61,373 nt of DNA from assembly GCA_030064795.1 (NCBI GenBank), contig JASJEI010000009.1, positions 1 to 61,373 of the forward strand, given 5' to 3'. This document shows, piece by piece, positions 1 to 61,373 of the stretch; the first letter of the stretch is position 1, and each line of letters opens with the position of its first letter. Source of the stretch: Pleurocapsa sp. MO_226.B13 (GTDB lineage Bacteria > Cyanobacteriota > Cyanobacteriia > Cyanobacteriales > Xenococcaceae). The position numbers and the translations under genes were made by a program. A model generated the notes under the pieces. It was not told the origin of the DNA, did no database searches, and saw only the letters and a program-made list of their open reading frames with translations.

Positions 1-1
1 A

Positions 2-421
2 CTCGACCCTGCCAATCTTAAACTAGAGATTACCGAGAGTATGATGATGGACGACGTTGAAAATACGATTATTTTACTCAATCAGCTAAGAAAACTGAAG
101 ATCGAGATTAGCCTGGATGATTTTGGCACGGGGTTCTCATCCTTTAGTTACTTACATCGTTTTCCGACCAATACTTTGAAAATAGATCGCTCTTTTGTGA
201 GTAATATGAAGCAAGGGGCGAAGAATATAGAAATTGTCAATACAATTACGATCTTGGCTCATAAGTTGGGTATGAATACGATCGCCGAAGGAATCGAAAC
301 TGAAGAAGAGAAAGAGATTCTTCAAGGCTTTAACTGTGAATACGGACAGGGTTATTTTTTTGCTAAACCCTTATCAAAAGAAGATGCTACGGAGTTGTTT
401 GTCAAGCAAACGCAATGGTAA
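2..421 (+). CDS. EAL-domain c-di-GMP phosphodiesterase, C-terminal part (5' end outside window)
   Basis: The frame is open from the first bases of the window, before the first ATG at 41, and begins with the LEITES motif of EAL domains, so the gene starts upstream. Visible EAL signatures are the metal-binding Glu in LEITES, DDFGTGFSS, the LKID lysine, AEGIET and GYFFAKP. These cover the C-terminal half of the phosphodiesterase fold that hydrolyses cyclic-di-GMP to pGpG. The residues needed for catalysis in this part are present, so activity is plausible. Any N-terminal sensor or GGDEF domain cannot be seen. A rhodanese lipoprotein-like gene starts 10 bases downstream and may be co-transcribed. 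Confidence 0.93.
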   Translation, partial: LDPANLKLEITESMMMDDVENTIILLNQLRKLKIEISLDDFGTGFSSFSYLHRFPTNTLKIDRSFVSNMKQGAKNIEIVNTITILAHKLGMNTIAEGIETEEEKEILQGFNCEYGQGYFFAKPLSKEDATELFVKQTQW

Positions 422-431
422 GTTTTCCAGA

Positions 432-986
432 ATGAAGAATGAATTGAGATGGTGGTTGAGACAGCGTTTAATTGTTGCAGTTATAGTTTCTCTGGTTCTA
501 ACTGGTTTTGGCTGTCAACAAAATGTAGTGGTGCAGTCGGAGAGTGGTAAGAGAGAAAAGATCGCTACTATGTATCGAGAGTATGCTCGCAAGTTTCCTC
601 TAGTCGAAGCAATTGCAGTCGAGGAGTTACAGCAGCTACAGCAACAGGGCAAAAATCTTGTCTTGGTCGATGTGCGATCGCCAAAAGAACGAGCAGTGTC
701 AATTATACCTGGGGCAATTACTAAAGAAGAATTTGAGGAAAATTTTGAGCAGTATGTTAGTAGTGATGCGGTAGTGGTTGCCTACTGTACGATTGGTTAT
801 CGTAGCGGTAAGTACGCAGAAAAATTAAGACAGCAAGGAATCGAGATCTTTAATCTGGAGGGGAGTATTTTAGCCTGGAGTCATATTCGCGGAAAATTGG
901 TGGATGCTGCTGGTGCGACTAACAAAGTTCATGTTTTTGGTCGTCAATGGCAACTTACGGCAGATAATTATCAACCAGTTTGGTAA
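432..986 (+). CDS. Rhodanese-domain protein with N-terminal signal or lipoprotein-like segment
   Basis: A 184-residue protein if started at the ATG at 432; an earlier in-frame start would overlap the preceding gene. Residues about 10-28 form a hydrophobic segment ending in TGFGC, which could be a signal peptide or a weak lipobox (position -3 is not Leu). The rest is a single rhodanese domain: VLVDVRSPKE near the front, and the catalytic-loop Cys in CTIGYRSG, followed by GIEIFNLEGSILAW. Rhodaneses transfer sulfane sulfur through that Cys. The export signal suggests a periplasmic or membrane-attached role. The physiological substrate is unknown. Confidence 0.85.
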   Translation: MKNELRWWLRQRLIVAVIVSLVLTGFGCQQNVVVQSESGKREKIATMYREYARKFPLVEAIAVEELQQLQQQGKNLVLVDVRSPKERAVSIIPGAITKEEFEENFEQYVSSDAVVVAYCTIGYRSGKYAEKLRQQGIEIFNLEGSILAWSHIRGKLVDAAGATNKVHVFGRQWQLTADNYQPVW

Positions 987-1080
987 TTGGTTTTAATCTC
1001 AAGGGAAAAGTTAGTTAAAAGCGGGAAATTGGGCAAACTAGATCGGTCAAGCTGATTTGCTGTTTATTTTTATTCCTGCT

Positions 1081-3705
1081 ATGTCTTCCAAGTTTAGACA
1101 ACGTTGCTTATTATGGTTGGTCTTCGTCGTATTGGGATTATCAATTAGCTTGTTTTCTCATATCTACCCCATCTCTTCAGTCGTAGCTACAGTTGTCCCT
1201 GCCGATACAGTAGTCGATACTCAAGATACTGCGGAGTTGGAAACACGAGCAAAGTATTATTATTCCATCGAGCAGTTTGAGCGGGCGATCGCTTTTTGGC
1301 AACAGGCTCATCAAATTTATCTTCGTTCTCAAGATCTTCTCAGTCAAAGCAGAGTATTAAGTAATTTAGCTTTAGCTCACAGTCAATTGGGTAATGGGCA
1401 ACAAGCACAACAAGAAATAACTGCCAGTTTAGATTTATTGGCGCGAGATTCCAACCTTATTTCTGGGGATAAAACCCCCGTGCTAGCTCAAGTTTTAAAT
1501 AATCAGGGAATTGTAGAACTAAATCTAGGCAATACTCAAGCAGCGATCGCAGCTTGGCAACAGGCTGAGGTTAATTATCAACGAGTAGGAGACGATTTGG
1601 GAGTTATTAGAACTACAGTCAATCTAGCTAGTGCCTATAAGCAATTGGGGTTGTATCGTCGGGCATTTAAAACTTTAAGCAGAGTCGAAGCAAATTTAGT
1701 CCGACAACCAGATTCTTTGCTCAAAGCTACGGGTTTGAGGAGTTATGGAGATATTTTACGTCTTGTCGGTCAGAGCGAGCGATCTCGTCAGATCTTACAA
1801 ACCAGTCTTGAGGTGGCATCAAATTTAGAGAACGTTAATCAAGAGGTGAAAACTACGATCGCCTTGGGTAAAACCTATAAGGCGATCTACCCCGACAAAG
1901 CTTTGGAAATATACGATCGGGGGTTAAAGACGTGCGATCGAGCTTCCAGTTGCCTAGAAACTGACTTACCTCTACAAGTTTATTTAGCAAAATTAAATTT
2001 ATTATTAGATATTTCCAAATGGCAACTAAGTCAAGAGTTAATCGCACCTATTCAAGCGGAATTCGCTCGTCTACCCTATAACCGAGTCAATCTAGACAGA
2101 AAAATCAATTTTTCTCGTAATTTAGTTGAATTACGCCATCAATTTGCCCAAAAAGCTCAAAACCAGAGAAGAATTCCTGAATTGTCAGCGATCGAGGAAT
2201 TTTTATCAGCTACGACTCAACAGGCAAAAGCGATCGATTACAAAAAAGCTCAGTCCTATAGTTGGGGTTTGCGAGGACAGATCGCAGCAGAATTACAAGA
2301 CTGGGAGCGGGCATTAAAATACACCCAACAGGCTCTAGTTCTAGGTCAGAGATTAAATGCCCCCGAAATCGTCTATCTCTGGCAATGGCAACTAGGTAAA
2401 ATCAATCGAGCTTTGGGAAATCGGACTAGAGCGATCGCTCATTATTCTCGTGCGGTGGAATTATTGAAATCTTTAAGTCAGGATTTGGTCGCGATCGACC
2501 CTGACGTACAGTACTCCTTTCGCGAGGGAGTCGAACCAGTTTATCGGGAGTTAGTCAGTTTATTGTTAACAACTGATGCAGAAGGACAGATCGCTCAGGC
2601 TAATTTAGAAGGAGGAAGAGAAGTAATCGAATCTCTTCAGTTAGCAGAGCTAAATAATTTCTTTCGGGAAGCCTGTTTAGATGCTCAAATTGTCGATATC
2701 GATCGCATAGATCCCACTGCTGCCGTTATTTATCCCATTATTTTGGGCGATCGCCTAGAAGTAATTCTCAGTTTACCCCATCAACCCTTACAACACTATG
2801 CAGCGGATATCGACCGAGATCGGCTAGAAGCAATTATCAAACAGTTTCGCCAGAATATTGTCATCCGTAGCCGTCGTAATTTTTATCGTCCAGCGCGTCA
2901 ACTATACGATCTATTAGTTCGTCCTGCATTAGAAGATCTGGCTCGCAATCAAATCAAAACCTTAGTTTTTGTTCCCGATGGAGCGTTGCGCAATATTCCC
3001 TTCTCCGCTTTACATGATGGTCAACAATATCTGATCGAAAACTACAATATTGCTCTTACTCCTGGACTACAATTATTGTCTCCTCGTCCTCTAGAACAAA
3101 TCGAATTAAAAACCATCGCTGCGGGAATAACTGAGAGCAGACAAGGTTTTTCTGCATTAAACTACGTCGATTCCGAGCTAGAAGAAATTAAAGATACAGT
3201 AGATAGCATTTTACTACTCGATCGCGAGTTTACGGTCGAGTCGCTACAGCGAAAAATTAAATTCTCCGACTATCCGATCGTTCATATTGCTACTCACGGT
3301 CAATTTAGCTCCTCTTTAGAAGATACTTTTATTATTACTTGGGACGATCGCATTAATATCGATCGCTTAGATAGCATTTTACAAACCAGAAACCCCGATC
3401 GAGATGACGCGATCGAGCTATTGGTTTTGAGTGCCTGTGAAACAGCAGCAGGAGATAAGCGTGCTGCATTGGGACTAGCAGGAATTGCCGTTCGTGCTGG
3501 TGCTAGAAGCACCCTGGCTACTCTCTGGTCGGTCAACGACCGTGCTACTACTAAGCTGATGAGCAATTTCTATCACCAGCTATCAGACAAACACCTCGCT
3601 AAAGCAGATGCCGTCAGGCAAGCTCAATTATCTCTGCTACATAGTCCTGGTTACGAACATCCTTTTTATTGGTCTGCTTACGTATTGTTGGGGAATTGGC
3701 TTTAG
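1081..3705 (+). CDS. TPR-CHAT protein (caspase-like peptidase domain), membrane-anchored or secreted
   Basis: The ATG at 1081 is preferred over the TTG at 1057 because it starts just before a basic n-region and a hydrophobic segment (about residues 10-37) that looks like a signal peptide or anchor. Several TPR units follow (roughly residues 45-460, e.g. AIAFWQQAHQIY, ALKYTQQALVLG, AIAHYSRAVELL). The C-terminal third is a CHAT domain with the His of IATHGQF (residue about 739) and the Cys of LSACETAAGDK (about 786), the caspase-type dyad. CHAT domains are cysteine peptidases in separase- and caspase-like families. The C-terminal half closely parallels the CHAT-TPR protein at 59060-61373, so the two are paralogues. 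A TPR-only exported protein follows on the same strand. Substrate unknown. Confidence 0.92.
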   Translation: MSSKFRQRCLLWLVFVVLGLSISLFSHIYPISSVVATVVPADTVVDTQDTAELETRAKYYYSIEQFERAIAFWQQAHQIYLRSQDLLSQSRVLSNLALAHSQLGNGQQAQQEITASLDLLARDSNLISGDKTPVLAQVLNNQGIVELNLGNTQAAIAAWQQAEVNYQRVGDDLGVIRTTVNLASAYKQLGLYRRAFKTLSRVEANLVRQPDSLLKATGLRSYGDILRLVGQSERSRQILQTSLEVASNLENVNQEVKTTIALGKTYKAIYPDKALEIYDRGLKTCDRASSCLETDLPLQVYLAKLNLLLDISKWQLSQELIAPIQAEFARLPYNRVNLDRKINFSRNLVELRHQFAQKAQNQRRIPELSAIEEFLSATTQQAKAIDYKKAQSYSWGLRGQIAAELQDWERALKYTQQALVLGQRLNAPEIVYLWQWQLGKINRALGNRTRAIAHYSRAVELLKSLSQDLVAIDPDVQYSFREGVEPVYRELVSLLLTTDAEGQIAQANLEGGREVIESLQLAELNNFFREACLDAQIVDIDRIDPTAAVIYPIILGDRLEVILSLPHQPLQHYAADIDRDRLEAIIKQFRQNIVIRSRRNFYRPARQLYDLLVRPALEDLARNQIKTLVFVPDGALRNIPFSALHDGQQYLIENYNIALTPGLQLLSPRPLEQIELKTIAAGITESRQGFSALNYVDSELEEIKDTVDSILLLDREFTVESLQRKIKFSDYPIVHIATHGQFSSSLEDTFIITWDDRINIDRLDSILQTRNPDRDDAIELLVLSACETAAGDKRAALGLAGIAVRAGARSTLATLWSVNDRATTKLMSNFYHQLSDKHLAKADAVRQAQLSLLHSPGYEHPFYWSAYVLLGNWL

Positions 3706-3836
3706 GAGTTCGGAGTGATGCATTTTTGTCTTATCTAAATCGTAAGTTTGGATTACGGGTTAAGATTTGAATATTTAATTTTAGGGCTAGTTTTGGCTAA
3801 TCTAAATCGTTTAAGCAGCTAGTTATCTTGATTGGT

Positions 3837-4937
3837 ATGTTTTTAAGACCTTTGAACCTGATATCGTTAACTTTGATCGCTTTCATGGTTGCTCCGACTC
3901 CCGCATCGGCGCAGAGAAAATTCTCTTATCAGATTGCTCAAGTAAATCAGCTAGAACTAAATAATCTACTTTTGAAGGGAAAACAATATGTACGAGCAGA
4001 AGATTATGATAAAGCTCTAGAAACTTACGAACAGGCAGCAGTTTTAGATCGAGCTAATCCTCGAATTTTTTCGGGTATAGGTTACGTCCAAACCCTAAGA
4101 AAAGACTATGGTGCAGCAGCATCCGCTTACAAACAGGCGATCGCCTTGGCTCCAGATAACCCCAAACTCTACTATGCTCTAGGTTATAGCTTAGGTAAGC
4201 ATGGCGAACATATCGCAGCAGCATCCGCTTACGAAAAGGCAATTGAGTTAGAGCCAGAAAATATCCAGAATTACATCGGTTTGGGATTGGTTTTATTAAG
4301 GGCCGAAGAATACGACCGAGCGATGGCAGCCTATAAACAAGTTTTAGTTTTAGACCCCGATTATGAACCAGCTTATCGAGTCATCTCTCGCATTTTACTC
4401 GAACGAGAGCTTTACCCCGAAGCGATCGCCTTTTTGATACCAGCCGTCGGCAAGTATCCTCAGTCGGAAGACTTACAGCTAAAATTGGCTGAGGCTTTTG
4501 TTAATCAAGGAGATTTAGCAGCAGGTTTAGAGGCATTAACCAGAGCTAAAGAGAACAATCCTCAAAATTACTCGATCTATCTTAAATCTGGAAAAATTCT
4601 CTATCAACAGGGAGAATTAAACGCAGCTTTGGCAGAATATCAACAGGCAGCCAGACTTAGCTCCAATGCTCCAGATGCAATTGCTGGACTAGGTAAAACC
4701 TATTTAGCTCAAGAAAATTATCTTCAAGCTATTATTAATTTTCGTAACTTAACCGAGATTGAACCCAATAATCCTAGGGGGTATCACAGTTTGGGTATTG
4801 CTCTCAAAGCCCGAAATAGAAATTCTGAAGCGATCGCTGTCTTAAATCAGGCTTTAGCATTATATAAACATGAAGACAACAACCGAGAAGCCGAGAATAT
4901 TGCTATCTTAATTGACGAGATTGAAGCAGAAAAGTGA
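3837..4937 (+). CDS. Exported tetratricopeptide repeat protein
   Basis: The ATG at 3837 gives 366 residues with a clear signal peptide (hydrophobic core to about residue 20, APTPASA before the likely cleavage site). An in-frame TTG at 3828 would only add three residues. The mature protein is almost entirely TPR: repeats such as YDKALETYEQAAVLDRANP, YGAAASAYKQAIALAPDNP and YDRAMAAYKQVLVLDPDYE run to the C-terminus, about nine units. TPR arrays are protein-binding scaffolds. No catalytic domain is seen. It lies 131 bases after the TPR-CHAT gene on the same strand, so it could be its partner, but that is inference. Confidence 0.88.
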   Translation: MFLRPLNLISLTLIAFMVAPTPASAQRKFSYQIAQVNQLELNNLLLKGKQYVRAEDYDKALETYEQAAVLDRANPRIFSGIGYVQTLRKDYGAAASAYKQAIALAPDNPKLYYALGYSLGKHGEHIAAASAYEKAIELEPENIQNYIGLGLVLLRAEEYDRAMAAYKQVLVLDPDYEPAYRVISRILLERELYPEAIAFLIPAVGKYPQSEDLQLKLAEAFVNQGDLAAGLEALTRAKENNPQNYSIYLKSGKILYQQGELNAALAEYQQAARLSSNAPDAIAGLGKTYLAQENYLQAIINFRNLTEIEPNNPRGYHSLGIALKARNRNSEAIAVLNQALALYKHEDNNREAENIAILIDEIEAEK

Positions 4938-5033
4938 AAGTAATATTACTGCCAGTGGTGGATTAGTTACTTATAATTAATTAACAATTTACTTTATGTA
5001 GTATTATTTACTATCTATATATCTTTTGAAGAC

Positions 5034-5744
5034 ATGGAGATCATCGAGACTGTTGCCCAATTGAAGTCTCAATTGAAGGAGATTGAGTTACAAGAGCAAA
5101 TCAATCAACAAGAACAGGCAAAAATAAATCAACGCATAGCAGAGCTAGAAAACGAACTAGAGCAACAACATCAAAGGCGCAATCAATTGGATGAGGAGGC
5201 TTTGAGGCTTTATACCGCAGCGGAAGAATTGAGACCTAAATTAGATAAGTTAGTACGTATTGCTAATTTGTCTAAAGAGTTTTTAGAATTACATGAAGAA
5301 TGTCAAGATAATCAAGATTTATTAAATACGTTATATTCTTCCGTATCTGGTATTTCAATTGAAGATAATCCATCTCTCTACAATAGATCGCACTCTAGCT
5401 CGATCAAAATAGAATCTCTAGAGGAAGAACGCTCTAAATCTGCTAACTACTCTATTTCTATAGATGAAATCAAACAAGCTTTGCCTAATGCCGAGAAGAT
5501 TTATCAGCAACTGGTAGCTGGCTATCTAGAAGAGTACAAAACCTATCAAAATTATATTGTTGATGGCTTGGATTTAATTTGGTACGCAGTAGCCTTTATT
5601 GCTTTTGGTCGTTCTTCCTACCGTAAAATGAGTTTTAAGTACCATCCCGATTACGATGGCTCAGAAATGGCAATGCAGTTAATCAATACTGCCTGGTCTA
5701 TTTCTCAAAGTTTTTCTCAAGAGTCTGAGGATAAATCGGATTGA
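5034..5744 (+). CDS. Coiled-coil protein with J-domain-like HPD tail, function unknown
   Basis: 236 residues starting at the ATG at 5034. Residues about 1-90 are charged, Gln/Glu-rich and heptad-like, a strong coiled-coil candidate. The middle is not recognised. The C-terminus contains YHPDYDGSEMAMQLINTAW, which matches the HPD loop and helix III of DnaJ J-domains (compare YHPD.GGSEEAM..IN.AY). The region before it is only weakly J-like and a full 70-residue J-domain is not obvious, so it may be degenerate. If functional it would recruit a DnaK. Flanked by a TPR gene and mutL, with no clear operon. Confidence 0.7.
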   Translation: MEIIETVAQLKSQLKEIELQEQINQQEQAKINQRIAELENELEQQHQRRNQLDEEALRLYTAAEELRPKLDKLVRIANLSKEFLELHEECQDNQDLLNTLYSSVSGISIEDNPSLYNRSHSSSIKIESLEEERSKSANYSISIDEIKQALPNAEKIYQQLVAGYLEEYKTYQNYIVDGLDLIWYAVAFIAFGRSSYRKMSFKYHPDYDGSEMAMQLINTAWSISQSFSQESEDKSD

Positions 5745-5939
5745 GCTTTGTGTTTGCTGTGTAATTAGCTGCTAACTTCATTTCCCGCTCACAAGCATAC
5801 TAGTTCTGATATACTATACTGACTGGCAAATTTAATCTTAAAAAGAGTTAAATGAGCGGTAAGCTTAAAACCGCAAGCTATAAGCTATTAGATAATCGGG
5901 GATATTTTAATCCTGTTTAGCTAGAAAAGTTATGAGTGT

Positions 5940-7646
5940 ATGTCTTCAGAGATTCAGACTCTACCAGATGAGGTAATTGACCTAATAGCAGCGGGAGAGG
6001 TTATAGATTCCCTAGCAGCAGTAGTAAGAGAACTAGTCGAAAACTCTTTAGATGCGGGAGCGACCAGAATTACGATCGCCCTAGATCTGCAATCGTGGCA
6101 AGTGCAGGTAACAGACAATGGCAAGGGAATGTCCCTAGAAGATCTGAGGATCTGTATTCAACCCCACAGCACCAGCAAAATTCGTACCTGTAAAGATCTG
6201 TGGCGCATTACCAGTTTGGGCTTTCGAGGCGAAGCTCTTCATAGTATCGCTCAGGTGGCAGATTTAACTATCTGTAGTCGAACCAAAAATAGATCGGAGC
6301 CAATAGGCTGGAAAGTCAGATATCAAGAAGGTAAATCGAGCCAAGAATCGGCAGTGGCGATCGCCCCTGGTACAATAGTGACTGTTTCCAATCTGTTTGC
6401 TAAAATTCCCGTCCGTCGTCGTGGTCTACCCCCAATTGCGCAACAATTAAAGGCAATTCAAAAGCTAATTTATCAAATAGCTCTATGTCATCCTCAAACT
6501 ACCTGGCAGATCGAGCAAAATAATAGTGCCTGGTTTAAGATTAGTCCAGGAATGACAGCAAGAGATGTTTTGCCCCAGTTTCTGAGAAAAGTTAGCAGCA
6601 GCGATGTAGAGTATCTCAAATTAGAAACTCCTACCCCTTCAAAAGAACATAACCCCCCTCCCTCAACTATTGAGCTAGCTATTGGTTTACCAGACCGCTG
6701 TCATCGCCATCGAGCAGATTGGGTAAAAGTATCGGTGAATCATCGTTTAGTGCGATCGCCAGAACTCGAACAAACTATTCTAGACAGTATGGCGAAAACC
6801 CTACCCCGCGATCGCTTTCCAGTCTGTTTTGTACATCTTCACACCTGTCCGAGTCAAATAGACTGGAATCGTCATCCAGCTAAAACCGAAATTTATCTTC
6901 ATTCGCTTCCCTATTGGCAACAAGAAGTCAGTAAAGCAATTGCGCAAGCCTTAAAACTGAATTACAATCATCTACCCGATGCAGTCGGCGATCGCCGAAT
7001 TGGTAAAATGCTACAAGTAGCAGAAGCTTCTGGGAAATATCAAATCGACCGCAATCTGGCAGGAGAACTAACCAAGCAACCCACCCCCAAACCTCAGATC
7101 GCCTCTCTAAAGCTCAAAGCCGTAGCCCAAGTCAACAAAACCTATATCGTTGCCGAACACCCTTCTGGAGTCTGGCTGGTCGAACAGCATATTGCCCACG
7201 AGAGAGTGCTATACGAACAACTACAAGACTGTTGGGAGTTAGTCCCCCTAAAACCCCCGATAACTTTAGAATATTTAAGACCGAGACAAATAGAACAATT
7301 ACAAAGAATAGGAATTGAGATCGAGCTATTTGGCGATAATATCTGGGCGGTTCGTAATGCACCCAAAGCACTAGCAAATAGAGATGATTGTGCTGCTGCT
7401 TTAATTGAATTAAGTTGGGGAGGAGATTTGCGATCGGCTCAGGTAGCTACCGCCTGTCGTAGTGCAATTCGTAATGGTACAGACATGAACCTAGAGGAAA
7501 TGCAAAATTTGTTAGATCTTTGGCAAGCTACTCGTACTCCCCGTACTTGCCCCCATGGTAGACCGATTTATCTACCTCTGGAAGAATCTTCTCTGTCTCG
7601 GTTTTTCCGTCGTCATTGGGTGATTGGTAAGAGTCATGGGATTTAA
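5940..7646 (+). CDS. mutL: DNA mismatch repair protein MutL
   Basis: 568 residues. The N-terminal GHKL ATPase is intact: ELVENSLDAGAT, DNGKGM, TSKI and GFRGEALHSIA are in order within the first 100 residues. The transducer domain follows. The C-terminal dimerisation domain carries EQHIAHERVLYE, the position of the MutL endonuclease motif (canonical DQHAAHERxxYE), and CPHGRP near the end. The first Asp is Glu and the fourth residue is Ile here, so nicking activity is likely but not certain. MutL couples MutS recognition to strand excision. The length fits bacterial MutL. An ATG at 5932 is in another frame; 5940 starts the conserved MSSEIQTLPDEV. Confidence 0.96.
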   Translation: MSSEIQTLPDEVIDLIAAGEVIDSLAAVVRELVENSLDAGATRITIALDLQSWQVQVTDNGKGMSLEDLRICIQPHSTSKIRTCKDLWRITSLGFRGEALHSIAQVADLTICSRTKNRSEPIGWKVRYQEGKSSQESAVAIAPGTIVTVSNLFAKIPVRRRGLPPIAQQLKAIQKLIYQIALCHPQTTWQIEQNNSAWFKISPGMTARDVLPQFLRKVSSSDVEYLKLETPTPSKEHNPPPSTIELAIGLPDRCHRHRADWVKVSVNHRLVRSPELEQTILDSMAKTLPRDRFPVCFVHLHTCPSQIDWNRHPAKTEIYLHSLPYWQQEVSKAIAQALKLNYNHLPDAVGDRRIGKMLQVAEASGKYQIDRNLAGELTKQPTPKPQIASLKLKAVAQVNKTYIVAEHPSGVWLVEQHIAHERVLYEQLQDCWELVPLKPPITLEYLRPRQIEQLQRIGIEIELFGDNIWAVRNAPKALANRDDCAAALIELSWGGDLRSAQVATACRSAIRNGTDMNLEEMQNLLDLWQATRTPRTCPHGRPIYLPLEESSLSRFFRRHWVIGKSHGI

Positions 7647-7735
7647 TTAAGGAATGAGGAAGGAGGAGCAAGGAGCAGTGATAGCTTAGAGCTTTTTGAT
7701 AAGATAAAACTTATTGCAATAATAATTTTTAAAAT

Positions 7736-8212
7736 ATGAATAATCCCGAAACAGATGTTAAAGACCGTAGCTTTGGGGCTTTGATTTATCTATTTCCCCT
7801 AGTTTATTCCTTACCTTTTGGAATCGCACTTTTAACTCAATTTCCTTGGTTATACCCATTCTTTTCCCCTCTAGTAGCTATCTATGGCATTACCAACAGC
7901 TTGCCTTTTGCCAGTTTGATTATTTTCTTTGGTTTGTGGTTTGCGGTAGTCAGAAATGATAATGTCAGTTATTTTTTACGCTTCAACGCCATGCAAGCTA
8001 TTTTGCTCAATATTATCCAAATCTTGTTTAGCTTAATTATGGGAATTTTTGCCCCTGCCTTTGGCGCGCAAAGCTTAATTACTGAAACTCTAACTAACAC
8101 GATTTTTATGGGTAGCGTGGTGGCTTGTTTCTACTGCATTTTTCGTTCGATTCAAGGACAGTATGCAGAACTTCCCGCTCTTTCTGAAGTTGTATCCTCT
8201 CAAATTCGGTAG
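7736..8212 (+). CDS. Tic20-like integral membrane protein
   Basis: 158 residues with about four hydrophobic segments. The pattern of an initial DRxxGALIYLFPLVYSLPFG, a later hydrophobic helix, then VSYFLRFNAMQAILLNII is characteristic of the cyanobacterial Tic20/Ycf60 family, homologues of the plastid inner-envelope import component. The role in cyanobacteria is not settled. It acts in a membrane, presumably the plasma membrane or thylakoid. It follows mutL by about 90 bases on the same strand. Alternative: a generic DUF4870-type membrane protein, which has a similar YFxxFNAxQA motif. Confidence 0.7.
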   Translation: MNNPETDVKDRSFGALIYLFPLVYSLPFGIALLTQFPWLYPFFSPLVAIYGITNSLPFASLIIFFGLWFAVVRNDNVSYFLRFNAMQAILLNIIQILFSLIMGIFAPAFGAQSLITETLTNTIFMGSVVACFYCIFRSIQGQYAELPALSEVVSSQIR

Positions 8213-8330
8213 GGTAAATTTTTAGACTAGTTGAATTTGGATGACGTTAACTTTGTCTAAGATGAGCAAATCCTAACAAATATCTGAATTTACAATATAT
8301 GGTGTACCGCTCGAACATTAGGGGTTAACT

Positions 8331-8516
8331 ATGAAGGACTTTAATGTAACTGACGAACTATATTGGACACCCCAAGCCCAAGCAAAATTAAAAATGATTC
8401 CTTTCTTTGTTCGTCCTCAAGCACGGCAAAGAATCGAAGCAATGGCTCGCGCTGCCCAATTAGAAGAAGTAACTGCCGAAATAGTTTTACAGGCTAGAGC
8501 AGAATACGGACAATAG
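8331..8516 (+). CDS. Small PCP_red-domain protein
   Basis: A 61-residue protein made of one module: W at residue 12, then AQAKLKMIPFFVRPQARQRIE and a helix ending VTAEIVLQARAEYG. This is the pattern of the PCP_red domain found at the C-terminus of the light-independent protochlorophyllide reductase subunit ChlB and also as stand-alone small proteins in cyanobacteria. No role has been assigned to stand-alone copies that I know of. The likely SD-like GGGG sits 8-11 bases before the ATG. Intact and single-domain. Confidence 0.72.
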   Translation: MKDFNVTDELYWTPQAQAKLKMIPFFVRPQARQRIEAMARAAQLEEVTAEIVLQARAEYGQ

Positions 8517-8598
8517 CCGCTCGCTAATTTTTTGATTAGATCGCTCGTATGTTTGGTATCTTGCTGAGTATAGAATCAAAATTTAATCTCAAAGCACG

Positions 8599-9558
8599 AT
8601 GTCTATCGATAGCCTGTGGCATATTGAACGCAGTCAAAAAATATTGCGCCAATATCCCGAAATCAAACAATATTTTGGCAACTATCCCCCTTCTGTTTTG
8701 GCGATCGCTTTTTTAGTATCTCTACAATGGTTCGTGGCTTGGTTGGTCAGGGATTTATCCTGGTGGCAAGTAGGAGTGATCGCCTTTTTGGTAGGGCAAT
8801 TTATTTTACACTCACTAGGGGTTTTCGTCCATGAAGCAGCCCACAATTTAATCTTTAAAAGTAAGCTAGGGTCAAACCTGGCTTTATTTTTGATTGTTTG
8901 TGGTTCTCTTTCTTTTGGGGAGTCACTTACTTATATCGCAGTACACGGTAAAACCCATCATCTACAGCTTAATGATTATCAATACGACCATGAGTTATGG
9001 GATCGTAATTTAGTCGAGTTTGCCAACAATCATCTTGCTTGGCGTATATTAGAAAGTCTGGTACAGCTTTTACCTGGGGGTGTAATTATTACCGATGCAA
9101 TCGTCTCCCTGTTATTTAAAGCCGATAGCCGTCAAGTCAAATCTGCCCAGATTTCTACTTCCTTCAATATTTTGTTAACCTTGACTAGCTTGTCTCTTTA
9201 TATTCTGGCTTGGTTTGCTATTAGCCCTCAAGCCAGCTTATACCTATTCTGGAGTCTGACTTTAATGGCAAGCAATTGGGGTATAACCTTTCGGGGTCAA
9301 TCTATTGCCGAACATCATATCTATCAGCAGGGTAAAACTTTCTCTACCTATAGTTGGACGAATATACCCTTCTTTAATACTGGTTATCACGACGAACATC
9401 ATACTTTTCCTCAAGTAGCTTGGATACACCTACCCAAAATCAAGAAAATTGCCCCAGAATACTTTAAAAACAATAATCCCTATTCTTATTTTCAATGGTG
9501 GTGGTGGTGGGCAAAATCAATCTTTACTCCTGTGCGCTACAACCGTTACTTTCCTTAG
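8599..9558 (+). CDS. Membrane fatty acid desaturase of the sphingolipid Delta4-desaturase (DES1-like) type
   Basis: 319 residues, 4-6 hydrophobic helices. All three His boxes are present: HEAAH (residue 78), HGKTHH (116-121) and HDEHH (264), which bind the diiron centre. The C-terminal box in the context TGYHDEHHTFPQVAW..LPKIKKIAPEY resembles DES1/dihydroceramide Delta4-desaturases more than acyl-lipid DesA/B/C enzymes. It should introduce a double bond or hydroxyl into a membrane lipid acyl or sphingoid chain. The actual substrate cannot be read from sequence. Monocistronic by appearance, followed by 634 non-coding bases. Confidence 0.85.
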   Translation: MSIDSLWHIERSQKILRQYPEIKQYFGNYPPSVLAIAFLVSLQWFVAWLVRDLSWWQVGVIAFLVGQFILHSLGVFVHEAAHNLIFKSKLGSNLALFLIVCGSLSFGESLTYIAVHGKTHHLQLNDYQYDHELWDRNLVEFANNHLAWRILESLVQLLPGGVIITDAIVSLLFKADSRQVKSAQISTSFNILLTLTSLSLYILAWFAISPQASLYLFWSLTLMASNWGITFRGQSIAEHHIYQQGKTFSTYSWTNIPFFNTGYHDEHHTFPQVAWIHLPKIKKIAPEYFKNNNPYSYFQWWWWWAKSIFTPVRYNRYFP

Positions 9559-9614
9559 TCGGAAATTACCCATCAACATGAGCTTGAGTACCAGCAGCCC
9601 CTAAATGTGAGAAT

Positions 9615-9753
9615 TAAGGAGTCACGTAGTAATAAGTTTCCCATTTATGCATATTAATTGAAAGATATAATTTTTGCTGGTCAAAGCATGAGGTTATTTA
9701 ATCCTTGTTCAAATTAACCTGAAATAGGAAAGTTATTTGTGCGCGACTCCTTA
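9615..9753 (+). mobile_element. MITE-like non-autonomous element with terminal inverted repeats
   Basis: About 28-base imperfect terminal inverted repeats face each other. The left end at 9615-9642 starts TAAGGAGTCACG. The right end at 9726-9753 finishes CGCGACTCCTTA. Roughly 22 of 28 positions pair. The ends read TA-AGGAGTC...GACTCCT-TA, consistent with a TA target duplication of IS630/mariner-type elements around a core of about 135 bases (9617-9751). No open frame lies inside. Size and structure fit a MITE. Strand is arbitrary. Confidence 0.6.
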
Positions 9754-9832
9754 GATTATCTGAAAAATAATTTCGGCTATTACGACGAAATAATCGGTTT
9801 TTTCTTGGCAAGATATAGTTATTGATTTCGCA

Positions 9833-9862
9833 AAGATTCAAGCTAGCTTGAATCTTATTTGA
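9833..9862 (+). terminator. 24-base perfect palindrome followed by T-rich tract (terminator-like)
   Basis: Positions 9833-9844 (AAGATTCAAGCT) are the exact reverse complement of 9845-9856, and T-rich sequence follows. An RNA from the plus strand would fold into a 10-bp stem with a CUAG loop. It is 275 bases beyond the desaturase stop, so it may end a long 3' UTR or an unannotated small RNA. A DNA operator for the downstream E2 gene is the alternative. Confidence 0.45.
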
Positions 9863-10192
9863 TTTTTTCATTTTTATTCATTAGTTGTCAGATCGGTTTT
9901 GGATCGGCAGCTAAATTGGTAGTGTAATAAATAGTAATACTAATTTCTTAAAGTCTAGCTTCAGATGAAGGGACAGAAAGGGTAGTAAAGGAATATTCTT
10001 GAGAAGTCACCGTTGGTCAAAATTCATTAATAATTCCATGCCTTATCGGTTTGATAATTGCAATAAATGTTATTATCTTAGGTTGTAAACAGCGCAGAAA
10101 TATGGCTCTGCAACAGGAAATACTATTCTAAAATTTCCTGAGATTCTAAGATATCAATACAATTACTAACTACAAAAGAAAGATCGCACACC

Positions 10193-11500
10193 ATGATTCA
10201 CGATATATTTATGCCCGCCCTCAGTTCGACCATGACCGAAGGTAAGATTGTGGAGTGGACAAAATCTCCTGGGGACAAAGTAGAAAAAGGAGAAACGGTC
10301 TTAGTGGTAGAGTCGGACAAAGCCGATATGGACGTAGAATCTTTTAACGAAGGTTATCTGGCTGCGATTATGGTCGAAGCAGGACAAGAAGCACCTGTAG
10401 GTAGTGCGATCGCCCTAATAGCCGAAACCGAAGCAGAAATTGAAGAGGCAAAAAAACAGGCAGCATCACATCAAGGAGGTAAGAGCGCACCAGCCCCAGC
10501 AGCCCCAGAAGCAGTTACTGCCCCCGCAACAGCTCAAGCAGCTACTACTACCAAGGCAGATAGTAATGGTAGCAGCAATTCTGGCAGAGTTGTCGCCTCT
10601 CCCAGAGCCAAAAAGTTAGCTAAACAGCTTGGTGTAGATCTCAAAACTCTTCAGGGCAGCGGCCCCTACGGACGGATTACTGCTGGTGATGTCGAGCAAG
10701 CTTCAGGTAAAGCCGTAACTAGCCCGACCAAACCCGCTCCCCGCGTCTCTACTCCTGCGGTTGCTCCTACTCCAAAACCTACTATAGCTCCGCCAACTCC
10801 TGTAGCTGCACCTGTTAGTGTAACTCCTGGTGAAACTGTACCGCTCAATACTTTACAAAAAGCAGTGGTACAAAACATGGTAGCAAGTTTGCAGATGCCT
10901 ACTTTCCACGTAACTTATACCATTACCACCGATGCTCTAGACAAGCTCTATCAGCAGATTAAATCCAAAGGGGTAACGATGACGGCTTTACTCGCCAAAG
11001 CGATCGCAGTTACGCTCCAAAATCATCCCATAGTTAATGCCAGCTATACTCAAGATGCAATTAACTATAGTTCTGAAGTTAATATTGCGGTAGCAGTAGC
11101 TATGCCCGACGGTGGTTTGATTACTCCTGTATTGCGTAATGCCGACCAAATAGATATTTATTCTCTATCTCGCACTTGGAAAGATTTAGTCAACCGAGCT
11201 AGAGCGAAACAACTCCAACCAGAAGAATACAGTACTGGTACTTTTACCCTCTCTAATTTAGGAATGTTTGGCGTAGATAATTTTGACGCGATCTTACCCC
11301 CAGGACAAGGCTCGATTTTAGCTGTGGGTGGTTCAAAACCTCAATTGGTTGCTGATGAAATTGGCATGATGGGTGTCAAACGCCAAATGAAGGTCAATAT
11401 TACTTGCGATCATCGCGTTATCTATGGGGCGCAAGCAGCAGCTTTCCTTAAGGATCTAGCAACTCTGATTGAAACTAATGCTCAATCTTTAACTCTTTAA
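10193..11500 (+). CDS. pdhC: Pyruvate dehydrogenase E2, dihydrolipoamide acetyltransferase
   Basis: 435 residues in the standard E2 order. A single lipoyl domain has Lys43 in ESDKADMDVE. Then come an Ala/Pro-rich linker, a peripheral-subunit-binding domain (ASPRAKKLAKQLGVDLKTLQGSGPYGRI, about 135-165) and a second Ala/Pro linker. The catalytic acyltransferase domain (about 215-435) ends in DHRVIYGAQAAAFL. The active-site His is present. The usual HRxxDG Asp is Tyr (VIYG), as in plastid and cyanobacterial E2 proteins. It transfers acetyl groups from E1 to CoA. No other PDH subunit lies in the window, as is common in cyanobacteria. Confidence 0.95.
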   Translation: MIHDIFMPALSSTMTEGKIVEWTKSPGDKVEKGETVLVVESDKADMDVESFNEGYLAAIMVEAGQEAPVGSAIALIAETEAEIEEAKKQAASHQGGKSAPAPAAPEAVTAPATAQAATTTKADSNGSSNSGRVVASPRAKKLAKQLGVDLKTLQGSGPYGRITAGDVEQASGKAVTSPTKPAPRVSTPAVAPTPKPTIAPPTPVAAPVSVTPGETVPLNTLQKAVVQNMVASLQMPTFHVTYTITTDALDKLYQQIKSKGVTMTALLAKAIAVTLQNHPIVNASYTQDAINYSSEVNIAVAVAMPDGGLITPVLRNADQIDIYSLSRTWKDLVNRARAKQLQPEEYSTGTFTLSNLGMFGVDNFDAILPPGQGSILAVGGSKPQLVADEIGMMGVKRQMKVNITCDHRVIYGAQAAAFLKDLATLIETNAQSLTL

Positions 11501-11531
11501 ACCTTGAGAGTAAATTAGCTTTTGGCTGAAA

Positions 11532-11575
11532 TTAAAAAAAGGCGATCGCTTTTTAGTTAAGGCGATCGCCCAAAT
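11532..11575. terminator. Bidirectional terminator-like hairpin between convergent genes
   Basis: Two HIP1-containing arms, GGCGATCGC (11541-11549) and GCGATCGCC (11562-11570), form an inverted repeat with a T/A-rich loop, preceded by an A run (11533-11540). It sits between the convergent E2 and flippase genes. Each HIP1 arm is also self-palindromic, so alternative folds exist. Confidence 0.5.
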
Positions 11576-11594
11576 TCTCAATTGTCTATTTTAA

Positions 11595-12893
11595 CTAAGA
11601 TCTTCTTCTACTAGAACTAGATAAAAAGAACAAGATCGTACCAAGACAGATTAGTCTAATGCCGTCGGAAGTCAGAGTTGCCCAAATCGCTCCATATATG
11701 CCAAAAATGGGAATTAACCAAATATTTAAAAACACATTGGCGATCGCTGTAACTACCTGGACTATGCTGCGACTCTTTTGATATCCCGAACCTGTCAAAG
11801 TATTAGCAACTAGTAACTGCAAACCATTAAGCAAGGGAAGAGGAGCTAGCCAACGCAAAGTAGAGATAGCATTTTGATATTCAGCACCCAAAATTTTCGG
11901 TACTAAAGGCGCGAAAGCTTGAAATGCGCCCCAACAAACAAGACCGTAGACGAAAATTGTTGGCAGCAATTTTTTAGCAAAATTAAGACAGTTGGTTAGA
12001 CCCAGAGAACCCTGCTGAAAAAATCTAGGGTAACTAGCATTGAACAGAGATATCATGGGAATATCGCCGATGTTGATAAAACGGTAAGCCGAACCATAGA
12101 TTCCCGTAGCGTCTAAAGTTGCCATACTCGCCAGCATAGTTTTATCAATGTTATTATTGATATTATTTGCCGACATACCAATAGAAAAATAAATTCCTCT
12201 GACCATATCTGACTTGATTCTAGATAATTTTAGGCTAGGCTTGTCAACTTTTTGATTAATAGTTAAAAAAGCGATCGCGCTGACTGTCAATGAAGAGAAA
12301 AAGTAGAGTATAGACCAGGAGTTCATGACTAGATTGTTGGAAAAATCTAGCTCGTTCATCAGAACAGTTAAACACAAGATCGCTATAAGTTTACCGATCG
12401 TATTTATAACTATTAGCTGAGCAGCCTTGTGTACCAAACCCACGGTTCTTAGAGCTTTGTTGCTCGCTTCTTGCAATCCCAACCAGAGTAAATCGGCAAT
12501 TAACAGAAAAGCGATCGCCAACTGCGAAATATTGCGAGGAAAAATTACTTGGGTCAATAACAGTAAACAGATAGTTATACCTATGCTATTGATTACTAAG
12601 ATCAGCAAAGTATTTCCCCAGTAACTAGAAAAAGCTTGACGATTTACCGACACCTCTTTGACTAAGATGTCATCACTACCAAGACAAACAAAGGGAAATA
12701 CTAAGGAGGCTAAGGCAGAAACTCCGACGAAAGAGCCATAGTTTTCTGGACCTAACGAACGAGCCAAAACCACAAAATAAGCTGCTTGGACTAATACATT
12801 GATTAATCTGGCAATTAATATCCAGGAAGTATCTTTGAATAATGACTTATTAGCGAGTTGGATAATTTTGGCTTTGGTCTTATTCAGATTCAT
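11595..12893 (-). CDS. Polysaccharide flippase (Wzx/MATE-like, MOP superfamily)
   Basis: 432 residues from the ATG at 12893; a TTG three codons earlier is also in frame. The protein has 12 or more hydrophobic helices and an N-terminal DTSWILIARLINVLVQAAYFVVLARSLGPENYGSFVGV, the typical first-helix signature of the polysaccharide_synt family. Such proteins flip lipid-linked oligosaccharide units across the plasma membrane. A family 2 glycosyltransferase and a polysaccharide lyase-like gene lie within 3 kb, consistent with a surface-glycan locus, though they are not in one operon. The transported glycan is unknown. Confidence 0.87.
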   Translation of the reverse strand: MNLNKTKAKIIQLANKSLFKDTSWILIARLINVLVQAAYFVVLARSLGPENYGSFVGVSALASLVFPFVCLGSDDILVKEVSVNRQAFSSYWGNTLLILVINSIGITICLLLLTQVIFPRNISQLAIAFLLIADLLWLGLQEASNKALRTVGLVHKAAQLIVINTIGKLIAILCLTVLMNELDFSNNLVMNSWSILYFFSSLTVSAIAFLTINQKVDKPSLKLSRIKSDMVRGIYFSIGMSANNINNNIDKTMLASMATLDATGIYGSAYRFINIGDIPMISLFNASYPRFFQQGSLGLTNCLNFAKKLLPTIFVYGLVCWGAFQAFAPLVPKILGAEYQNAISTLRWLAPLPLLNGLQLLVANTLTGSGYQKSRSIVQVVTAIANVFLNIWLIPIFGIYGAIWATLTSDGIRLICLGTILFFLSSSSRRRS

Positions 12894-13380
12894 TATTTTC
12901 AAGATTTGGGTAGATCTATTATTATGTAACGCCCCTGGTTTAGTAAAACATCACCAAGTCACCAATCTCAACTAGATCGTTTCAGCGAGCATTTTTTATT
13001 GGCAGGAGTGGTAGGCTGGTTCGAGAATCGTATTTAGATCGCAAGTTCAATTTGTCATCCCCTTTTCCCAACTTATTTCATCCTGAATGTCTTCCCTTGA
13101 AATCAAGAATTTTTCGTCAGTTCGAGGTTCGATCTTCAATGTTTAATCTTCAATAAACGGTCAAAGCAAAAATTATCTACTGACAATCGCTTAATTTGAG
13201 ACTATGATATTTTTTAAGAGATAAAAAAACTACTTATATTAAATGATGATACACTTACACTAAAAATTTAGAACCCGAACATATATGGGGTACGATCACC
13301 TCAATAAGGTTTCGTTTAAGAGAAGTAGCACAGAGATACGTAGTGTATTTAAAAAATAATTTTAGGAAAATACTCAAAAT
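12894..13380. other. Divergent intergenic region, flippase / glycosyltransferase
   Basis: About 490 bases between two divergent genes. It is AT-rich towards the glycosyltransferase, where AGGA lies 13 bases before the ATG. I see no RNA gene, no long inverted repeat and no convincing open frame. It presumably holds both promoters. Confidence 0.6.
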
Positions 13381-14325
13381 ATGTTGATTTCAATATGTGT
13401 TATAACCTACAAACGACCACAAGGATTGAGACTTTTACTCGCAGGACTAAATGAGCAGGTGTTTAGCAAAATCGAACGTCCTGAGATTGAAGTTATTGTA
13501 GTTGACAATGATACCTCTGGAGTAGCAGAGCAAATTTGTAGGGAAATAAAGGCAGATTTTCAATGGATACTCAAAACGGGTGTAGAAGTTAGACGAGGCA
13601 TTACCTATGCTCGAAATAGATCTGTATCTATGGTTTCTCAGGATGCAGATTTTATCGCTATCCTGGATGATGACGAAATTCCAGAGCGATCGTGGTTGGA
13701 AAACTTACTATTAGTACAGCAAGAATATGGTTCGGATATTGTGACTGGGCCGATAGTACCTCGTTTTGAAGGCGATCGCGTTCCAGATTGGATTGTCAAG
13801 GGGAAATTCTTTGAGCCACCTCGTTATCAGACAGGAGAACAAAGACCAGTAGCTTTTACTAATAATGTTTTGATGAAAGCTGAGATCTTGTATAGATTGA
13901 ATCCAGTTTTTGATAATCGCTTTGCTATCTCTGGAGGCTCTGATTCTTACTTGTTTATGATTCTCAATAAGGCAGGTTATAAAATTACCTGGGCAGATAA
14001 AGCAATTGTCTACGATATCATTGCTACATCCCGTATTAACCTAAAATGGATTTTATTCCGAGGTTATCGCACTTGGAGTAACCATAGTTCTCATGAAAAA
14101 GAGCTATACCCTTCTTTTTCAGTCCAGTTACTACGGATTATCAAGGGATTTGCTTTAATCTGTATTGGTCTTTTACGGTTAGTTCCTTCTGTGTTGATGG
14201 GGAAAGCTGCCGTGGTGACTTCTTTGCTATGTATTTCTAGAGGTATGGGAACTTTAGGTGGTCTGATCGGGCTTTATTACCAAGAATACAAAAACATCAG
14301 CAATCTTACCTTAGTTGAAGAATAA
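13381..14325 (+). CDS. Family 2 glycosyltransferase
   Basis: 314 residues with a GT-A fold: [18 protein letters not shown] at the N-terminus, EVIVVDNDT for the first nucleotide-binding Asp, ITYARNRSV, and the metal-binding [12 protein letters not shown] (DxD) near residue 100. The C-terminal part (about 225-300) has one or two hydrophobic segments, suggesting membrane association. It would move a sugar from a nucleotide donor onto a growing glycan. Donor and acceptor are not predictable. A nine-base inverted repeat (14302-14310 with 14330-14338) spans the stop and could serve as a weak terminator. Confidence 0.88.
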
Positions 14326-14377
14326 AGCAGGTAAGATTCCGATGTAATATTTTAGAGATAATTTAACCGAGTTACAA

Positions 14378-15517
14378 TTAGAGTCCTACGTCGGCAGCGT
14401 TAGTCGAGACGACAAAATCATCAAAGTAGGCATTGTCATTTTTTTCGGGCCACCAGTCACTACCATATCCCCCATGGAAACTACTGAAGTACATCGTGTC
14501 AATGCCTTGACCGTTGGTCATAAATTTCAGATTATCCATCGAAAGAACCTGTTCGTTGTCCATCCAGACATCGATTTCACCATTGGACTGGCTACCATCA
14601 TTAACTTTGACTCTTTGGACGAGATTATGCCACTTACCGCGCTCGAAGTACTTATCGCTGCCGTCACTTCCCTTGAGTAAAACATCTTCTCCGTAGGTTG
14701 ATGGCTGATCCATGTGATAGAGATAAAGAACTGCCTTACCATCTTCACGCCACATATAGCGGGAGGTAAATCCGTTGGTACCAGTAGGTTTGTTCCCTCC
14801 TGAAGCCAAGTCTCCAGAACCCAAACCAGGAAGTTTCCCACCACTGTGTACGGGGCCATCAAAATCGAAATCATTGTCAAACTTGACCCAATAGGAGAGA
14901 TAATACTCTTTCTGGTCGGGAACTACCCACTTAGCACCAGCATTAGATTGAGCATTTGCGGGATAGGTCATTTGTAGAGAATTGTTGCCAGAACGAGCTT
15001 CTTGGTTAGAAATCATACCGTACTTATCCATCTCATAAGACCAAGCCACATCCCAGTCCTTGCTTTGAGCGGAGTTGTTGTAGCTAGTGTTGGCAGAATG
15101 TCCTTCAAAGCCAACGGAGATCGCGTTAGCACCGAGTTGACCAGATTGAGTTACTGGTGCGGGGTCGCTAATTACCGCACCCATTAAAGTATTGTCGTTT
15201 GAGGCTGTAGAATCTGAACCAGTAAATTGAGGAATTACTGCATCCTGTCCGCCATCGTCAACGATGAAGATTGCTTTGGCGGTTTCTCCTGGTTCGAGGT
15301 CTTGCCAACCGCCCTGTCCGCTGACGGTATAGCTGCCGTTGCCGTTATCGACTAAATCTACGCCATAGGCATCTCTGATGCTGTAGGGGAGATCGAAATT
15401 TAATGTCCAACCTTGAATGTTATTTTCTGAACTGATGTCTACTTCTAGTTTGTAGCCTCCATTCCAGTCTTCGGAAATTAAAGGGTTGGTGTTAACTGTG
15501 GTTTGATTAGTAGCCAT
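14378..15517 (-). CDS. CBM2-like module plus polysaccharide lyase 14-like protein
   Basis: 379 residues. Residues about 1-100 look like a family 2 carbohydrate-binding module (DWNGGYKLEVDI, IQGWTLNFDLP, NGSYTVSGQGGW, LEPGETA). Residues about 135-379 resemble polysaccharide lyase family 14 (YYLSYWVKFDNDFDF, GGKLPGLGSG, SRYMWREDGKAVLYLYHMDQ, FERGKWHNLVQRVKVND, IDTMYFSSFHGG). PL14 enzymes cleave uronic-acid polymers such as alginate by beta-elimination. There is no N-terminal signal peptide, so export would need a leaderless route. It lies next to flippase and glycosyltransferase genes, which suggests a role with the cell's own sheath glycan, or with foreign glycans. Confidence 0.75.
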   Translation of the reverse strand: MATNQTTVNTNPLISEDWNGGYKLEVDISSENNIQGWTLNFDLPYSIRDAYGVDLVDNGNGSYTVSGQGGWQDLEPGETAKAIFIVDDGGQDAVIPQFTGSDSTASNDNTLMGAVISDPAPVTQSGQLGANAISVGFEGHSANTSYNNSAQSKDWDVAWSYEMDKYGMISNQEARSGNNSLQMTYPANAQSNAGAKWVVPDQKEYYLSYWVKFDNDFDFDGPVHSGGKLPGLGSGDLASGGNKPTGTNGFTSRYMWREDGKAVLYLYHMDQPSTYGEDVLLKGSDGSDKYFERGKWHNLVQRVKVNDGSQSNGEIDVWMDNEQVLSMDNLKFMTNGQGIDTMYFSSFHGGYGSDWWPEKNDNAYFDDFVVSTNAADVGL

Positions 15518-15697
15518 TTTGTGTAACTTTTCTTGGTAACTTGTTAAGTTGTGTTGATTTGTTTTAACTTGTTACCTTTATAAAAGCTTTACAATGGCTT
15601 TACAGTGACTTCATAACTCTGGCAAACTAGATTTCGATCGCCAGACAAAGTGATTTAGTTCGCTAATGTTTAATAGCTAGCTGCTGGAAATCTCACG

Positions 15698-16489
15698 CTA
15701 AAACATCGTCAACCAGCACAAAATTAAAGCTTCGCTCCATTCCACTACCGCACCGTAGGTATCTCCCGTATGTCCGCCCAGTTGCCGATAAAACCAGTAT
15801 CCCGTCGAGAGGGCGATCGCCATATTACCGATCGCTATTGTTGCTATCTGTAACCAGGACAAATCGACGGTAAACCAGAAACCGCTACAGCCTAAAATAA
15901 CCAATAAACCCAATAAGACATCTTGAGGTAAACGCAGATTTTGCTTGTGAAACGAGCCTTTTCCCGTTTCTCTCAGGTAAGGATAAAATGCGATCGCGCA
16001 GACTTGTCCCCATCTGGCCCAACCTGTGGCAGAAATTAAGACCAACCACAAGGGAAGAGATACATCGTTTAAGGCTATAGTTTTTAATAACAAAATAATA
16101 ACTGCTGCGATCGCGCCAAATGCTCCTGTGGTACTGTCTTTCATTACTTCTAGACGGCGATGGCGATCGGTCACGGCTAAACCATCAGCGGTATCCATTG
16201 CTCCATCTAAGTGCAAACCACCTGTAATTGCCACCCAGGTTGCCACGACTAGACCCTTTCTCGTCAAGCTGGGCATTCCGCAAAAGCTAAGTAATAGATC
16301 GACTAAAACCAGTAATAAACCAATGAGCAAGCCCACTACGGGACACCAACGAGCAATTCGCGTCCAATTACCAGTCCACCTAGAAGGCAAGGGAATTATC
16401 GTATAAAAAATTACTGCACTTAAAAAAGAGGCGATCGAGTCATAAATTTTCTCCCAAAGACGAGGGAACGGTATTTTTGGCATAGACAA
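15698..16489 (-). CDS. cobS: Adenosylcobinamide-GDP ribazoletransferase (cobalamin synthase)
   Basis: 263 residues, strongly hydrophobic with about six membrane segments. The CobS signature is present: GGLHLDGAMDTADGLA, followed by MKDSTTGAFGAIA and the C-terminal GGHTGDTYGA. It joins alpha-ribazole to adenosylcobinamide-GDP, the last nucleotide-loop step of B12 synthesis; in cyanobacteria the product is pseudocobalamin. No cobalamin riboswitch is recognisable in the 137 bases upstream, and no other cob gene is nearby. Confidence 0.95.
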   Translation of the reverse strand: MSMPKIPFPRLWEKIYDSIASFLSAVIFYTIIPLPSRWTGNWTRIARWCPVVGLLIGLLLVLVDLLLSFCGMPSLTRKGLVVATWVAITGGLHLDGAMDTADGLAVTDRHRRLEVMKDSTTGAFGAIAAVIILLLKTIALNDVSLPLWLVLISATGWARWGQVCAIAFYPYLRETGKGSFHKQNLRLPQDVLLGLLVILGCSGFWFTVDLSWLQIATIAIGNMAIALSTGYWFYRQLGGHTGDTYGAVVEWSEALILCWLTMF

Positions 16490-16626
16490 ATGATTGATTA
16501 AAATTTGATTAAATACATGGCAAATGTTGGGCTAATATTGTTTCATAAGCTACTTTATTTTTACGGCGTATTTCTAACAGCAAAATACCGAAGCTCAACA
16601 ATTCAAAAGTTAAAACACAACTTCTT

Positions 16627-17076
16627 ATGAGTAAACATCAAGGCATGAAGTCACTACCTGCACCTTGCATAGTAGATGAAGGAATTCTGATCGATCGTGA
16701 TGATATTAAACGCCTACTAGCCGATATGTGTCATGTTTACTATGTTCATACTATAGAAGGACAGGTAACGAGTGAAGGCAAAGGATTTATTCAAGAAATA
16801 TTTATTGATTCTCATCAATCAACTTTGATTGCTAACAGCAAAATTTATATAAATATCAATAGTTTTGATTATCTAGAGCTAAGTAAATCTACGGATAACG
16901 CAGCTTGCTTCGACCTAGTTCAAGATAATCGTCAACTACGTTTGATTCCCGTTCCTCGTAACCACCATTCTCAGGACATATCTAGAGAAATTGATGCGGA
17001 GACAATCGAGGCAATGGTAACAGAGGTATTATCGGCTCGTTTAGATGTACAACTTGATGACGAAGACTTCCAATGA
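16627..17076 (+). CDS. Conserved hypothetical protein
   Basis: 149 residues, soluble and without signal peptide. I do not recognise the family. The N-terminal half alternates short beta-like segments (VYYVHTIEGQVTSEGKGFIQEIF, TLIANSKIYININSFDYLEL). The C-terminal half holds a helix (IDAETIEAMVTEVLSARLD) and an acidic tail. The start at 16627 is the only ATG before the conserved-looking part; it follows a 137-base intergenic region shared with cobS. tgt begins 83 bases downstream, after a small tandem repeat. Confidence 0.65.
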   Translation: MSKHQGMKSLPAPCIVDEGILIDRDDIKRLLADMCHVYYVHTIEGQVTSEGKGFIQEIFIDSHQSTLIANSKIYININSFDYLELSKSTDNAACFDLVQDNRQLRLIPVPRNHHSQDISREIDAETIEAMVTEVLSARLDVQLDDEDFQ

Positions 17077-17117
17077 TCGGTTACTAGTTACCAAACCTGT
17101 TGTTTACTTCTTAAAAT

Positions 17118-17145
17118 CAGTAATCAGTAATCAGTAATTAGTAAT
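17118..17145. repeat. Heptanucleotide tandem repeat, CAGTAAT x4
   Basis: Four consecutive 7-base units, three CAGTAAT and one TAGTAAT, lie just upstream of tgt. They are the same period as the STRR-type repeats elsewhere in this window. Confidence 0.85.
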
Positions 17146-17159
17146 TCAATAACAATATA

Positions 17160-18260
17160 GTGGGATTTTCATTTGAATGTCAGGCAAGCTGTAGTCATAC
17201 TAATGCTAGGGCAGGAATCTTTCATACCCCTCACGGCATTGTAGAGACTCCCCGATTTATGCCCGTTGGGACTCTGGCAACGGTAAAAGGTATTGTTCCT
17301 CAACAGCTAAAGGATGCCAATGCCCAAATGATTTTGGCAAATACTTATCATCTTCATTTGCAGCCAGGAGAAGATGTAGTCGGAGAAGCAGGAGGATTGC
17401 ATAGTTTTATGGCTTGGCAGCAGCCAATTTTAACTGATTCAGGAGGATTTCAGGTTTTTAGCCTTAGCCAACTGCGTTCTATCACCGAAACAGGGGTTAC
17501 CTTTAAATCTCCCCGTGACGGCAGCATCATTGAAATTAGCCCAGAAAAATCGATTCAGATCCAAAATGCTTTGGGCGCAGATGTAATTATGGCGTTTGAT
17601 GAATGTCCTCCTGCGGACGCGAGCAAAGAGCAAGTACAAGCAGCCACAGACAGAAGTTATCGCTGGTTAAAAAGATGTATTGAAGCACACCAGAATCCTA
17701 AAAGACAGGCTTTATTCGGGATTGTCCAAGGAGGGATATATCTAGATTTACGTACTAAGGCAGTAGAACAACTAACGGAATTAGACTTACCTGGATATGC
17801 TATCGGTGGAGTGAGCGTAGGAGAAACTCCAGAATTAATCAATGCTACGGTAAAACACACTGCTCCTTTATTACCTGTTGATAAACCCCGTTACTTAATG
17901 GGGGTGGGAACTTATCGAGAGATGGTACAGGCGATCGCTTCGGGGATAGATTTATTTGACTGCGTGATTCCCACTCGTTTCGGTCGTCATGGTACGGCAC
18001 TAGTACGGGGAGCGAGAATTAATATTAAAAATGCTCGCTACAAACGAGACTATCAACCCTTGGATGAAACTTGCTCTTGCTATGCCTGTCAAAACTTTAG
18101 TCGGGCATATCTCAATCATCTGGTGCGATCGCGAGAAATGCTGGGCTACATGATGTTATCGCTGCATAACGTCACTGAATTAATTCGTTTTACCCAGCAA
18201 ATCCGCGCCTCAATCTTCGCAGGTACTTTTGTGACTGAGTTCGCCACCTGGCTGGAATAA
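17160..18260 (+). CDS. tgt: tRNA-guanine transglycosylase (queuine tRNA-ribosyltransferase)
   Basis: 366 residues starting with GTG at 17160, matching the family N-terminus GFSFECQ. The catalytic pocket is visible: [11 protein letters not shown] (Asp near residue 95), [20 protein letters not shown] and the zinc site CSCYACQ with a downstream His (AYLNHL). It replaces guanine-34 of GUN anticodon tRNAs with a queuosine precursor. The length is normal. The only start codon in the right place is GTG, with a weak ribosome-binding site, which suggests modest translation. Confidence 0.96.
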
Positions 18261-18374
18261 TTATTGATAAGCGATCGCGCGATCGCACTAGAGAAAGAAA
18301 TTCTAAAACGCTGTCTAAAGCTTTGAGGGTTCTACTAAACTTACAGGTAGAATTGGTGCTGATATTAGAAACTT

Positions 18375-19961
18375 ATGGATAATCTCAAACTTTGGCAACG
18401 TTATCAAGACTGGCTTTACTACGATGAAGATTTAGAATTCTATTTAGATATTAGTCGGATTGACTTTGATGATGCTTTGCTTGAGAAGCTCAAACCTAAA
18501 TTCGACAAGGCATTTAAAGATATTGATGCATTAGAAGGTGGTGCGATCGCCAATCCCGACGAAAATCGCATGGTAGGTCACTATTGGTTGCGCGACCCAG
18601 ATCTTGCTCCTACAGACGAACTAAAACAGGATATTATCGATACCAACAACAGCGTCATCGAGTTTCAACAGAAAGTTCATAATGGTGAAATTAAACCCCC
18701 CACTGGCGGTAAGTTTACCGATATTCTTTCTATCGGTATTGGCGGATCGGCTTTAGGGCCTCAGTTTGTCGCCCAGGCTTTAGCACCAAACGATCCACCC
18801 CTGAAGATTCATTTTATTGATAATACCGACCCCCAAGGGATCGATCGAGTTTTGGCTGGAATTGAGGATCTCAAAACTACTTTAGTCTCGGTTATCTCTA
18901 AGTCTGGTGGTACGCCCGAAACTCGCAACGGGATGTTGGAAGTCAAAAAGGTCTATACCGACCGCAACCTCGATTTTGCTGCTCATGCTTTTGCTATTAC
19001 TGGCAAAGGAAGCAAACTAGAAGCGATCGCCGAACGAGAAGGTTGGTTGGCTATTTTTCCCATGCGTGATTGGGTAGGGGGACGAACTTCTGAATTGTCT
19101 CCAGTAGGGTTGGTTGCTGCTGCTTTACAGGGGATAGATATTAAAGCCATGTTGGAGGGAGCAAAGGCAATGGATGCTCTAACTCGCAAGCATAGTCTTA
19201 AAGACAATCCTTCGGCATTATTGGCAATGGCTTGGTATGCAGCAGGAAACGGCAGAGGCGAAAAAGATATGGTGATTCTGCCCTACAAAGATAGTCTTTT
19301 GCTCTTTAGTCGCTATCTTCAGCAGTTGATTATGGAGTCTTTAGGTAAGGAAAAAGACCTCGATGGCAATGTGGTCAACCAAGGTATTGCTGTCTATGGC
19401 AACAAAGGCTCGACGGATCAACACGCTTATGTTCAGCAACTCAGAGAAGGGGTTAATAATTTCTTTCTGACCTTTATTGAAGTTTTAGAAGATCGGACGA
19501 GAGATTTTGTGGAAATCGAACCAGGGATTACTTCTGGAGATTATCTCAAAGGATTTTTACTGGGGACTCGTACTGCCTTAAATGATAAAGACAGAGGTTC
19601 GATTACTATTACCATCCCCGAAGTAAACGAACGCATTGTCGGGGCGTTAATTGCCCTCTATGAAAGGGCTGTCAGTATCTATGCTTCTTTGGTCAATATC
19701 AATGCCTATCACCAGCCAGGGGTAGAAGCAGGTAAAAAAGCTGCTGCATCAGTTTTAAATATCCAAAAACAAGTCGTAGAAGCTCTCAAACAAACTGCCT
19801 CTCCTCTTTCTCTGGAAGAATTAGCCAGCAAAGCTAATGTTAGCGATGAAATCGAAACCGTTTACAAAATTGTGCGTCATCTAGAGGCAAACAAACGCAA
19901 TGTAGCGATCGAGGGTGATATCGGCGTACCGAGTACCATTAAAATCGCTTGGCAAGGGTAA
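18375..19961 (+). CDS. pgi: Glucose-6-phosphate isomerase
   Basis: 528 residues. PGI motifs: [31 protein letters not shown], the signature [28 protein letters not shown] with the catalytic Glu, and the C-terminal helices. It interconverts glucose-6-phosphate and fructose-6-phosphate in glycolysis, gluconeogenesis and the oxidative pentose phosphate cycle. The length is the cyanobacterial type, slightly shorter than the 550-residue E. coli enzyme. It lies 114 bases after tgt on the same strand. Confidence 0.97.
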
Positions 19962-20076
19962 TCTTAGCATTGGTGATTTTGTAATATAGTCATACTAATT
20001 CTTGCCTATTAATTGGAGACTTTGTAGTAGCGCGTCTAGATTAATTTGTTGGGTAGTAAAAGTAGTAAAAATTAAT

Positions 20077-20101
20077 GTAATGTGGGCAATGCCCACATTA
20101 C
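20077..20101. repeat. 11-bp stem hairpin repeat, GTGGGC-AAT-GCCCAC core
   Basis: GTAATGTGGGC at 20077-20087 pairs exactly with 20091-20101 around an AAT loop, 116 bases after the pgi stop. The core GTGGGCAATGCCCAC is a dispersed intergenic hairpin I recall from several cyanobacterial genomes. No U-run follows, so it is more likely a REP-like repeat than a classical terminator. Confidence 0.65.
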
Positions 20102-20232
20102 TAAGTCAACCCAATATCTGACACGCTTTAAATGTTGTATTGGAAGAGTCCACAGATAAACGCAGCCTGTAGCAGATAATTTGTCTGCTCGCTCGATACT
20201 CTTAGGTTTTTGATATCTAAAGGAACTATATT

Positions 20233-20280
20233 AACGAAACAATGTCTATTTTTTTTGGCGATCGCTTCTTAAATATTTTT
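20233..20280. repeat. 48-bp direct repeat, copy 1
   Basis: This stretch, beginning AACGAAACAATGTCTATT, matches 21061-21108 at about 43 of 48 positions in the same orientation. The pair flanks the cytochrome b561-like gene. Confidence 0.8.
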
Positions 20281-20305
20281 CAGATCGATAATTCTGTCTG
20301 GATGC

Positions 20306-20878
20306 TTAGCTTAATTTTTGGCTCTTTTGTTTTGTAATTCGTCGCCAAAATCCTTTCACTACTTTTCTTTGGTCGAGCGCGTGCAAAATAATAAAAGCTA
20401 AGAAAGTATACGCTAGCCAAAAATGAATACTTCTACCCAATTCAACCAAAGCACTATTTTGAGGAAACAGATCGGGTAAAGTTATTCCAAAAAAGCGCAC
20501 GTTACCACTTCTAAAAGAGTTAGAAAAGAAGAAACCACTAACGGGAACCGCCCACATAAATAGATAAAGAGAGGTATGGAGTGCAAATTTTCGCATCCAT
20601 TCGGGACTATACTTAGGCAGACGTTTGGTGTATTTCTTCCACCATACCCGCAGCAAAGTTAAAATTCGCCAGGTTAATAACGCCATTGTCAGCACTCCCA
20701 CAGATTTATGAAAGTCATAAAGAAGGTTGCGCCCTAATAATTCTCTGGGTAAACGTGCCATGAAAGTCCCACCAACAAAAAGGATGATGTAGCAGTAGAA
20801 CATCCACCAGTGAATAGACATCAAGTTTTTGTAAGCGGAATTTTTTTTTGGTTTAGTAGTTCTTGAAGCTTGACTCAT
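20306..20878 (-). CDS. Cytochrome b561-type diheme membrane protein
   Basis: 190 residues, four membrane helices. Candidate haem-ligating His residues are found in SIHWWMFYCYI (helix 1), DFHKSVGVLTMALLTWRIL (helix 2), LHTSLYLFMWAVPVSG (helix 3) and SIHFWLAYTFLAFIILHAL (helix 4), the arrangement of bacterial b561 and Ni-hydrogenase cytochrome b families. It would move electrons across or within the membrane; partner and substrate are unknown. The GGAAAAACAATG context gives a usable ribosome-binding site. The gene sits alone between direct repeats (20233-20280 and 21061-21108). Confidence 0.85.
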   Translation of the reverse strand: MSQASRTTKPKKNSAYKNLMSIHWWMFYCYIILFVGGTFMARLPRELLGRNLLYDFHKSVGVLTMALLTWRILTLLRVWWKKYTKRLPKYSPEWMRKFALHTSLYLFMWAVPVSGFFFSNSFRSGNVRFFGITLPDLFPQNSALVELGRSIHFWLAYTFLAFIILHALDQRKVVKGFWRRITKQKSQKLS

Positions 20879-21179
20879 TGTTTTTCCTCTTGTCTTGGGG
20901 TGAAACTTTTATGAAAGCTTTTTTAGAATTGTTGCTGGAAAAATTTTTCTGGTAGTGACAGATAACTTTATACAGGAGTAAATTGCTATTGCAAAAGCTC
21001 AATCATTTCTTTTACCGTTCAGCAATCTACCCAGAACTGAGCAAAACAAGTAACTCTACTAACGAAACAATGTCTATTTGTATTGACGATCGCTTTTTAA
21101 GTATTTTTTAATATTTTTTTGCATCTAAATTATAGGTAATTCTGAGAATCTAAGTAGTATCATTTGGATACTAAAATAA
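20879..21179. other. Intergenic region carrying direct repeat copy 2
   Basis: 301 bases between two minus-strand genes. The only structure seen is the second copy of the 48-bp direct repeat at 21061-21108. The region should contain the promoter of the b561-like gene. No open frame is convincing. Confidence 0.6.
21061..21108. repeat. 48-bp direct repeat, copy 2
   Basis: Partner of 20233-20280, with the same start AACGAAACAATGTCTATT and about five substitutions. The distance between copies is about 830 bases. Confidence 0.8.
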
Positions 21180-24100
21180 CTAGATCTCGATCCCTTTTAA
21201 TTTGTAAGTCATGATTTTGTAGATATTAATGTTGTCGATCTTTTCAAGTTCTGACTTGGTTTCTCTTTCTAGAGCATCAACAACACGATCGAGTTGTAGG
21301 TTTAAGTCACTTTCGAGCTTCAGATTACACTCTTCTCCTTGTGCTTCATAACAACGCATAATTAATTCTCGTTCGATAGAAAACTTTAATGCCATGAGAA
21401 TTAAGTTATCTGCTGATAAGTTCAATAACTGACTGACAGGCGGTAGATTATCTGCTTGTCGAACAAGATTTCGCTCGATTGATACTGTTTGCAGGGGAGT
21501 ATTTAATTCATATCCTTTCTGTACTGTTTTAGCTTCTCGCCAACTATTTTGATGGGGATAAATGGCATAGGTAAAATGATGAATTCCGCGATCGCTTTCG
21601 GGATCTGGCCACAAAGGAGAACGTAATAATGTTAGTCTTAATTGACTGGGTTTGGCATCGTAACCATGTTTACAATCGTTGAGCAAACTCACTCCATAAT
21701 TTTCTGATTCAGCGGTTAAATCTGCCCAATTTAATGCGGATACTTCCCATTTGGCTCGTTCTGCTGATGTCTGAGGACGAGTGGTTCTAGTAATTGTGCC
21801 ACAGGGGATTTCATAGGTTACATAATCGCTGGTTAGATTAAGAGGAAATGCCACCTTGACCATAGTATGAGTTTCTTGCCAATCTACCTGATTGACTATT
21901 TTTAAAAGAGGTGAATTCCACTCTAAAATATAGTCTTGAATAAAAGTCGATTGATTTAATTTTTTGATTACTCTAATGCCTCTGGTTAAACCAGCTTGTA
22001 TCCATTCAATCGAATCTAGTTCGGGATCTGGTAATCGTTTTTGTTCGTATTCTGGATTGATATTCCAAGCATCCCAATATTGTCCCTTATCGATAAATGC
22101 CTCTAGTTTATTTCCCTGCCCTGATAAAATTTCTCGCTCGTTTCTGCGATCGAGAATACTATCTATATTTCCCGTTTGCGGATTAATAACTACTTTTAAA
22201 AATGTATTTACTAATTCATAATCGACACATTTATCTTCTATAACTCCCGTAACTTTTGCTCTTTTTGACCAACACAACCAATAAAGACGATAGCCTACAG
22301 CGGGAATATTTTGAGCGAAAAAAGTTAATTTTTTTCCCTGCTGCTTGCTTGCTAAAGATGTCTTGTTTCCCGATTCGTCACAGATCCAAAAAGATAAATC
22401 ATTATTTTGGATCGCTCGATCTTCGATAGTTACCTCTTGCGATCGCTGCCAATTTAGTGAGTTAAACACCACTATCGGTTTAGCATCGGCTTGGGTCGGG
22501 TTCGGTAGACCGATGCTGGAGGCGATCGCTTTTAATGCCGAAGATAATAAAGTTTCTCCGATGGCAATTGCTGCTTCCCAATCTTGGTTGGCTTCTACAA
22601 ATACTTCGGGGATAGATGTCCCAGGTAAGATATCGTGAAATTGATTGAATAATACTTTCTTCCAAGCGACTTCTATTAGTGTTTGCCCTAAAGGACTAGC
22701 TGAGTCCGAAGGACTTGCTACGCAACCGCGTCGCCAATCCTCTTGACAAACACCTTCTTTTCGTAATATCTTACTCATATTGGAAAATAGTGGCTGCAAA
22801 GCGAACCTACCTTCACAGAGTAAAGTTGCCAAACTCGACCACAACTCCGCCTCATAAAGAAGTCTTTCACAGTAACGATTGTATTTTTTTTGTTCTGCAC
22901 GAACGCTATAGCAACCGCGATGCAATTCTAGATATAGTTCGTCTTTCCAGGTAGGAAATTGGGAGACTGGGGGACTGGGAGAGGGGGAGATTTTATTTAG
23001 ATAGTCAATCGCCTTGGTAAATTTAATTTCAGGGAAAAAGGGGGAGTTATGCCATTTTGCAGCAACTTCTAACATATCTCTGGTTGGGCCACCGCCATGA
23101 TCGCCTACTCCTGGTAGCCAAAAGATATCTTGTAAACCCGTTTGAGTTTCCCAATCAAGAGCGTAGTCAGTCATCGTAATTGGGTTAGTATCCATAACTC
23201 CCGTAACATTAGGGGGAGACATCAGGGTAAGTAGCCTCGTCCCGTCGGGAGACTCCCACCAAAAACAACCGTGGGGAAACTCAGTCGTATCGTTCCAGTG
23301 GAGTTTACCCGTAACAAAATACTCAATACCGCATTGCTTTAAAATCTGAGGAAGTTGCCAAGTAAAACCAAAACTGTCGGGTAGCCAAGCAACCTTACAT
23401 ATGTCGCCAAACTTCTCTTGATAGTATTGTTGTCCGTAAAGTAATTGTCGAATTAATGACTCGCCACTAACCAGGTTAGTTTCAGGTTCGATCCACATTC
23501 CCCCCAACAATTCCCATTGATTTAATCCGACCGCATTTTGGATCTGGGTAAATAACTCAGGGCGATCGCTTTCGATCCATTGATATAAAGCAGGGCTAGT
23601 ATGACCAAAAGTTAAAGCGGGGAAATTTTGTTGTAAGCTAAAGACAGATTCAAAAGTACGCTGGGCTACTTCCTTGGTTTCGGTTGTCGTCCATAGCCAA
23701 GCCATATCTAAATGAGCGTGACCGAGTAAATTAAAGCAACGCTGTTTAATATTTTCCGCTAGGGGTAAGAGGTTCGATCGCAATTCTTGTAAATCGTATG
23801 CGAACCTGTCAGAATTTCTAATATTGTGCCAATTAAACTTATCTAACTCCGTTGCTAATATCTGTAGGAGTTCGGGTTCAAACTGAGTCAGGTATTTAGA
23901 TAAAACTGTAAGTTCATCAGCTACAGTACCAGGATCGATATTGTCGGGTAAATATAACTTCTCGTAAAGCAAATGCGATCGCATTAACGCGCCAATGTCA
24001 TGATTGGGACTAACCAGACGGATAGTAATTAAATATTCCTGTTGCGATCGAGCATTGTCTGTAATTAGTACCCGTGCTGAAGAATCAAATAAGTCGCCTT

Positions 24101-24374
24101 GCTGTAATAATTCTCCATTAATAAATATTTGAGCATCTTCGGCCCACCAAGTTAAGACCAAACGCAAACTTAACCCCGATATTGGGTAGTCGTCTAATGT
24201 AGTGGGGATAACAATCTTTTGTGCCAACCACTTAACCTGTCTTCCTTGTGGAAAAACCAGATAGCCTTTCTCGTTAGGAGGGACAATGGGACACTCTTCG
24301 AGATCGACCAGAGCTAAATTCTTGTTTAGATTAACAATATTTAATAAAGCTAGATCGCGCCAACTGTGTTGCAC
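21180..24374 (-). CDS. Glycoside hydrolase family 38 alpha-mannosidase
   Basis: 1064 residues from a GTG at 24374. GH38 motifs: GHAHLDMAWLW (zinc site, near residue 220), WLPDSFGFTWQLPQI (nucleophile Asp), GVGDHGGGPTRD, and LFNQFHDILPGTSI closing the middle helical domain. The C-terminal beta-sandwich follows. It should hydrolyse alpha-mannosidic bonds; with no signal peptide it is cytosolic. The frame stays open upstream of the GTG for another 30 or so codons, and the residues there (IIEQFTTKLRQQVQLEV) look like the family N-terminus. A good AGGAGA lies at 24450-24455 but no ATG/GTG/TTG follows it before 24374, so the true start may be a rare codon near 24437-24443. A palindromic repeat is inserted in frame at about 22692-22740. 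Confidence 0.93.
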   Translation of the reverse strand: MQHSWRDLALLNIVNLNKNLALVDLEECPIVPPNEKGYLVFPQGRQVKWLAQKIVIPTTLDDYPISGLSLRLVLTWWAEDAQIFINGELLQQGDLFDSSARVLITDNARSQQEYLITIRLVSPNHDIGALMRSHLLYEKLYLPDNIDPGTVADELTVLSKYLTQFEPELLQILATELDKFNWHNIRNSDRFAYDLQELRSNLLPLAENIKQRCFNLLGHAHLDMAWLWTTTETKEVAQRTFESVFSLQQNFPALTFGHTSPALYQWIESDRPELFTQIQNAVGLNQWELLGGMWIEPETNLVSGESLIRQLLYGQQYYQEKFGDICKVAWLPDSFGFTWQLPQILKQCGIEYFVTGKLHWNDTTEFPHGCFWWESPDGTRLLTLMSPPNVTGVMDTNPITMTDYALDWETQTGLQDIFWLPGVGDHGGGPTRDMLEVAAKWHNSPFFPEIKFTKAIDYLNKISPSPSPPVSQFPTWKDELYLELHRGCYSVRAEQKKYNRYCERLLYEAELWSSLATLLCEGRFALQPLFSNMSKILRKEGVCQEDWRRGCVASPSDSASPLGQTLIEVAWKKVLFNQFHDILPGTSIPEVFVEANQDWEAAIAIGETLLSSALKAIASSIGLPNPTQADAKPIVVFNSLNWQRSQEVTIEDRAIQNNDLSFWICDESGNKTSLASKQQGKKLTFFAQNIPAVGYRLYWLCWSKRAKVTGVIEDKCVDYELVNTFLKVVINPQTGNIDSILDRRNEREILSGQGNKLEAFIDKGQYWDAWNINPEYEQKRLPDPELDSIEWIQAGLTRGIRVIKKLNQSTFIQDYILEWNSPLLKIVNQVDWQETHTMVKVAFPLNLTSDYVTYEIPCGTITRTTRPQTSAERAKWEVSALNWADLTAESENYGVSLLNDCKHGYDAKPSQLRLTLLRSPLWPDPESDRGIHHFTYAIYPHQNSWREAKTVQKGYELNTPLQTVSIERNLVRQADNLPPVSQLLNLSADNLILMALKFSIERELIMRCYEAQGEECNLKLESDLNLQLDRVVDALERETKSELEKIDNINIYKIMTYKLKGIEI
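22692..22740 (-). repeat. Palindromic interspersed repeat inserted in frame in the mannosidase gene
   Basis: The minus strand reads GCGACGCGGTTGCGTAGCAA, then AGTCC-TTC-GGACT, a hairpin typical of GC-rich cyanobacterial interspersed repeats. It encodes RRGCVASPSDSASPLGQ just before the conserved VAWKKVLFNQFHDILPG, adding about 16 residues that I would not expect in the family. Confidence 0.55.
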
Positions 24375-24458
24375 TTCTAGCTGAACTTGCTGACGTAACT
24401 TAGTAGTAAACTGTTCGATGATGGCAATTGAATTAATAGTTATATTATTTCTCCTGTA

Positions 24459-24713
24459 TTAGTAATGGTAACGACACTGAACAACTACAATGCAGTCGTC
24501 TTTCACTTGATAAATGAGGCGATGTTCTTGGTTAATTCGACGCGACCAAAGTCCTGACATATCAAACTTAAGTGGTTCGGGTTTGCCAATTCCTTTAAAG
24601 GGTGTTCTTTGTGTATCTTTAATTAATTGGTTAATACGTTTGAGTATTTTTTTATCTGCCTTTTGCCAATACAAATAATCTTGCCAAGCATCATCTAAAA
24701 ACATGATGTCCAT
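24459..24713 (-). CDS. yoeB: YoeB-family mRNA interferase toxin
   Basis: 84 residues, exactly the size of E. coli YoeB and alignable throughout: DAWQDYLYWQKADKKILKRIN, GKPEPLK, LWSRRINQEHRLIY and the C-terminal CRYHY. The catalytic Glu46, Arg65 and His83 are all present. YoeB binds the ribosomal A site and cleaves mRNA. The yefM antitoxin gene lies 11 bases upstream on the same strand. The toxin stop is immediately followed by the AGGAGA that precedes the mannosidase frame, so the three genes may share a transcript. Confidence 0.95.
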   Translation of the reverse strand: MDIMFLDDAWQDYLYWQKADKKILKRINQLIKDTQRTPFKGIGKPEPLKFDMSGLWSRRINQEHRLIYQVKDDCIVVVQCRYHY

Positions 24714-24724
24714 AGAATTAAACT

Positions 24725-25036
24725 CTACTTAGCTTCACGGATATCACGATCTGCCGAACTACATTCGGCAGACGTGTCCTTGTCTTCTTCAATCAATTCT
24801 CGTTGTTGATAATTGCCCTCTTTTAATTGTTCTAGTGCTTTGTAGAGACGCTGGGCATTTTTAGGACTTCTTAGTAGGTACATGGTCTCTTCAATAGCGT
24901 TATAGTCCTCTAGAGACATCATGACTACTGGACTTTCTGACTGACGAGTAATAATAATCGGAGTATGGTCTTCACAGACTTGATTCATGACAGTTGTGAA
25001 GTTTTTACGAGCTTGGGTATAGGTAATTGCGTCCAT
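24725..25036 (-). CDS. yefM: YefM-family antitoxin
   Basis: 103 residues. The N-terminal DNA-binding fold is clear (MDAITYTQARKNFTTVMNQVCEDHTPIIITRQ, PVVMMSLEDYNAIEETMYLL), followed by the toxin-binding helix (NAQRLYKALEQLKEGNY). It is about 20 residues longer than E. coli YefM because of a charged tail rich in Glu, Asp and Lys. It neutralises YoeB and together with it should autorepress the operon promoter just upstream of 25036. Confidence 0.93.
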   Translation of the reverse strand: MDAITYTQARKNFTTVMNQVCEDHTPIIITRQSESPVVMMSLEDYNAIEETMYLLRSPKNAQRLYKALEQLKEGNYQQRELIEEDKDTSAECSSADRDIREAK

Positions 25037-25158
25037 GGGTAATTATTGAGAATCAATAATGGATAATTGTTTTATTGACTATTTTACTGTTTACGTACTT
25101 AAATGGTCAAAGTAATTGATGGCGATCGCATTTTGCAGCAGAAATCGTTAATACTTCA

Positions 25159-25659
25159 CTATATATTTTCTCTTCTGACTATTTGTAGATTAAAACCCTC
25201 TGCTTCGGTAGGAGGTTGAAAATAGCTATTTACTCGATCAAAAACCGCTTCGGTATCAAAATCTGCGCGGTTTGGTTCTGTTTTTCTCCGCTGTTTAATT
25301 TGCTTTAAACAAAGAGCGTCGCTTGCTTCAAGGTAATATAATTTATGTGGTATTTTATCTTCAGAAAATATCTCTTTAAACCAAGCTCTTTGATTATATG
25401 TATTAGCTGGAAAATCCATAACCACGGAAATACCAGAATTTAATAAATTTTGCACGTGCTTTTTTAACAAAGACTTGAGACGCGATGAATATTTTATATA
25501 ATCATCAAACACTTTAATTTCTTCAGGATAAATAGCTGACAACCATTCATCTTCAGATAATAGTATTGCATCATATTCGTTCGCCAAGGCGATCGCTTTT
25601 GTCGATTTACCCGACCCCATTTTTCCACAAAAGAATATCAACGTTCCTTGTTTGCTCAT
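25159..25659 (-). CDS. P-loop nucleotide kinase-like ATPase
   Basis: 166 residues from the ATG at 25659; a TTG one codon earlier is possible. The Walker A motif GKMGSGKST starts near residue 11, and SEDEW follows the first strand, the arrangement of AAA_33/zeta-toxin-like small kinases. A likely lid region is LKQIKQRRKTEPNRADFDTEAVFDRV. It probably phosphorylates a small molecule or nucleic acid end; the substrate is unknown. It is located 122 bases upstream of yefM on the same strand, in an accessory region, so a defence or toxin role is possible but unproven. Confidence 0.8.
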   Translation of the reverse strand: MSKQGTLIFFCGKMGSGKSTKAIALANEYDAILLSEDEWLSAIYPEEIKVFDDYIKYSSRLKSLLKKHVQNLLNSGISVVMDFPANTYNQRAWFKEIFSEDKIPHKLYYLEASDALCLKQIKQRRKTEPNRADFDTEAVFDRVNSYFQPPTEAEGFNLQIVRRENI

Positions 25660-25677
25660 CAATTTTCTCTTATTTTC

Positions 25678-25830
25678 TAGTAATACTGTTTCTCTTTAAA
25701 GTGACACTTGATATTTTGAGTTTAGATCTCACGCAGTCCTAAAGGATACACTCAATGCGACAAGTGCAAGCCGCTTCGCATAAGGCGCAGAGGCGCGAAG
25801 AAGTTAAATTTGAGAAGAGTGGATTACTCA
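25678..25830. repeat. ~150-bp dispersed repeat, copy 1
   Basis: This copy is the reverse complement of 28940-29085. Shared stretches include TTTCTCTTT, ATATTTTGAG, TTAGATCTCACGCA and GAAGTTAAATT.GAGAAGAGTG.ATT, with a more variable middle. The copy contains CTAAAGGATACAC, which recurs at 27942-27955. Confidence 0.7.
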
Positions 25831-25958
25831 ATTGTCCAAATATAAATTTTGAAAGTTTTTCGCGTTAGCTTTACCTTTATTTCTTCATACCTGATTCTTT
25901 CGTCAAGAACTCTATAACTACGAACTAGTAACTCCGAATTCCGAATTCACCTTGATTA

Positions 25959-27275
25959 TTAATTATTGCAATAAGTGCGATCTGCATTCCCTACTGCGCC
26001 CTCAGTAACCTGACTAGTCGCACCACTGGGAAAACCTTGTAAATCTTCACCATTAAAAGTCATGTCTCCTGTAGCAGTAATCTCGACACTCCCTGCATTT
26101 CCCTAGCCAAGAGTACTAGCATCAATTATTCCGCCATTGATGGCTTCTAGAGAGCCTGTGGTAATATCGATATTACCTGAATTACCGAGACCTTCAGGAT
26201 TGACTTGGTTTCCAATTCTACTATTATTAAGAGTAATGTTTTCAGCGACATTAATAATAATATCTCCTGCTTGTGCCTCTGCTGAGGTAGATTGAGAAGA
26301 TATTCTCGCTCTAATTAAACTAATACCAGAGTCTCCTGATTCTAAACTAAAATTTTGGGCGTTAATAGTTATATTGCCTCCACCCGCACCTCGAACATCT
26401 ATATCTGCCCCGTTAGTCAGAGTAATATTTGCCTTATTTAAGTCTTCAGGAAAACTCAAGCTACCATCTTGGTTAAAACTAACTGTTCCAGCTTGAGACA
26501 AACCACCTAAATGTATATTTCCGCCTCTAGCAGTTAAATTACCAGCCTCAAAGTTAATATTTCCACCTACTAAAGCTAGATTCTGACCAGATAAGACTTC
26601 TAAACCTATCTGTTTTGTCAATTAAAAATTGACGGGTAAAGGGGAAGGGGAAAAGGTTAAAGGAAAAAATTTAACTGTAAAAAATTACCCATCAAAATAA
26701 AGTTGACACAACACTACTAAGTCTCCTGCATCGTCCTGTACCAACGAACGATTGACTATATCCCCTGGATTATCCCGAAAACCCAAACCAATGGGGGCAT
26801 TAATAGTAAGTATTGGTTGTTGTAGATTATCTACCGCGCTAAATTCCCCATCCTCGAACAAAATACTGCTACCAGTACTGCCATAAAATGAACCACCTAT
26901 ATCTAATCTGGCATTCTGACCAAAGATAATGCCTGCGGGGTTGATGAGGAATAAATTGGCACTACCGTTAGCTCTAATTAAACCATCGATGTTAGATATA
27001 TTGCCGCCCGTAACCCTACCTAAAATATTAGAGATATCATTGGCATTATTAAAAAAGACTTCATTACCCGTTGGGACAGAAAAGTCTTGAAAACTATGAA
27101 ATAAATTACCCCCTCTAGTTTGTCCTCCTGTAATTTCGGCTACATTACCATTTTGATTTACCTGAGTATTAATCGGAGTGTTGTCGGGGGTGACTTGAGC
27201 TTGAGTAGAACTTGTATACAGACAACCAAAGCTACAGAGACAAATTTGCAGAAAAGTAGAGAAAGGTTTGTACAC
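25959..27275 (-). pseudogene. Filamentous-haemagglutinin-like (two-partner secretion, TpsA-type) gene, disrupted
   Basis: Reading from a GTG at 27275: a signal peptide, then the TPS domain ([69 protein letters not shown]). This is the haemagglutinin N-terminal domain that FhaC/ShlB-type porins secrete. The frame is broken at 26607-26714 by a 108-base insertion containing a stop. It resumes with GLEVLSGQNLALVGGNINFEAGN and runs to a TAG at 26103-26105 in STLG*GNAGSVEIT, where a Gln codon would be expected. The same frame then continues to a TAA at 25959-25961. Even intact it would be short for an adhesin. No porin gene is visible. Confidence 0.85.
26611..26713. mobile_element. MITE-like insertion inside the haemagglutinin-like pseudogene
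   Basis: The terminal inverted repeats are about 29 bases: left 26611-26639 (TGTTTTGTCAA...GACGGGTAA) and right 26685-26713 (TTACCCATCAA...TTGACACAACA), pairing at about 22 of 29 positions. Removing 108 bases restores a continuous DLVGLEVLSG reading. The junctions suggest a TAG or TA target duplication. There is no internal gene. Confidence 0.72.
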
Positions 27276-27430
27276 GGTAGTATTCTAGTTGAGACAAAAG
27301 CTAAGATTTTAGCAATACTACCATTATTGAAGCTTATTTTAGTATTAGATAGTTTTATGTTTAATCAAAGCGCGATCGCTTTAATAAAAATTATAAAAAA
27401 TAACGCGATCGCACTACAAAACCATCTGGT

Positions 27431-27841
27431 TTAAGCAATAGCTTTTATACCTCGTTCTGGTAAAAATACTGCTGGAGATAAATTAAAAAATTGTGCTAAT
27501 TCTTGAATATGACGCACAGTTAACTGTCGCTTTCCGTTTAAAATATCAGAAACAATTGACTCGGTTTTAAATATAGATACGAGATCTTTTTGACGCAAAT
27601 GTCTCTCTGCTATTAAAACTTTTAATAGTTCTACACCGTAAATATCGGGAATGGGTTCGCTCTTTTGTTCGTACTCAAAAACTAGTGTTCCCAAAACGTT
27701 AAGATAGTCTGATTCTTCAGGACTTAATTCGGCGCGATCGAGTAATCTATCTATTACTTCTTGGGTTGCTTCTAACTCTTCTTCATTATTAATAGTACGA
27801 GGTGGGAATTGTTGTAGTAATTGAATATATTTATCGGTCAT
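27431..27841 (-). CDS. higA: HigA-family antitoxin (Xre helix-turn-helix)
   Basis: 136 residues. The N-terminal part (TINNEEELEATQEVIDRLLDRAELSPEESDYLNVLGTLVFEYE) is the HigA-type extension. Residues about 80-120 form the helix-turn-helix (LRQKDLVSIFKTESIVSDILNGKRQLTVRHIQELAQFF), followed by SPAVFLPE. It should bind its promoter and neutralise the HigB toxin encoded 123 bases upstream; toxin-before-antitoxin order is typical of hig modules. Confidence 0.9.
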   Translation of the reverse strand: MTDKYIQLLQQFPPRTINNEEELEATQEVIDRLLDRAELSPEESDYLNVLGTLVFEYEQKSEPIPDIYGVELLKVLIAERHLRQKDLVSIFKTESIVSDILNGKRQLTVRHIQELAQFFNLSPAVFLPERGIKAIA

Positions 27842-27964
27842 AACAATAGAACTTTACTTGGAAATAAAAACTAGAAGAGAATAAGCACGAAAACAAATTG
27901 AGAAAATGAGCTTAGTATAATCAACTTAAAATAAGTTATCCTAAAGGATACACTTCGTTATTAG

Positions 27965-28267
27965 TTATTGATACCATTCATCTTTTTTCCAATCCTCTTT
28001 GTTATATTCAGCGTGGGTAAGGACAAACCGAATAAAAACTTTACTCTGTTTGTAATCAACATAAGCAATTAAGCGAAAATTGTTACCTCCAATGTTAAAT
28101 ACAACGAAGTTTTTTACCCTATCTGCCGAAGGAAAAGTTTGACAAATATCATTAAAACTCTGCCATTGTTGTTTTGTGGTAAGTTTATACCAATATCTTA
28201 AACTTACCTCCGCTGTGGGATGATTGCGCCAGAATTGTTTAAGTCTGGAATATGAGATGACGTGCAT
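27965..28267 (-). CDS. higB: HigB-family mRNA interferase toxin
   Basis: 100 residues from the ATG at 28267, preceded by AAAGGAGACTTG, a strong ribosome-binding site. Sequence features: MHVISYSRLKQFWRNHPTA, a middle segment with WQSFNDICQTFPSADRV, and the C-terminal NFRLIAYVDYKQSKVFIRFVLTHAEYNK. These match the HigB/RelE-superfamily type that ends with a catalytic His-x2-Tyr. It cleaves mRNA on the ribosome. Confidence 0.92.
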   Translation of the reverse strand: MHVISYSRLKQFWRNHPTAEVSLRYWYKLTTKQQWQSFNDICQTFPSADRVKNFVVFNIGGNNFRLIAYVDYKQSKVFIRFVLTHAEYNKEDWKKDEWYQ

Positions 28268-28481
28268 CAAGTCTCCTTTCTAGTTGACATTCATTGGCTT
28301 CATCTTCTCTAGCAGTTTTAAGCTCCATACATCTAACTTAGCAAATTGCGAAGTTAAGGTCAACAATTAGATTGCTTTGTCTTCGATCGCACCACAAAAA
28401 AAGCGCGATCGCATATTAAGTAACCGCGCTGTTCAAGTTTATTTTATAGATTTAATTGTTAAAAATATATCTATCTATACT

Positions 28482-28784
28482 CTAATTACTAACTACAGTT
28501 TCAGCATCAACATCAACAGTTTTACTACCAGAAGTTTCTGTAGTTGCTGTCTTAGTTTCTTGACGAGCCTGTATTCTAGCAATTACCATTTGTGAGAGTT
28601 CAGTAAATAATAAACCCGCTAACATTACATCATCAATTTGTCCCAAAATAGGAATAAAGTCTGGTGCAATATCAATTGGACTAATTAGATAGATTACGGT
28701 TCCCAGCATTACCCACCAACGATATTTAGGATGGCGAATTGCGTTGCGATACCAGTCGTACAAGGAAGATAGGGAAAAATTCAT
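28482..28784 (-). CDS. YkvA-family (DUF1232) membrane protein
   Basis: 100 residues from the ATG at 28784, which begins the conserved SLSSLYDWYRNAIRHPKYRWW. A longer in-frame ATG at 28859 adds 25 basic residues and has its own GAGG nine bases upstream, so the start is not certain. The DUF1232 core is clear: VIYLISPIDIAPDFIPILGQIDDVMLAGLL, two membrane-associated helices with a conserved Pro-Asp-Pro-type turn. The tail is polar, Thr/Ser-rich. Function unknown. Confidence 0.85.
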   Translation of the reverse strand: MNFSLSSLYDWYRNAIRHPKYRWWVMLGTVIYLISPIDIAPDFIPILGQIDDVMLAGLLFTELSQMVIARIQARQETKTATTETSGSKTVDVDAETVVSN

Positions 28785-28939
28785 CTTAGTATTATGTCCT
28801 CGGTTAACTGCTTTTATTCTGACAGATCGTAGCTGATATTTCAGTGTGGAAAACCCCATCTTATTTTTCCTCGATTGACTAGAGACTTAGGTAGGGGAGG
28901 TAGGGGAGCAAATACGAATTATACCAACTCTCTATGACA

Positions 28940-29085
28940 ATGCACTCTTCTCGAATTTAACTTCTTTGCATCTTAGCGCGGACAATTTAAACTTTTGAGG
29001 GAACCTCAAAAGCCATGTCCTTGTCTTTGCGTGAGATCTAAACAACTCAAAATATTAAGTGCAGCTTAAAAGAGAAATGGTATTA
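28940..29085. repeat. ~150-bp dispersed repeat, copy 2 (inverted relative to copy 1)
   Basis: Reverse-complement partner of 25678-25830, 3.1 kb away. The best conserved parts are TGCGTGAGATCTAAA, CTCAAAATATTAAGTGCA and TTCTCGAATTTAACTTC. It ends next to a heptamer array at 29091, as copy 1 is followed by heptamers at 25933. Confidence 0.7.
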
Positions 29086-29090
29086 ATAAT

Positions 29091-29118
29091 TCCGAACTCC
29101 GAACTCCGAACTCCGAAC
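29091..29118. repeat. Heptanucleotide tandem repeat, TCCGAAC x4
   Basis: Four exact 7-base units lie between copy 2 of the dispersed repeat and the end of the next minus-strand gene. The unit is the complement of the GGAGTTC-type repeat at 51702. Confidence 0.9.
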
Positions 29119-29133
29119 TAACCTAATTTCTTA

Positions 29134-29868
29134 TTAATTTAGAAAACTTAAAATATGAAAGCCTAGTTGACGTTTGTGGGTTTGGTTGGAGAGAAAACCG
29201 AAGCTTAGTTGGTGTAATATCCAAGCTTTGAATTGCTTGTTAATAAAATGTTGAATATAGGCTTTTAATAAACAATAAAATCCACAGACTATAATTAGTT
29301 TAACTACAAAATGTAGTGGTAAAAAATACCAAATTAGAGGAGTTATAGCGATCGCAATCAGAAACCATAGACTCCAAACTATTAATGAAGTATTGTTTCT
29401 GGTTTTTAATGGTAATTGCCTTAATATTTGCCAGACTAGCCAGTGATGTGCTTGAATAACTCTAGGTAATAGTTGGCGATTTTGCCATAAATCCTGCTGA
29501 ACCCGTTGTTCAATTTTTCCTTCTAGATCGATTACACTGCGAACTACAGTCATTTCTGGTTGCTCTTGAGTAAATAAATAACTAGTAGAAAAAGTTAGAG
29601 ATGATTCTGCTGGATAAAGATCGTTTGACTGCTTCGTAACAGCAGAATTGATTAAAGTATAGTAGCGTAAATTAGCTAATTGCTGTGGTTCGAGAACTAA
29701 ATTACCATTGGTTGCTTGTGCTGCTTCAATTTTACTCAGCATCTCTAGATCTAACTGAAAACATACCTGAGAAGGAATAATAGATCGGCGACTGATTCTC
29801 GTCTTTTTAATTCGGATACAAGAACTCAAAAGGCGATCGCTCTTAATTCTTTTCTGGACATTCTTCAT
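29134..29868 (-). CDS. Uncharacterised membrane protein
   Basis: 244 residues, not recognised. It has a basic N-terminus, a soluble region to about residue 155 and two hydrophobic segments (SLIVWSLWFLIAIAITPLIWYFLPLHFVVKLIIVCGFYCLL), then an amphipathic basic tail. The start overlaps the stop of the preceding gene by four bases (ATGA, 29865-29868), indicating translational coupling with it. Third gene of an uncharacterised cluster. Confidence 0.65.
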   Translation of the reverse strand: MKNVQKRIKSDRLLSSCIRIKKTRISRRSIIPSQVCFQLDLEMLSKIEAAQATNGNLVLEPQQLANLRYYTLINSAVTKQSNDLYPAESSLTFSTSYLFTQEQPEMTVVRSVIDLEGKIEQRVQQDLWQNRQLLPRVIQAHHWLVWQILRQLPLKTRNNTSLIVWSLWFLIAIAITPLIWYFLPLHFVVKLIIVCGFYCLLKAYIQHFINKQFKAWILHQLSFGFLSNQTHKRQLGFHILSFLN

Positions 29869-30542
29869 CTATCTAAAGACAGCATCAGCAGAAACTTAAT
29901 CAACCCTCGCCACTGTTGTTCCCCCGCAGTTGTAGACTGTTCGTGAAGTTGTAACAAAAGATGACGATCGCTCCGTTCTAAAATAGCCTGGGAATAACGG
30001 TTGATAATTTTGCCGTCTAATTGCAGAGAAGTCTGAGCATAGGTGCTGTTGGTAATATCGTTTGGTACAGAAGAACAATGTAAAATGCGATCGCGTTGGT
30101 CTAGTGCAATTTTTCTTTTATTTAACTGCCGTAAAATATTGACAAAAGCGCGATCGCTTAAAAGCTTGTTAACCTTAGACATAGATTTAAAACGACTACT
30201 AGGCAGAGGTTCGGGTAGCCTAGTTGCCAGTGTTTGCCATTGAGAGTCTTGTCGAGTCAAAATAGGCAAATCGCGCTTAATTTCTGCTACCAAAGTGCGC
30301 TTATACAACCGTGAATTAGGATCGCTCAGCAACAAACAATAAGCTAGTTCTAACTGACGACGCAATTGTAAATAATGCGATCGCAAAGATAAATCGATCG
30401 AAGACTGCTCTAAACTAGAACTGGAAAGATAATATATAGCCTGATAAACTTCCCAAGGAATAAATATCTCGTCAACTATTTCTTCAACAATGACGGTGCT
30501 AATTTCCACAGCAGTCATATTTTCTAGTAAATTTTGCTTCAT
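29865..30542 (-). CDS. Uncharacterised protein, coupled to downstream membrane protein
   Basis: 225 residues, soluble, mostly helical, rich in Leu, Arg and Gln. I do not recognise any domain. Its stop overlaps the next start by four bases. The upstream gene on the same strand ends about 200 bases before it. A second possible start is the Met at residue 9. The tight coupling suggests that this protein and the membrane protein act together. Confidence 0.65.
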   Translation of the reverse strand: MKQNLLENMTAVEISTVIVEEIVDEIFIPWEVYQAIYYLSSSSLEQSSIDLSLRSHYLQLRRQLELAYCLLLSDPNSRLYKRTLVAEIKRDLPILTRQDSQWQTLATRLPEPLPSSRFKSMSKVNKLLSDRAFVNILRQLNKRKIALDQRDRILHCSSVPNDITNSTYAQTSLQLDGKIINRYSQAILERSDRHLLLQLHEQSTTAGEQQWRGLIKFLLMLSLDR

Positions 30543-30745
30543 TAGTTATACTACTTCTCTTTAATGCGGTTACAGATAACTTGGGGTGGGGACTTAGGGA
30601 TTTGAGGAATTGGGGCGATAGATTTGTCGCTTTATTTCTCAGAATTGGTATTATTAGTCCTTTGACCCTTCCCTCAAGTCTCCTCCTCCTTACTCCTCGT
30701 TCCTTTTCCTCTGTAGCAGGTATTAAAAGCCTCTGACTTCCCAAA

Positions 30746-31525
30746 CTACTCTTGTTGAGAATCATTAGAATCAGAAGCATCCCAATTTTGCCAATTTTGA
30801 GTTTTGCGAATATTGAGCGACTTGAGATTAAATACTTCTGATTTAACCTCTGGTTCATCTTCCAACCATTCTCCCCAGTCTTCTGATTCTGCTGGAGGTT
30901 GTTCTTCTGGCGAATCATCGTCGAGATCGGCTAAAGATAACAAATCATCAACAATGTTTTCCTCGTTTTCCTCAAAAGAAGGCAATTCAGGCTTGGCTAG
31001 ATTTTGCTCCAGATCGGAATTAATAGTTTTAGCTTCAGCATCTGGTTTTCCTGCTGCTAGTGCATCGGGAGTTTTGCCATAGAGTCGATCTGTTTTTGGT
31101 TGAATTGGTAAAGAATCTCGGCTAACGTCGGCTGCAATATCAACCCAGTTTAGATTTTCAGCAGTTTGCTGTTGTTGGAAAGCCGACATCAGTTGAAACA
31201 TCTTTTGTAGACTAATCAGGTTGTCTTGGATCGTTTGATGTCCTTGAGTTACTTGACGCAGGTGAAATTGTTTAATTTCTGAATAGCGATCGCCTGTCAG
31301 TTTTTCGCCAATTTCGTTTTCGATTTTTCCGTTAATTAAGTCGATTTGAGTGCGTAAATAGTTATCTGCCTGAGATTTATTGCTATCTACTTCTTTTAGT
31401 TCCCCCTCAGAACTAATAATCTTAGTCGTAATACTCAATTCGGGGACATTACTCATGGCGATCAGAAACGCTTCATTGATATTTCCCGCTCGGATCGCCT
31501 GTTTAAAATCTTTGCTAGATGTCAT
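30746..31525 (-). CDS. Conserved cyanobacterial hypothetical protein with acidic C-terminal half
   Basis: 259 residues. The N-terminus MTSSKDFKQAIRAGNINEAFLIAMSNVPELSITTKI is a pattern I recall from a conserved but unnamed cyanobacterial family. The following helices (DRYSEIKQFHLRQVTQGHQTIQDNLISLQKMFQLM) look coiled-coil-like. Residues about 185-240 are highly acidic and Glu/Asp/Ser/Pro-rich, probably disordered, with repeated DW/EW motifs. No catalytic motif is visible. First gene of the cluster continued by 30542-29134. Confidence 0.7.
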   Translation of the reverse strand: MTSSKDFKQAIRAGNINEAFLIAMSNVPELSITTKIISSEGELKEVDSNKSQADNYLRTQIDLINGKIENEIGEKLTGDRYSEIKQFHLRQVTQGHQTIQDNLISLQKMFQLMSAFQQQQTAENLNWVDIAADVSRDSLPIQPKTDRLYGKTPDALAAGKPDAEAKTINSDLEQNLAKPELPSFEENEENIVDDLLSLADLDDDSPEEQPPAESEDWGEWLEDEPEVKSEVFNLKSLNIRKTQNWQNWDASDSNDSQQE

Positions 31526-31937
31526 TAGTTTGATTTTAGTTTGGTTTTTAAATATTGAGGATAAGTTGACAACACCATCGAGCCAGTCAGCAGAGAGAGC
31601 AAGAAGAATAATGTCTTAGCAAAGAGCGAAGTATCGGCCAGACAAAATTAGGTTAGGACAGCGAAAATATTGGCTCGATCGTGTAGTAAATAGCAATTTT
31701 AAAAATGTCCTAACATTTGTACCCAGTACTATACCTCTGGACAGTTACTCCTCACTCGAAGCATCTGTAGCCTGGATAAACTCTCTTGTTTCTGCTTTAC
31801 TTATTCAATCTGCCAACGTTGTAATTCCCCATCTACCTAATTGTCAATCAATTTGAGAGCAATTTCACAATTTCTTGGAGCCACAAAGAGTATCAAACTC
31901 CTTTATTGAGTGCGATTGAATGATTTAATTGGAAAAC
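31526..31937. other. Intergenic region between maf and the hypothetical cluster
   Basis: About 410 bases upstream of the 31525 gene and downstream of maf. I see no terminator-like hairpin with a U-run and no open frame. ACTCCTCAC occurs at 31746-31754, a partial match to the Yfr1 motif, but without the flanking stems. Confidence 0.5.
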
Positions 31938-32543
31938 TTAATTCCAAAAATCCGTGACATTGTAGCCCAATTTTTCTAACATCTGCTGTAGTAGGGGGAG
32001 ACTCAAACCGATGACGTTGCTATGACAACCTTCAATTTTCTCAACAAACATTCCTCCTTTGCCTTCAAGAGCAAAGCTACCAGCACATTTGAGGGGTTCG
32101 CCAGTAGCAATATAGGCTTTGATGGTGCGATCGCTGATATTAGCAAAATAAACATTAGTAATGCCACAGCGAATAATTTGTCGTTGCTGTTTGAGATCGA
32201 TCAAAGCATGGCCAGTATAGATTTTACCCATTTTCCCCCGCATTCCCCGCCAGCGAGCGAGCGCTATTTGGGGTGATTCTGGTTTACCGTAAATGCGATC
32301 GTTAATCGTCAACACAGAATCACAACCTAAAACCAGAGCGTCGTCAAACTGAGGCGCGACTGTTTCGGCTTTACATTTGGCCAGGGTAGTCACCAATTCT
32401 GCTGCATCTTCTAACTGCACGCGATCCTCGTCAAAATTGCTTTTACAGACAGTAGGCTCAATTCCTACCATCCGCAACAATTTTAAACGCGCAGGAGAAG
32501 CAGACGCCAAGACAAAATTGAAAGATGTATTCTTTACAGTCAT
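31938..32543 (-). CDS. maf: Maf-family nucleotide pyrophosphatase (septum formation inhibitor-like)
   Basis: 201 residues. The P-loop-like N-terminus [17 protein letters not shown], the catalytic [26 protein letters not shown] and the Gly-rich [32 protein letters not shown] are Maf signatures. Members hydrolyse non-canonical or standard nucleoside triphosphates (dTTP/UTP or m7GTP) and can affect septation. The length is normal. It sits between the hypothetical cluster and psbP, all on the minus strand. Confidence 0.94.
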
Positions 32544-32563
32544 TGAGAGTAAATTCGTAGTTT

Positions 32564-32591
32564 GAGTTCGGAATTCGGAATTCGGAGTTGA
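32564..32591. repeat. Heptanucleotide tandem repeat, GAATTCG/GAGTTCG x4
   Basis: Units GAGTTCG, GAATTCG, GAATTCG, GAGTTGA lie between psbP and maf. Same family as the arrays at 29091, 41093 and 51702. Confidence 0.85.
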
Positions 32592-32648
32592 GAGTTGGTT
32601 GCACTTCCTGATTCTTCGTTCCTTGTTCCTCGTTCCTTAAAACGCTAA

Positions 32649-33203
32649 CTATCGTACTGTAAATGATTTGGCAGCAATTTCAAAACTATCCTTAACACTA
32701 TTCCAACGTCTTTCAGGAGTGGACAAACTAAAAGTAAAAATTTTGCCCCTGCTAACTGCCACACTAGCAATATTGTGTCTTGCTTCGCGATCGGGTAAAT
32801 TCTCTTCGTACTCTAAAAGATAATAGGTTTTATCTTTGCCCTCGCGAGCTTCGGCGCGCAAAAATTCTGCTTCTATATCAGTACTAGGACTGTTCTCGAT
32901 CGCCTTTAAAAAACGATATCCTACTTCTGAAGGAGTACCCAAATCTGACAATGTTTTGCCTTCTGGAACGTCGTTAATAATAACGCTCAAGTTTTCCGTT
33001 CTTTCTACCAGATCGCGAAATACTACGTCTACGCTATTTCGAGCCGACGTACCCAAGTTAACTGGTATCCAGCCATTCGGATACAAAAATTCATATCCTT
33101 TACTGGTGTTGACATAGCTTTGTAATCCGCTTACTCCTGCCGAGCAACCTGTAATTGCCACACTTAGAATAATCAATAATCCAGCCAGGAACGACTTCAA
33201 CAT
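32649..33203 (-). CDS. psbP: PsbP-like photosystem II lipoprotein (CyanoP)
   Basis: 184 residues. The lipobox AITGC places the lipidated Cys at residue 20, after a hydrophobic signal. The mature part has the PsbP fold signature: YVNTSKGYEFLYPNGWIPVN, VDVVFRDLVERTENLSVIINDV, LGTPSEVGYRFLKAI, a Tyr-rich YYLLEYEENLP and the C-terminal W.SVKDSFEIAAKSF. CyanoP sits on the lumenal side of photosystem II and assists early assembly. The Psb34-like gene lies 157 bases upstream on the same strand. Confidence 0.93.
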   Translation of the reverse strand: MLKSFLAGLLIILSVAITGCSAGVSGLQSYVNTSKGYEFLYPNGWIPVNLGTSARNSVDVVFRDLVERTENLSVIINDVPEGKTLSDLGTPSEVGYRFLKAIENSPSTDIEAEFLRAEAREGKDKTYYLLEYEENLPDREARHNIASVAVSRGKIFTFSLSTPERRWNSVKDSFEIAAKSFTVR

Positions 33204-33360
33204 TTTTAGTTTCTTACCTCTATAGACTTAAGTTTTTGATAATTATAGTTTTCTGTTGTTATTGTCTCATGATGTAGAAAGACACCGAAAGCCAAATAAA
33301 TACCCCGTGCTGTAAATATTAAACACGAGGCAAATAAAAAAGGTTTTTGATTGGCAAAAT

Positions 33361-33540
33361 TTAGCTTGCACTTGAAGCATAGACTGCAACCGCTATGACA
33401 CCACTCAAAAGCAAAAATGCCAAGACACCAAAAACTAAATAGTTTCGTTTTTCGGCCGATGTTGGTTCTTCTGCCGTGTACATCTGAGGTTCTCTAGCAA
33501 AGTTGTTCAGTCTACCACCTTCTTCTTCTGTATAAGGCAT
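33361..33540 (-). CDS. psb34: Psb34-like photosystem II assembly protein (small one-helix protein)
   Basis: A 59-residue protein from the ATG at 33538-33540 to TAA at 33361-33363. The N-terminus MPYTEEEGGRLNNFAREP, then the central YTAEEPTSAEKRNY and one C-terminal membrane helix (YLVFGVLAFLLLSGVIAVAVYA) match what I recall of the Ssl1498/Psb34 family, Hli-related in position within photosystem II intermediates. It binds a PSII assembly intermediate. The neighbouring psbP supports a photosystem II context. Short but convincing because of the EEGGRLNNFA motif. Confidence 0.85.
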   Translation of the reverse strand: MPYTEEEGGRLNNFAREPQMYTAEEPTSAEKRNYLVFGVLAFLLLSGVIAVAVYASSAS

Positions 33541-33652
33541 AAATCTTAATTTCCTCTAATTTTAATTTATAAACTTTAATAAATAGTAATCTTATTTATC
33601 CAATCGCACAACAAACATTTAAATTTATCCAGAATAAAAATAACTTCTAGCC

Positions 33653-35029
33653 TTATTTGGAACTGAGTTCTAGCTTAATTTCGTTATCGTCAGAACTAGG
33701 AGATATTTCTTGATAGGTAAGCTTAAAAGATAGATTAGGTTTAAGGGCATAGGAACCAGAAGCAATTAAACCATTACCATGATGTCCCGAACCGAAACCT
33801 AGATTTACCGTCCACAAATGTTGGTTGGGAGTAATTTTTTGGTCAGATTGCAACTTACTACCCCACTCCATAAATTCTTGCCGATCTTGTTTTCCCTGGC
33901 GAGCTTCATATTTAATAAAAGCAGAACATTGAAAACCAAAAGTATCTGACGACCATAAACCGAGATTTAGTTCGGAAATGTTTTTTTGCTTCTTGCTGCT
34001 ATGAACAAACTTGAACCTACCGATTTGAGAATCTAATTTCCACTCTAAATTGCGATCGCTATCTAAGACGGCTTGGGCTGTAATCGACAAATATTCATTG
34101 CGGACGGCAAATTTAATTCCCGTACTAAAACTATCTTTTTCGCTTTTGCCATCGACTGTCAGCGTTAAACCTGGAAAGAGCTTCCAGTTGGCATCAAAGT
34201 GATTTTTATCTCGGTTGTAATAGTAGTTTAAAATCAAATTCTCCGCAGGTTCGTAACGTACATGAGAGCGAAAATCTAGTCCTGACTCCCTGGTTAACAG
34301 AGTGACGGTAGTTCGCAATCGAAAGCGATCGCTTTGATAGGTAAACTGAGTAAAACCAACTAAATAATCTTCATAGACAAAACCTACTCCCATGGTGACA
34401 TCATTCATCAGTCCTCGATGATAGGTGACACCCCCGCGAAATTCCTCGAATTCTCTCGAAGTAGGCGTTTTTTCGATTAAATTCTTGTCACCTCCTCCAG
34501 AAACCGTTAATGCAGAATTGCCTGAAGGAAGAGTAGGAGCTGAATTTGTATAGTTTGATTTGGTTAGATTCAGTTTGTGTTTGGGACGATCGTTGTTGCC
34601 CCAATGTTCTATGGTAGTAAGCCCCCAATATTTGCCTTGATGTTCGCTCGGCCAAAACGTCTTATGGAAACCCAAAGTTAAATCGGCTTGTCGATTCTGA
34701 TGAGTGTAAGGCTGTTTGTTTAAAGCTAACCCCTGATTCTGGCTGAGATTCAAACTATAGCGATCGCGAAAAATAATTTCTGCTTCTGAATCAATAGAGA
34801 AACTAGAAGTATTAAGCTTATTAAGGGGAAAAATGCGATCGTTCACGTTAATTAAATGTGGTGCGATCGGTAACTTTTCTGTTGATGAAAGTTTTGCAGA
34901 AGAAATCGGCGAGGTTGTCGCTTCTGGAGATGGTTGTTCTACAACTTGAGAATTCGCATATGCCGAACTCATCCAACCAAGACAGCTTAAAATACTGCCA
35001 AAGAGGACGTTTGCTACAATGGCTTTCAT
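33653..35029 (-). CDS. Predicted outer-membrane beta-barrel-like protein, function unknown
   Basis: 458 residues with a signal peptide (MKAIVANVLFGSILSCLGWMSSAYA). A Pro/Ser/Thr-rich linker follows. The rest consists of alternating amphipathic strands such as RFRLRTTVTLLTRESGLDFRSHVRYEPAENLILNYYYN and LTLTVDGKSEKDSFSTGIKFAV. That pattern, with a C-terminal strand ending IKLELSSK, is what outer-membrane barrels look like. No S-layer homology or porin domain is recognised. A NTF2-like secreted protein is encoded divergently. Confidence 0.65.
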   Translation of the reverse strand: MKAIVANVLFGSILSCLGWMSSAYANSQVVEQPSPEATTSPISSAKLSSTEKLPIAPHLINVNDRIFPLNKLNTSSFSIDSEAEIIFRDRYSLNLSQNQGLALNKQPYTHQNRQADLTLGFHKTFWPSEHQGKYWGLTTIEHWGNNDRPKHKLNLTKSNYTNSAPTLPSGNSALTVSGGGDKNLIEKTPTSREFEEFRGGVTYHRGLMNDVTMGVGFVYEDYLVGFTQFTYQSDRFRLRTTVTLLTRESGLDFRSHVRYEPAENLILNYYYNRDKNHFDANWKLFPGLTLTVDGKSEKDSFSTGIKFAVRNEYLSITAQAVLDSDRNLEWKLDSQIGRFKFVHSSKKQKNISELNLGLWSSDTFGFQCSAFIKYEARQGKQDRQEFMEWGSKLQSDQKITPNQHLWTVNLGFGSGHHGNGLIASGSYALKPNLSFKLTYQEISPSSDDNEIKLELSSK

Positions 35030-35449
35030 TCATGTATTTGGGGGTAAAGAAAAAAAGTTAACTAGCGGTCACAGCATGATTGGGCTTACCCACATCGGAT
35101 CGTTGTTTAAACGGCGAAGTAATCTGTGACTATCAAATCAAAAACAAGTACTTAAACTACAAATGCTTTAGACAAACTATTTCTACCCCAGAATAAATAC
35201 CTAGGTATAGTAGTTAGGTCTTGGGTTGAGATGTCGATCTTTGTAACTATTAAGAATTATCTTGACAGTTAGCATCTTATCGAGTTTTTTACTTTTTTCT
35301 ATTCTATTGTGAGTCTTTTTTCTTTGCCAACTGTAAAGATCGCGTAAAGATTCATCCCAGATATGATGAAGATAAGATGAACTAAAAACCGATAGGTTGA
35401 AAAAACTGGAATACGATCCCACTTATTGGAAGAGATTTTGATTATTTTG
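35030..35449. other. Divergent intergenic region, beta-barrel-like / NTF2-like genes
   Basis: 420 bases holding the promoters of two divergent exported-protein genes. Small open frames on the minus strand here lack ribosome-binding sites and have no recognisable similarity. No RNA gene or long repeat is seen. Confidence 0.5.
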
Positions 35450-36256
35450 ATGAAAACCAAACAGATAAAAACATTACTAACTGCGTTACTCTTGAGCAAG
35501 TTCGCGATCGCTGGAGGTGTGAGGGAAGTTCAAGCGCAAAGTGTTGGTACTCCCCCAGCAGAATTAGTAGAGGTAGTTTCGGCTATAGAAACAGCAGCGA
35601 ATAATAAAGATCTAGAGGAGTTGCTGGAGTACTACAGCGATGATTTTACCAATACCGACGGTCTGAGTAACGATTCTCTAGCCCAGGCTTTGCAGCAAAT
35701 GTGGAAAAGCTACCCCAGGCTTAGATATAGTACTGAAATCAAATCTTGGTCGGAAGTAGACGACCAATTAGTAGCAGAAACCATCACTACAATTCAAGGA
35801 ACAAACAACAGTCAAGGTCGAATTGCGCGTCTTAATTCCACCATCAAGTCCCGTCAATATTTTCAAGACCAACAGTTAGTTAACCAAGAAATATTAGCAG
35901 AACAAACTAAATTAACTTCAGGAGATAATCCCCCTCAAGTAGAAGTAGTTGCCCCAGAAACGGTTAATACAGGAGAAAGATATAATTTCGATTTAATTGT
36001 CAATGAACCGTTAGGAGACAAAGTTTTGTTAGGTGCGATTAAAGAAGAAAAGACTGCAAGTAATCTGTATCTCAACCCGACAGCTTTAGAATTAGAACCA
36101 TTGCCAGCAGGGGGAATTTATAGGACCGCAACTGCTGCTTTGCTGCCCGACAGCAACTGGGTTTCTGCGATTGTGGTTCGAGGTGATGGAATTACAATGG
36201 TTTCTCATCGGATCGAGGTAAAAGCTAAACCAGAAGCTAATAATAGAGAAAAATAA
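35450..36256 (+). CDS. Exported NTF2/SnoaL-like protein
   Basis: 268 residues from the ATG at 35450; an in-frame TTG at 35426 is less likely because it lengthens the signal peptide n-region with acidic residues. The signal peptide ends near REVQAQS. Residues about 35-130 look like an NTF2/SnoaL fold (VVSAIETAANNKDLEELLEYYSDDFTNTDGLSNDSLAQALQQMW, then a beta-rich part). The C-terminal half is a beta-sandwich-like region (VEVVAPETVNTGERYNFDLIVNEPLGDKVLLGAI). No active-site signature is obvious. It is secreted or periplasmic; the role is unknown. Confidence 0.72.
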   Translation: MKTKQIKTLLTALLLSKFAIAGGVREVQAQSVGTPPAELVEVVSAIETAANNKDLEELLEYYSDDFTNTDGLSNDSLAQALQQMWKSYPRLRYSTEIKSWSEVDDQLVAETITTIQGTNNSQGRIARLNSTIKSRQYFQDQQLVNQEILAEQTKLTSGDNPPQVEVVAPETVNTGERYNFDLIVNEPLGDKVLLGAIKEEKTASNLYLNPTALELEPLPAGGIYRTATAALLPDSNWVSAIVVRGDGITMVSHRIEVKAKPEANNREK

Positions 36257-36450
36257 AAATGATTGTATCTAATTTATTTCCCGCTCTTTGGTATCTAGAG
36301 AGGATGCCAAAAAGCTAAAGTACAAATACTATTAAATAACACAATATAAAATTCCCAAGAATTGCCTAAACAAAATAGATAAATAACTCAAGGAAACAGT
36401 CAAATCTGTAATCTACTTATTACTAGTTTCCTTGGGATTAGACTGTTAAT

Positions 36451-36999
36451 ATGAATCAAAGATTTCGCAAAAGTTCGCGAGCCTCGAATATTTTGATCCG
36501 TCCCAAACGCCCATCTAAACGTTATTTACTACGCCAAAAACCCTGGTTAAAACGGCGTTTTCGTCTGATTTATTTAAAGCTGTTGCGCTTGCGTGGTAAA
36601 CCCGAAGCAGTGGCTAAAGGTTTGGCTGTGGGAGTATTTGCAGGATGTTTCCCCTTTTTTGGTCTGCAAAGCGTGCTGGGCATTATTCTGGCTACTATTT
36701 TTCGCGGTAGTAGAGTCGCAGCAGTAGCAGCCACCTGGATTAGTAATCCTCTAACCTATGTACCTATTTTTGTTTTTAACTATAAGATTGGCAGGTTAGT
36801 ATTGGGAACAAAAGATAACCTATTGTTCCTCGATTTGAAGTCGTTTACCGCATTTAGAGAATTGGGGCCGACTTTTGCTACTACTTTACTGACTGGCTGC
36901 TTTATAGTCGGTTTGATTCTCGCTTTTATCACTTATTTTTATAGTCTGGCAATTTTGGAACGTTTTAAGACTCGTCGTCATTCCAAATTGAGAAAGTAA
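36451..36999 (+). CDS. DUF2062 membrane protein
   Basis: 182 residues. The basic N-terminus (about 45 residues) precedes the DUF2062 core: GKPEAVAKGLAVGVFAGCFPFFGLQSVLGIILATIFRGSRVAAVAATWISNPLTYVPIFVFNYKIG, with GxFPxxGxQ and the SNPLTxxP motif. Two to three membrane segments are present. Function unknown; in some genomes the family adjoins glycosyltransferases. It ends 7 bases before the small frame that overlaps pqqC, so it could be part of the pqq transcript. Confidence 0.9.
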   Translation: MNQRFRKSSRASNILIRPKRPSKRYLLRQKPWLKRRFRLIYLKLLRLRGKPEAVAKGLAVGVFAGCFPFFGLQSVLGIILATIFRGSRVAAVAATWISNPLTYVPIFVFNYKIGRLVLGTKDNLLFLDLKSFTAFRELGPTFATTLLTGCFIVGLILAFITYFYSLAILERFKTRRHSKLRK

Positions 37000-37006
37000 A
37001 TTTGAT

Positions 37007-37072
37007 ATGATTATCTGGTCTCCTCAACAAACCGCACGTACGGGTAGTTCACATTTACCTCAAGCACGATGA
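37007..37072 (+). CDS. 21-codon open frame in the pqqA position, not a PqqA
   Basis: ATG at 37007 to TGA at 37070-37072, ending in a four-base ATGA overlap with the pqqC start. Size, position and coupling are what pqqA would show. The predicted peptide ([13 protein letters not shown]...) contains no Glu and no Tyr, so it cannot supply the ExxxY atoms that become PQQ. It may be a leader that couples translation, a decayed gene, or chance. No Shine-Dalgarno sequence is strong here. Confidence 0.3.
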
Positions 37073-37782
37073 TCGAAGTAGAAGAACAAACTCCTTGGAC
37101 AGCAGAGGAATTGTCGGCCCAACTTTATGCTCAAAAATCCCGATATCACGATCTGCATCCTTTTCATCGCCGAATGAATGAAGGTTTGTTAAGTCCAACA
37201 GAAATTAGACTGTGGGCAGCCAACCGCTTTTATTATCAGAATAGTATTCCTTTAAAAGATGCTGCTATTTTATCCAACTGTAGCGATCGCGAGATTAGAA
37301 GAGAGTGGATCGAACGAATTATCGATCACGATGGGCGTGGAGAAAATAAAGGGGGGATTGAAGCCTGGCTGAGATTGGGGGAAGCGGTAGGAGTGGAGCG
37401 TGCAGAATTATTAGACGAGCGATATGTCTTACCTGGAGTACGCTATGCTGTAGATGCCTACGTCAATTTTTGCCGTACTCAGCCTTGGATTATTGCGGTC
37501 GCTTCTTCTTTAACCGAATTGTTTGGGCCTGGTGCGATCGAGACAAGATTGGCAGCTTTAGAGTCTCATTACCCCTGGATCGATCCTGCTGGGTTTGAAT
37601 ACTTTCGAGTACGCTTAAAACAAGCACCCCGCGACGCTCGTTACGCCCTAAATTTGGTTTTGGAACGTTGCCGAACTCGTAGCAGTCAAGAACAAGCAGT
37701 CAAGGCATTAATCTTTAAATGCGACTTACTTTGGAGTCAGCTGGATGCAATTGAGCGAGGCGAGACTCGCCCTGTTGAGTAG
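37069..37782 (+). CDS. pqqC: Pyrroloquinoline-quinone synthase PqqC
   Basis: 237 residues, close to the usual 250. It aligns with bona fide Pqq[116 protein letters not shown] and the C-terminal [12 protein letters not shown]. The His, Arg, Tyr and Lys positions that line the active site are kept. It performs the final eight-electron oxidation and ring closure, using O2 and no cofactor. pqqD starts 27 bases downstream. Confidence 0.95.
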
Positions 37783-37809
37783 CGAGTAGTATACAATTCC
37801 GTATTTAGT

Positions 37810-38094
37810 ATGGGCGAAAAAAAACAAATCAAGGCTCTAGATTATCTCGATTTTGCTGTTGGCGTGCGTTTGCATCATTGTGAGGTGAGACAGCAACACT
37901 GGCTGTTGTTTCCCGAAGGCGCGATCGCTTTAAATGATAATGCGATCGCCATCCTGGCTCTTTGCAACGGCGATCGTTCTTTTGATGAGCTAGTTACAGA
38001 ATTAAAAAAACAATTTAGTAATGTCAAACCGAGGGACATTCAAGATTTTTTGTCCTACATGGCGCGACGAGGACTGCTAACTAATCGAATCTAG
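37810..38094 (+). CDS. pqqD: PQQ biosynthesis peptide chaperone PqqD
   Basis: 94 residues, the standard size. RRE-type winged-helix fold: VRLHHCEVRQQHWLLFPEGAIALNDNAIAILALCNGDRSFDELVTELKKQF, then VKPRDIQDFLSYMARRGLL. PqqD binds the precursor peptide PqqA and presents it to PqqE. Only two bases separate its stop from pqqE, so the two are translated together. Its presence implies that a precursor peptide exists somewhere in the genome. Confidence 0.95.
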   Translation: MGEKKQIKALDYLDFAVGVRLHHCEVRQQHWLLFPEGAIALNDNAIAILALCNGDRSFDELVTELKKQFSNVKPRDIQDFLSYMARRGLLTNRI

Positions 38095-38096
38095 TT

Positions 38097-39203
38097 ATGA
38101 ATATAAAACGACCCCTAACCCTAATCGCTGAGCTTACCTATCGCTGTCCCCTGCGCTGCCCTTATTGTTCCAATCCACTCAATTATAGTGACAGTAGTTA
38201 CCGTCAAGAATTGGCAACTGAATACTGGTTAGGTGCGATCGCTCAAGCTGCATCACTGGGAATTTTGCAACTCGGTTTTACAGGAGGCGAACCCCTTCTA
38301 AGACAAGACTTGGAGATAATGGTTGAAGCAGCAGCCAAAACGGGAATTTATACCAGCTTGATTACCGCAGGTACGCTTCTCACCCCAGAGCGAGCAGCCA
38401 AATTACGAGATTGTGGACTCGATCATATCCAGATTAGCATTCAAGATAGCCACGCCGATCGCTCTGATTACATTGCAGGAATCCCTTGTTTCGAGCAGAA
38501 AATAGCTGCTGCCAAATTGGTAAAACAGTTGGGATTTGCTTTAACTATTAATGTTGTCCTGCATCGTCACAACTTAGACCGCATCGCCGAAATTATAGAA
38601 CTATGCCGAACTTTAAAAGCAGATCGGGTTGAGTTGGCGAATACTCAATACTATGGTTGGGCTTTACACAATCGAGATGCACTATTGCCTACCTTAGAAC
38701 AGTTAGAAAGAGCCAAACAAACTGTAGCGATCGCTCAACAGCAGCGATATTTCCCGATGGGGGTTGTGTATGTGCTGCCCGATTACTACGAATCGTATCC
38801 CAAACCCTGTATGGGAGGCTGGGGTCAAAAGACGATGGTAATCGCGCCTAATGGAGACGTTTTACCCTGTCAGGTAGCTGCTTCAATCCCCGAACTGACC
38901 TTTACTAACGTCCGCAATCGCTCTTTAGATTGGATTTGGTATGAATCAGAAGCCTTTAACCGCTTTCGTGGCACGGATTGGATGAGCGAACCCTGTCGTA
39001 GCTGTCCCCGTCAAACAATTGATTTTGGAGGTTGTCGCTGTCAGGCTCTATTACTAACTAATGAAATAACAGCTACCGATCCCGTTTGTCATCTATCGCC
39101 AGAACATCATTTGATTGTGAAAGCTCGCCAATCGGGACAGCCAGAAAATTATCCTTCATTTAGATACCGCGATCGCACCATCAGTAAGCTGTTAAGCACT
39201 TAA
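38097..39203 (+). CDS. pqqE: PqqA peptide cyclase PqqE, radical SAM/SPASM enzyme
   Basis: 368 residues. The radical-SAM cluster motif is CPLRCPYC near residue 19, after a basic N-terminus. TGGEPLLRQDL and SIQDSHADRSDYIAG follow as in PqqE. The SPASM region keeps the auxiliary-cluster Cys residues: CMGGWGQKTMVIAPNGDVLPCQ, RGTDWMSEPCRSCPR, and DFGGCRCQALLLT..ATDPVC. It forges the Glu-Tyr C-C bond in PqqA with SAM and a reductase. A terminator-like hairpin follows at 39317. Confidence 0.96.
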   Translation: MNIKRPLTLIAELTYRCPLRCPYCSNPLNYSDSSYRQELATEYWLGAIAQAASLGILQLGFTGGEPLLRQDLEIMVEAAAKTGIYTSLITAGTLLTPERAAKLRDCGLDHIQISIQDSHADRSDYIAGIPCFEQKIAAAKLVKQLGFALTINVVLHRHNLDRIAEIIELCRTLKADRVELANTQYYGWALHNRDALLPTLEQLERAKQTVAIAQQQRYFPMGVVYVLPDYYESYPKPCMGGWGQKTMVIAPNGDVLPCQVAASIPELTFTNVRNRSLDWIWYESEAFNRFRGTDWMSEPCRSCPRQTIDFGGCRCQALLLTNEITATDPVCHLSPEHHLIVKARQSGQPENYPSFRYRDRTISKLLST

Positions 39204-39316
39204 TTTATTCAGTTCATCTTATATGCAGAGTGTCAAATAATCTGACATATTGATGTCATTTTTTCCCGTCACAATTAGGTAAAACCAGACAAGATTTAGA
39301 TGCGTTAAGAAAAACG

Positions 39317-39350
39317 GGCTGAGAAATAGTTCAAATTTCAGCCAATTTTT
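39317..39350 (+). terminator. Probable rho-independent terminator after pqqE
   Basis: GGCTGAGAAAT (39317-39327) pairs, with one bulge, with ATTTCAGCC (39335-39343), followed by AA and five T. About 110 bases after the pqqE stop. Confidence 0.55.
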
Positions 39351-39406
39351 CAATTCAAAATCTAAATTTGTTAATTTTTGACTCTCTTACTTTTGACTTC
39401 ACACAT

Positions 39407-40498
39407 ATGACTGGAAAATTTTCTTGGAAAACGATTACCCATTCCGCTTTTTTTGCTGGTGGCGCGCTTCTTACCATTCCTGCAATGCAATTTTTGCCTA
39501 CCAAAGCCCAAATTGAACAACCTATAGCCCAGTTACCACCAGTTTCTTCGGCTCCCACGAGTACTAATTTTATTACTGCTGCCGTAGAACAAGCCAGCCC
39601 CTCCGTTGTCAGAATTACCTCCGAGCGCACTTCTCGGTCTGCTACTTACCGACAGCCAGCTAGGGGACTGGGTTCTGGTTTTATTATTAGCTCCGATGGC
39701 GTGGTACTGACTAATGCTCATGTGGTTCGCGGTGCGCAGCGAGTAACGGTGACTTTAGGTGACGGTCGTAGTTTGATCGGAGAGGTTTTGGGTCAAGACC
39801 CCCTAACGGATGTTGCGGTAGTCAAATTAGCAGCCAATGATTTACCAGCCTTGACTTTAGGAGATTCGGAAATCCTACAACCTGGAGAATGGGCGATCGC
39901 GATCGGCAATCCTTTGGGTCTTAACAATACCATAACGGCAGGTATTATTAGTGGTACGGGTCGCTCTGGAGGAGTAATTGGTTCGCCTAACTCGCGAGTT
40001 AACTTCATTCAAACCGATGCTGCCATCAATCCTGGTAACTCTGGAGGTCCTTTACTCAATCAACAAGGAGAAGTAATTGGCATCAATACGGCAATTATCG
40101 GTCGCGCTAGAGGATTGGGTTTTGCCATCCCCATTAACCAAGCGAGAAATATTGCCGAGCAGCTAATCGCTACGGGAGAAGTGCAACATCCTTATTTGGG
40201 GGTGCAAATGGTAACTCTCGACTCTCTTACCAGAGAACGGTTAAATCGCGATAATCTCAATCTTCAAGCCGATCGAGGGGTAGTTATTGTAGAGGTTGCC
40301 AATGCTTCTCCTGCTGCTAGAGCAGGCTTACAGTCAGGGGATATTATCGAACGGATCGGCGATCGCCAGGTACTTACAGCAGCAGAAGTCCAACAAGCCG
40401 TAGCAGCTAGCTCGATTGGCGAAGATTTAGCGGTGCAGATCGCTCGCAACGGTCGCCGTTTGACAATCGCAGTACAGCCCAGTCAGTTTCCTAGCTAG
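39407..40498 (+). CDS. Deg/Hho-family trypsin-like serine protease with PDZ domain
   Basis: 363 residues from the ATG at 39407; an in-frame TTG at 39368 would precede a poor signal. The N-terminal hydrophobic segment (SAFFAGGALLTIPAMQFLPTKAQ) is a signal peptide or anchor. The catalytic triad is visible: His105 in LTNAHVV, Asp135 in DPLTDVAVVKL and Ser212 in INPGNSGGPLL. A single PDZ domain occupies about 265-360 (HPYLGVQMV, VVIVEVANASPAARAGLQSGDIIERIG). This is the HhoA/HhoB/HtrA group of periplasmic or thylakoid-associated proteases. Which of the three cannot be assigned. Confidence 0.93.
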   Translation: MTGKFSWKTITHSAFFAGGALLTIPAMQFLPTKAQIEQPIAQLPPVSSAPTSTNFITAAVEQASPSVVRITSERTSRSATYRQPARGLGSGFIISSDGVVLTNAHVVRGAQRVTVTLGDGRSLIGEVLGQDPLTDVAVVKLAANDLPALTLGDSEILQPGEWAIAIGNPLGLNNTITAGIISGTGRSGGVIGSPNSRVNFIQTDAAINPGNSGGPLLNQQGEVIGINTAIIGRARGLGFAIPINQARNIAEQLIATGEVQHPYLGVQMVTLDSLTRERLNRDNLNLQADRGVVIVEVANASPAARAGLQSGDIIERIGDRQVLTAAEVQQAVAASSIGEDLAVQIARNGRRLTIAVQPSQFPS

Positions 40499-41067
40499 AA
40501 TCTTTCTAAAAAAGGCAAACAAGGACGTTATCTGACTTTACCCCATATGAGAGATGCTCAGTGGGATGCCTTGGAAATAATTATGCACGATCTGGCTACA
40601 TGGTATCCTGAATCTTTTACTTTAACTCAGTCGGGCGATTGCTGGACTTGGGAAAATAAAAAACTCAACCTCAAAGATACTTTTACCTTTTTAGATGAAT
40701 CAACTTTACCCTACGAACCTTTGAATATATCTCCCGTCAAGTTCAAGAAGATATTATTTTACTCGACCAGAGAGAAGGAGATTTATTTATGGATGCGGGA
40801 ATTCTGACTTTTCCCGCTAGTTGGTCTTTAGGCTTTGATGCGGGGATGCGCTTTGAGGAATTTCACGGACCAGTACGACGAGCGCATGACATGGGTGTTT
40901 TTAAAAAAGCGAAAGCCTTTTTAATGCGGGTAGAAATTGGCAAACCCTGGACGAGACTCAACTGGACGATGACCGTCAACCGCCGTTTAGATACTTCTTT
41001 AGATACCTATGCCGTTCCGCTCGGTCTGGTTGTCGCAAGCGAGTTTTCTGGTACAACTAACAACTAA
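40499..41067 (+). pseudogene. DUF3445 (haem-dependent oxidative demethylase-like) gene remnant, frameshifted
   Basis: The frame from just after the protease stop reads LTLPHMRDAQWDALEIIMHDLATWYPESFTL...STLPYEPL, then breaks. A second frame continues EYISRQVQEDIILLDQREGDLFMDAGILTFPASWSLGFDAGMRFEEFHGPVR...TRLNWTMTVNRRLDTS, the conserved DUF3445 core. The shift lies near 40715-40730. The N-terminal ~50 residues and the C-terminal ~100 expected in the family are missing. A repeat array (41093) follows, so the 3' end may have been lost through repeat-mediated rearrangement. Confidence 0.8.
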
Positions 41068-41092
41068 CGACCAATGACTAACAACTCGGAAT

Positions 41093-41120
41093 TCCGAACT
41101 CCGAACTCCGAACTCCTAAC
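41093..41120. repeat. Heptanucleotide tandem repeat, TCCGAAC x4
   Basis: Three exact TCCGAAC units and one TCCTAAC lie between the DUF3445 remnant and the 3' end of mutS2. Same unit as 29091-29118. Confidence 0.9.
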
Positions 41121-41131
41121 TAAGTCTGTTA

Positions 41132-43543
41132 TTACTTTAAATGGACGACGGTTACTCCCGAACCACCATCTTTTTGCTCGGCAAGCTCAAACTTTTCTAC
41201 TTGAGGATGACGTTGGAGATATTCATGGACTCCTTGGCGCAAACGCCCCGTACCCTTACCATGAATAATCCACAATCCCCCCGACTCTATAGCACGAGCG
41301 ATCGCATTATCGATTTCGATTTCGGCGTTGTTAACCCGACTTCCGCGAATGTCTAGGGTATTTTTAGAAGTACGCACCATCACTGGGGGTTTTTTCGATT
41401 TGGCGGGAGTAGTCTTTTTAGGAATTTTGGCTTGAGCTTTGGGTTTGACTTCGGCTTTTTGTCCGTCCAAGGATTCAATTTCCCCTAAACCGATATTCAT
41501 TTTCATAATGCCAAAGCGAACTACCAGTTGTTCTGTATCCTCATCGATACTCAGTACTTCTCCAGTTTGATTGAGACGAGGAATTCTCACTCTTTCTCCG
41601 ATTTGGGGTTGATAGCTCGGTTTATCTGGTTTTGGGGTACGGGTTTTGGCTAATTCTCTCTCGGCGATTTTATCGAGAGCCTCCGTTGCCTGTTGGGTTT
41701 TTTGCATGGTTCGATCGCCCTGCTGCAAACGACGAATTACTTTGGCAATTTCTTGTTTGGCTTCGGCGATCGCTTCGGTAACAGCTTTTTCTTGTACTGC
41801 TTTAAGTTCCCGTTCTCTCTCTTGTAAAGAAGATGCTTTTGCCGATACTTCTGAATAAAAACGCTCGGTTTGTGCTAATAATTCACCCGCTGCTTGGGCT
41901 TTGGCTTCTTGTTCTTTTCTTTGCGCTTCTAAAGCGGAAATTACCTGATTGACATCTTCTGAGGCCCCCACACCCACTAAAGACTGGGCTTCTTCAACAA
42001 TATTGGGATTTAATCCCAGACGTTGGGCAATAGTCAGGGCATTAGAACGCCCAGGAATCCCCCACAAAAGCCTATAGGTAGGCTGGAGAGTACTATCATC
42101 AAATTCTACCGAGGCATTCTCAAATCGCTCATCTTGATATTTGAGGGCTTTTAATTCGCCGTAGTGAGTAGTAGCGATCGTCAGTAAACTGTGTTCCGCT
42201 AAATATTTTAGCAGCGCGATCGCCAAGGCACTCCCTTCGGCGGGATCTGTTCCCGCACCAACCTCATCTAAGAGAACCAGAGAGTTATTGACATCATTGT
42301 CTTTTAAAGCTTCAATAATTCGACTAATACGGCGTATATGTCCAGAAAAAGTCGATAAACTCTGTTGCAAAGACTGTTCGTCCCCGATATCAGCCAAAAC
42401 CAGATCGAACCAGGGTAGTTCTACGGGTTCTTTTGCCGGTACAAACATTCCTGCTTTTGCCATCAGTGCAGCCAAACCCATTGTCTTGAGGGTGACGGTT
42501 TTACCACCAGTATTTGGCCCCGTAATTGCTACCACCTTAGTTTCCTGTTTAACTAAGACATCTATCGGAACTACTTCTGCTCCCTCTTCGTGGCGTTGTT
42601 GCCATACTAGTAAGGGATGACGCAAGCGACGCAGGGTAGTGGTTTCTTCTTTTGCCGTATCGATAAATCTGGGGGGATTTGCTTCTAACCACAAACCATA
42701 ACGCGCCCTAGCAGTAGCCAGATCTAACATTGTAGCCACGGCTAAAACTTGCTCTAAGTCTTCTTGTACCTCTTCTACTTTCTCCGATAGGGCTTTAAGG
42801 ATAATTTCTTCTTCTCGTTTTTCTTGACGTTCCTTTTGTCGTAGCTGGTTTCCTAGCTGCACCACCGCATTAGGTTCGATATAGTAAGTAGAACCCGTAC
42901 TGGAAACATCATGGACGATGCCTTTGATGGTTTCTTTTTGGGCTGGTTTAACGGGTAAGACAAAGCGATCGCCGCGTTGGGTGATTACAGCCTCTTGAAT
43001 TGCCGTAGAATTGCGCTGCATAATGTTTTGCAGGGTCTTATAAATCCGCTCTCGCAGACTTTTAATTTCGCTGCGAATCCCTGCTAGTTTGGGGTTGGCG
43101 CGATCGGTTATATCTCCGCGATCGTCGATACAATGGTGAATTTCTTGTTCGATTTCGGGATAGGTACGAATATCTGTGACTAATTCTTCTAGGGTTGGTA
43201 AGATTTCGCTCTTACTATCAATTAAGCGACGCAAGTATCGCGTACCAGCTAGAGTCGTAGCCAAATCTAAAAGTTCTTTTGCCGATAGTATGCCACCGAT
43301 CGCCACTCTTTCTAAAGAAGCTCCAATATCTTTAATTCCTTTAAAAGTCCAGCCAGAATCCAACTCTTGTTCGAGATTGTAGATCTCTTTGGTCTGGGCT
43401 AATAATTTTTCGCTTTCTGCTTGCGTAGCGGGCAATTTCAACTGACGTGCTGCCACAACACCTAACTTAGTTGCTGCAAAGGTAGATAGATTTTGGCACA
43501 CACGATGCCACTCCAATAAGTCTAAAGTTTCAGTGGTAATCAC
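41132..43543 (-). CDS. mutS2: Endonuclease MutS2 with Smr domain
   Basis: 803 residues. Core MutS-like ATPase: ITGPNTGGKTVTLKT (Walker A), ADIGDEQSLQQSLSTFSGH, LVLLDEVGAGTDPAEGSALA (Walker B) and TTHYGELKAL. A long coiled coil follows. The C-terminal Smr nuclease domain starts with LDIRGSRV (near residue 725) and has HGKGTGRLRQGVHEYL. MutS2 lacks the mismatch-recognition domain and acts on recombination intermediates or collided ribosomes. LDIRG replaces the common LDLRG. Full length. Confidence 0.96.
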   Translation of the reverse strand: MITTETLDLLEWHRVCQNLSTFAATKLGVVAARQLKLPATQAESEKLLAQTKEIYNLEQELDSGWTFKGIKDIGASLERVAIGGILSAKELLDLATTLAGTRYLRRLIDSKSEILPTLEELVTDIRTYPEIEQEIHHCIDDRGDITDRANPKLAGIRSEIKSLRERIYKTLQNIMQRNSTAIQEAVITQRGDRFVLPVKPAQKETIKGIVHDVSSTGSTYYIEPNAVVQLGNQLRQKERQEKREEEIILKALSEKVEEVQEDLEQVLAVATMLDLATARARYGLWLEANPPRFIDTAKEETTTLRRLRHPLLVWQQRHEEGAEVVPIDVLVKQETKVVAITGPNTGGKTVTLKTMGLAALMAKAGMFVPAKEPVELPWFDLVLADIGDEQSLQQSLSTFSGHIRRISRIIEALKDNDVNNSLVLLDEVGAGTDPAEGSALAIALLKYLAEHSLLTIATTHYGELKALKYQDERFENASVEFDDSTLQPTYRLLWGIPGRSNALTIAQRLGLNPNIVEEAQSLVGVGASEDVNQVISALEAQRKEQEAKAQAAGELLAQTERFYSEVSAKASSLQERERELKAVQEKAVTEAIAEAKQEIAKVIRRLQQGDRTMQKTQQATEALDKIAERELAKTRTPKPDKPSYQPQIGERVRIPRLNQTGEVLSIDEDTEQLVVRFGIMKMNIGLGEIESLDGQKAEVKPKAQAKIPKKTTPAKSKKPPVMVRTSKNTLDIRGSRVNNAEIEIDNAIARAIESGGLWIIHGKGTGRLRQGVHEYLQRHPQVEKFELAEQKDGGSGVTVVHLK

Positions 43544-43729
43544 GGTCAGTTGGTTTTATTTTGATTGTAGATGAATAAAATTAAAATGCTCTGGGCTGAG
43601 AAAAATATCGCTAGATTTTGTCACAATTGCTCTCGGCGATAGATTGCAACAATTTGTATAAAAAAGTTACACTTATCTTAAGAATAGTTGACATCACTAG
43701 TTCCCTGCAACAATCAGGATAATTTAATC

Positions 43730-43873
43730 ATGGAAAAACAAGAAAGTAAGTTCGGCTTTACCAGTTTTGCTGAAATTTGGAATGGTCGTCTGGCAATGAT
43801 TGGCTTTGTTTCAGCTATTATCTTAGAATTGAACACTGGACACGGAGTCTTAGCTCAGTTTGGTTTGATGTAA
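43730..43873 (+). CDS. High light-inducible (Hli/Scp) one-helix protein
   Basis: 47 residues from the ATG at 43730. One chlorophyll-binding helix has the Hli signature [21 protein letters not shown] (ExxNGRxAMIGF). Hli proteins bind chlorophyll and carotenoid and protect or assist photosystem II assembly. The upstream 150 bases are AT-rich and should carry a stress-inducible promoter. A strong terminator follows at 43926. Which Scp/Hli subtype cannot be decided. Confidence 0.93.
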
Positions 43874-43925
43874 GTTGGTATCGCTCTAAGACTGGAAACC
43901 TTCGGCTTTTAATTAATTGCTAACT

Positions 43926-43961
43926 CCTCGATCGCGACTTAAGCTCGATCGGGGATTTTTT
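43926..43961 (+). terminator. Rho-independent terminator of the hli gene
   Basis: CCTCGATCG (43926-43934) pairs with CGATCGGGG (43946-43954), allowing one G-U, followed by A and six T. It is 53 bases after the stop. Confidence 0.85.
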
Positions 43962-44068
43962 AAGAATTGCAGTCCTTGTTAGGATTTTTACTATTTTTTA
44001 TGCATAATACAAAAAGCCGAACCTAATATTTATTAACATATATAGTGCTATTGAGGTTTAGTGTTGCC

Positions 44069-44608
44069 ATGAAACTGCCAACCCAAAATAACCAATCGAG
44101 CTTAAGAGCAAGGTTTTCAGCTAGCTTGGCGATCGCTAGTTGTTTGCTCGGTCTAACTGCTTTTAATTCAGTTCAAGCTCAAACCGAAAAAGGTTTTAAA
44201 TGCGATACTGATTCTGGTGTTCCTACTACAATTTATAACAATGCTAGAGGAGTTAAAGAACCCTGGATTAAATGGGTTTCCGATTACTTTTCAAATTCAG
44301 ACTGGACTCCTTTGTCTCGCTGTAAAACAGTAAGCCAACGTTTAGAGGAATACAGACGGCAAGGCAAGCTTAAATATGTAACCTTGGGTACGCAGAACGA
44401 GCAACAGATAATTTGCGTTGCCAGTTATGATAATGGCCCGTGCGAGGGAATCATTTATACTCTCAAACCAGGACAAGATGGGATTGCTGCCCTCAATAAT
44501 TTATTTGCCTGGGGAAGCGGACAAGAAGACTTAGAGGCTAGTTACGAAACCTACAACATTCCCTATATTAATGTAGAAGAAAGGTTAGACGAGCAAAGTA
44601 GTAATTAA
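44069..44608 (+). CDS. COP23-domain exported protein
   Basis: 179 residues from the ATG at 44069; an in-frame GTG at 44045 is less likely. The signal peptide ends at NSVQAQ. The mature part has the COP23 pattern: FKCDTDSGVPTTIYNNARGVKEPWIKWVSDYF, LSRCKTVSQRLEEYRRQGKLKYVTLGTQNEQQIICVAS, GPCEGIIYTLKPGQDGIAALNNLF, with conserved Cys residues likely disulfide-bonded. COP23 was named for a circadian oscillating membrane protein of a cyanobacterium; its activity is unknown. Two trypsin-like protease genes follow (5- and 45-base gaps), so the three likely form an operon. Confidence 0.88.
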   Translation: MKLPTQNNQSSLRARFSASLAIASCLLGLTAFNSVQAQTEKGFKCDTDSGVPTTIYNNARGVKEPWIKWVSDYFSNSDWTPLSRCKTVSQRLEEYRRQGKLKYVTLGTQNEQQIICVASYDNGPCEGIIYTLKPGQDGIAALNNLFAWGSGQEDLEASYETYNIPYINVEERLDEQSSN

Positions 44609-44613
44609 TCTCG

Positions 44614-45429
44614 ATGAAAGACTGCAATCTTGGCATGAAGCTGGGTATATTTTCCTTAAGTATAATTGCCATGCTGTCTGGTATTACCAACAGGCATTTT
44701 TCTAGATTGGTTACGGCCCAAGAAGTACCCGCGATTGAGATCCTACCAGAAACGGTTCGCGAAACTAATATTTATCAGCTTTATCAATCGGCAACAGTCC
44801 GTGTAGTCAAAGATACCTCGGCAGGTTCGGGAGTGATCGTCAAAAGAGAAGGCAATGTCTATTCCGTTTTAACCAACTGGCACGTAATTAGCGATCGCTA
44901 TCCCCAAATTTTGACTGCGGATGATAAGCAACACCAGTTAATCAATCCTCCCGAACAAGTGGGAGATGCGGATTTGGCTTTGCTGCAATTTTACAGCGAG
45001 GTAGACTACCCTACCGCCAAGCTTGAAACTCAAATGCCCCAGATTGGTGAGACGGTGTATGCTGCGGGATTTCCTTTAGTGCTTGACGGCGGAGAAGACA
45101 GCCTGGAATTAGGTAATGAAGCGTTTCGTCTGACTCAGGGAGAAATCTCAATTATTCCTGAGAAATCCTTACCCCAAGGATATCGTTTGGGCTATACCAA
45201 CAAAACAGCAATCGGAATGAGTGGTAGTCCGATTTTTAATACGGAGGGTTTAGTGGTAGCAATTCATGGTCGAGGAAAATATCGCGATCCTGGCTTTGGA
45301 GTCTATCTTTTTGAAGACGGTAGCGAACCCTCACCAGAACAACTCCAAAAGATGATTAAATCTAGCTGGGGTATTCCGATTAGTATTTATCGCGATCATC
45401 AGTTGCGGGAAATGGAGAATGGGGAATAG
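44614..45429 (+). CDS. Exported trypsin-like serine protease
   Basis: 271 residues with a signal-like N-terminus (LGIFSLSIIAMLSGITN). Triad in order: His in TNWHVIS, Asp in DADLALLQFYS and Ser in GMSGSPIFN. There is no PDZ domain, so it is distinct from Deg/Hho proteases. It starts five bases after the COP23 gene. It is secreted or periplasmic; substrates are unknown. Confidence 0.88.
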   Translation: MKDCNLGMKLGIFSLSIIAMLSGITNRHFSRLVTAQEVPAIEILPETVRETNIYQLYQSATVRVVKDTSAGSGVIVKREGNVYSVLTNWHVISDRYPQILTADDKQHQLINPPEQVGDADLALLQFYSEVDYPTAKLETQMPQIGETVYAAGFPLVLDGGEDSLELGNEAFRLTQGEISIIPEKSLPQGYRLGYTNKTAIGMSGSPIFNTEGLVVAIHGRGKYRDPGFGVYLFEDGSEPSPEQLQKMIKSSWGIPISIYRDHQLREMENGE

Positions 45430-45474
45430 GGAATTGAGAAAGAGAAAATTTTAAGTTAATCATCTTTGTCTAAA

Positions 45475-46866
45475 ATGTTTTTTAATCACCAACTTTTAAA
45501 TTCTTATTTAACAACGGCAATTGCCACCACATCTACGATCGCTTTGGTTAGTTTAGCTCCTTCAGTCGCGATCGCCAAAAGTCCTACAGAAATAGCGGCG
45601 ATCGCTAAAAACATGACCGTCAGAATTGATAATAATTTAGGCGCGCCTGGAGGATCGGGAATCATTGTGGCAAAAGAAAACAATACCTACACGGTGCTTA
45701 CTGCCAATCACGTCGTCAAAAATGTCAACGTCGGTTATCTAGTCAAAACTCCCGACCATCAGCAGTACAAAGTAACTAATGTGCGCAACTTAACTAAAGA
45801 GGGACTAGATTTAGCTTATGTCACTTTCAACAGCGGTCGAGAGTATCCAATAGCAACTATTGGTGATTCTCAGTATGCCCTTCCTGGAGCCTCTATTTTT
45901 GTCTCTGGCTACCCTTTGAGCGCGGAAATAAAACAAGAGCGTTATTGGGAGTTCACCACTGGGACAGTTACCAGTATTCGCGATAGTGCTTCGGAAGGCT
46001 ATTCAATGCGCTATCAGGCTTTGACTCGTCGAGGAATGAGTGGTGGTGGGGTATTTGATACCAGCGGACGTTTAGTAGGAATTCATGGTCAGGGTGATGT
46101 AATTGGCAGTGTCAAAAATGAAACTTCTAGCATTCCCGAACCGTTAAAAACAGGTTTTAATGCAGCAATTCCGATCGAAAACTTTATTGAATCTTCCGAA
46201 GCAGCTAAGCTAAATCAAGGGGCTTTAGCGATCGAGCGCGGTAAACCAGATCGGCAAGAAGACGATCTAGATTCAGAAGCAACGGAAAACTATGTCAATG
46301 GACTTGAATTACTGGCTAAGGGGGATATTACCAGAGCCAATCAACATCTGAGCCAAGCAGCAGAAAAAAATCCCGATAACGTCTTGGCAGTATACTATCA
46401 GGGTTTAATTGACTATACCAAGCGAGATCTAACCGCAGCGATCGCCGATTACGACCAAGCGATCGAGAATAACCCTGAATTTTCTTTAGCTTATTTTAGT
46501 CGTGGACTGGCAAAATACCGTCAAGGCAATCGAGAAGGGGCATTAGAAGACTACAATAATGCGATTCGTCTCAATCCTACCGATCCCTGGTCCTATCTCA
46601 ACCGAGGGATTGTCAAAGAAGATTTAGGAGATCCCGACGGAGCTTTAGAAGACTACAATCGTGCGATTCGCATTGCTCCTGACTACGGCAAATCCTATCA
46701 CAATCGCGGGGCAATTCTCTATTATCGTCGGGAATTTGCAGCAGCATCCAGCGACTTTAAAAAAGCCTCAGAAATATTCTTCCGAAATGGCGATACCAAT
46801 AGCTATAATGTGGCGATCGACGGTCTAAATAAAGCCCAAAAAGCCCTCCGCAACTCCCAAAATTAA
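45475..46866 (+). CDS. Exported trypsin-like serine protease with C-terminal TPR array
   Basis: 463 residues from the ATG at 45475; a TTG three codons upstream is in frame. The signal peptide ends near SVAIAKS. The protease domain has His in TANHVV, Asp in GLDLAYVTF and Ser in RRGMSGGGVFD. From about residue 275, four to five TPR units follow (LTAAIADYDQAIENNPEFSL, REGALEDYNNAIRLNPTDPW, PDGALEDYNRAIRIAPDYGK). The protease-TPR fusion suggests substrate docking by the TPR part. Third gene of the COP23 cluster. Confidence 0.9.
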   Translation: MFFNHQLLNSYLTTAIATTSTIALVSLAPSVAIAKSPTEIAAIAKNMTVRIDNNLGAPGGSGIIVAKENNTYTVLTANHVVKNVNVGYLVKTPDHQQYKVTNVRNLTKEGLDLAYVTFNSGREYPIATIGDSQYALPGASIFVSGYPLSAEIKQERYWEFTTGTVTSIRDSASEGYSMRYQALTRRGMSGGGVFDTSGRLVGIHGQGDVIGSVKNETSSIPEPLKTGFNAAIPIENFIESSEAAKLNQGALAIERGKPDRQEDDLDSEATENYVNGLELLAKGDITRANQHLSQAAEKNPDNVLAVYYQGLIDYTKRDLTAAIADYDQAIENNPEFSLAYFSRGLAKYRQGNREGALEDYNNAIRLNPTDPWSYLNRGIVKEDLGDPDGALEDYNRAIRIAPDYGKSYHNRGAILYYRREFAAASSDFKKASEIFFRNGDTNSYNVAIDGLNKAQKALRNSQN

Positions 46867-47033
46867 TAGAGCTTGCGATGGAAAATATAATTATCCCTAC
46901 TATTGGTCGCCTTTGATTTGATTGGCAATCGGCAGGAAAAAGTAGTGTTTTTTATTTCGCTTTGAAGTGCTAAAAATTGTTGTTTTGCGGGAACTATAGA
47001 GGGTAGACAATACTTTTTCCGTAACTGTTATCT

Positions 47034-48014
47034 ATGGATTCTGCTACTGATTTATCATCAACCTCTTCCCCCAATGATTCTATGCCAGTGGTACAAACCT
47101 GGAATTTGGGCAAGGTTTACCGTACTGGCTTCTGGATGAATCAAAAAATAGAATCGCTCAAGAATTGTTCTTTAAGTATCTATAAAGGCGAAACTTTTGG
47201 TTTGCTAGGACCGAATGGGGCTGGAAAAACTACCTTGCTCAAAACACTACTGGGAATTACCCGTCCCTCTAAAGGGAGGGCGGTTATTTTGGGTAAGCCT
47301 ATAGGCGATCGCGCTGTCAAGCAAAAGATCGGTTATTTGCCAGAAAATGCCTATTTATATGATTTTTTAACTGCTTGGGAGTTTTTAGAATTTATCGCGG
47401 GATTATTTCAAATACCTAAAAGTCAACAGCGTCAACGGATTACTGAGTTACTAGATCTCGTCGGATTGGCCCAATCTACCGCCCGCAAAAAGAAACTCAA
47501 ACAGTATTCTAAAGGAATGCTACAGCGCGTTGGCATGGCACAAGCCTTAATCAACGATCCTGAAATTGTCTTTTTGGACGAGCCGATGTCGGGACTCGAT
47601 CCGATGGGGCGTTATCGAATGCGAGAAATTGTCCTCTCCCTCAAAAAACAGGGAAAAACGATTTTTTTTAATTCTCATGTTTTGTCTGATATCGAGCAAA
47701 TCTGCGATCGCATTGCTTTTCTGGCTTTGGGAGAATTGATCTGTCAGGGATCTTTGAACGAACTGTTGGGTAGCAGTAATGCATATCAGGCAATTGTCAA
47801 GGGGGGCAACTCTGAATCTTTAGCTCCCTGGATGAGTAATCTGACTCATGATAATGATTTTTGGCATGGTCAATTGAAAGTCGATCCAGACCGTTTCGTA
47901 ACTAATTTAGAAGCTGCTGAGGCAAAGTTGGTCAGTATTCACCTGGCTAGACCTTCATTAGAAGAGTTTTTTATGCAGCAATTGAGAGCAAGAGGGATCG
48001 AAGTAAGTCGTTAA
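47034..48014 (+). CDS. ABC transporter ATP-binding protein (ABC-2/NatA-like), orphan
   Basis: 326 residues. Walker A GPNGAGKTT, Q-loop GYLPENAYLY, signature YSKGMLQRVGMAQAL, Walker B IVFLDEPMSGLDP and H-loop NSHVLSDIEQICD. The C-terminal extension ends LARPSLEEFFMQQLRARG, as in ABC-2-type exporters. No permease gene lies next to it; the downstream gene is on the other strand. The exported substrate is unknown. A terminator follows. Confidence 0.92.
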   Translation: MDSATDLSSTSSPNDSMPVVQTWNLGKVYRTGFWMNQKIESLKNCSLSIYKGETFGLLGPNGAGKTTLLKTLLGITRPSKGRAVILGKPIGDRAVKQKIGYLPENAYLYDFLTAWEFLEFIAGLFQIPKSQQRQRITELLDLVGLAQSTARKKKLKQYSKGMLQRVGMAQALINDPEIVFLDEPMSGLDPMGRYRMREIVLSLKKQGKTIFFNSHVLSDIEQICDRIAFLALGELICQGSLNELLGSSNAYQAIVKGGNSESLAPWMSNLTHDNDFWHGQLKVDPDRFVTNLEAAEAKLVSIHLARPSLEEFFMQQLRARGIEVSR

Positions 48015-48037
48015 AGCTATAAGCTGTGGACAATCAA

Positions 48038-48079
48038 AAGCTCAGACTCAGACTAAAACTTATCGGTCTGGGCTTTTTT
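48038..48079 (+). terminator. Rho-independent terminator after the ABC ATPase gene
   Basis: AGCTCAGAC (48039-48047) pairs with GTCTGGGCT (48066-48074), allowing one G-U, then five T. It also lies at the 3' end of the convergent gene. Confidence 0.8.
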
Positions 48080-48106
48080 GGGGGATATGGAGCGTTTTGG
48101 ACGGGA

Positions 48107-48451
48107 TTAGCTAACCTGCTGTAAAGTTTGGGGTTTGTCCGAGGGTTGCGTTTGGTATTTAATTAGATCGGCTAATTCTTGTAATTGGTTAATCGCTTCT
48201 GCTCCTTCTAGTTTCATTAATTCGCGGTCATCTCTCATTTCTGTCCAGGTAATCCCATAATCTGAAACCAAGAAACGGATTAAATGCTCGTCTCCCAAAC
48301 TAACCATGAAAGAAGCACTATTCATCTCACCGCCACAAGTGTAGCAAGATGCCAAATAACCTTTATTCTCAAGAGCGATCGCCAAAGCCTGAAGAGTCAT
48401 TACTAAGTCTTGTACAAATTGACGATGCTGTTGTGCGAGTCTTATAAACAC
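48107..48451 (-). CDS. DUF1815 protein
   Basis: 114 residues, recognised as the cyanobacterial DUF1815 family: RLAQQHRQFVQDLVMTLQALAIALENKGYLASCYTCGGEMNSASFMVSLGDEHLIRFLVSDYGITWTEMRDDRELMKLEGAEAI. The segment around CYTCGGEMNSASF is close to invariant in my memory. No function is assigned. Soluble, no signal. The tail of about 15 residues is Gln/Ser-rich and variable. Confidence 0.9.
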   Translation of the reverse strand: MFIRLAQQHRQFVQDLVMTLQALAIALENKGYLASCYTCGGEMNSASFMVSLGDEHLIRFLVSDYGITWTEMRDDRELMKLEGAEAINQLQELADLIKYQTQPSDKPQTLQQVS

Positions 48452-48584
48452 TTTGTTCCTCCGAACACCTTAAAAATTATTGTAAACGTTGATGTAATTT
48501 TTTAAAATTTTCTTAAGATTTTCCTCTTCACGTTCAGACAATAATAGATTTTCTTCAACAGTGTAACGAAGATTGGCTCGAACT

Positions 48585-49358
48585 TTATGTGTCTTTTGAT
48601 TCAATTAGTACAGATTGAAAGACAATAATGCACAAAGGTACGATCGTGCCATCCTCTAAAACCGCCGATAAGCTGAATTCAGCTGGCGTAGGAATTCCGA
48701 CAACAGCAAGGGGAAACTCAAAACCGCAGTGGTTGGCATCAGTTATGTCGGGGTACTGTTCGGCAATTTTGGGACGGCGTAATTTAACTGGGACTTCGAT
48801 AATATTTTCTGCTTGATAAGTCACTACTAAAGTTTCCGCCTTAGCTTTTTTACCCAACACCCAGCCTTTCACAATTATCGCTCCGGCAATGGTCTGGGAT
48901 TCAACTTGGGGAGTGATAATACCAAAACCCCACAAAGTCTCAAAGTCTGGTTTGGGAAGCGTTTTTCTAATTTCTTGTACTTGAAAAGGTGTGGTAACTT
49001 GCTCCGTCCAATTCTGAGATCTAGCGACTGCTTGTTTTGCTTGGGTAAGTTGAGACTGTACTAAATTAAGCTGCTTGGTTTGTTCAAATAGTTCCTTTTT
49101 GTAGCGTTGAACTTCGGTATCGGCTTTTTGTAGTCTTAGCTGAGTTTCCCCCAGTTCGATCTGAAAGCCCTGGTTGATTTGCAGTTGAGCTTTAGCTTGC
49201 GCTAAATCTTTCTGAAGCTGCTGAAAATCTTTGGTCAATTTTTCTAGCTCGGACTGCATTTTTTCTAGTTGAGCTTGTGCTGCTGAAGCTCGCTGTGCTT
49301 GTTGTTGGTATTTTTCTAAATCTCCTTCAGATAGCCAGTTAGCCAGTTTTGTCAGCCT
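48585..49358 (-). CDS. Coiled-coil protein with C-terminal beta domain, function unknown
   Basis: 257 residues if started at the GTG at 49358, which has GAGG nine bases upstream and begins RLTKLANWLSEGD. An in-frame start at 49436 adds 26 residues of unlikely sequence. Residues about 10-130 form a long coiled coil rich in Gln, Leu, Glu and Lys. The C-terminal 110 residues are beta-rich (GAIIVKGWVLGKKAKAETLVVTYQAENIIEVPVKLRRPKIAEQYPD, NHCGFEFPLAVVGIP). That segment resembles the carbohydrate- or cell-surface-type beta domains attached to some methyltransferases and glycosyltransferases, but I cannot name it. Confidence 0.65.
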   Translation of the reverse strand, partial: RLTKLANWLSEGDLEKYQQQAQRASAAQAQLEKMQSELEKLTKDFQQLQKDLAQAKAQLQINQGFQIELGETQLRLQKADTEVQRYKKELFEQTKQLNLVQSQLTQAKQAVARSQNWTEQVTTPFQVQEIRKTLPKPDFETLWGFGIITPQVESQTIAGAIIVKGWVLGKKAKAETLVVTYQAENIIEVPVKLRRPKIAEQYPDITDANHCGFEFPLAVVGIPTPAEFSLSAVLEDGTIVPLCIIVFQSVLIESKDT

Positions 49359-49512
49359 CACATTCTTATTCCTCAAGTTGTGGTGATTAAATCGAGCAAT
49401 GATATCATACCCTAGGAACACAGGGCTTGGATTCACTCCGTTAAATTTTACCTCAAGATTTTAATTATTCTGAGGATTAGCAATTTATTCACCAAGGAGA
49501 ATCTGAAAATTG

Positions 49513-50268
49513 ATGAGCAGTCGCCATAGTCAATCGATCTTGCGTTTGGAAGCAGTTAGTCTTCAGGCTTCTATAGGTTCTGATTTTTTATTACAAGATA
49601 TTTCCTTTAGTGTCGAACCAGGGGCAAAAGTAGGCATTGTCGGTGCATCTGGAGCGGGCAAAACCACTTTACTAAGATTACTCAATCGTTTGGTTTCTCC
49701 TAGCCAGGGAAAAATTTATCTTCAAAACCAAGGACATCTACTTGCAGCCAACCAATTGCGTCGCCTGATCGTTCTAGCTCCCCAAGAGCCTAAGTTATTA
49801 GGAATGAATGTGCGCGATGCCTTGAGCTATCCCCTGCGGTTACAACAGCTACCAGAATCAGAAATTAAATCGAGGATTGATACCTGGACGGATCTATTGT
49901 CTATCCCCTCAGAATGGTTCGATAAGACCGAATTACAATTATCTCTAGGGCAAAGACAGCTTGTGGCGATCGCACGTTCTTTAATTATGCAACCCCAGAT
50001 ATTACTTTTAGATGAGCCTACTTCCGCACTAGATTTGGGTACTGCTACCAATTTATTAAAGGTACTCGAACAGCTAAACCAGAGTCAAAACCTGACGATC
50101 CTCATGGTCAATCATCAATTGGAATTAATCAAAGATTTTTGCGATCGCTTTTTATTTTTAAATGCAGGAAAACTAGAAGAGGAGATTTGCGCCACCGAAA
50201 CCAATTGGCAAAGACTACAGCAAAAACTGTTGCGATCGCAGGTACAGCAAGAGCAAGAATGGGATTGA
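49513..50268 (+). CDS. ABC transporter ATP-binding protein (FetA/YbbL-like)
   Basis: 251 residues from the ATG at 49513, with AAGGAG at 49494-49499. Walker A GASGAGKTT, Q-loop LAPQEPKLLG, signature LSLGQRQLVAIAR, Walker B ILLLDEPTSALDLGT and H-loop MVNHQLELIKD. The short single-domain architecture resembles FetA/YbbL-type ATPases, usually paired with an FetB permease; none follows here, because the next gene is on the other strand. Substrate unknown. Confidence 0.9.
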   Translation: MSSRHSQSILRLEAVSLQASIGSDFLLQDISFSVEPGAKVGIVGASGAGKTTLLRLLNRLVSPSQGKIYLQNQGHLLAANQLRRLIVLAPQEPKLLGMNVRDALSYPLRLQQLPESEIKSRIDTWTDLLSIPSEWFDKTELQLSLGQRQLVAIARSLIMQPQILLLDEPTSALDLGTATNLLKVLEQLNQSQNLTILMVNHQLELIKDFCDRFLFLNAGKLEEEICATETNWQRLQQKLLRSQVQQEQEWD

Positions 50269-50301
50269 GCCAGAGTCGTTAGTCAGGCAAAGTAGCTTTT
50301 T

Positions 50302-51069
50302 TTAAACACTACGAGAAAGACGACTTATTTGGCTCGAACCAGCCACCGAAAGTTCTTTTTCAGCATATTCTTCGTTGTTTTCAATTAATGCAGGATTGAA
50401 ACGATAGCCCACATTACGCACCGTTTGAATTATATTTGGTTGTCGTGGATTCATTTCAATTTTCTTCCGCAAAGAAAGTACGTGAGTGTCTACAGTACGG
50501 GGGTTATCAATGGCATCGGGCCAAGCACGTTGCAACAATTCAGAACGACTTAAAGGGTTTCCTTCGGCTTGAGCCAAGACATAAAGTAGACTAAACTCCT
50601 GTGGAGTCAGTTCGATATAATTTCCCTTGAGCAGCACCCTTCGTTGTGCCAGATCGATTTTCAGATCTTTGCACTCTAGAGATAAAGGAACGGAGTTGTT
50701 GACTCGCATTCTTCTGATCAATGCTTCCACTCTTGCCAAAAACTCTTGCATTCCAAAAGGCTTGGTCAGATAATCATCAGCACCAGTTTTTAATCCTCTT
50801 ACAATATCTTGTTCGCTACCACGGGCGGATAACAATAGAATTAGAGACTTTTGTTGTTCGTATAGCCAGTGAGATAATTCTAATCCATCTCCATCGGGTA
50901 AATCGGAGTCAACAATTACTAACGTTGGCTGATGTCTATAAAAAGCATCTCTAGCTTGTTGCAGACTAGCAGATTGGCTGATAACATAACCTGATTGTTG
51001 TAAATGCCAACCCAGTAGCGAACGCAAGTGAGGATTACTTTCAACTATTGATATATGTGCTGAAATCAC
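50302..51069 (-). CDS. OmpR/PhoB-family response regulator with atypical acidic pocket
   Basis: 255 residues. The receiver domain (1-120) has the phosphoacceptor Asp54 in IVDSDLPDGDG and Lys in LTKPFG, but the acidic pair that is usually Asp-Asp is Glu10-Ser11, so Mg binding may be weak. A winged-helix DNA-binding domain (about 130-230) follows: ELTPQEFSLLYVLAQAEGNPLSRSELLQRAWPDAIDNPRTVDTHVLSLRKKIE, TVRNVGYRFN. No histidine kinase is adjacent. It is possibly a partly phosphorylation-independent regulator, as proposed for NblR-type proteins; identity with NblR is not claimed. Confidence 0.92.
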   Translation of the reverse strand: MISAHISIVESNPHLRSLLGWHLQQSGYVISQSASLQQARDAFYRHQPTLVIVDSDLPDGDGLELSHWLYEQQKSLILLLSARGSEQDIVRGLKTGADDYLTKPFGMQEFLARVEALIRRMRVNNSVPLSLECKDLKIDLAQRRVLLKGNYIELTPQEFSLLYVLAQAEGNPLSRSELLQRAWPDAIDNPRTVDTHVLSLRKKIEMNPRQPNIIQTVRNVGYRFNPALIENNEEYAEKELSVAGSSQISRLSRSV

Positions 51070-51400
51070 TTTTGCCTCATTAAATTTAGGGAAATTCTTG
51101 TAAGAATAAGGCTAACACCCGTATGATGAACATTTTGTAGCGATGGTTACGTCCAATCAGTACAGATAACCTGACAAAAAAAATAGGATTGTCAATAGCT
51201 AAGGCAGTAAAATAATAAAAAGCCAGAAAACTTAATAACAGTTCAATAATTAGCAGGCAGCTATTTTCTTAAAGATATCTCCGTTAGGAATATTTGCAAG
51301 CCGTTAGCTTTTAGTTAACTACTTGCCTAGCTAAACAATAGTACAGAACAAAAAAACCAAAATCAACCGCCGTCTAGAGCAATATTATTAAGCCAGAGTC
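51070..51400. other. Intergenic region with no recognised element
   Basis: 331 AT-rich bases between the divergent response-regulator gene and the small conserved gene. It probably contains both promoters. No RNA gene, hairpin or repeat stands out. Confidence 0.5.
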
Positions 51401-51664
51401 ATGATTCTTCAACATCCTCAAACAATTCGTCACTATCAAAAAATTACGGATGGAATGGTCGATCTATACCGTAGACGCTATAGCTTTGAAGAAATCAGAT
51501 TATACATGGAAGGATACATTGCTTGCTTGCGTAACAGTGACTTTATCGAACAGTATCATATTCATCGTCTAGAAGAACAAGCATTACGCTTTTTAAGAGA
51601 TCCCTCCAATTTTGAGTTGTCTTTCCCTCAAACCCAGACAGAGAAAGAGACAGACTTTTGGTAA
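51401..51664 (+). CDS. Small conserved cyanobacterial protein (DUF6761-like)
   Basis: 87 residues, all-helical and charged: PQTIRHYQKITDGMVDLYRRRYSFEEIRLYMEGYIACLRNSDFIEQYHIHRLEEQALRFLRDPSNFELSFP. This matches a small family restricted to cyanobacteria that I recall as DUF6761; the number is from memory. No catalytic motif. The array of heptamers starts 37 bases after the stop. Confidence 0.78.
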   Translation: MILQHPQTIRHYQKITDGMVDLYRRRYSFEEIRLYMEGYIACLRNSDFIEQYHIHRLEEQALRFLRDPSNFELSFPQTQTEKETDFW

Positions 51665-51701
51665 TTCAAAGTTATTCAGGCTGGGGAGTAGAAAAGCGAT
51701 C

Positions 51702-51785
51702 GGAGTTCGGAGTTCGGAGTTTGGAGTTCGGAGTTCGGAGTTCGGAGTTCGGAGTTCGGAGTTCGGAGTTCGGAGTTCGGAGTTG
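51702..51785. repeat. Heptanucleotide tandem repeat, GGAGTTC x12
   Basis: Twelve consecutive 7-base units (GGAGTTC with a T in unit 3 and a G in the last). It is the longest of the heptamer arrays in the window. Because 7 is not a multiple of 3 it reads as a seven-residue repeating peptide in all three frames, but these frames have no start signal or family and are not genes. Confidence 0.95.
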
Positions 51786-51939
51786 TCTTCCCCTACTTCC
51801 CCATCTCCCCTATCTTCCCCAAGTACCCATCTCCCTATGCTACCTCATAGCTATCCGTAGCCAGCTTGAGCTTATTTAAATTAATTTGAAAGTGCTGTAG
51901 GATAAATAATTTAAGCACTGATAATCAACTAAATTTACC

Positions 51940-52230
51940 ATGCCTGATTTACGCGAAAGATTGAGCAGAGACATTGCAGATATTTCCTGGATAGATTTAA
52001 TGCCTCATGCCAAAAGAGATGCAGTGATTGTCATTAAATCAGAATTAGATCTATCTGAAGTGGCAGCAGCGATCGCTCTAGATGATACTAACTCAGTTCA
52101 AGCATGGATCTCAGAGCAATCAATTGCTAAGCCTACTGCTAACCAATTGAGTCAGTGGAATGACAACCCCCAAAAGCAATTTACAGCCTTAATTGTGCAG
52201 CCATTTGTGGTAGTTCAGGAAGTAATCTAA
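51940..52230 (+). CDS. DUF2288 protein
   Basis: 96 residues: LRERLSRDIADISWIDLMPHAKRDAVIVIKSELDLSEVAAAIALDDTNSVQAWISEQSIAKPTANQLSQWNDNPQKQFTALIVQPFVVVQEV. This is the DUF2288 family, found in cyanobacteria and gammaproteobacteria, with the conserved PHAxRDAVIV and FxALIVQPFVLVQE. Function unknown. Soluble, monocistronic. Confidence 0.9.
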   Translation: MPDLRERLSRDIADISWIDLMPHAKRDAVIVIKSELDLSEVAAAIALDDTNSVQAWISEQSIAKPTANQLSQWNDNPQKQFTALIVQPFVVVQEVI

Positions 52231-52253
52231 AAATTAATGCTATATGGTTGTTA

Positions 52254-52274
52254 GTTCGGAGTTCGGAGTTCGTG
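52254..52274. repeat. Heptanucleotide tandem repeat, GTTCGGA x3
   Basis: Two exact GTTCGGA units and one degenerate unit lie just after the DUF2288 gene. Same unit family as 51702-51785. Confidence 0.8.
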
Positions 52275-52352
52275 GTTGTACTTTCTCATTCCTTGCTCCT
52301 CATTCCTCGTTCCTTTTCCTTCTCCATCTCCTCTATCTCCCTCCGCTCCTTT

Positions 52353-52772
52353 TTAGTCAGGTTTTAGAGCCGTGGTTAACTGTGAAATCCAGCCTACTGG
52401 TTGAGTCTTAATTTCGACAAAACCCGCAGCTTCGAGCCAACAATCTACATTTCCTGCTGCATAGACTTGGGAATAAGGTTCGCGAAATAATTTAATCAGC
52501 CAGTCAGTACGACGCAGACGCAGTTGATTACCATCAAGAATAATAATTTGTCCTCCAGGTTTGAGTAACCGCTGACATTCTTGTAAAATTGCCTGGGAAA
52601 TTTCTACGGGGGTTTCGTGGAACAAAAAAGCAACCGAGATTAAGTCGAAGGTTCGATCGCCAAAATTAGTAGCTTCGGCTAAACCCTGTAGCCAATTAAC
52701 GGCTAAATTAGCTTTCTTGCCCTTGTCTTCGGCAATTAACAACATATACGGCGAAATATCTAGTCCAGTCAC
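52353..52772 (-). pseudogene. Class I SAM-dependent methyltransferase, 5'-truncated
   Basis: 139 residues from a GTG at 52772. The sequence begins inside a methyltransferase fold: TGLDISPYMLLIAEDKG is motif I's second half, NWLQGLAEATNFGDRTFDLISVAFLFHET is motif II/III, then LLKPGGQIIILDG. The glycine-rich first SAM-binding loop (usually ..D.GCG.G..) and everything before it is missing, and the frame stops immediately upstream. It therefore probably no longer encodes a functional enzyme. A full-length homologue would be about 210-240 residues. Confidence 0.68.
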
Positions 52773-52824
52773 CTAACTTTTCACGGGATCTTGGGAAGAG
52801 AAATAAATTAGGGAATAATGTTCG

Positions 52825-53085
52825 CTAACCTTTGTTCAATCTGAATGATTCCTCAACCAAATCTGACAACCCCATTGAAAGTGTACTCATCGCTCGCTCC
52901 AAAGCTTCGATTCGACCACGACGAGATAGAGCTTCAACCGCCTTCAAATAGGCTTCACTTCCAGCTTTGCCCAAATATCGATCGCAAGAGGGATTACCAT
53001 TTTTGGTGACAAAGATCGGCTCATGGGACATCCATTTGTAATACCAATAACGACCACCCTTTTTTCCTTTGGCTTGGTAGCTCAC
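52825..53085 (-). CDS. Hypothetical protein, possibly 5'-truncated
   Basis: 86 residues from a GTG at 53085, unrecognised. The sequence SYQAKGKKGGRYWYYKWMSHEPIFVTKNGNPSCDRYLGKAGSEAYLKAVEALSRRGRIEALERAMSTL looks like a small nucleic-acid- or DNA-element-associated protein with a basic, aromatic-rich front half. The frame continues about 20 codons further upstream without an ATG and reads sensibly (KYIRDEGEIAPSGCWIV), which suggests that the real N-terminus is longer or lost. It sits just upstream of the truncated methyltransferase. Confidence 0.5.
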   Translation of the reverse strand: MSYQAKGKKGGRYWYYKWMSHEPIFVTKNGNPSCDRYLGKAGSEAYLKAVEALSRRGRIEALERAMSTLSMGLSDLVEESFRLNKG

Positions 53086-53225
53086 AATCCAACAACCAGA
53101 CGGAGCAATTTCACCTTCGTCCCTTATGTATTTAGTCGCTTTTGACTAAAATTGTTGAACATGAGCCAAAAGGCGAGGGTTATACCCAATTCTATTCATG
53201 TTCGACTTTGGGAGTACCAGTGGCA

Positions 53226-55544
53226 TTAAGCAATCTTTCTTAGTAGTGAAGTTAGTACGATGGCAATTATCCCTGGAATCCAAGCTAGCCATCCGCCTTG
53301 GGTTAAAACCAACCAACAGACACCAGATAAAACAATTACACAACCGGTAATTGCCCAACTTCGAGCTAGATAATTCTTTCCCAGACTAGTAATAAATCCA
53401 CTACCAAAAGACCAAAATCCGATCCACAGCCAATCTCCCCAAAAGGGTAGCCACCAAATTAGCGGACGATTATCTTCCACCGCACTGACAAGCTGACTAA
53501 CAACATGAGCGTGAAGATGTAAACCTCTAATTTCTCCCATTGGCGTATCGTGAACATCAGGTACAGATTTGGCGGTCACACCAATTAAAACGATCCGGTC
53601 TTTAATCCAGCTAGGATCGAAGGTTTCCCGTTCTTCCAATACATCTCTAATAGTTACTTGTTGAGCCAATTGGGGAGTACGACGATAGGAAATAAGTAAC
53701 TGATTACCGCGATCGTCAAATTTTTGATATCCAGCACTACCATTGACTAATCTGGTAATAATCTGAGAACCAAATTGCCAATTGTTTTCTACGGTAGTAA
53801 CGGAAATATCGCGACTTTGAAAATAACGACCAATTAACTGCAAGGCAAAGGAATAGTTAGTTCTGCAATAAGAAGTTTTAGCCAGAGGATTATCGCTACG
53901 CGAGAGGAGATATCGACGAACGCGATCGTCTCCACCATTGGTTACTTGCAAGTCATCATAAAAGTTACTAAAACCAACTTGTTCGAGGGGGCTTTGTGTT
54001 GGTGGAGCAACGCTATTTTCAAGATTATCTCCCAAACAAATACTAACTACATTGGGTTGTTGCCAATTTTTTGCCAACTCCGAACGATTATCGGCTCGAT
54101 CGTCGGCATTACTAGCTGGAATTGGATAGTCGCGAAATATATCAATACCAATAACTGCTGGTTGATGTTGTTGTAGTTTATCAATCAACTCTGCCAGAAC
54201 GCGATCGGGAAGAGGATATTTGTATTTGCTACTGCTAATATCTCGTTCGTCAGCACCAATAATTAGTATCCGTCGATCGCCTGATTCTGAGGGGAGTTTT
54301 TGACTGAGATAGTCAAAGGCCCTCAGTTCCCAACCCTGGAGCATTCCCAGGGTTCTCAAGCCAATTACTGCCACAGTAGCGATCGCACTTCTAGCTAGTA
54401 CTCTGGTGATTTTTGCTTGTCGAGTTGAAATATTTTTAACAACAGACTCTTTTTTTTGCTGATATAGCTGATGCCATGCTGGAGGTATCTCCGCAGGATT
54501 TTGGACAATTATTGGTAGCCAAGTAGCACAGGGATAGAGATCTTCTAATCCTTGTAATTTAGCTCTAGCTTCTCTTACTGCTAAATAAAAACTTTCTCCC
54601 CTGGCGTAAGCAGTCAAAAAATATTTCAAAAATTCTTGAGCGACTAGATCTGGAACTGGTTCTCGCATCACCACGATCTGGGGAATCTTTAAATCTGCTA
54701 GTTCGCGAGCTAATCCCAAACCATCACAGGAATTGAAAATCGCGATTTTTAAGCCTTTGGCCACCGCTTTGCTCAAAGCATATTTTAATTCTTTAGTAGT
54801 TAAACTGTCTTGTTGGTTGATTTGAATACAGCCTGTTTGTTTATGGCGATCGCTATTACCATGTCCGGCAAAAAAAAGAATATCCCATCCTCGATCGTCC
54901 CATAGCTGTTCGGTAATTTCTTTTCTGTTGGTTTTGGTTAATAAGGTGACGGAACTATTAGGTAACTGTTCTAAAATCTGGCGATCGCGACTGGTATTTA
55001 TCCCCTGACTATTACCAATAATCGCTAAAATTCTAACTTGAGGTTTTAAATTAATTACGCACTGCTTTTCCTTTTCATAATAAGGTTTACTAAGAGCTAT
55101 TTCTGCCTTGGTATAAGACTCGAAGCAGTTGACTAAATGCCAAGGCAAACATTGAAGCTGGATATTTTCTGTCTGAATTAGAATTCTAATTTCATCAACA
55201 GGATTTAATTTCGATAAAAATCTTTCTTTGAGGTGACGAAAAGAAGCTGCATCGAGCCAATTATTGAAGCTGGTTAATAGTTTGCTGGCAGCAAGATTGC
55301 AGTCTTCACAACGAGAATAATTAGAAATAAATGCCTTATTAGATTCGAGTCGAGCTGATAAACCTAAGCCCAAATAAGCTTTTTGCCATAAGTGATATTG
55401 TTCGAGAATGTGGGGTGCTGCTGGTAGTTGAGAACTAATTTCTAATTCAGTAGACAAACCTTCTTTGCTGATTTGCATGATAACTGAAAACCCTGTGGCA
55501 AAATTACCCTCTGTGATTTTCAAAGAAACTATATATACAGACAT
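53226..55544 (-). CDS. CHAT-CHASE2 transmembrane protein (caspase-like peptidase plus periplasmic sensor)
   Basis: 772 residues. The CHAT domain occupies about 165-350, with His228 in FFAGHGNS and Cys273 in FNSCDGLGLARELADL, the peptidase dyad. A hydrophobic segment at about 385-402 is the first membrane helix. A CHASE2 domain fills about 405-690 (LRAFDYLSQKLPSESGDRRILIIGADERDI, YPLPDRVLAELIDKLQQHQPAVIGIDIFRD, PSWIKDRIVLIGVTAKSVPDVHDTPMGEIRGLHLHAHVVSQL). Three C-terminal helices follow (from about 695). CHAT should be cytosolic and CHASE2 periplasmic. Last gene of an operon with DUF1822 and a sigma-like protein. Confidence 0.92.
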   Translation of the reverse strand: MSVYIVSLKITEGNFATGFSVIMQISKEGLSTELEISSQLPAAPHILEQYHLWQKAYLGLGLSARLESNKAFISNYSRCEDCNLAASKLLTSFNNWLDAASFRHLKERFLSKLNPVDEIRILIQTENIQLQCLPWHLVNCFESYTKAEIALSKPYYEKEKQCVINLKPQVRILAIIGNSQGINTSRDRQILEQLPNSSVTLLTKTNRKEITEQLWDDRGWDILFFAGHGNSDRHKQTGCIQINQQDSLTTKELKYALSKAVAKGLKIAIFNSCDGLGLARELADLKIPQIVVMREPVPDLVAQEFLKYFLTAYARGESFYLAVREARAKLQGLEDLYPCATWLPIIVQNPAEIPPAWHQLYQQKKESVVKNISTRQAKITRVLARSAIATVAVIGLRTLGMLQGWELRAFDYLSQKLPSESGDRRILIIGADERDISSSKYKYPLPDRVLAELIDKLQQHQPAVIGIDIFRDYPIPASNADDRADNRSELAKNWQQPNVVSICLGDNLENSVAPPTQSPLEQVGFSNFYDDLQVTNGGDDRVRRYLLSRSDNPLAKTSYCRTNYSFALQLIGRYFQSRDISVTTVENNWQFGSQIITRLVNGSAGYQKFDDRGNQLLISYRRTPQLAQQVTIRDVLEERETFDPSWIKDRIVLIGVTAKSVPDVHDTPMGEIRGLHLHAHVVSQLVSAVEDNRPLIWWLPFWGDWLWIGFWSFGSGFITSLGKNYLARSWAITGCVIVLSGVCWLVLTQGGWLAWIPGIIAIVLTSLLRKIA

Positions 55545-55610
55545 AAGCTGTTAATCATCGAACATTGAACGAGGTAATTTAATTAAGGCAAACGAGGGAT
55601 AATTAATATT

Positions 55611-56588
55611 CTAAAGCAGAAATTGTTCTGTAAGTTCGGCATCATTTAAAATTAATTGAACCGTAAAAAGTTCTTTTGGTTGCCCACTAAATAGAAGTTG
55701 AATAAAGTTATCTTGGCTTCTAGCTTGAGCTTGCATAAAAACTTCTCCTGATGATTCGATGACCTTTAATTTGAGTGTTTCTGGTAAGTAAATGTTGTCG
55801 GGACTAGGATGTACCTGCAAGGTAACGTCGATACTACCACTGGATTCAGGGGTAATTTCAACTAACAATACTACTGGGCAATCTCCTAATTGAATTCCTA
55901 AGTCAACTAATTTCGCTCTTTGGATACGATTTCTTGTTTCCTTAGTTATTGAGAGTCTCTCTGGGGACAATTCAGCATTTCTAAATTCCCAGGCTGGAGT
56001 TAATTGACCTGGATTTAAAAGACTTTCTACTGCTAACCAACTAGGAGTAAAAATATTATTTAACCATTGCTCTAGATTGACTACAGAAGAATTAGCAGTT
56101 GAAGCTCTAAGATCGTGAAGGCGATCGATTAATGCCTCTATTGGTTTTAGATCGCTAATAGCTAACTCTTCAGTCGCTACTTGTGGCGTAAATCCTAAGA
56201 TTGCAGCTTTTTCAAAAGAGTCATCAATTTTGACCGCCACATAACCAAGACGTAGATCCCAAACCTCCATCGGAATATGACAGCTAGTATCCCAACTTTT
56301 TATAGGACGACATTCTAATTTACCTAAATTAGCAATATTGAGATCTGCCACATCATCACAGGTTCGCATCAGGGGATTCCAACTATCACTCTTGACTAAA
56401 TCTGTAGCGATCCCCAACATTTCTAAATAGTTGTTTACTACTAATACTGCCAAGGTATTATAGAAGACTCGTGCTGCTTTATTTGTAGTAGTTTGTTGTG
56501 CTGCAAAATCATGGGCTATTTCTCTAGTTTCTGAAGTAATCGGCAAGGGAATAGCAATATGTTCTATGTTTGGAAAATTGGCAACCAT
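55611..56588 (-). CDS. DUF1822 protein
   Basis: 325 residues. The family pattern is an N-terminal IAIPLPITSETREIAHDFAAQQTTTNKAARVFYNTLAVLVVNNYLEMLGIATDL, then AADWNPLMR-like WNPLMRTCDDVADLNIANLGKLECRPI, and a beta-rich second half. This is DUF1822, which I know from cyanobacteria next to CHASE2/CHAT and sigma genes. No catalytic motif is visible. It lies 20 bases after the sigma-like gene and 66 bases before the CHAT-CHASE2 gene. The function is unknown; its position makes it a candidate substrate or regulator. Confidence 0.87.
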   Translation of the reverse strand: MVANFPNIEHIAIPLPITSETREIAHDFAAQQTTTNKAARVFYNTLAVLVVNNYLEMLGIATDLVKSDSWNPLMRTCDDVADLNIANLGKLECRPIKSWDTSCHIPMEVWDLRLGYVAVKIDDSFEKAAILGFTPQVATEELAISDLKPIEALIDRLHDLRASTANSSVVNLEQWLNNIFTPSWLAVESLLNPGQLTPAWEFRNAELSPERLSITKETRNRIQRAKLVDLGIQLGDCPVVLLVEITPESSGSIDVTLQVHPSPDNIYLPETLKLKVIESSGEVFMQAQARSQDNFIQLLFSGQPKELFTVQLILNDAELTEQFLL

Positions 56589-56608
56589 AATATATCTGAC
56601 TTGATTAT

Positions 56609-57244
56609 TTATATATACCCTTGAAATTTACTAAATTCTCGCAGTAGTGGCTTACATTTGCGCTGATAAAAGCTACTCAATGTTCCTGCTGAGACTTGAT
56701 ATTCTTCCGCCAAAGTTTTCCATGGTGTTTCTGGTGGTAATCTTCTTAAAATTAAAACTTGACAAGTAATTTGTGGATGATTATCTAAATGAGTTTGTCG
56801 TAATTTGTATTCAGGATCTTCTAACACCCACTTTTCAATCTCTTCTAATATTGGAGGAACATCTATCTTGGCAGGTAAATTCTCTACTGGATCGATTATT
56901 TTGTTACTTTTATCGACTCGCACTGGTGTAGTTTGTTTTCTTTGCTTTTCTGTTTTGATGTAGCCATCTTTTAATCTCCATTTTAGGTAATTGTTTAACC
57001 AAGTTACGACGCTAGCCTGACTGGGATCGTAAGCTTTAGCAGTTTTCCCTTCACAGATGTTTTGGCAAAAATAAATCCAAGTATCTTGCAACGCATCTTC
57101 ATAATAGGGAGTATCTTCATTCCACAATTTATTGCTAACCAATCTAATAATCTGTGTTAGTTTTTTCTGGCGTTGTTTACTTCCATGAGGATATTCACAG
57201 GCTTCTTGAACAAGCTGAACTAAGATGTTAGCGATTTTTTCCAT
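56609..57244 (-). CDS. Sigma-70-family-like transcription factor
   Basis: 211 residues. The region-2-like part is YYEDALQDTWIYFCQNICEGKTAKAYDPSQASVVTWLNNYLKWRLKDGY, where DALQDTW corresponds to DLxQExF and YDPSQASVVTWL to the FDPERGSFxxWL of ECF sigmas. A helix-turn-helix at the C-terminus (ETPWKTLAEEYQVSAGTLSSFYQRKCKPLL) is region-4-like. It is larger and more divergent than classical ECF sigmas. First gene of the operon; a gene-poor region with a palindrome lies upstream. Confidence 0.82.
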   Translation of the reverse strand: MEKIANILVQLVQEACEYPHGSKQRQKKLTQIIRLVSNKLWNEDTPYYEDALQDTWIYFCQNICEGKTAKAYDPSQASVVTWLNNYLKWRLKDGYIKTEKQRKQTTPVRVDKSNKIIDPVENLPAKIDVPPILEEIEKWVLEDPEYKLRQTHLDNHPQITCQVLILRRLPPETPWKTLAEEYQVSAGTLSSFYQRKCKPLLREFSKFQGYI

Positions 57245-57478
57245 ATACTCTGGAGTTCGACTTCAAGACGTATAAGTTTTAAATTGTTATTGCTTATACT
57301 TTTTCACTAGATTTCGATAATTACCTTTCTCTTTAAACAATAAATATTCTGCAATTTTTTTACAAAAATTAAGATTTTTTTTGTAGCTCGCAAGAATTCA
57401 ATTAGTATGATGCAATCGCTCGCCTATCGCAAAATCGCAGTAGGTCTTTTGGTTAGGACAGAAAAATTAATTGCTCGT

Positions 57479-57506
57479 GAGTAATGAGTAATGAGTAATG
57501 AGTAAT
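57479..57506. repeat. Heptanucleotide tandem repeat, GAGTAAT x4
   Basis: Four exact GAGTAAT units followed by a partial one. Same period as the other arrays, with a unit related to that at 17118. Confidence 0.9.
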
Positions 57507-57528
57507 GAGTGTCCCGATCTAAGTTCGT

Positions 57529-57544
57529 ATTCCTATATAGGAAT
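57529..57544. promoter_or_regulatory. 16-bp perfect palindrome, possible operator
   Basis: ATTCCTATATAGGAAT is its own reverse complement. It lies between the sigma-DUF1822-CHAT operon and the DUF928 gene. A dimeric regulator could bind it; nothing in the sequence identifies which. Confidence 0.3.
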
Positions 57545-58061
57545 CCTATTTCAGATGAGAGATTATATTTTGGGCAAAGGGAATAGGGAATAGGCAACAG
57601 GGAATAGAAATTTTCTTAGATCATTTAGAATTGCTAATAAAAATTAAACCCTGGAAAAAAACACCTGAATTTTTCCTATTTTGCTTATCCAAATTTAACT
57701 ACAAAATAACAACAAATATAATTTAGATAATCATAAAAAAATATTATGTATAACAGCAAGAACGAGGTAGTATTATTTTGATAGTTCCATTTAATACTAA
57801 ATCTATCGCGAGTACTAATAACTCCTAATTCACGTTGCTCAGGTCAGATAAATTTAGCTCTCGATCCAACACAGGTTAAAAAGTTTTGCTTCCATTAAAA
57901 ATACGGCTTGACGCAAATTCTACCTAATTTTCTCGGAAGCTGTTACCACTAAACCTGAACTTTTCCGATCGCTTTCCTGAATAAAACGGGATTTTTTCTG
58001 CTAAAGATTTGGGCGATAGCAATAAACGTTTGAAATAAGTATATCGATAAACAACGACAGT

Positions 58062-58163
58062 ATGAGTGATTATGGTCTGGTTATAGAGAACCAAATCTAC
58101 AACAGTGAAGAGGCTGCTCGAGCTGTTGCTGCTTTGCTAGCTCCAAGATCTAGATTTTCTTGA
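58062..58163 (+). CDS. Candidate 33-residue small protein upstream of DUF928
   Basis: ATG at 58062 to TGA at 58161-58163. The peptide begins MSDYGLVIENQIYN, then SEEAARAVAALLAP and a basic end. Its composition looks coding (acidic front, alanine-rich helix), but there is no clear Shine-Dalgarno sequence and no family that I recognise. It could be a small regulator, a leader, a remnant or chance. Confidence 0.3.
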   Translation: MSDYGLVIENQIYNSEEAARAVAALLAPRSRFS

Positions 58164-58193
58164 AAATTAGCATTTAAGCTTGAGTTATCACCA

Positions 58194-59048
58194 ATGATTT
58201 CCACTAAATATTTTTTGGGCAGAAGTATCAAAATGTTTTTAAAAATAGCTTTCTCTGGGGATCGATGGTCAAACAATCGATGGGCAATCTTAGCTGTTGC
58301 ATTATCAATAGCTTTGCTCTTAATTCCCCAACCTGGAAACACCAAAGAAAAGACGAGTAATAATAACAGACTACCAGCAGCACCAGATACAGGTTCGCCT
58401 GAAGGAGATTTTTCTGCTGGAGGAACTAGGGACAATCGGATCGGGAATAGTATGTGTGGTGTTGGCAACCAACGGATTGTCTACTTATTGGGTAATAGAA
58501 ATCGAGAGTTTACCTCATCTGCCTATCCTACGTTCTGGTTTTATCTTCCTAAAACTAGGAATAAAATATCCCAAATGAATTTCGTACTGACAGAATTAGA
58601 AACAGGCAAGAGGATATATGAGCGGGTAATTAAGAAAACTACAAGCTCGGGAATAATGGGGATCGACTTACCCAAAGCAAAACAATATGCCCTATCTCCA
58701 AAAGTAAACTATGCTTGGAGTCTTCAAGTTAATTGCGCCGAAACCGAGTCAGAATCGGAAATGGCTCTGGAAGGATGGATAACACGATTACCATCAAAAT
58801 CCAATTTACAAGCTCAGCTAGCTGCTACCTCTGAAGCAGAAAAACACAGAGTTTATCTAAGACATAATCTTTTGTACGATGCCCTAACTCAACTGGCGAA
58901 ATACCACATAGCTAAACCAAATAATATCGAGATCGAAACAGCATGGAATCAGTTACTAGTAACATTGGGATGGCAAGATTTAGTCAGGCAGAACTCAGTA
59001 ATTCGTCCATCTTTGAGCAAGATTTGCATATCTAGTAAGAGAAAATAA
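58194..59048 (+). CDS. DUF928 exported protein
   Basis: 284 residues from the ATG at 58194, or 271 from the ATG at 58233, which gives a more usual signal peptide n-region. The signal or anchor core is WAILAVALSIALLLIPQPG. The mature part is the DUF928 pattern: RLPAAPDTGSPEGDFSAGGTRD, TFWFYLPKT, FVLTELETGKRIYERVI, GIMGIDLP, LSPKVNYAWSLQVNCA, then EGWITRL and a helical tail (HNLLYDALTQLAKYH). DUF928 proteins are found with CHAT and haemagglutinin genes in cyanobacteria. It is presumably periplasmic; function unknown. Its stop lies 11 bases from the stop of the convergent CHAT-TPR gene. Confidence 0.88.
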   Translation: MISTKYFLGRSIKMFLKIAFSGDRWSNNRWAILAVALSIALLLIPQPGNTKEKTSNNNRLPAAPDTGSPEGDFSAGGTRDNRIGNSMCGVGNQRIVYLLGNRNREFTSSAYPTFWFYLPKTRNKISQMNFVLTELETGKRIYERVIKKTTSSGIMGIDLPKAKQYALSPKVNYAWSLQVNCAETESESEMALEGWITRLPSKSNLQAQLAATSEAEKHRVYLRHNLLYDALTQLAKYHIAKPNNIEIETAWNQLLVTLGWQDLVRQNSVIRPSLSKICISSKRK

Positions 59049-59059
59049 TTATCAATCGT

Positions 59060-61373
59060 TTACCGCCAATTGCCTACTAAAATAAAAGCCGACCAGAAAA
59101 AAGGATGAGAAAAAGCACGATCTTGGAGAGTCGATATTTGAGCTTGACGTAGAGCTTCAGCTTTAGTAAGATTTCCTCGCGCTAATTCTTGGTAAAAACG
59201 AGTCATGAGGGTAACGGTAGCTAAATCGTTAACCGACCATAAAGAGGCTACTGTACTACGCGCTCCCGCACGAACGGCAATTCCTGCCAATCCTAAAGTC
59301 GCTAAGCGATCGCCCGAAGCTGTTTGGCAAGCACTTAGCACCAATAGTTCGATCGGACGGATCTGCTTACTATCTCCCCGTAACAAGCGACTCAACTCGT
59401 CAATGTTAATCCGATTATCCCAAGTCAAGATAAAGGTATCTTCAGCTTGAGAGCTAAATTGACCGTGAGTGGCCAGGTGAACTATTTCAAAAGGAGTTCG
59501 ATTGGTAGAGCGATTAAAGTTTTGTTCGGTAAAATTATTATTTAGTAAGATATTTGAGGCAAATAGAGATTGGATCTGTTCGATTTCTTGTTTGACTCCA
59601 GGCAGACTAGAAAAACCTTGTCGAGGTTCTGAAAGTCCTGCTAGTAGTGCCTTTTGCTCTTCTCTATCTGGAGTTTGTAACTGAGTAAGTTGTAAACCAG
59701 GAGCGATCGCGACGTTATATTTTTCAATCAGGTATTGTTGACCATCGTGTAGGGTAGCTGGTGGTAGATTACGCAATATACCGTCGGGAACAAAAACTAA
59801 GGTTTCGATCTGGTTAGCCTGCAATTCTGCTTCTAGGGGGCGAATCAGCCAGTCATAAATTTGTTGAAACAGATTTATATTCAGACGACGAGGCGAACTT
59901 AACTGACTGTTAGCGGAGATAACAATCAACTCGATTTCTGATGGTGGTAACTCTTTAAAATAGTGGCGTAAAGGTTGACTGGGCACAGCAGCGATAACTT
60001 CCAGGCGATCGCCCAAAACGATCGTGTAGATAATTGCTGCGGTGGGATCTAGTTGCTCGATTTGTTTGGGTTGGGCATCTAAACAAGCATCGTGAAAGAA
60101 ATTATCTAACTGAGCTAATTGTAATGATTCGATTGTCTGTCTGGCTTGGTTTAAATTAGCTTGGCTAGGCTCCGATCGTAATAATAGTGCTGCTAGCTCT
60201 CGATAAACTGGCTCAATTTTTTCGCGAAAAGAATATTGTATGTCTGAGCTTATCGCTACCAGATCGCTTCTAAGAGATTGGAGATTTTCGATGGCTTGGG
60301 TGTAAGATGCGATCGCTCTTTCTCGATTACCCTGAGCCTTGAGTATTCTTCCTAATTGCCATTGCCATTGATAGCTTAATTCTTTGGCATCTAGGCTTTG
60401 AGCTTTAACTAAAGCCAGTTCGGTTATTTGTGCTGCTGACTGCCATTGTTGGTGGCGTTCGTAGAGATTGCCCAAAACTCCCAAAGCATCGGCTTCAGTT
60501 CTGGGAATATTTAGGGATTTAGATTGCTCGATCGCATCGGCTAATAAGTTTGCTACTTTTCTTGGTTGGATATCTAATTCAATCAGTTGACGCGCCAAAC
60601 TAATTCTTGCCTGGATAGTAGTTTGTCGGGGGGGAAGTTGAGTGATTAACCGTTCGATTTCTATTGCTAAGTCAGAAGCCACTTTCTGGTTTCCCAAGCC
60701 AACTAAAACCCCCAATTCATCCAGTTTTCCTCGTAATTGAATATATGGATGAGGTGCGATCGCGATCGCCTGTTGATAAAAGTTGATTGCTACCTCTGGT
60801 TGCTCTTGAAATCTGGCGTTATTCCCTAAACTAAGTAAAATATCAGCCATAGTTGGCTTATCTTCTAATTTTTTGGCAGTAGCTAAAGCCGATTTTAAGT
60901 TATCGTTTGCAGCTTGATATTTACCGACTCGATTCAAAACATTGCCCAGATTGAGTAAAGCCTGAGCTTTAATTAAACTATCTGGTTGATTTTCAAGTTG
61001 CTGGTTAGTTGCAGTCAGAGTTTTAAGACTTTGAGAATATAAACCCAATGCCTGTAAAGCATTGGCTTGATAAATTTTTCCCTGAGTTAAGCCTGTAATA
61101 TTTCCTTGTTTTTCGTAAACAGAAGTAGCCCTTCGCCAAGTTGCCAAAGCATTTCGCGCTTGTCCTAAAGACAATTCTAGTTGTCCTTTAACTTCTAAAA
61201 TTTGAGCTAACAACTGACTCTTTTCCGATTCGCCATCGATAGAGTCAATAATCTTTGACCCTTGAGTGAGGGTGATTTCTGCTTGCTCCCATGCTCCCAA
61301 CTTTTGATAAATTAAAGCTAAATTGCGAGTAGCGATCGCCATACCAACCCGATCGTCCTGTTTCTGATACTGT
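59060..61373 (-). CDS. TPR-CHAT protein (5' end beyond window)
   Basis: The frame runs to the window edge without a start, continuing upstream of the first Met at 61342 with YQKQDDRVGMAIATRNLALIYQKLG, so the N-terminus is outside. TPR units fill most of the visible N-terminal half (AEITLTQGSKII, AINFYQQAIAIAPHP, AIASYTQAIENL). The C-terminal CHAT domain keeps His in VHLATHGQFSS and Cys in LSACQTASGDR. The C-terminal 350 residues are closely similar to the TPR-CHAT protein at 1081-3705. The gene is convergent with DUF928. Confidence 0.92.
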   Translation of the reverse strand, partial: QYQKQDDRVGMAIATRNLALIYQKLGAWEQAEITLTQGSKIIDSIDGESEKSQLLAQILEVKGQLELSLGQARNALATWRRATSVYEKQGNITGLTQGKIYQANALQALGLYSQSLKTLTATNQQLENQPDSLIKAQALLNLGNVLNRVGKYQAANDNLKSALATAKKLEDKPTMADILLSLGNNARFQEQPEVAINFYQQAIAIAPHPYIQLRGKLDELGVLVGLGNQKVASDLAIEIERLITQLPPRQTTIQARISLARQLIELDIQPRKVANLLADAIEQSKSLNIPRTEADALGVLGNLYERHQQWQSAAQITELALVKAQSLDAKELSYQWQWQLGRILKAQGNRERAIASYTQAIENLQSLRSDLVAISSDIQYSFREKIEPVYRELAALLLRSEPSQANLNQARQTIESLQLAQLDNFFHDACLDAQPKQIEQLDPTAAIIYTIVLGDRLEVIAAVPSQPLRHYFKELPPSEIELIVISANSQLSSPRRLNINLFQQIYDWLIRPLEAELQANQIETLVFVPDGILRNLPPATLHDGQQYLIEKYNVAIAPGLQLTQLQTPDREEQKALLAGLSEPRQGFSSLPGVKQEIEQIQSLFASNILLNNNFTEQNFNRSTNRTPFEIVHLATHGQFSSQAEDTFILTWDNRINIDELSRLLRGDSKQIRPIELLVLSACQTASGDRLATLGLAGIAVRAGARSTVASLWSVNDLATVTLMTRFYQELARGNLTKAEALRQAQISTLQDRAFSHPFFWSAFILVGNWR

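Follow-up and report, generated by a model that had tools for sequence, protein, structure and literature searches.

Envelope stress responses and, more recently, CRISPR loci with CHAT proteases provide examples of proteolytic sigma factor release. The locus described here raises the question of whether a comparable switch, triggered at the membrane, could operate in cyanobacteria independently of CRISPR. The window analyzed, a stretch of 61,373 nucleotides from Pleurocapsa sp. MO_226.B13, holds three adjoining minus-strand genes, which encode a sigma-like protein, a DUF1822 protein, and a CHAT-CHASE2 protein. An earlier note, made from the sequence alone, proposed these genes as a CRISPR-free analogue of the Csx29-Csx30-RpoE module, and the layout that it described, with gaps of 20 and 66 bases, holds at every coordinate.

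The three proteins of the locus

The Pfam scan of 16 ORF products from the window found no Cas family, and positions 50000-61373 gave no Rfam match. The longest ORF (1064 aa) encodes a GH38 mannosidase.

The first gene (56609..57244, minus strand) encodes a putative divergent sigma-70/ECF-like protein of 211 aa, with a region 2-like and a region 4-like half and a loop between them. It matches no sigma Pfam family, and its match to the NCBIfam model TIGR02937 (22.7 bits, E 6.2e-5) falls below the curated cut-off of 42.9. The same model is matched by 7/15 of its relatives at E ≤ 0.001, and some relatives bear source names of the sigma-70 family. The proposed sigma-70 identity is backed by this sub-threshold match and by the relatives but not by Pfam, and the sigma label, judged from sequence, is the weakest point of the observation. 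Among three proteins of a larger sigma class from other loci, TIGR02937 scores 90.6 bits with one and 91.5 bits with another, and it has no match to the third (L003); the small and the larger class did not match each other in a profile comparison (prob 3.5). Of 291 genomes of the order, 118 contain a match to the sigma-like protein at E ≤ 1e-25. Visual inspection of the regions that precede 48 sigma genes, some of which share a genome, revealed no common promoter motif.

The third gene (53226..55544, minus strand) encodes a 772-aa protein that combines an EACC2-like part, a CHAT peptidase, and a CHASE2 membrane sensor. The homologue model combines an alpha/beta part with a caspase fold; the first part of the window protein is putatively EACC2-like. 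The CHAT match covers residues 189-335 (54540..54980; Pfam 52.3 bits), and the CHAT part of the homologue has a caspase-type fold, as in separase, Csx29, and SAVED-CHAT. The intact His/Cys dyad reported previously is indeed in place: H228 (codon 54861-54863) and C273 (codon 54726-54728) are kept in 15/15 aligned relatives. They are also present in 253/256 rows of a larger set, in which some rows are one gene fetched twice and L001-L080 were chosen with a pattern that includes this Cys; the remaining three rows are fragments without the sites. The CHASE2 domain (residues 389-714; 53403..54380; Pfam 209.9 bits) lies between hydrophobic segments 382-400 and 730-768, with hydropathy peaks at 382-400, 730-748, and 750-768, in agreement with its proposed position between membrane helices. 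The protein has no TPR match at E ≤ 1, and it weakly matches the HetF NCBIfam model (15.3 bits, E 0.0045). Among loci, the sensor part is exchanged, with CHASE2, nSTAND1, WD40, protein kinase, Peripla_BP_6, and pentapeptide versions.

DUF1822 architecture and predicted contacts

The DUF1822 protein (55611..56588, minus strand; 325 aa; PF08852, 264.8 bits) is the proposed anti-sigma factor, on the basis of gene linkage and of a homologue model with sigma. According to the models of two homologues, DUF1822 is made of two domains, one helix-strand and one beta-sandwich, around a disordered linker, at about whose position pLDDT falls below 50 in both. In the window protein, these parts correspond to an N-terminal alpha/beta domain (residues 12-155; 56124..56555), a variable linker (residues 204-221; 55926..55979), and a C-terminal Ig-like beta-sandwich (residues 222-325; 55614..55925). 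Across 14 sequences, conservation is 0.74 in the N-terminal domain and reaches its minimum, 0.42, in the linker, where no conserved cut motif is present. We infer that the N-terminal domain may bind sigma and that the linker is the candidate cleavage region.

When the sigma and DUF1822 homologues were joined in one AlphaFold chain, the model had a pTM of 0.74, with pLDDT ≥ 90 at 389/592 residues. DUF1822 and CHAT homologues joined likewise gave a pTM of 0.57, and their placement was not confident. The predicted placement of sigma against DUF1822 is thus better than that of DUF1822 against CHAT (0.74 vs 0.57), in a comparison of models that come from different organisms and alignments and are unlike in size and in number of domains, and by a measure, pTM alone, that reports contact indirectly. 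The model that places sigma against DUF1822 supports the reading of the earlier note. The lower value for DUF1822 and CHAT would fit a substrate that binds in passing, yet it lends no support to the contact.

Linkage of the genes among cyanobacteria

A census of DUF1822 genes in six genomes showed a sigma-like gene immediately upstream of 39/59 DUF1822 genes, against 0/458 other genes, when genomes are taken as independent and kinship is ignored (median gap, 21 bases). The number rises to 49/60 when a more distant sigma class is included, together with one protein that matches Pfam sigma region 2. The conserved linkage of this pair, at loci found regardless of CRISPR, supports the reading of the earlier note. 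The pairing recurs in a phylum-wide draw, with 23/30 (25/30) places, two of them shared with the census, and on plasmids, with 4/4 loci opened out of 26 DUF1822-matching records, 7 of which are typed conjugative. Moreover, the size of DUF1822 tracks the sigma class: it is 379-479 aa in 26/26 cases beside the larger class and 304-352 aa in 29/36 beside the small one. In the reverse direction, DUF1822 is not the next gene in 13/40 sigma-orthologue loci, one of which ends with the contig.

The CHAT gene is less constant. An EACC2-type CHAT gene directly follows DUF1822 in 31/60 census cases, and 21/39 sigma-DUF1822 pairs are not immediately followed by one in the same orientation. Thus, the three genes do not form an obligate trio, and another release route must exist at the loci without the CHAT gene. 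The core of the module is the sigma-DUF1822 pair, with or without CHAT. At one of the 21 loci, an EACC2-type CHAT gene is present on the opposite strand.

DUF928 and secretion genes

Upstream of the trio, on the plus strand, lies a DUF928 gene (58194..59048; PF06051, 144.9 bits), whose product is probably exported, judging from an N-terminal hydrophobic segment (residues 30-48). DUF928 is a recurrent neighbor of the CHASE2 version: it is found in 14/18 census loci with a window-like CHASE2 vs 4/42 others (14/21 vs 4/39 after the addition of three divergent CHASE2 loci). The other loci divide into 0/3 with divergent CHASE2, 1/10 with other or broken CHAT proteins, and 3/29 without such a CHAT gene next to the pair. 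The STAND-type census loci L085, L104, and L112 are also without DUF928, so both the published conflict or cell-fate role and the one proposed below may occur within the family.

Next to DUF928, the minus strand carries a TPR-CHAT gene that is cut by the window end (59060..61372; CHAT, 231.7 bits), with the dyad H626/C672 in a 760-aa ORF (59060-61342). Its relatives have hydrophobic N-termini, as read by eye, and a gene of this type occurs in 11/40 sigma-orthologue loci. Secretion genes often join the window-like CHASE2 loci. On a Nostoc plasmid, genes for sigma-like, DUF1822, CHASE2, DUF928, TPS exoprotein, ShlB/FhaC, CHAT, and FHA proteins are consecutive on one strand.

A proposed mechanism and its alternatives

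The reading that we tentatively favor, to which we give somewhat less than an even chance, is that a membrane CHAT protease relieves the inhibition of sigma by DUF1822 and that the output is a surface secretion system. DUF1822 would be a dedicated partner of sigma, a pairing observed as linkage and a contact predicted by the model, and would hold it inactive through the N-terminal domain. The EACC2-CHAT-CHASE2 protein would be anchored in the inner membrane so that its peptidase faces the cytosol and its CHASE2 domain the outside. Once CHASE2 receives a signal, for which DUF928 may be the presenter, the peptidase would become active and cut DUF1822, most likely within the disordered linker. 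Sigma would be set free, possibly once the N-terminal fragment of DUF1822 has been degraded further. Because DUF928 and secretion genes neighbor the window-like CHASE2 loci, the likeliest output would be the adjoining envelope set, composed of DUF928, TPR-CHAT, a ShlB/FhaC-type transporter, and a TPS exoprotein. Other loci retain the sigma-DUF1822 core and exchange the sensor.

A broader form of this reading is possible, although we regard it as rather unlikely as a whole. In a widespread cyanobacterial signaling family, exchangeable sensors would act by way of a common CHAT protease on a constant pair of sigma and its anti-sigma factor DUF1822; in the branch with window-like CHASE2, DUF928 would be exported and would partner the sensor on the outside, and the switch would turn on a TPS surface system and an exported TPR-CHAT protease, so that the state of secretion or of the surface is fed back by proteolysis.

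The published view of EACC2 proteins, in which the EACC2-caspase protein answers a stimulus by cutting itself, as part of a system for conflict or cell fate, with sigma as the transcriptional response and DUF1822 as a scaffold, appears unlikely for this locus. For such proteins, a coupling of autopeptidase activation to an ECF sigma factor has been proposed (PMC8195603), STAND, WD40, and kinase architectures adjoin DUF1822, and the plasmid records, conjugative ones included, are in line with conflict. Nevertheless, the three window proteins have no PADLOC match at E ≤ 0.1, and the window-like CHASE2 versions accompany DUF928 and, at some loci, secretion genes. Furthermore, DUF1822 is named TPR in that paper, but the window protein matches no TPR family at E ≤ 1 (Pfam), and its homologue models show a helix-strand domain and a beta-sandwich.

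It is improbable that the CHAT-CHASE2 protein, without cutting, merely holds the sigma-DUF1822 complex at the membrane until a CHASE2 signal releases it: the dyad, retained in 253/253 covering rows, would be needless for a holder, and the model does not place DUF1822 confidently against CHAT. Finally, it is slightly less probable still that CHAT acts on sigma, activating or destroying it by a cut in the loop that joins the two halves, with DUF1822 as the recruiter of sigma to the protease; this loop is poorly ordered in the sigma homologue model (block means 80, 60, 56, and 82 at residues 111-150) and at locus L118 the C-terminal domain of DUF1822 is fused in one protein with EACC2-CHAT-nSTAND1, as expected of a recruiter, but pairs without an adjoining CHAT gene are so common (21/39) that sigma processing by CHAT cannot be the basic role, and Craspase cut only Csx30 within the Csx30-RpoE complex (PMC9729208).

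If cleavage of DUF1822 is the correct reading, CHAT-controlled sigma release would be an ordinary, CRISPR-free form of signaling in cyanobacteria, with modular input, and DUF1822, of unknown function by its Pfam name, would be an inhibitor of sigma. Since as many as 22 DUF1822 matches occur in a single genome, proof of its role would make sense of many operons that now lack annotation. The link among CHASE2, DUF928, and secretion offers a direct test.

Comparison with known systems

In Pseudomonas, the cell-surface signaling sigma factor VreI, with PdtA/PdtB, drives a TPS system. VreI-type systems would share with the window the path from an envelope sensor through sigma to TPS, whereas the sensor, the anti-sigma factor, and the proteases differ.

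Other systems resemble single steps. In CalpL-CalpT-CalpS, a protease cleaves the anti-sigma factor by which an ECF sigma factor is held (PMC11417357), but CalpL is a cA4-triggered Lon-type protease with SAVED, and the window families are CHAT and CHASE2. HetF of Anabaena, which can cut PatU3, a protein that limits HetZ (PMC12288457), is a cyanobacterial CHAT-type protease that can cut the inhibitor of a regulator; there, the regulator is not a sigma factor, the neighborhood is another, and the function is tied to cell division and heterocysts. The Myxococcus DdvA structure 8rot (identified by title) is a fold match of the CHAT part, and in DdvA-DdvS an ECF sigma factor is under the control of a membrane protein whose fold is caspase-like; unlike in our reading of the window, this membrane protein is itself the anti-sigma factor (PMC4374960).

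A parallel in anatomy is the type III-E CASP/Craspase, in which Csx30, an inhibitor and partner of sigma with two domains and a flexible linker, is cleaved by the CHAT protease Csx29 (PMC10028731). As in the window, a CHAT peptidase with a His/Cys dyad (the homologue fold agrees), a two-domain protein with a flexible linker, and an ECF-like sigma are encoded at one locus; in Craspase, sigma is bound by the N-part of the inhibitor, as proposed here for DUF1822 (PMC10028731, PMC9729208). In these sources, however, the trigger is target RNA acting through Cas7-11 instead of a membrane sensor, TPR repeats precede CHAT in Csx29 where the window protein has its EACC2-like part, and the output includes, as one possibility, spacer acquisition. 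Among the 16 ORF products scanned and in the Rfam search of positions 50000-61373, neither a Cas7-11/gRAMP effector nor a CRISPR array was found, and a sequence search with the DUF1822 profile retrieved no PDB chain at E ≤ 5 (by its title, entry 8eey contains Csx30). By analogy, the window system would work like Csx29-Csx30-sigma yet is no member of it; the likeness of DUF1822 to Csx30 is one of anatomy.

By neighborhood and architecture, the window fits the EACC2-caspase systems, and its neighborhood is not new. EACC2-caspase proteins with C-termini such as CHASE2 have been described beside ECF sigma and DUF1822 genes, in a branch free of TRADD-N, and a sensor-caspase-sigma reading is already published (eLife 2021, PMC8195603). 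They share with the window a constant N-terminal module with a caspase-type domain, a variable C-terminus, and CHASE2 with membrane helices, the window sigma matching its profile below threshold. That paper invokes autoproteolysis and calls DUF1822 a TPR protein, and the passages of it considered here mention neither DUF928 nor a secretion partner; in our reading, DUF1822 would be a two-domain sigma inhibitor and the substrate. The present analysis adds the sigma-DUF1822 core, the two-domain DUF1822, the joined models, the exchange of sensors, and the link of window-like CHASE2 with DUF928 and often with secretion genes.

The window trio and its neighbors

The sigma-like (56609-57244, 211 aa), DUF1822 (55611-56588), and CHAT-CHASE2 (53226-55544) genes all lie on the minus strand, separated by 20 and 66 bases, and their nearest relatives are, by name, mostly cyanobacteria, Pleurocapsales among them. 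Pfam scores were 264.8 bits for DUF1822, 209.9 for CHASE2, and 52.3 for CHAT. The sigma-like protein matched none of the Pfam sigma families; the NCBIfam sigma-70/ECF superfamily model matched it at 22.7 bits, below the cut-off, and also matched 7 of 15 relatives. The H228/C273 dyad of the CHAT-CHASE2 protein was kept in 15/15 relatives and in all 253 rows, out of 256, that reach both sites in a larger alignment, where some rows repeat the same gene and part of the rows were found via a Cys-containing pattern. Beyond the sigma gene, a DUF928 gene is located on the strand opposite to the trio, and next comes a TPR-CHAT gene that is truncated where the window ends. Relatives of this TPR-CHAT protein look exported, judging their N-termini by eye.

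Other features of the window are a second TPR-CHAT protein far from the trio (1057-3705, plus strand, 882 aa, CHAT 213.9 bits), a trypsin-PDZ protein (39368-40498, plus strand), a trypsin-TPR protein (45466-46866, plus strand), and 7-base-unit arrays at 29091-29119, 41083-41121, 51700-51784 (12 copies of TCGGAGT from 51700), and 57478-57510. Copies of TGAGTAA lie between the sigma gene and DUF928.

Conservation of the gene linkage

The DUF1822 search of six genomes gave 65 matches, for which 60 stretches were fetched without using CHAT or sigma as selection criteria. A sigma-like gene was directly upstream of 39 of the 59 DUF1822 genes with the upstream neighbor in view vs 0/458 other genes, and an EACC2-type CHAT gene directly followed 31/60 vs 5/459 other genes (P-values ignore kinship). 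The 39 upstream genes comprised 24 of the small class to which the window protein belongs, whose profile was seeded by sequence search, and 15 of a larger class, a count that leans on its own seeds because these were DUF1822-adjacent proteins of other loci, some in the same genomes. Comparing their profiles gave no match between the two classes (probability 3.5). Pfam sigma region 4 was above the cut-off in three of the four larger-class proteins scanned (loci L006, L048, and L058), and the Pfam scan gave no family for the larger-class protein of locus L003. Profile comparison linked a third class, of 11 upstream proteins, to the larger class (probability 98.5); none of its scanned members had a sigma Pfam match, and the upstream protein of another locus (L120) matched Pfam sigma region 2. 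Including these, the upstream count became 49/60 in the census and, widened in the same way, 25/30 in a phylum-wide draw.

From the sigma side, the window protein had matches in 118 of 291 genomes of the order (E<=1e-25) and in 21 of 117 genomes of the phylum (E<=1e-15). Among 40 sigma-orthologue loci fetched, DUF1822 was the next gene in 27, with CHAT following in 22; in the other 13, one of them cut at the contig end, the next gene was not DUF1822. At three of these 13 loci (L223, L228, and L229), a TPR-CHAT gene stands between sigma and DUF1822. Of 26 matching plasmid records, four were opened, and in each of them the gene preceding DUF1822 matched the sigma profile (two annotated as sigma-70 family, two as hypothetical). 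The operon described in the earlier note is real and conserved: its genes, dyad, and linkage are shown, as are the exchange of sensors and the association with DUF928. At one locus, an eCIS core domain occurs in a 1668-aa protein encoded beside a sigma-DUF1822-CHAT cluster (L222:3097-8103, minus strand).

The sigma-DUF1822 pair and exchangeable sensors

In the census, 12 of 24 small-class and 9 of 15 larger-class pairs lacked an immediately following EACC2-type CHAT gene on their own strand; in at least one case (L123), a TPR-CHAT gene takes its place. DUF1822 length tracked the sigma class, with 26/26 at 379-479 aa for the larger class and 29/36 at 304-352 aa for the small one. We read DUF1822 as the constant partner of sigma, with CHAT supplying an additional input. 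Contact between sigma and DUF1822 is predicted.

The DUF1822-adjacent CHAT proteins carry CHASE2, nSTAND1 (in some cases together with WD40), WD40 on its own, a protein kinase domain, a periplasmic-binding domain, or pentapeptide repeats. On a Planktothrix plasmid (L244:3268-7549, plus strand), Peripla_BP_6 replaces CHASE2 in a sigma-DUF1822-CHAT arrangement, and the annotation calls the CHAT protein an ABC transporter binding protein. Elsewhere, an EACC2-type CHAT protein beside DUF1822 has a protein kinase domain in its C-terminal half (L113:6489-9056, plus strand).

In the window DUF1822 family, conservation was 0.74 in the N-part (12-155), 0.73 in the C-part (222-325), and 0.42 in the stretch 204-221. 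Two AlphaFold models of homologues showed a helix-strand N-part and a C-terminal, Ig-like beta-sandwich with unremarkable fold matches, and pLDDT fell below 50 at about the same linker in both. When the C-domain was searched for in the six genomes, it matched at 45 places, and a single one of these was not in a DUF1822 gene: a 1048-aa protein joining EACC2-CHAT, nSTAND1, HEAT, and the DUF1822 C-part (L118:5534-8680, minus strand). Such fusions are often a sign that the joined parts cooperate; this one is a single case. At another locus (L109, about 5336-8344), DUF1822 pieces flank a 1002-aa ORF that resembles a Tn3-type transposase.

DUF928 and a possible output

DUF928 was within the fetched stretch in 14/18 census loci with window-like CHASE2, 0/3 with divergent CHASE2 (L097, L106, and L134), 1/10 where the CHAT protein was broken or of another kind, and 3/29 without CHAT next. 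Pooling all CHASE2 loci gave 14/21 vs 4/39 (Fisher 1.1e-5, kinship ignored). Across 22 contiguous orthologue loci of unequal length, some of them cut, DUF928 occurred in 14, ShlB in 7, TPR-CHAT in 6, a TPS exoprotein in 3, and none of the four in 6. A conjugative Nostoc plasmid has eight co-directional genes: sigma-like, DUF1822, CHAT-CHASE2, DUF928, TPS exoprotein, ShlB/FhaC, CHAT, and FHA. The window has the same members minus the secretion genes, which, if present, would fall past its end. From these neighbors, our guess is that the output of the switch might be surface secretion, with the caveat that DUF928 of the window is encoded on the opposite strand. The literature searched gave no statement of a DUF928 or secretion link of the CHASE2 version.

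Comparison with known systems

The earlier note proposed that a signal sensed by CHASE2 activates the CHAT peptidase, which cuts DUF1822, or the sigma itself, and releases transcription. This mechanism is sensible, with inhibition by DUF1822, cleavage, signal, and output all inferred, but the neighborhood had already been published, and the trio represents just one version of a broader system. PMC8195603 describes EACC2-caspase proteins whose C-termini include CHASE2, with ECF sigma and DUF1822 genes as neighbors, and proposes autopeptidase activation and a sigma response. DUF1822 is labelled there as TPR, whereas the window DUF1822 had no TPR family match in Pfam at E<=1. In the literature searched, two papers mention DUF1822 and one mentions DUF928; we found no statement of DUF1822 as an anti-sigma factor and no joint mention of CHASE2 and "CHAT domain."

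The mechanism would parallel Csx29-Csx30-sigma (PMC10028731 and PMC9729208), CalpL-T-S (PMC11417357), and HetF-PatU3 (PMC12288457). Like DUF1822, Csx30 has two domains and a linker; its N-domain binds sigma, and its cut site is in a C-domain loop, not in the linker (PMC10028731), which shows that disorder alone cannot locate a cut site. Nor is the variable DUF1822 linker an objection, because Craspase orthologues are reported to cut at a nonconserved site (PMC11106740).
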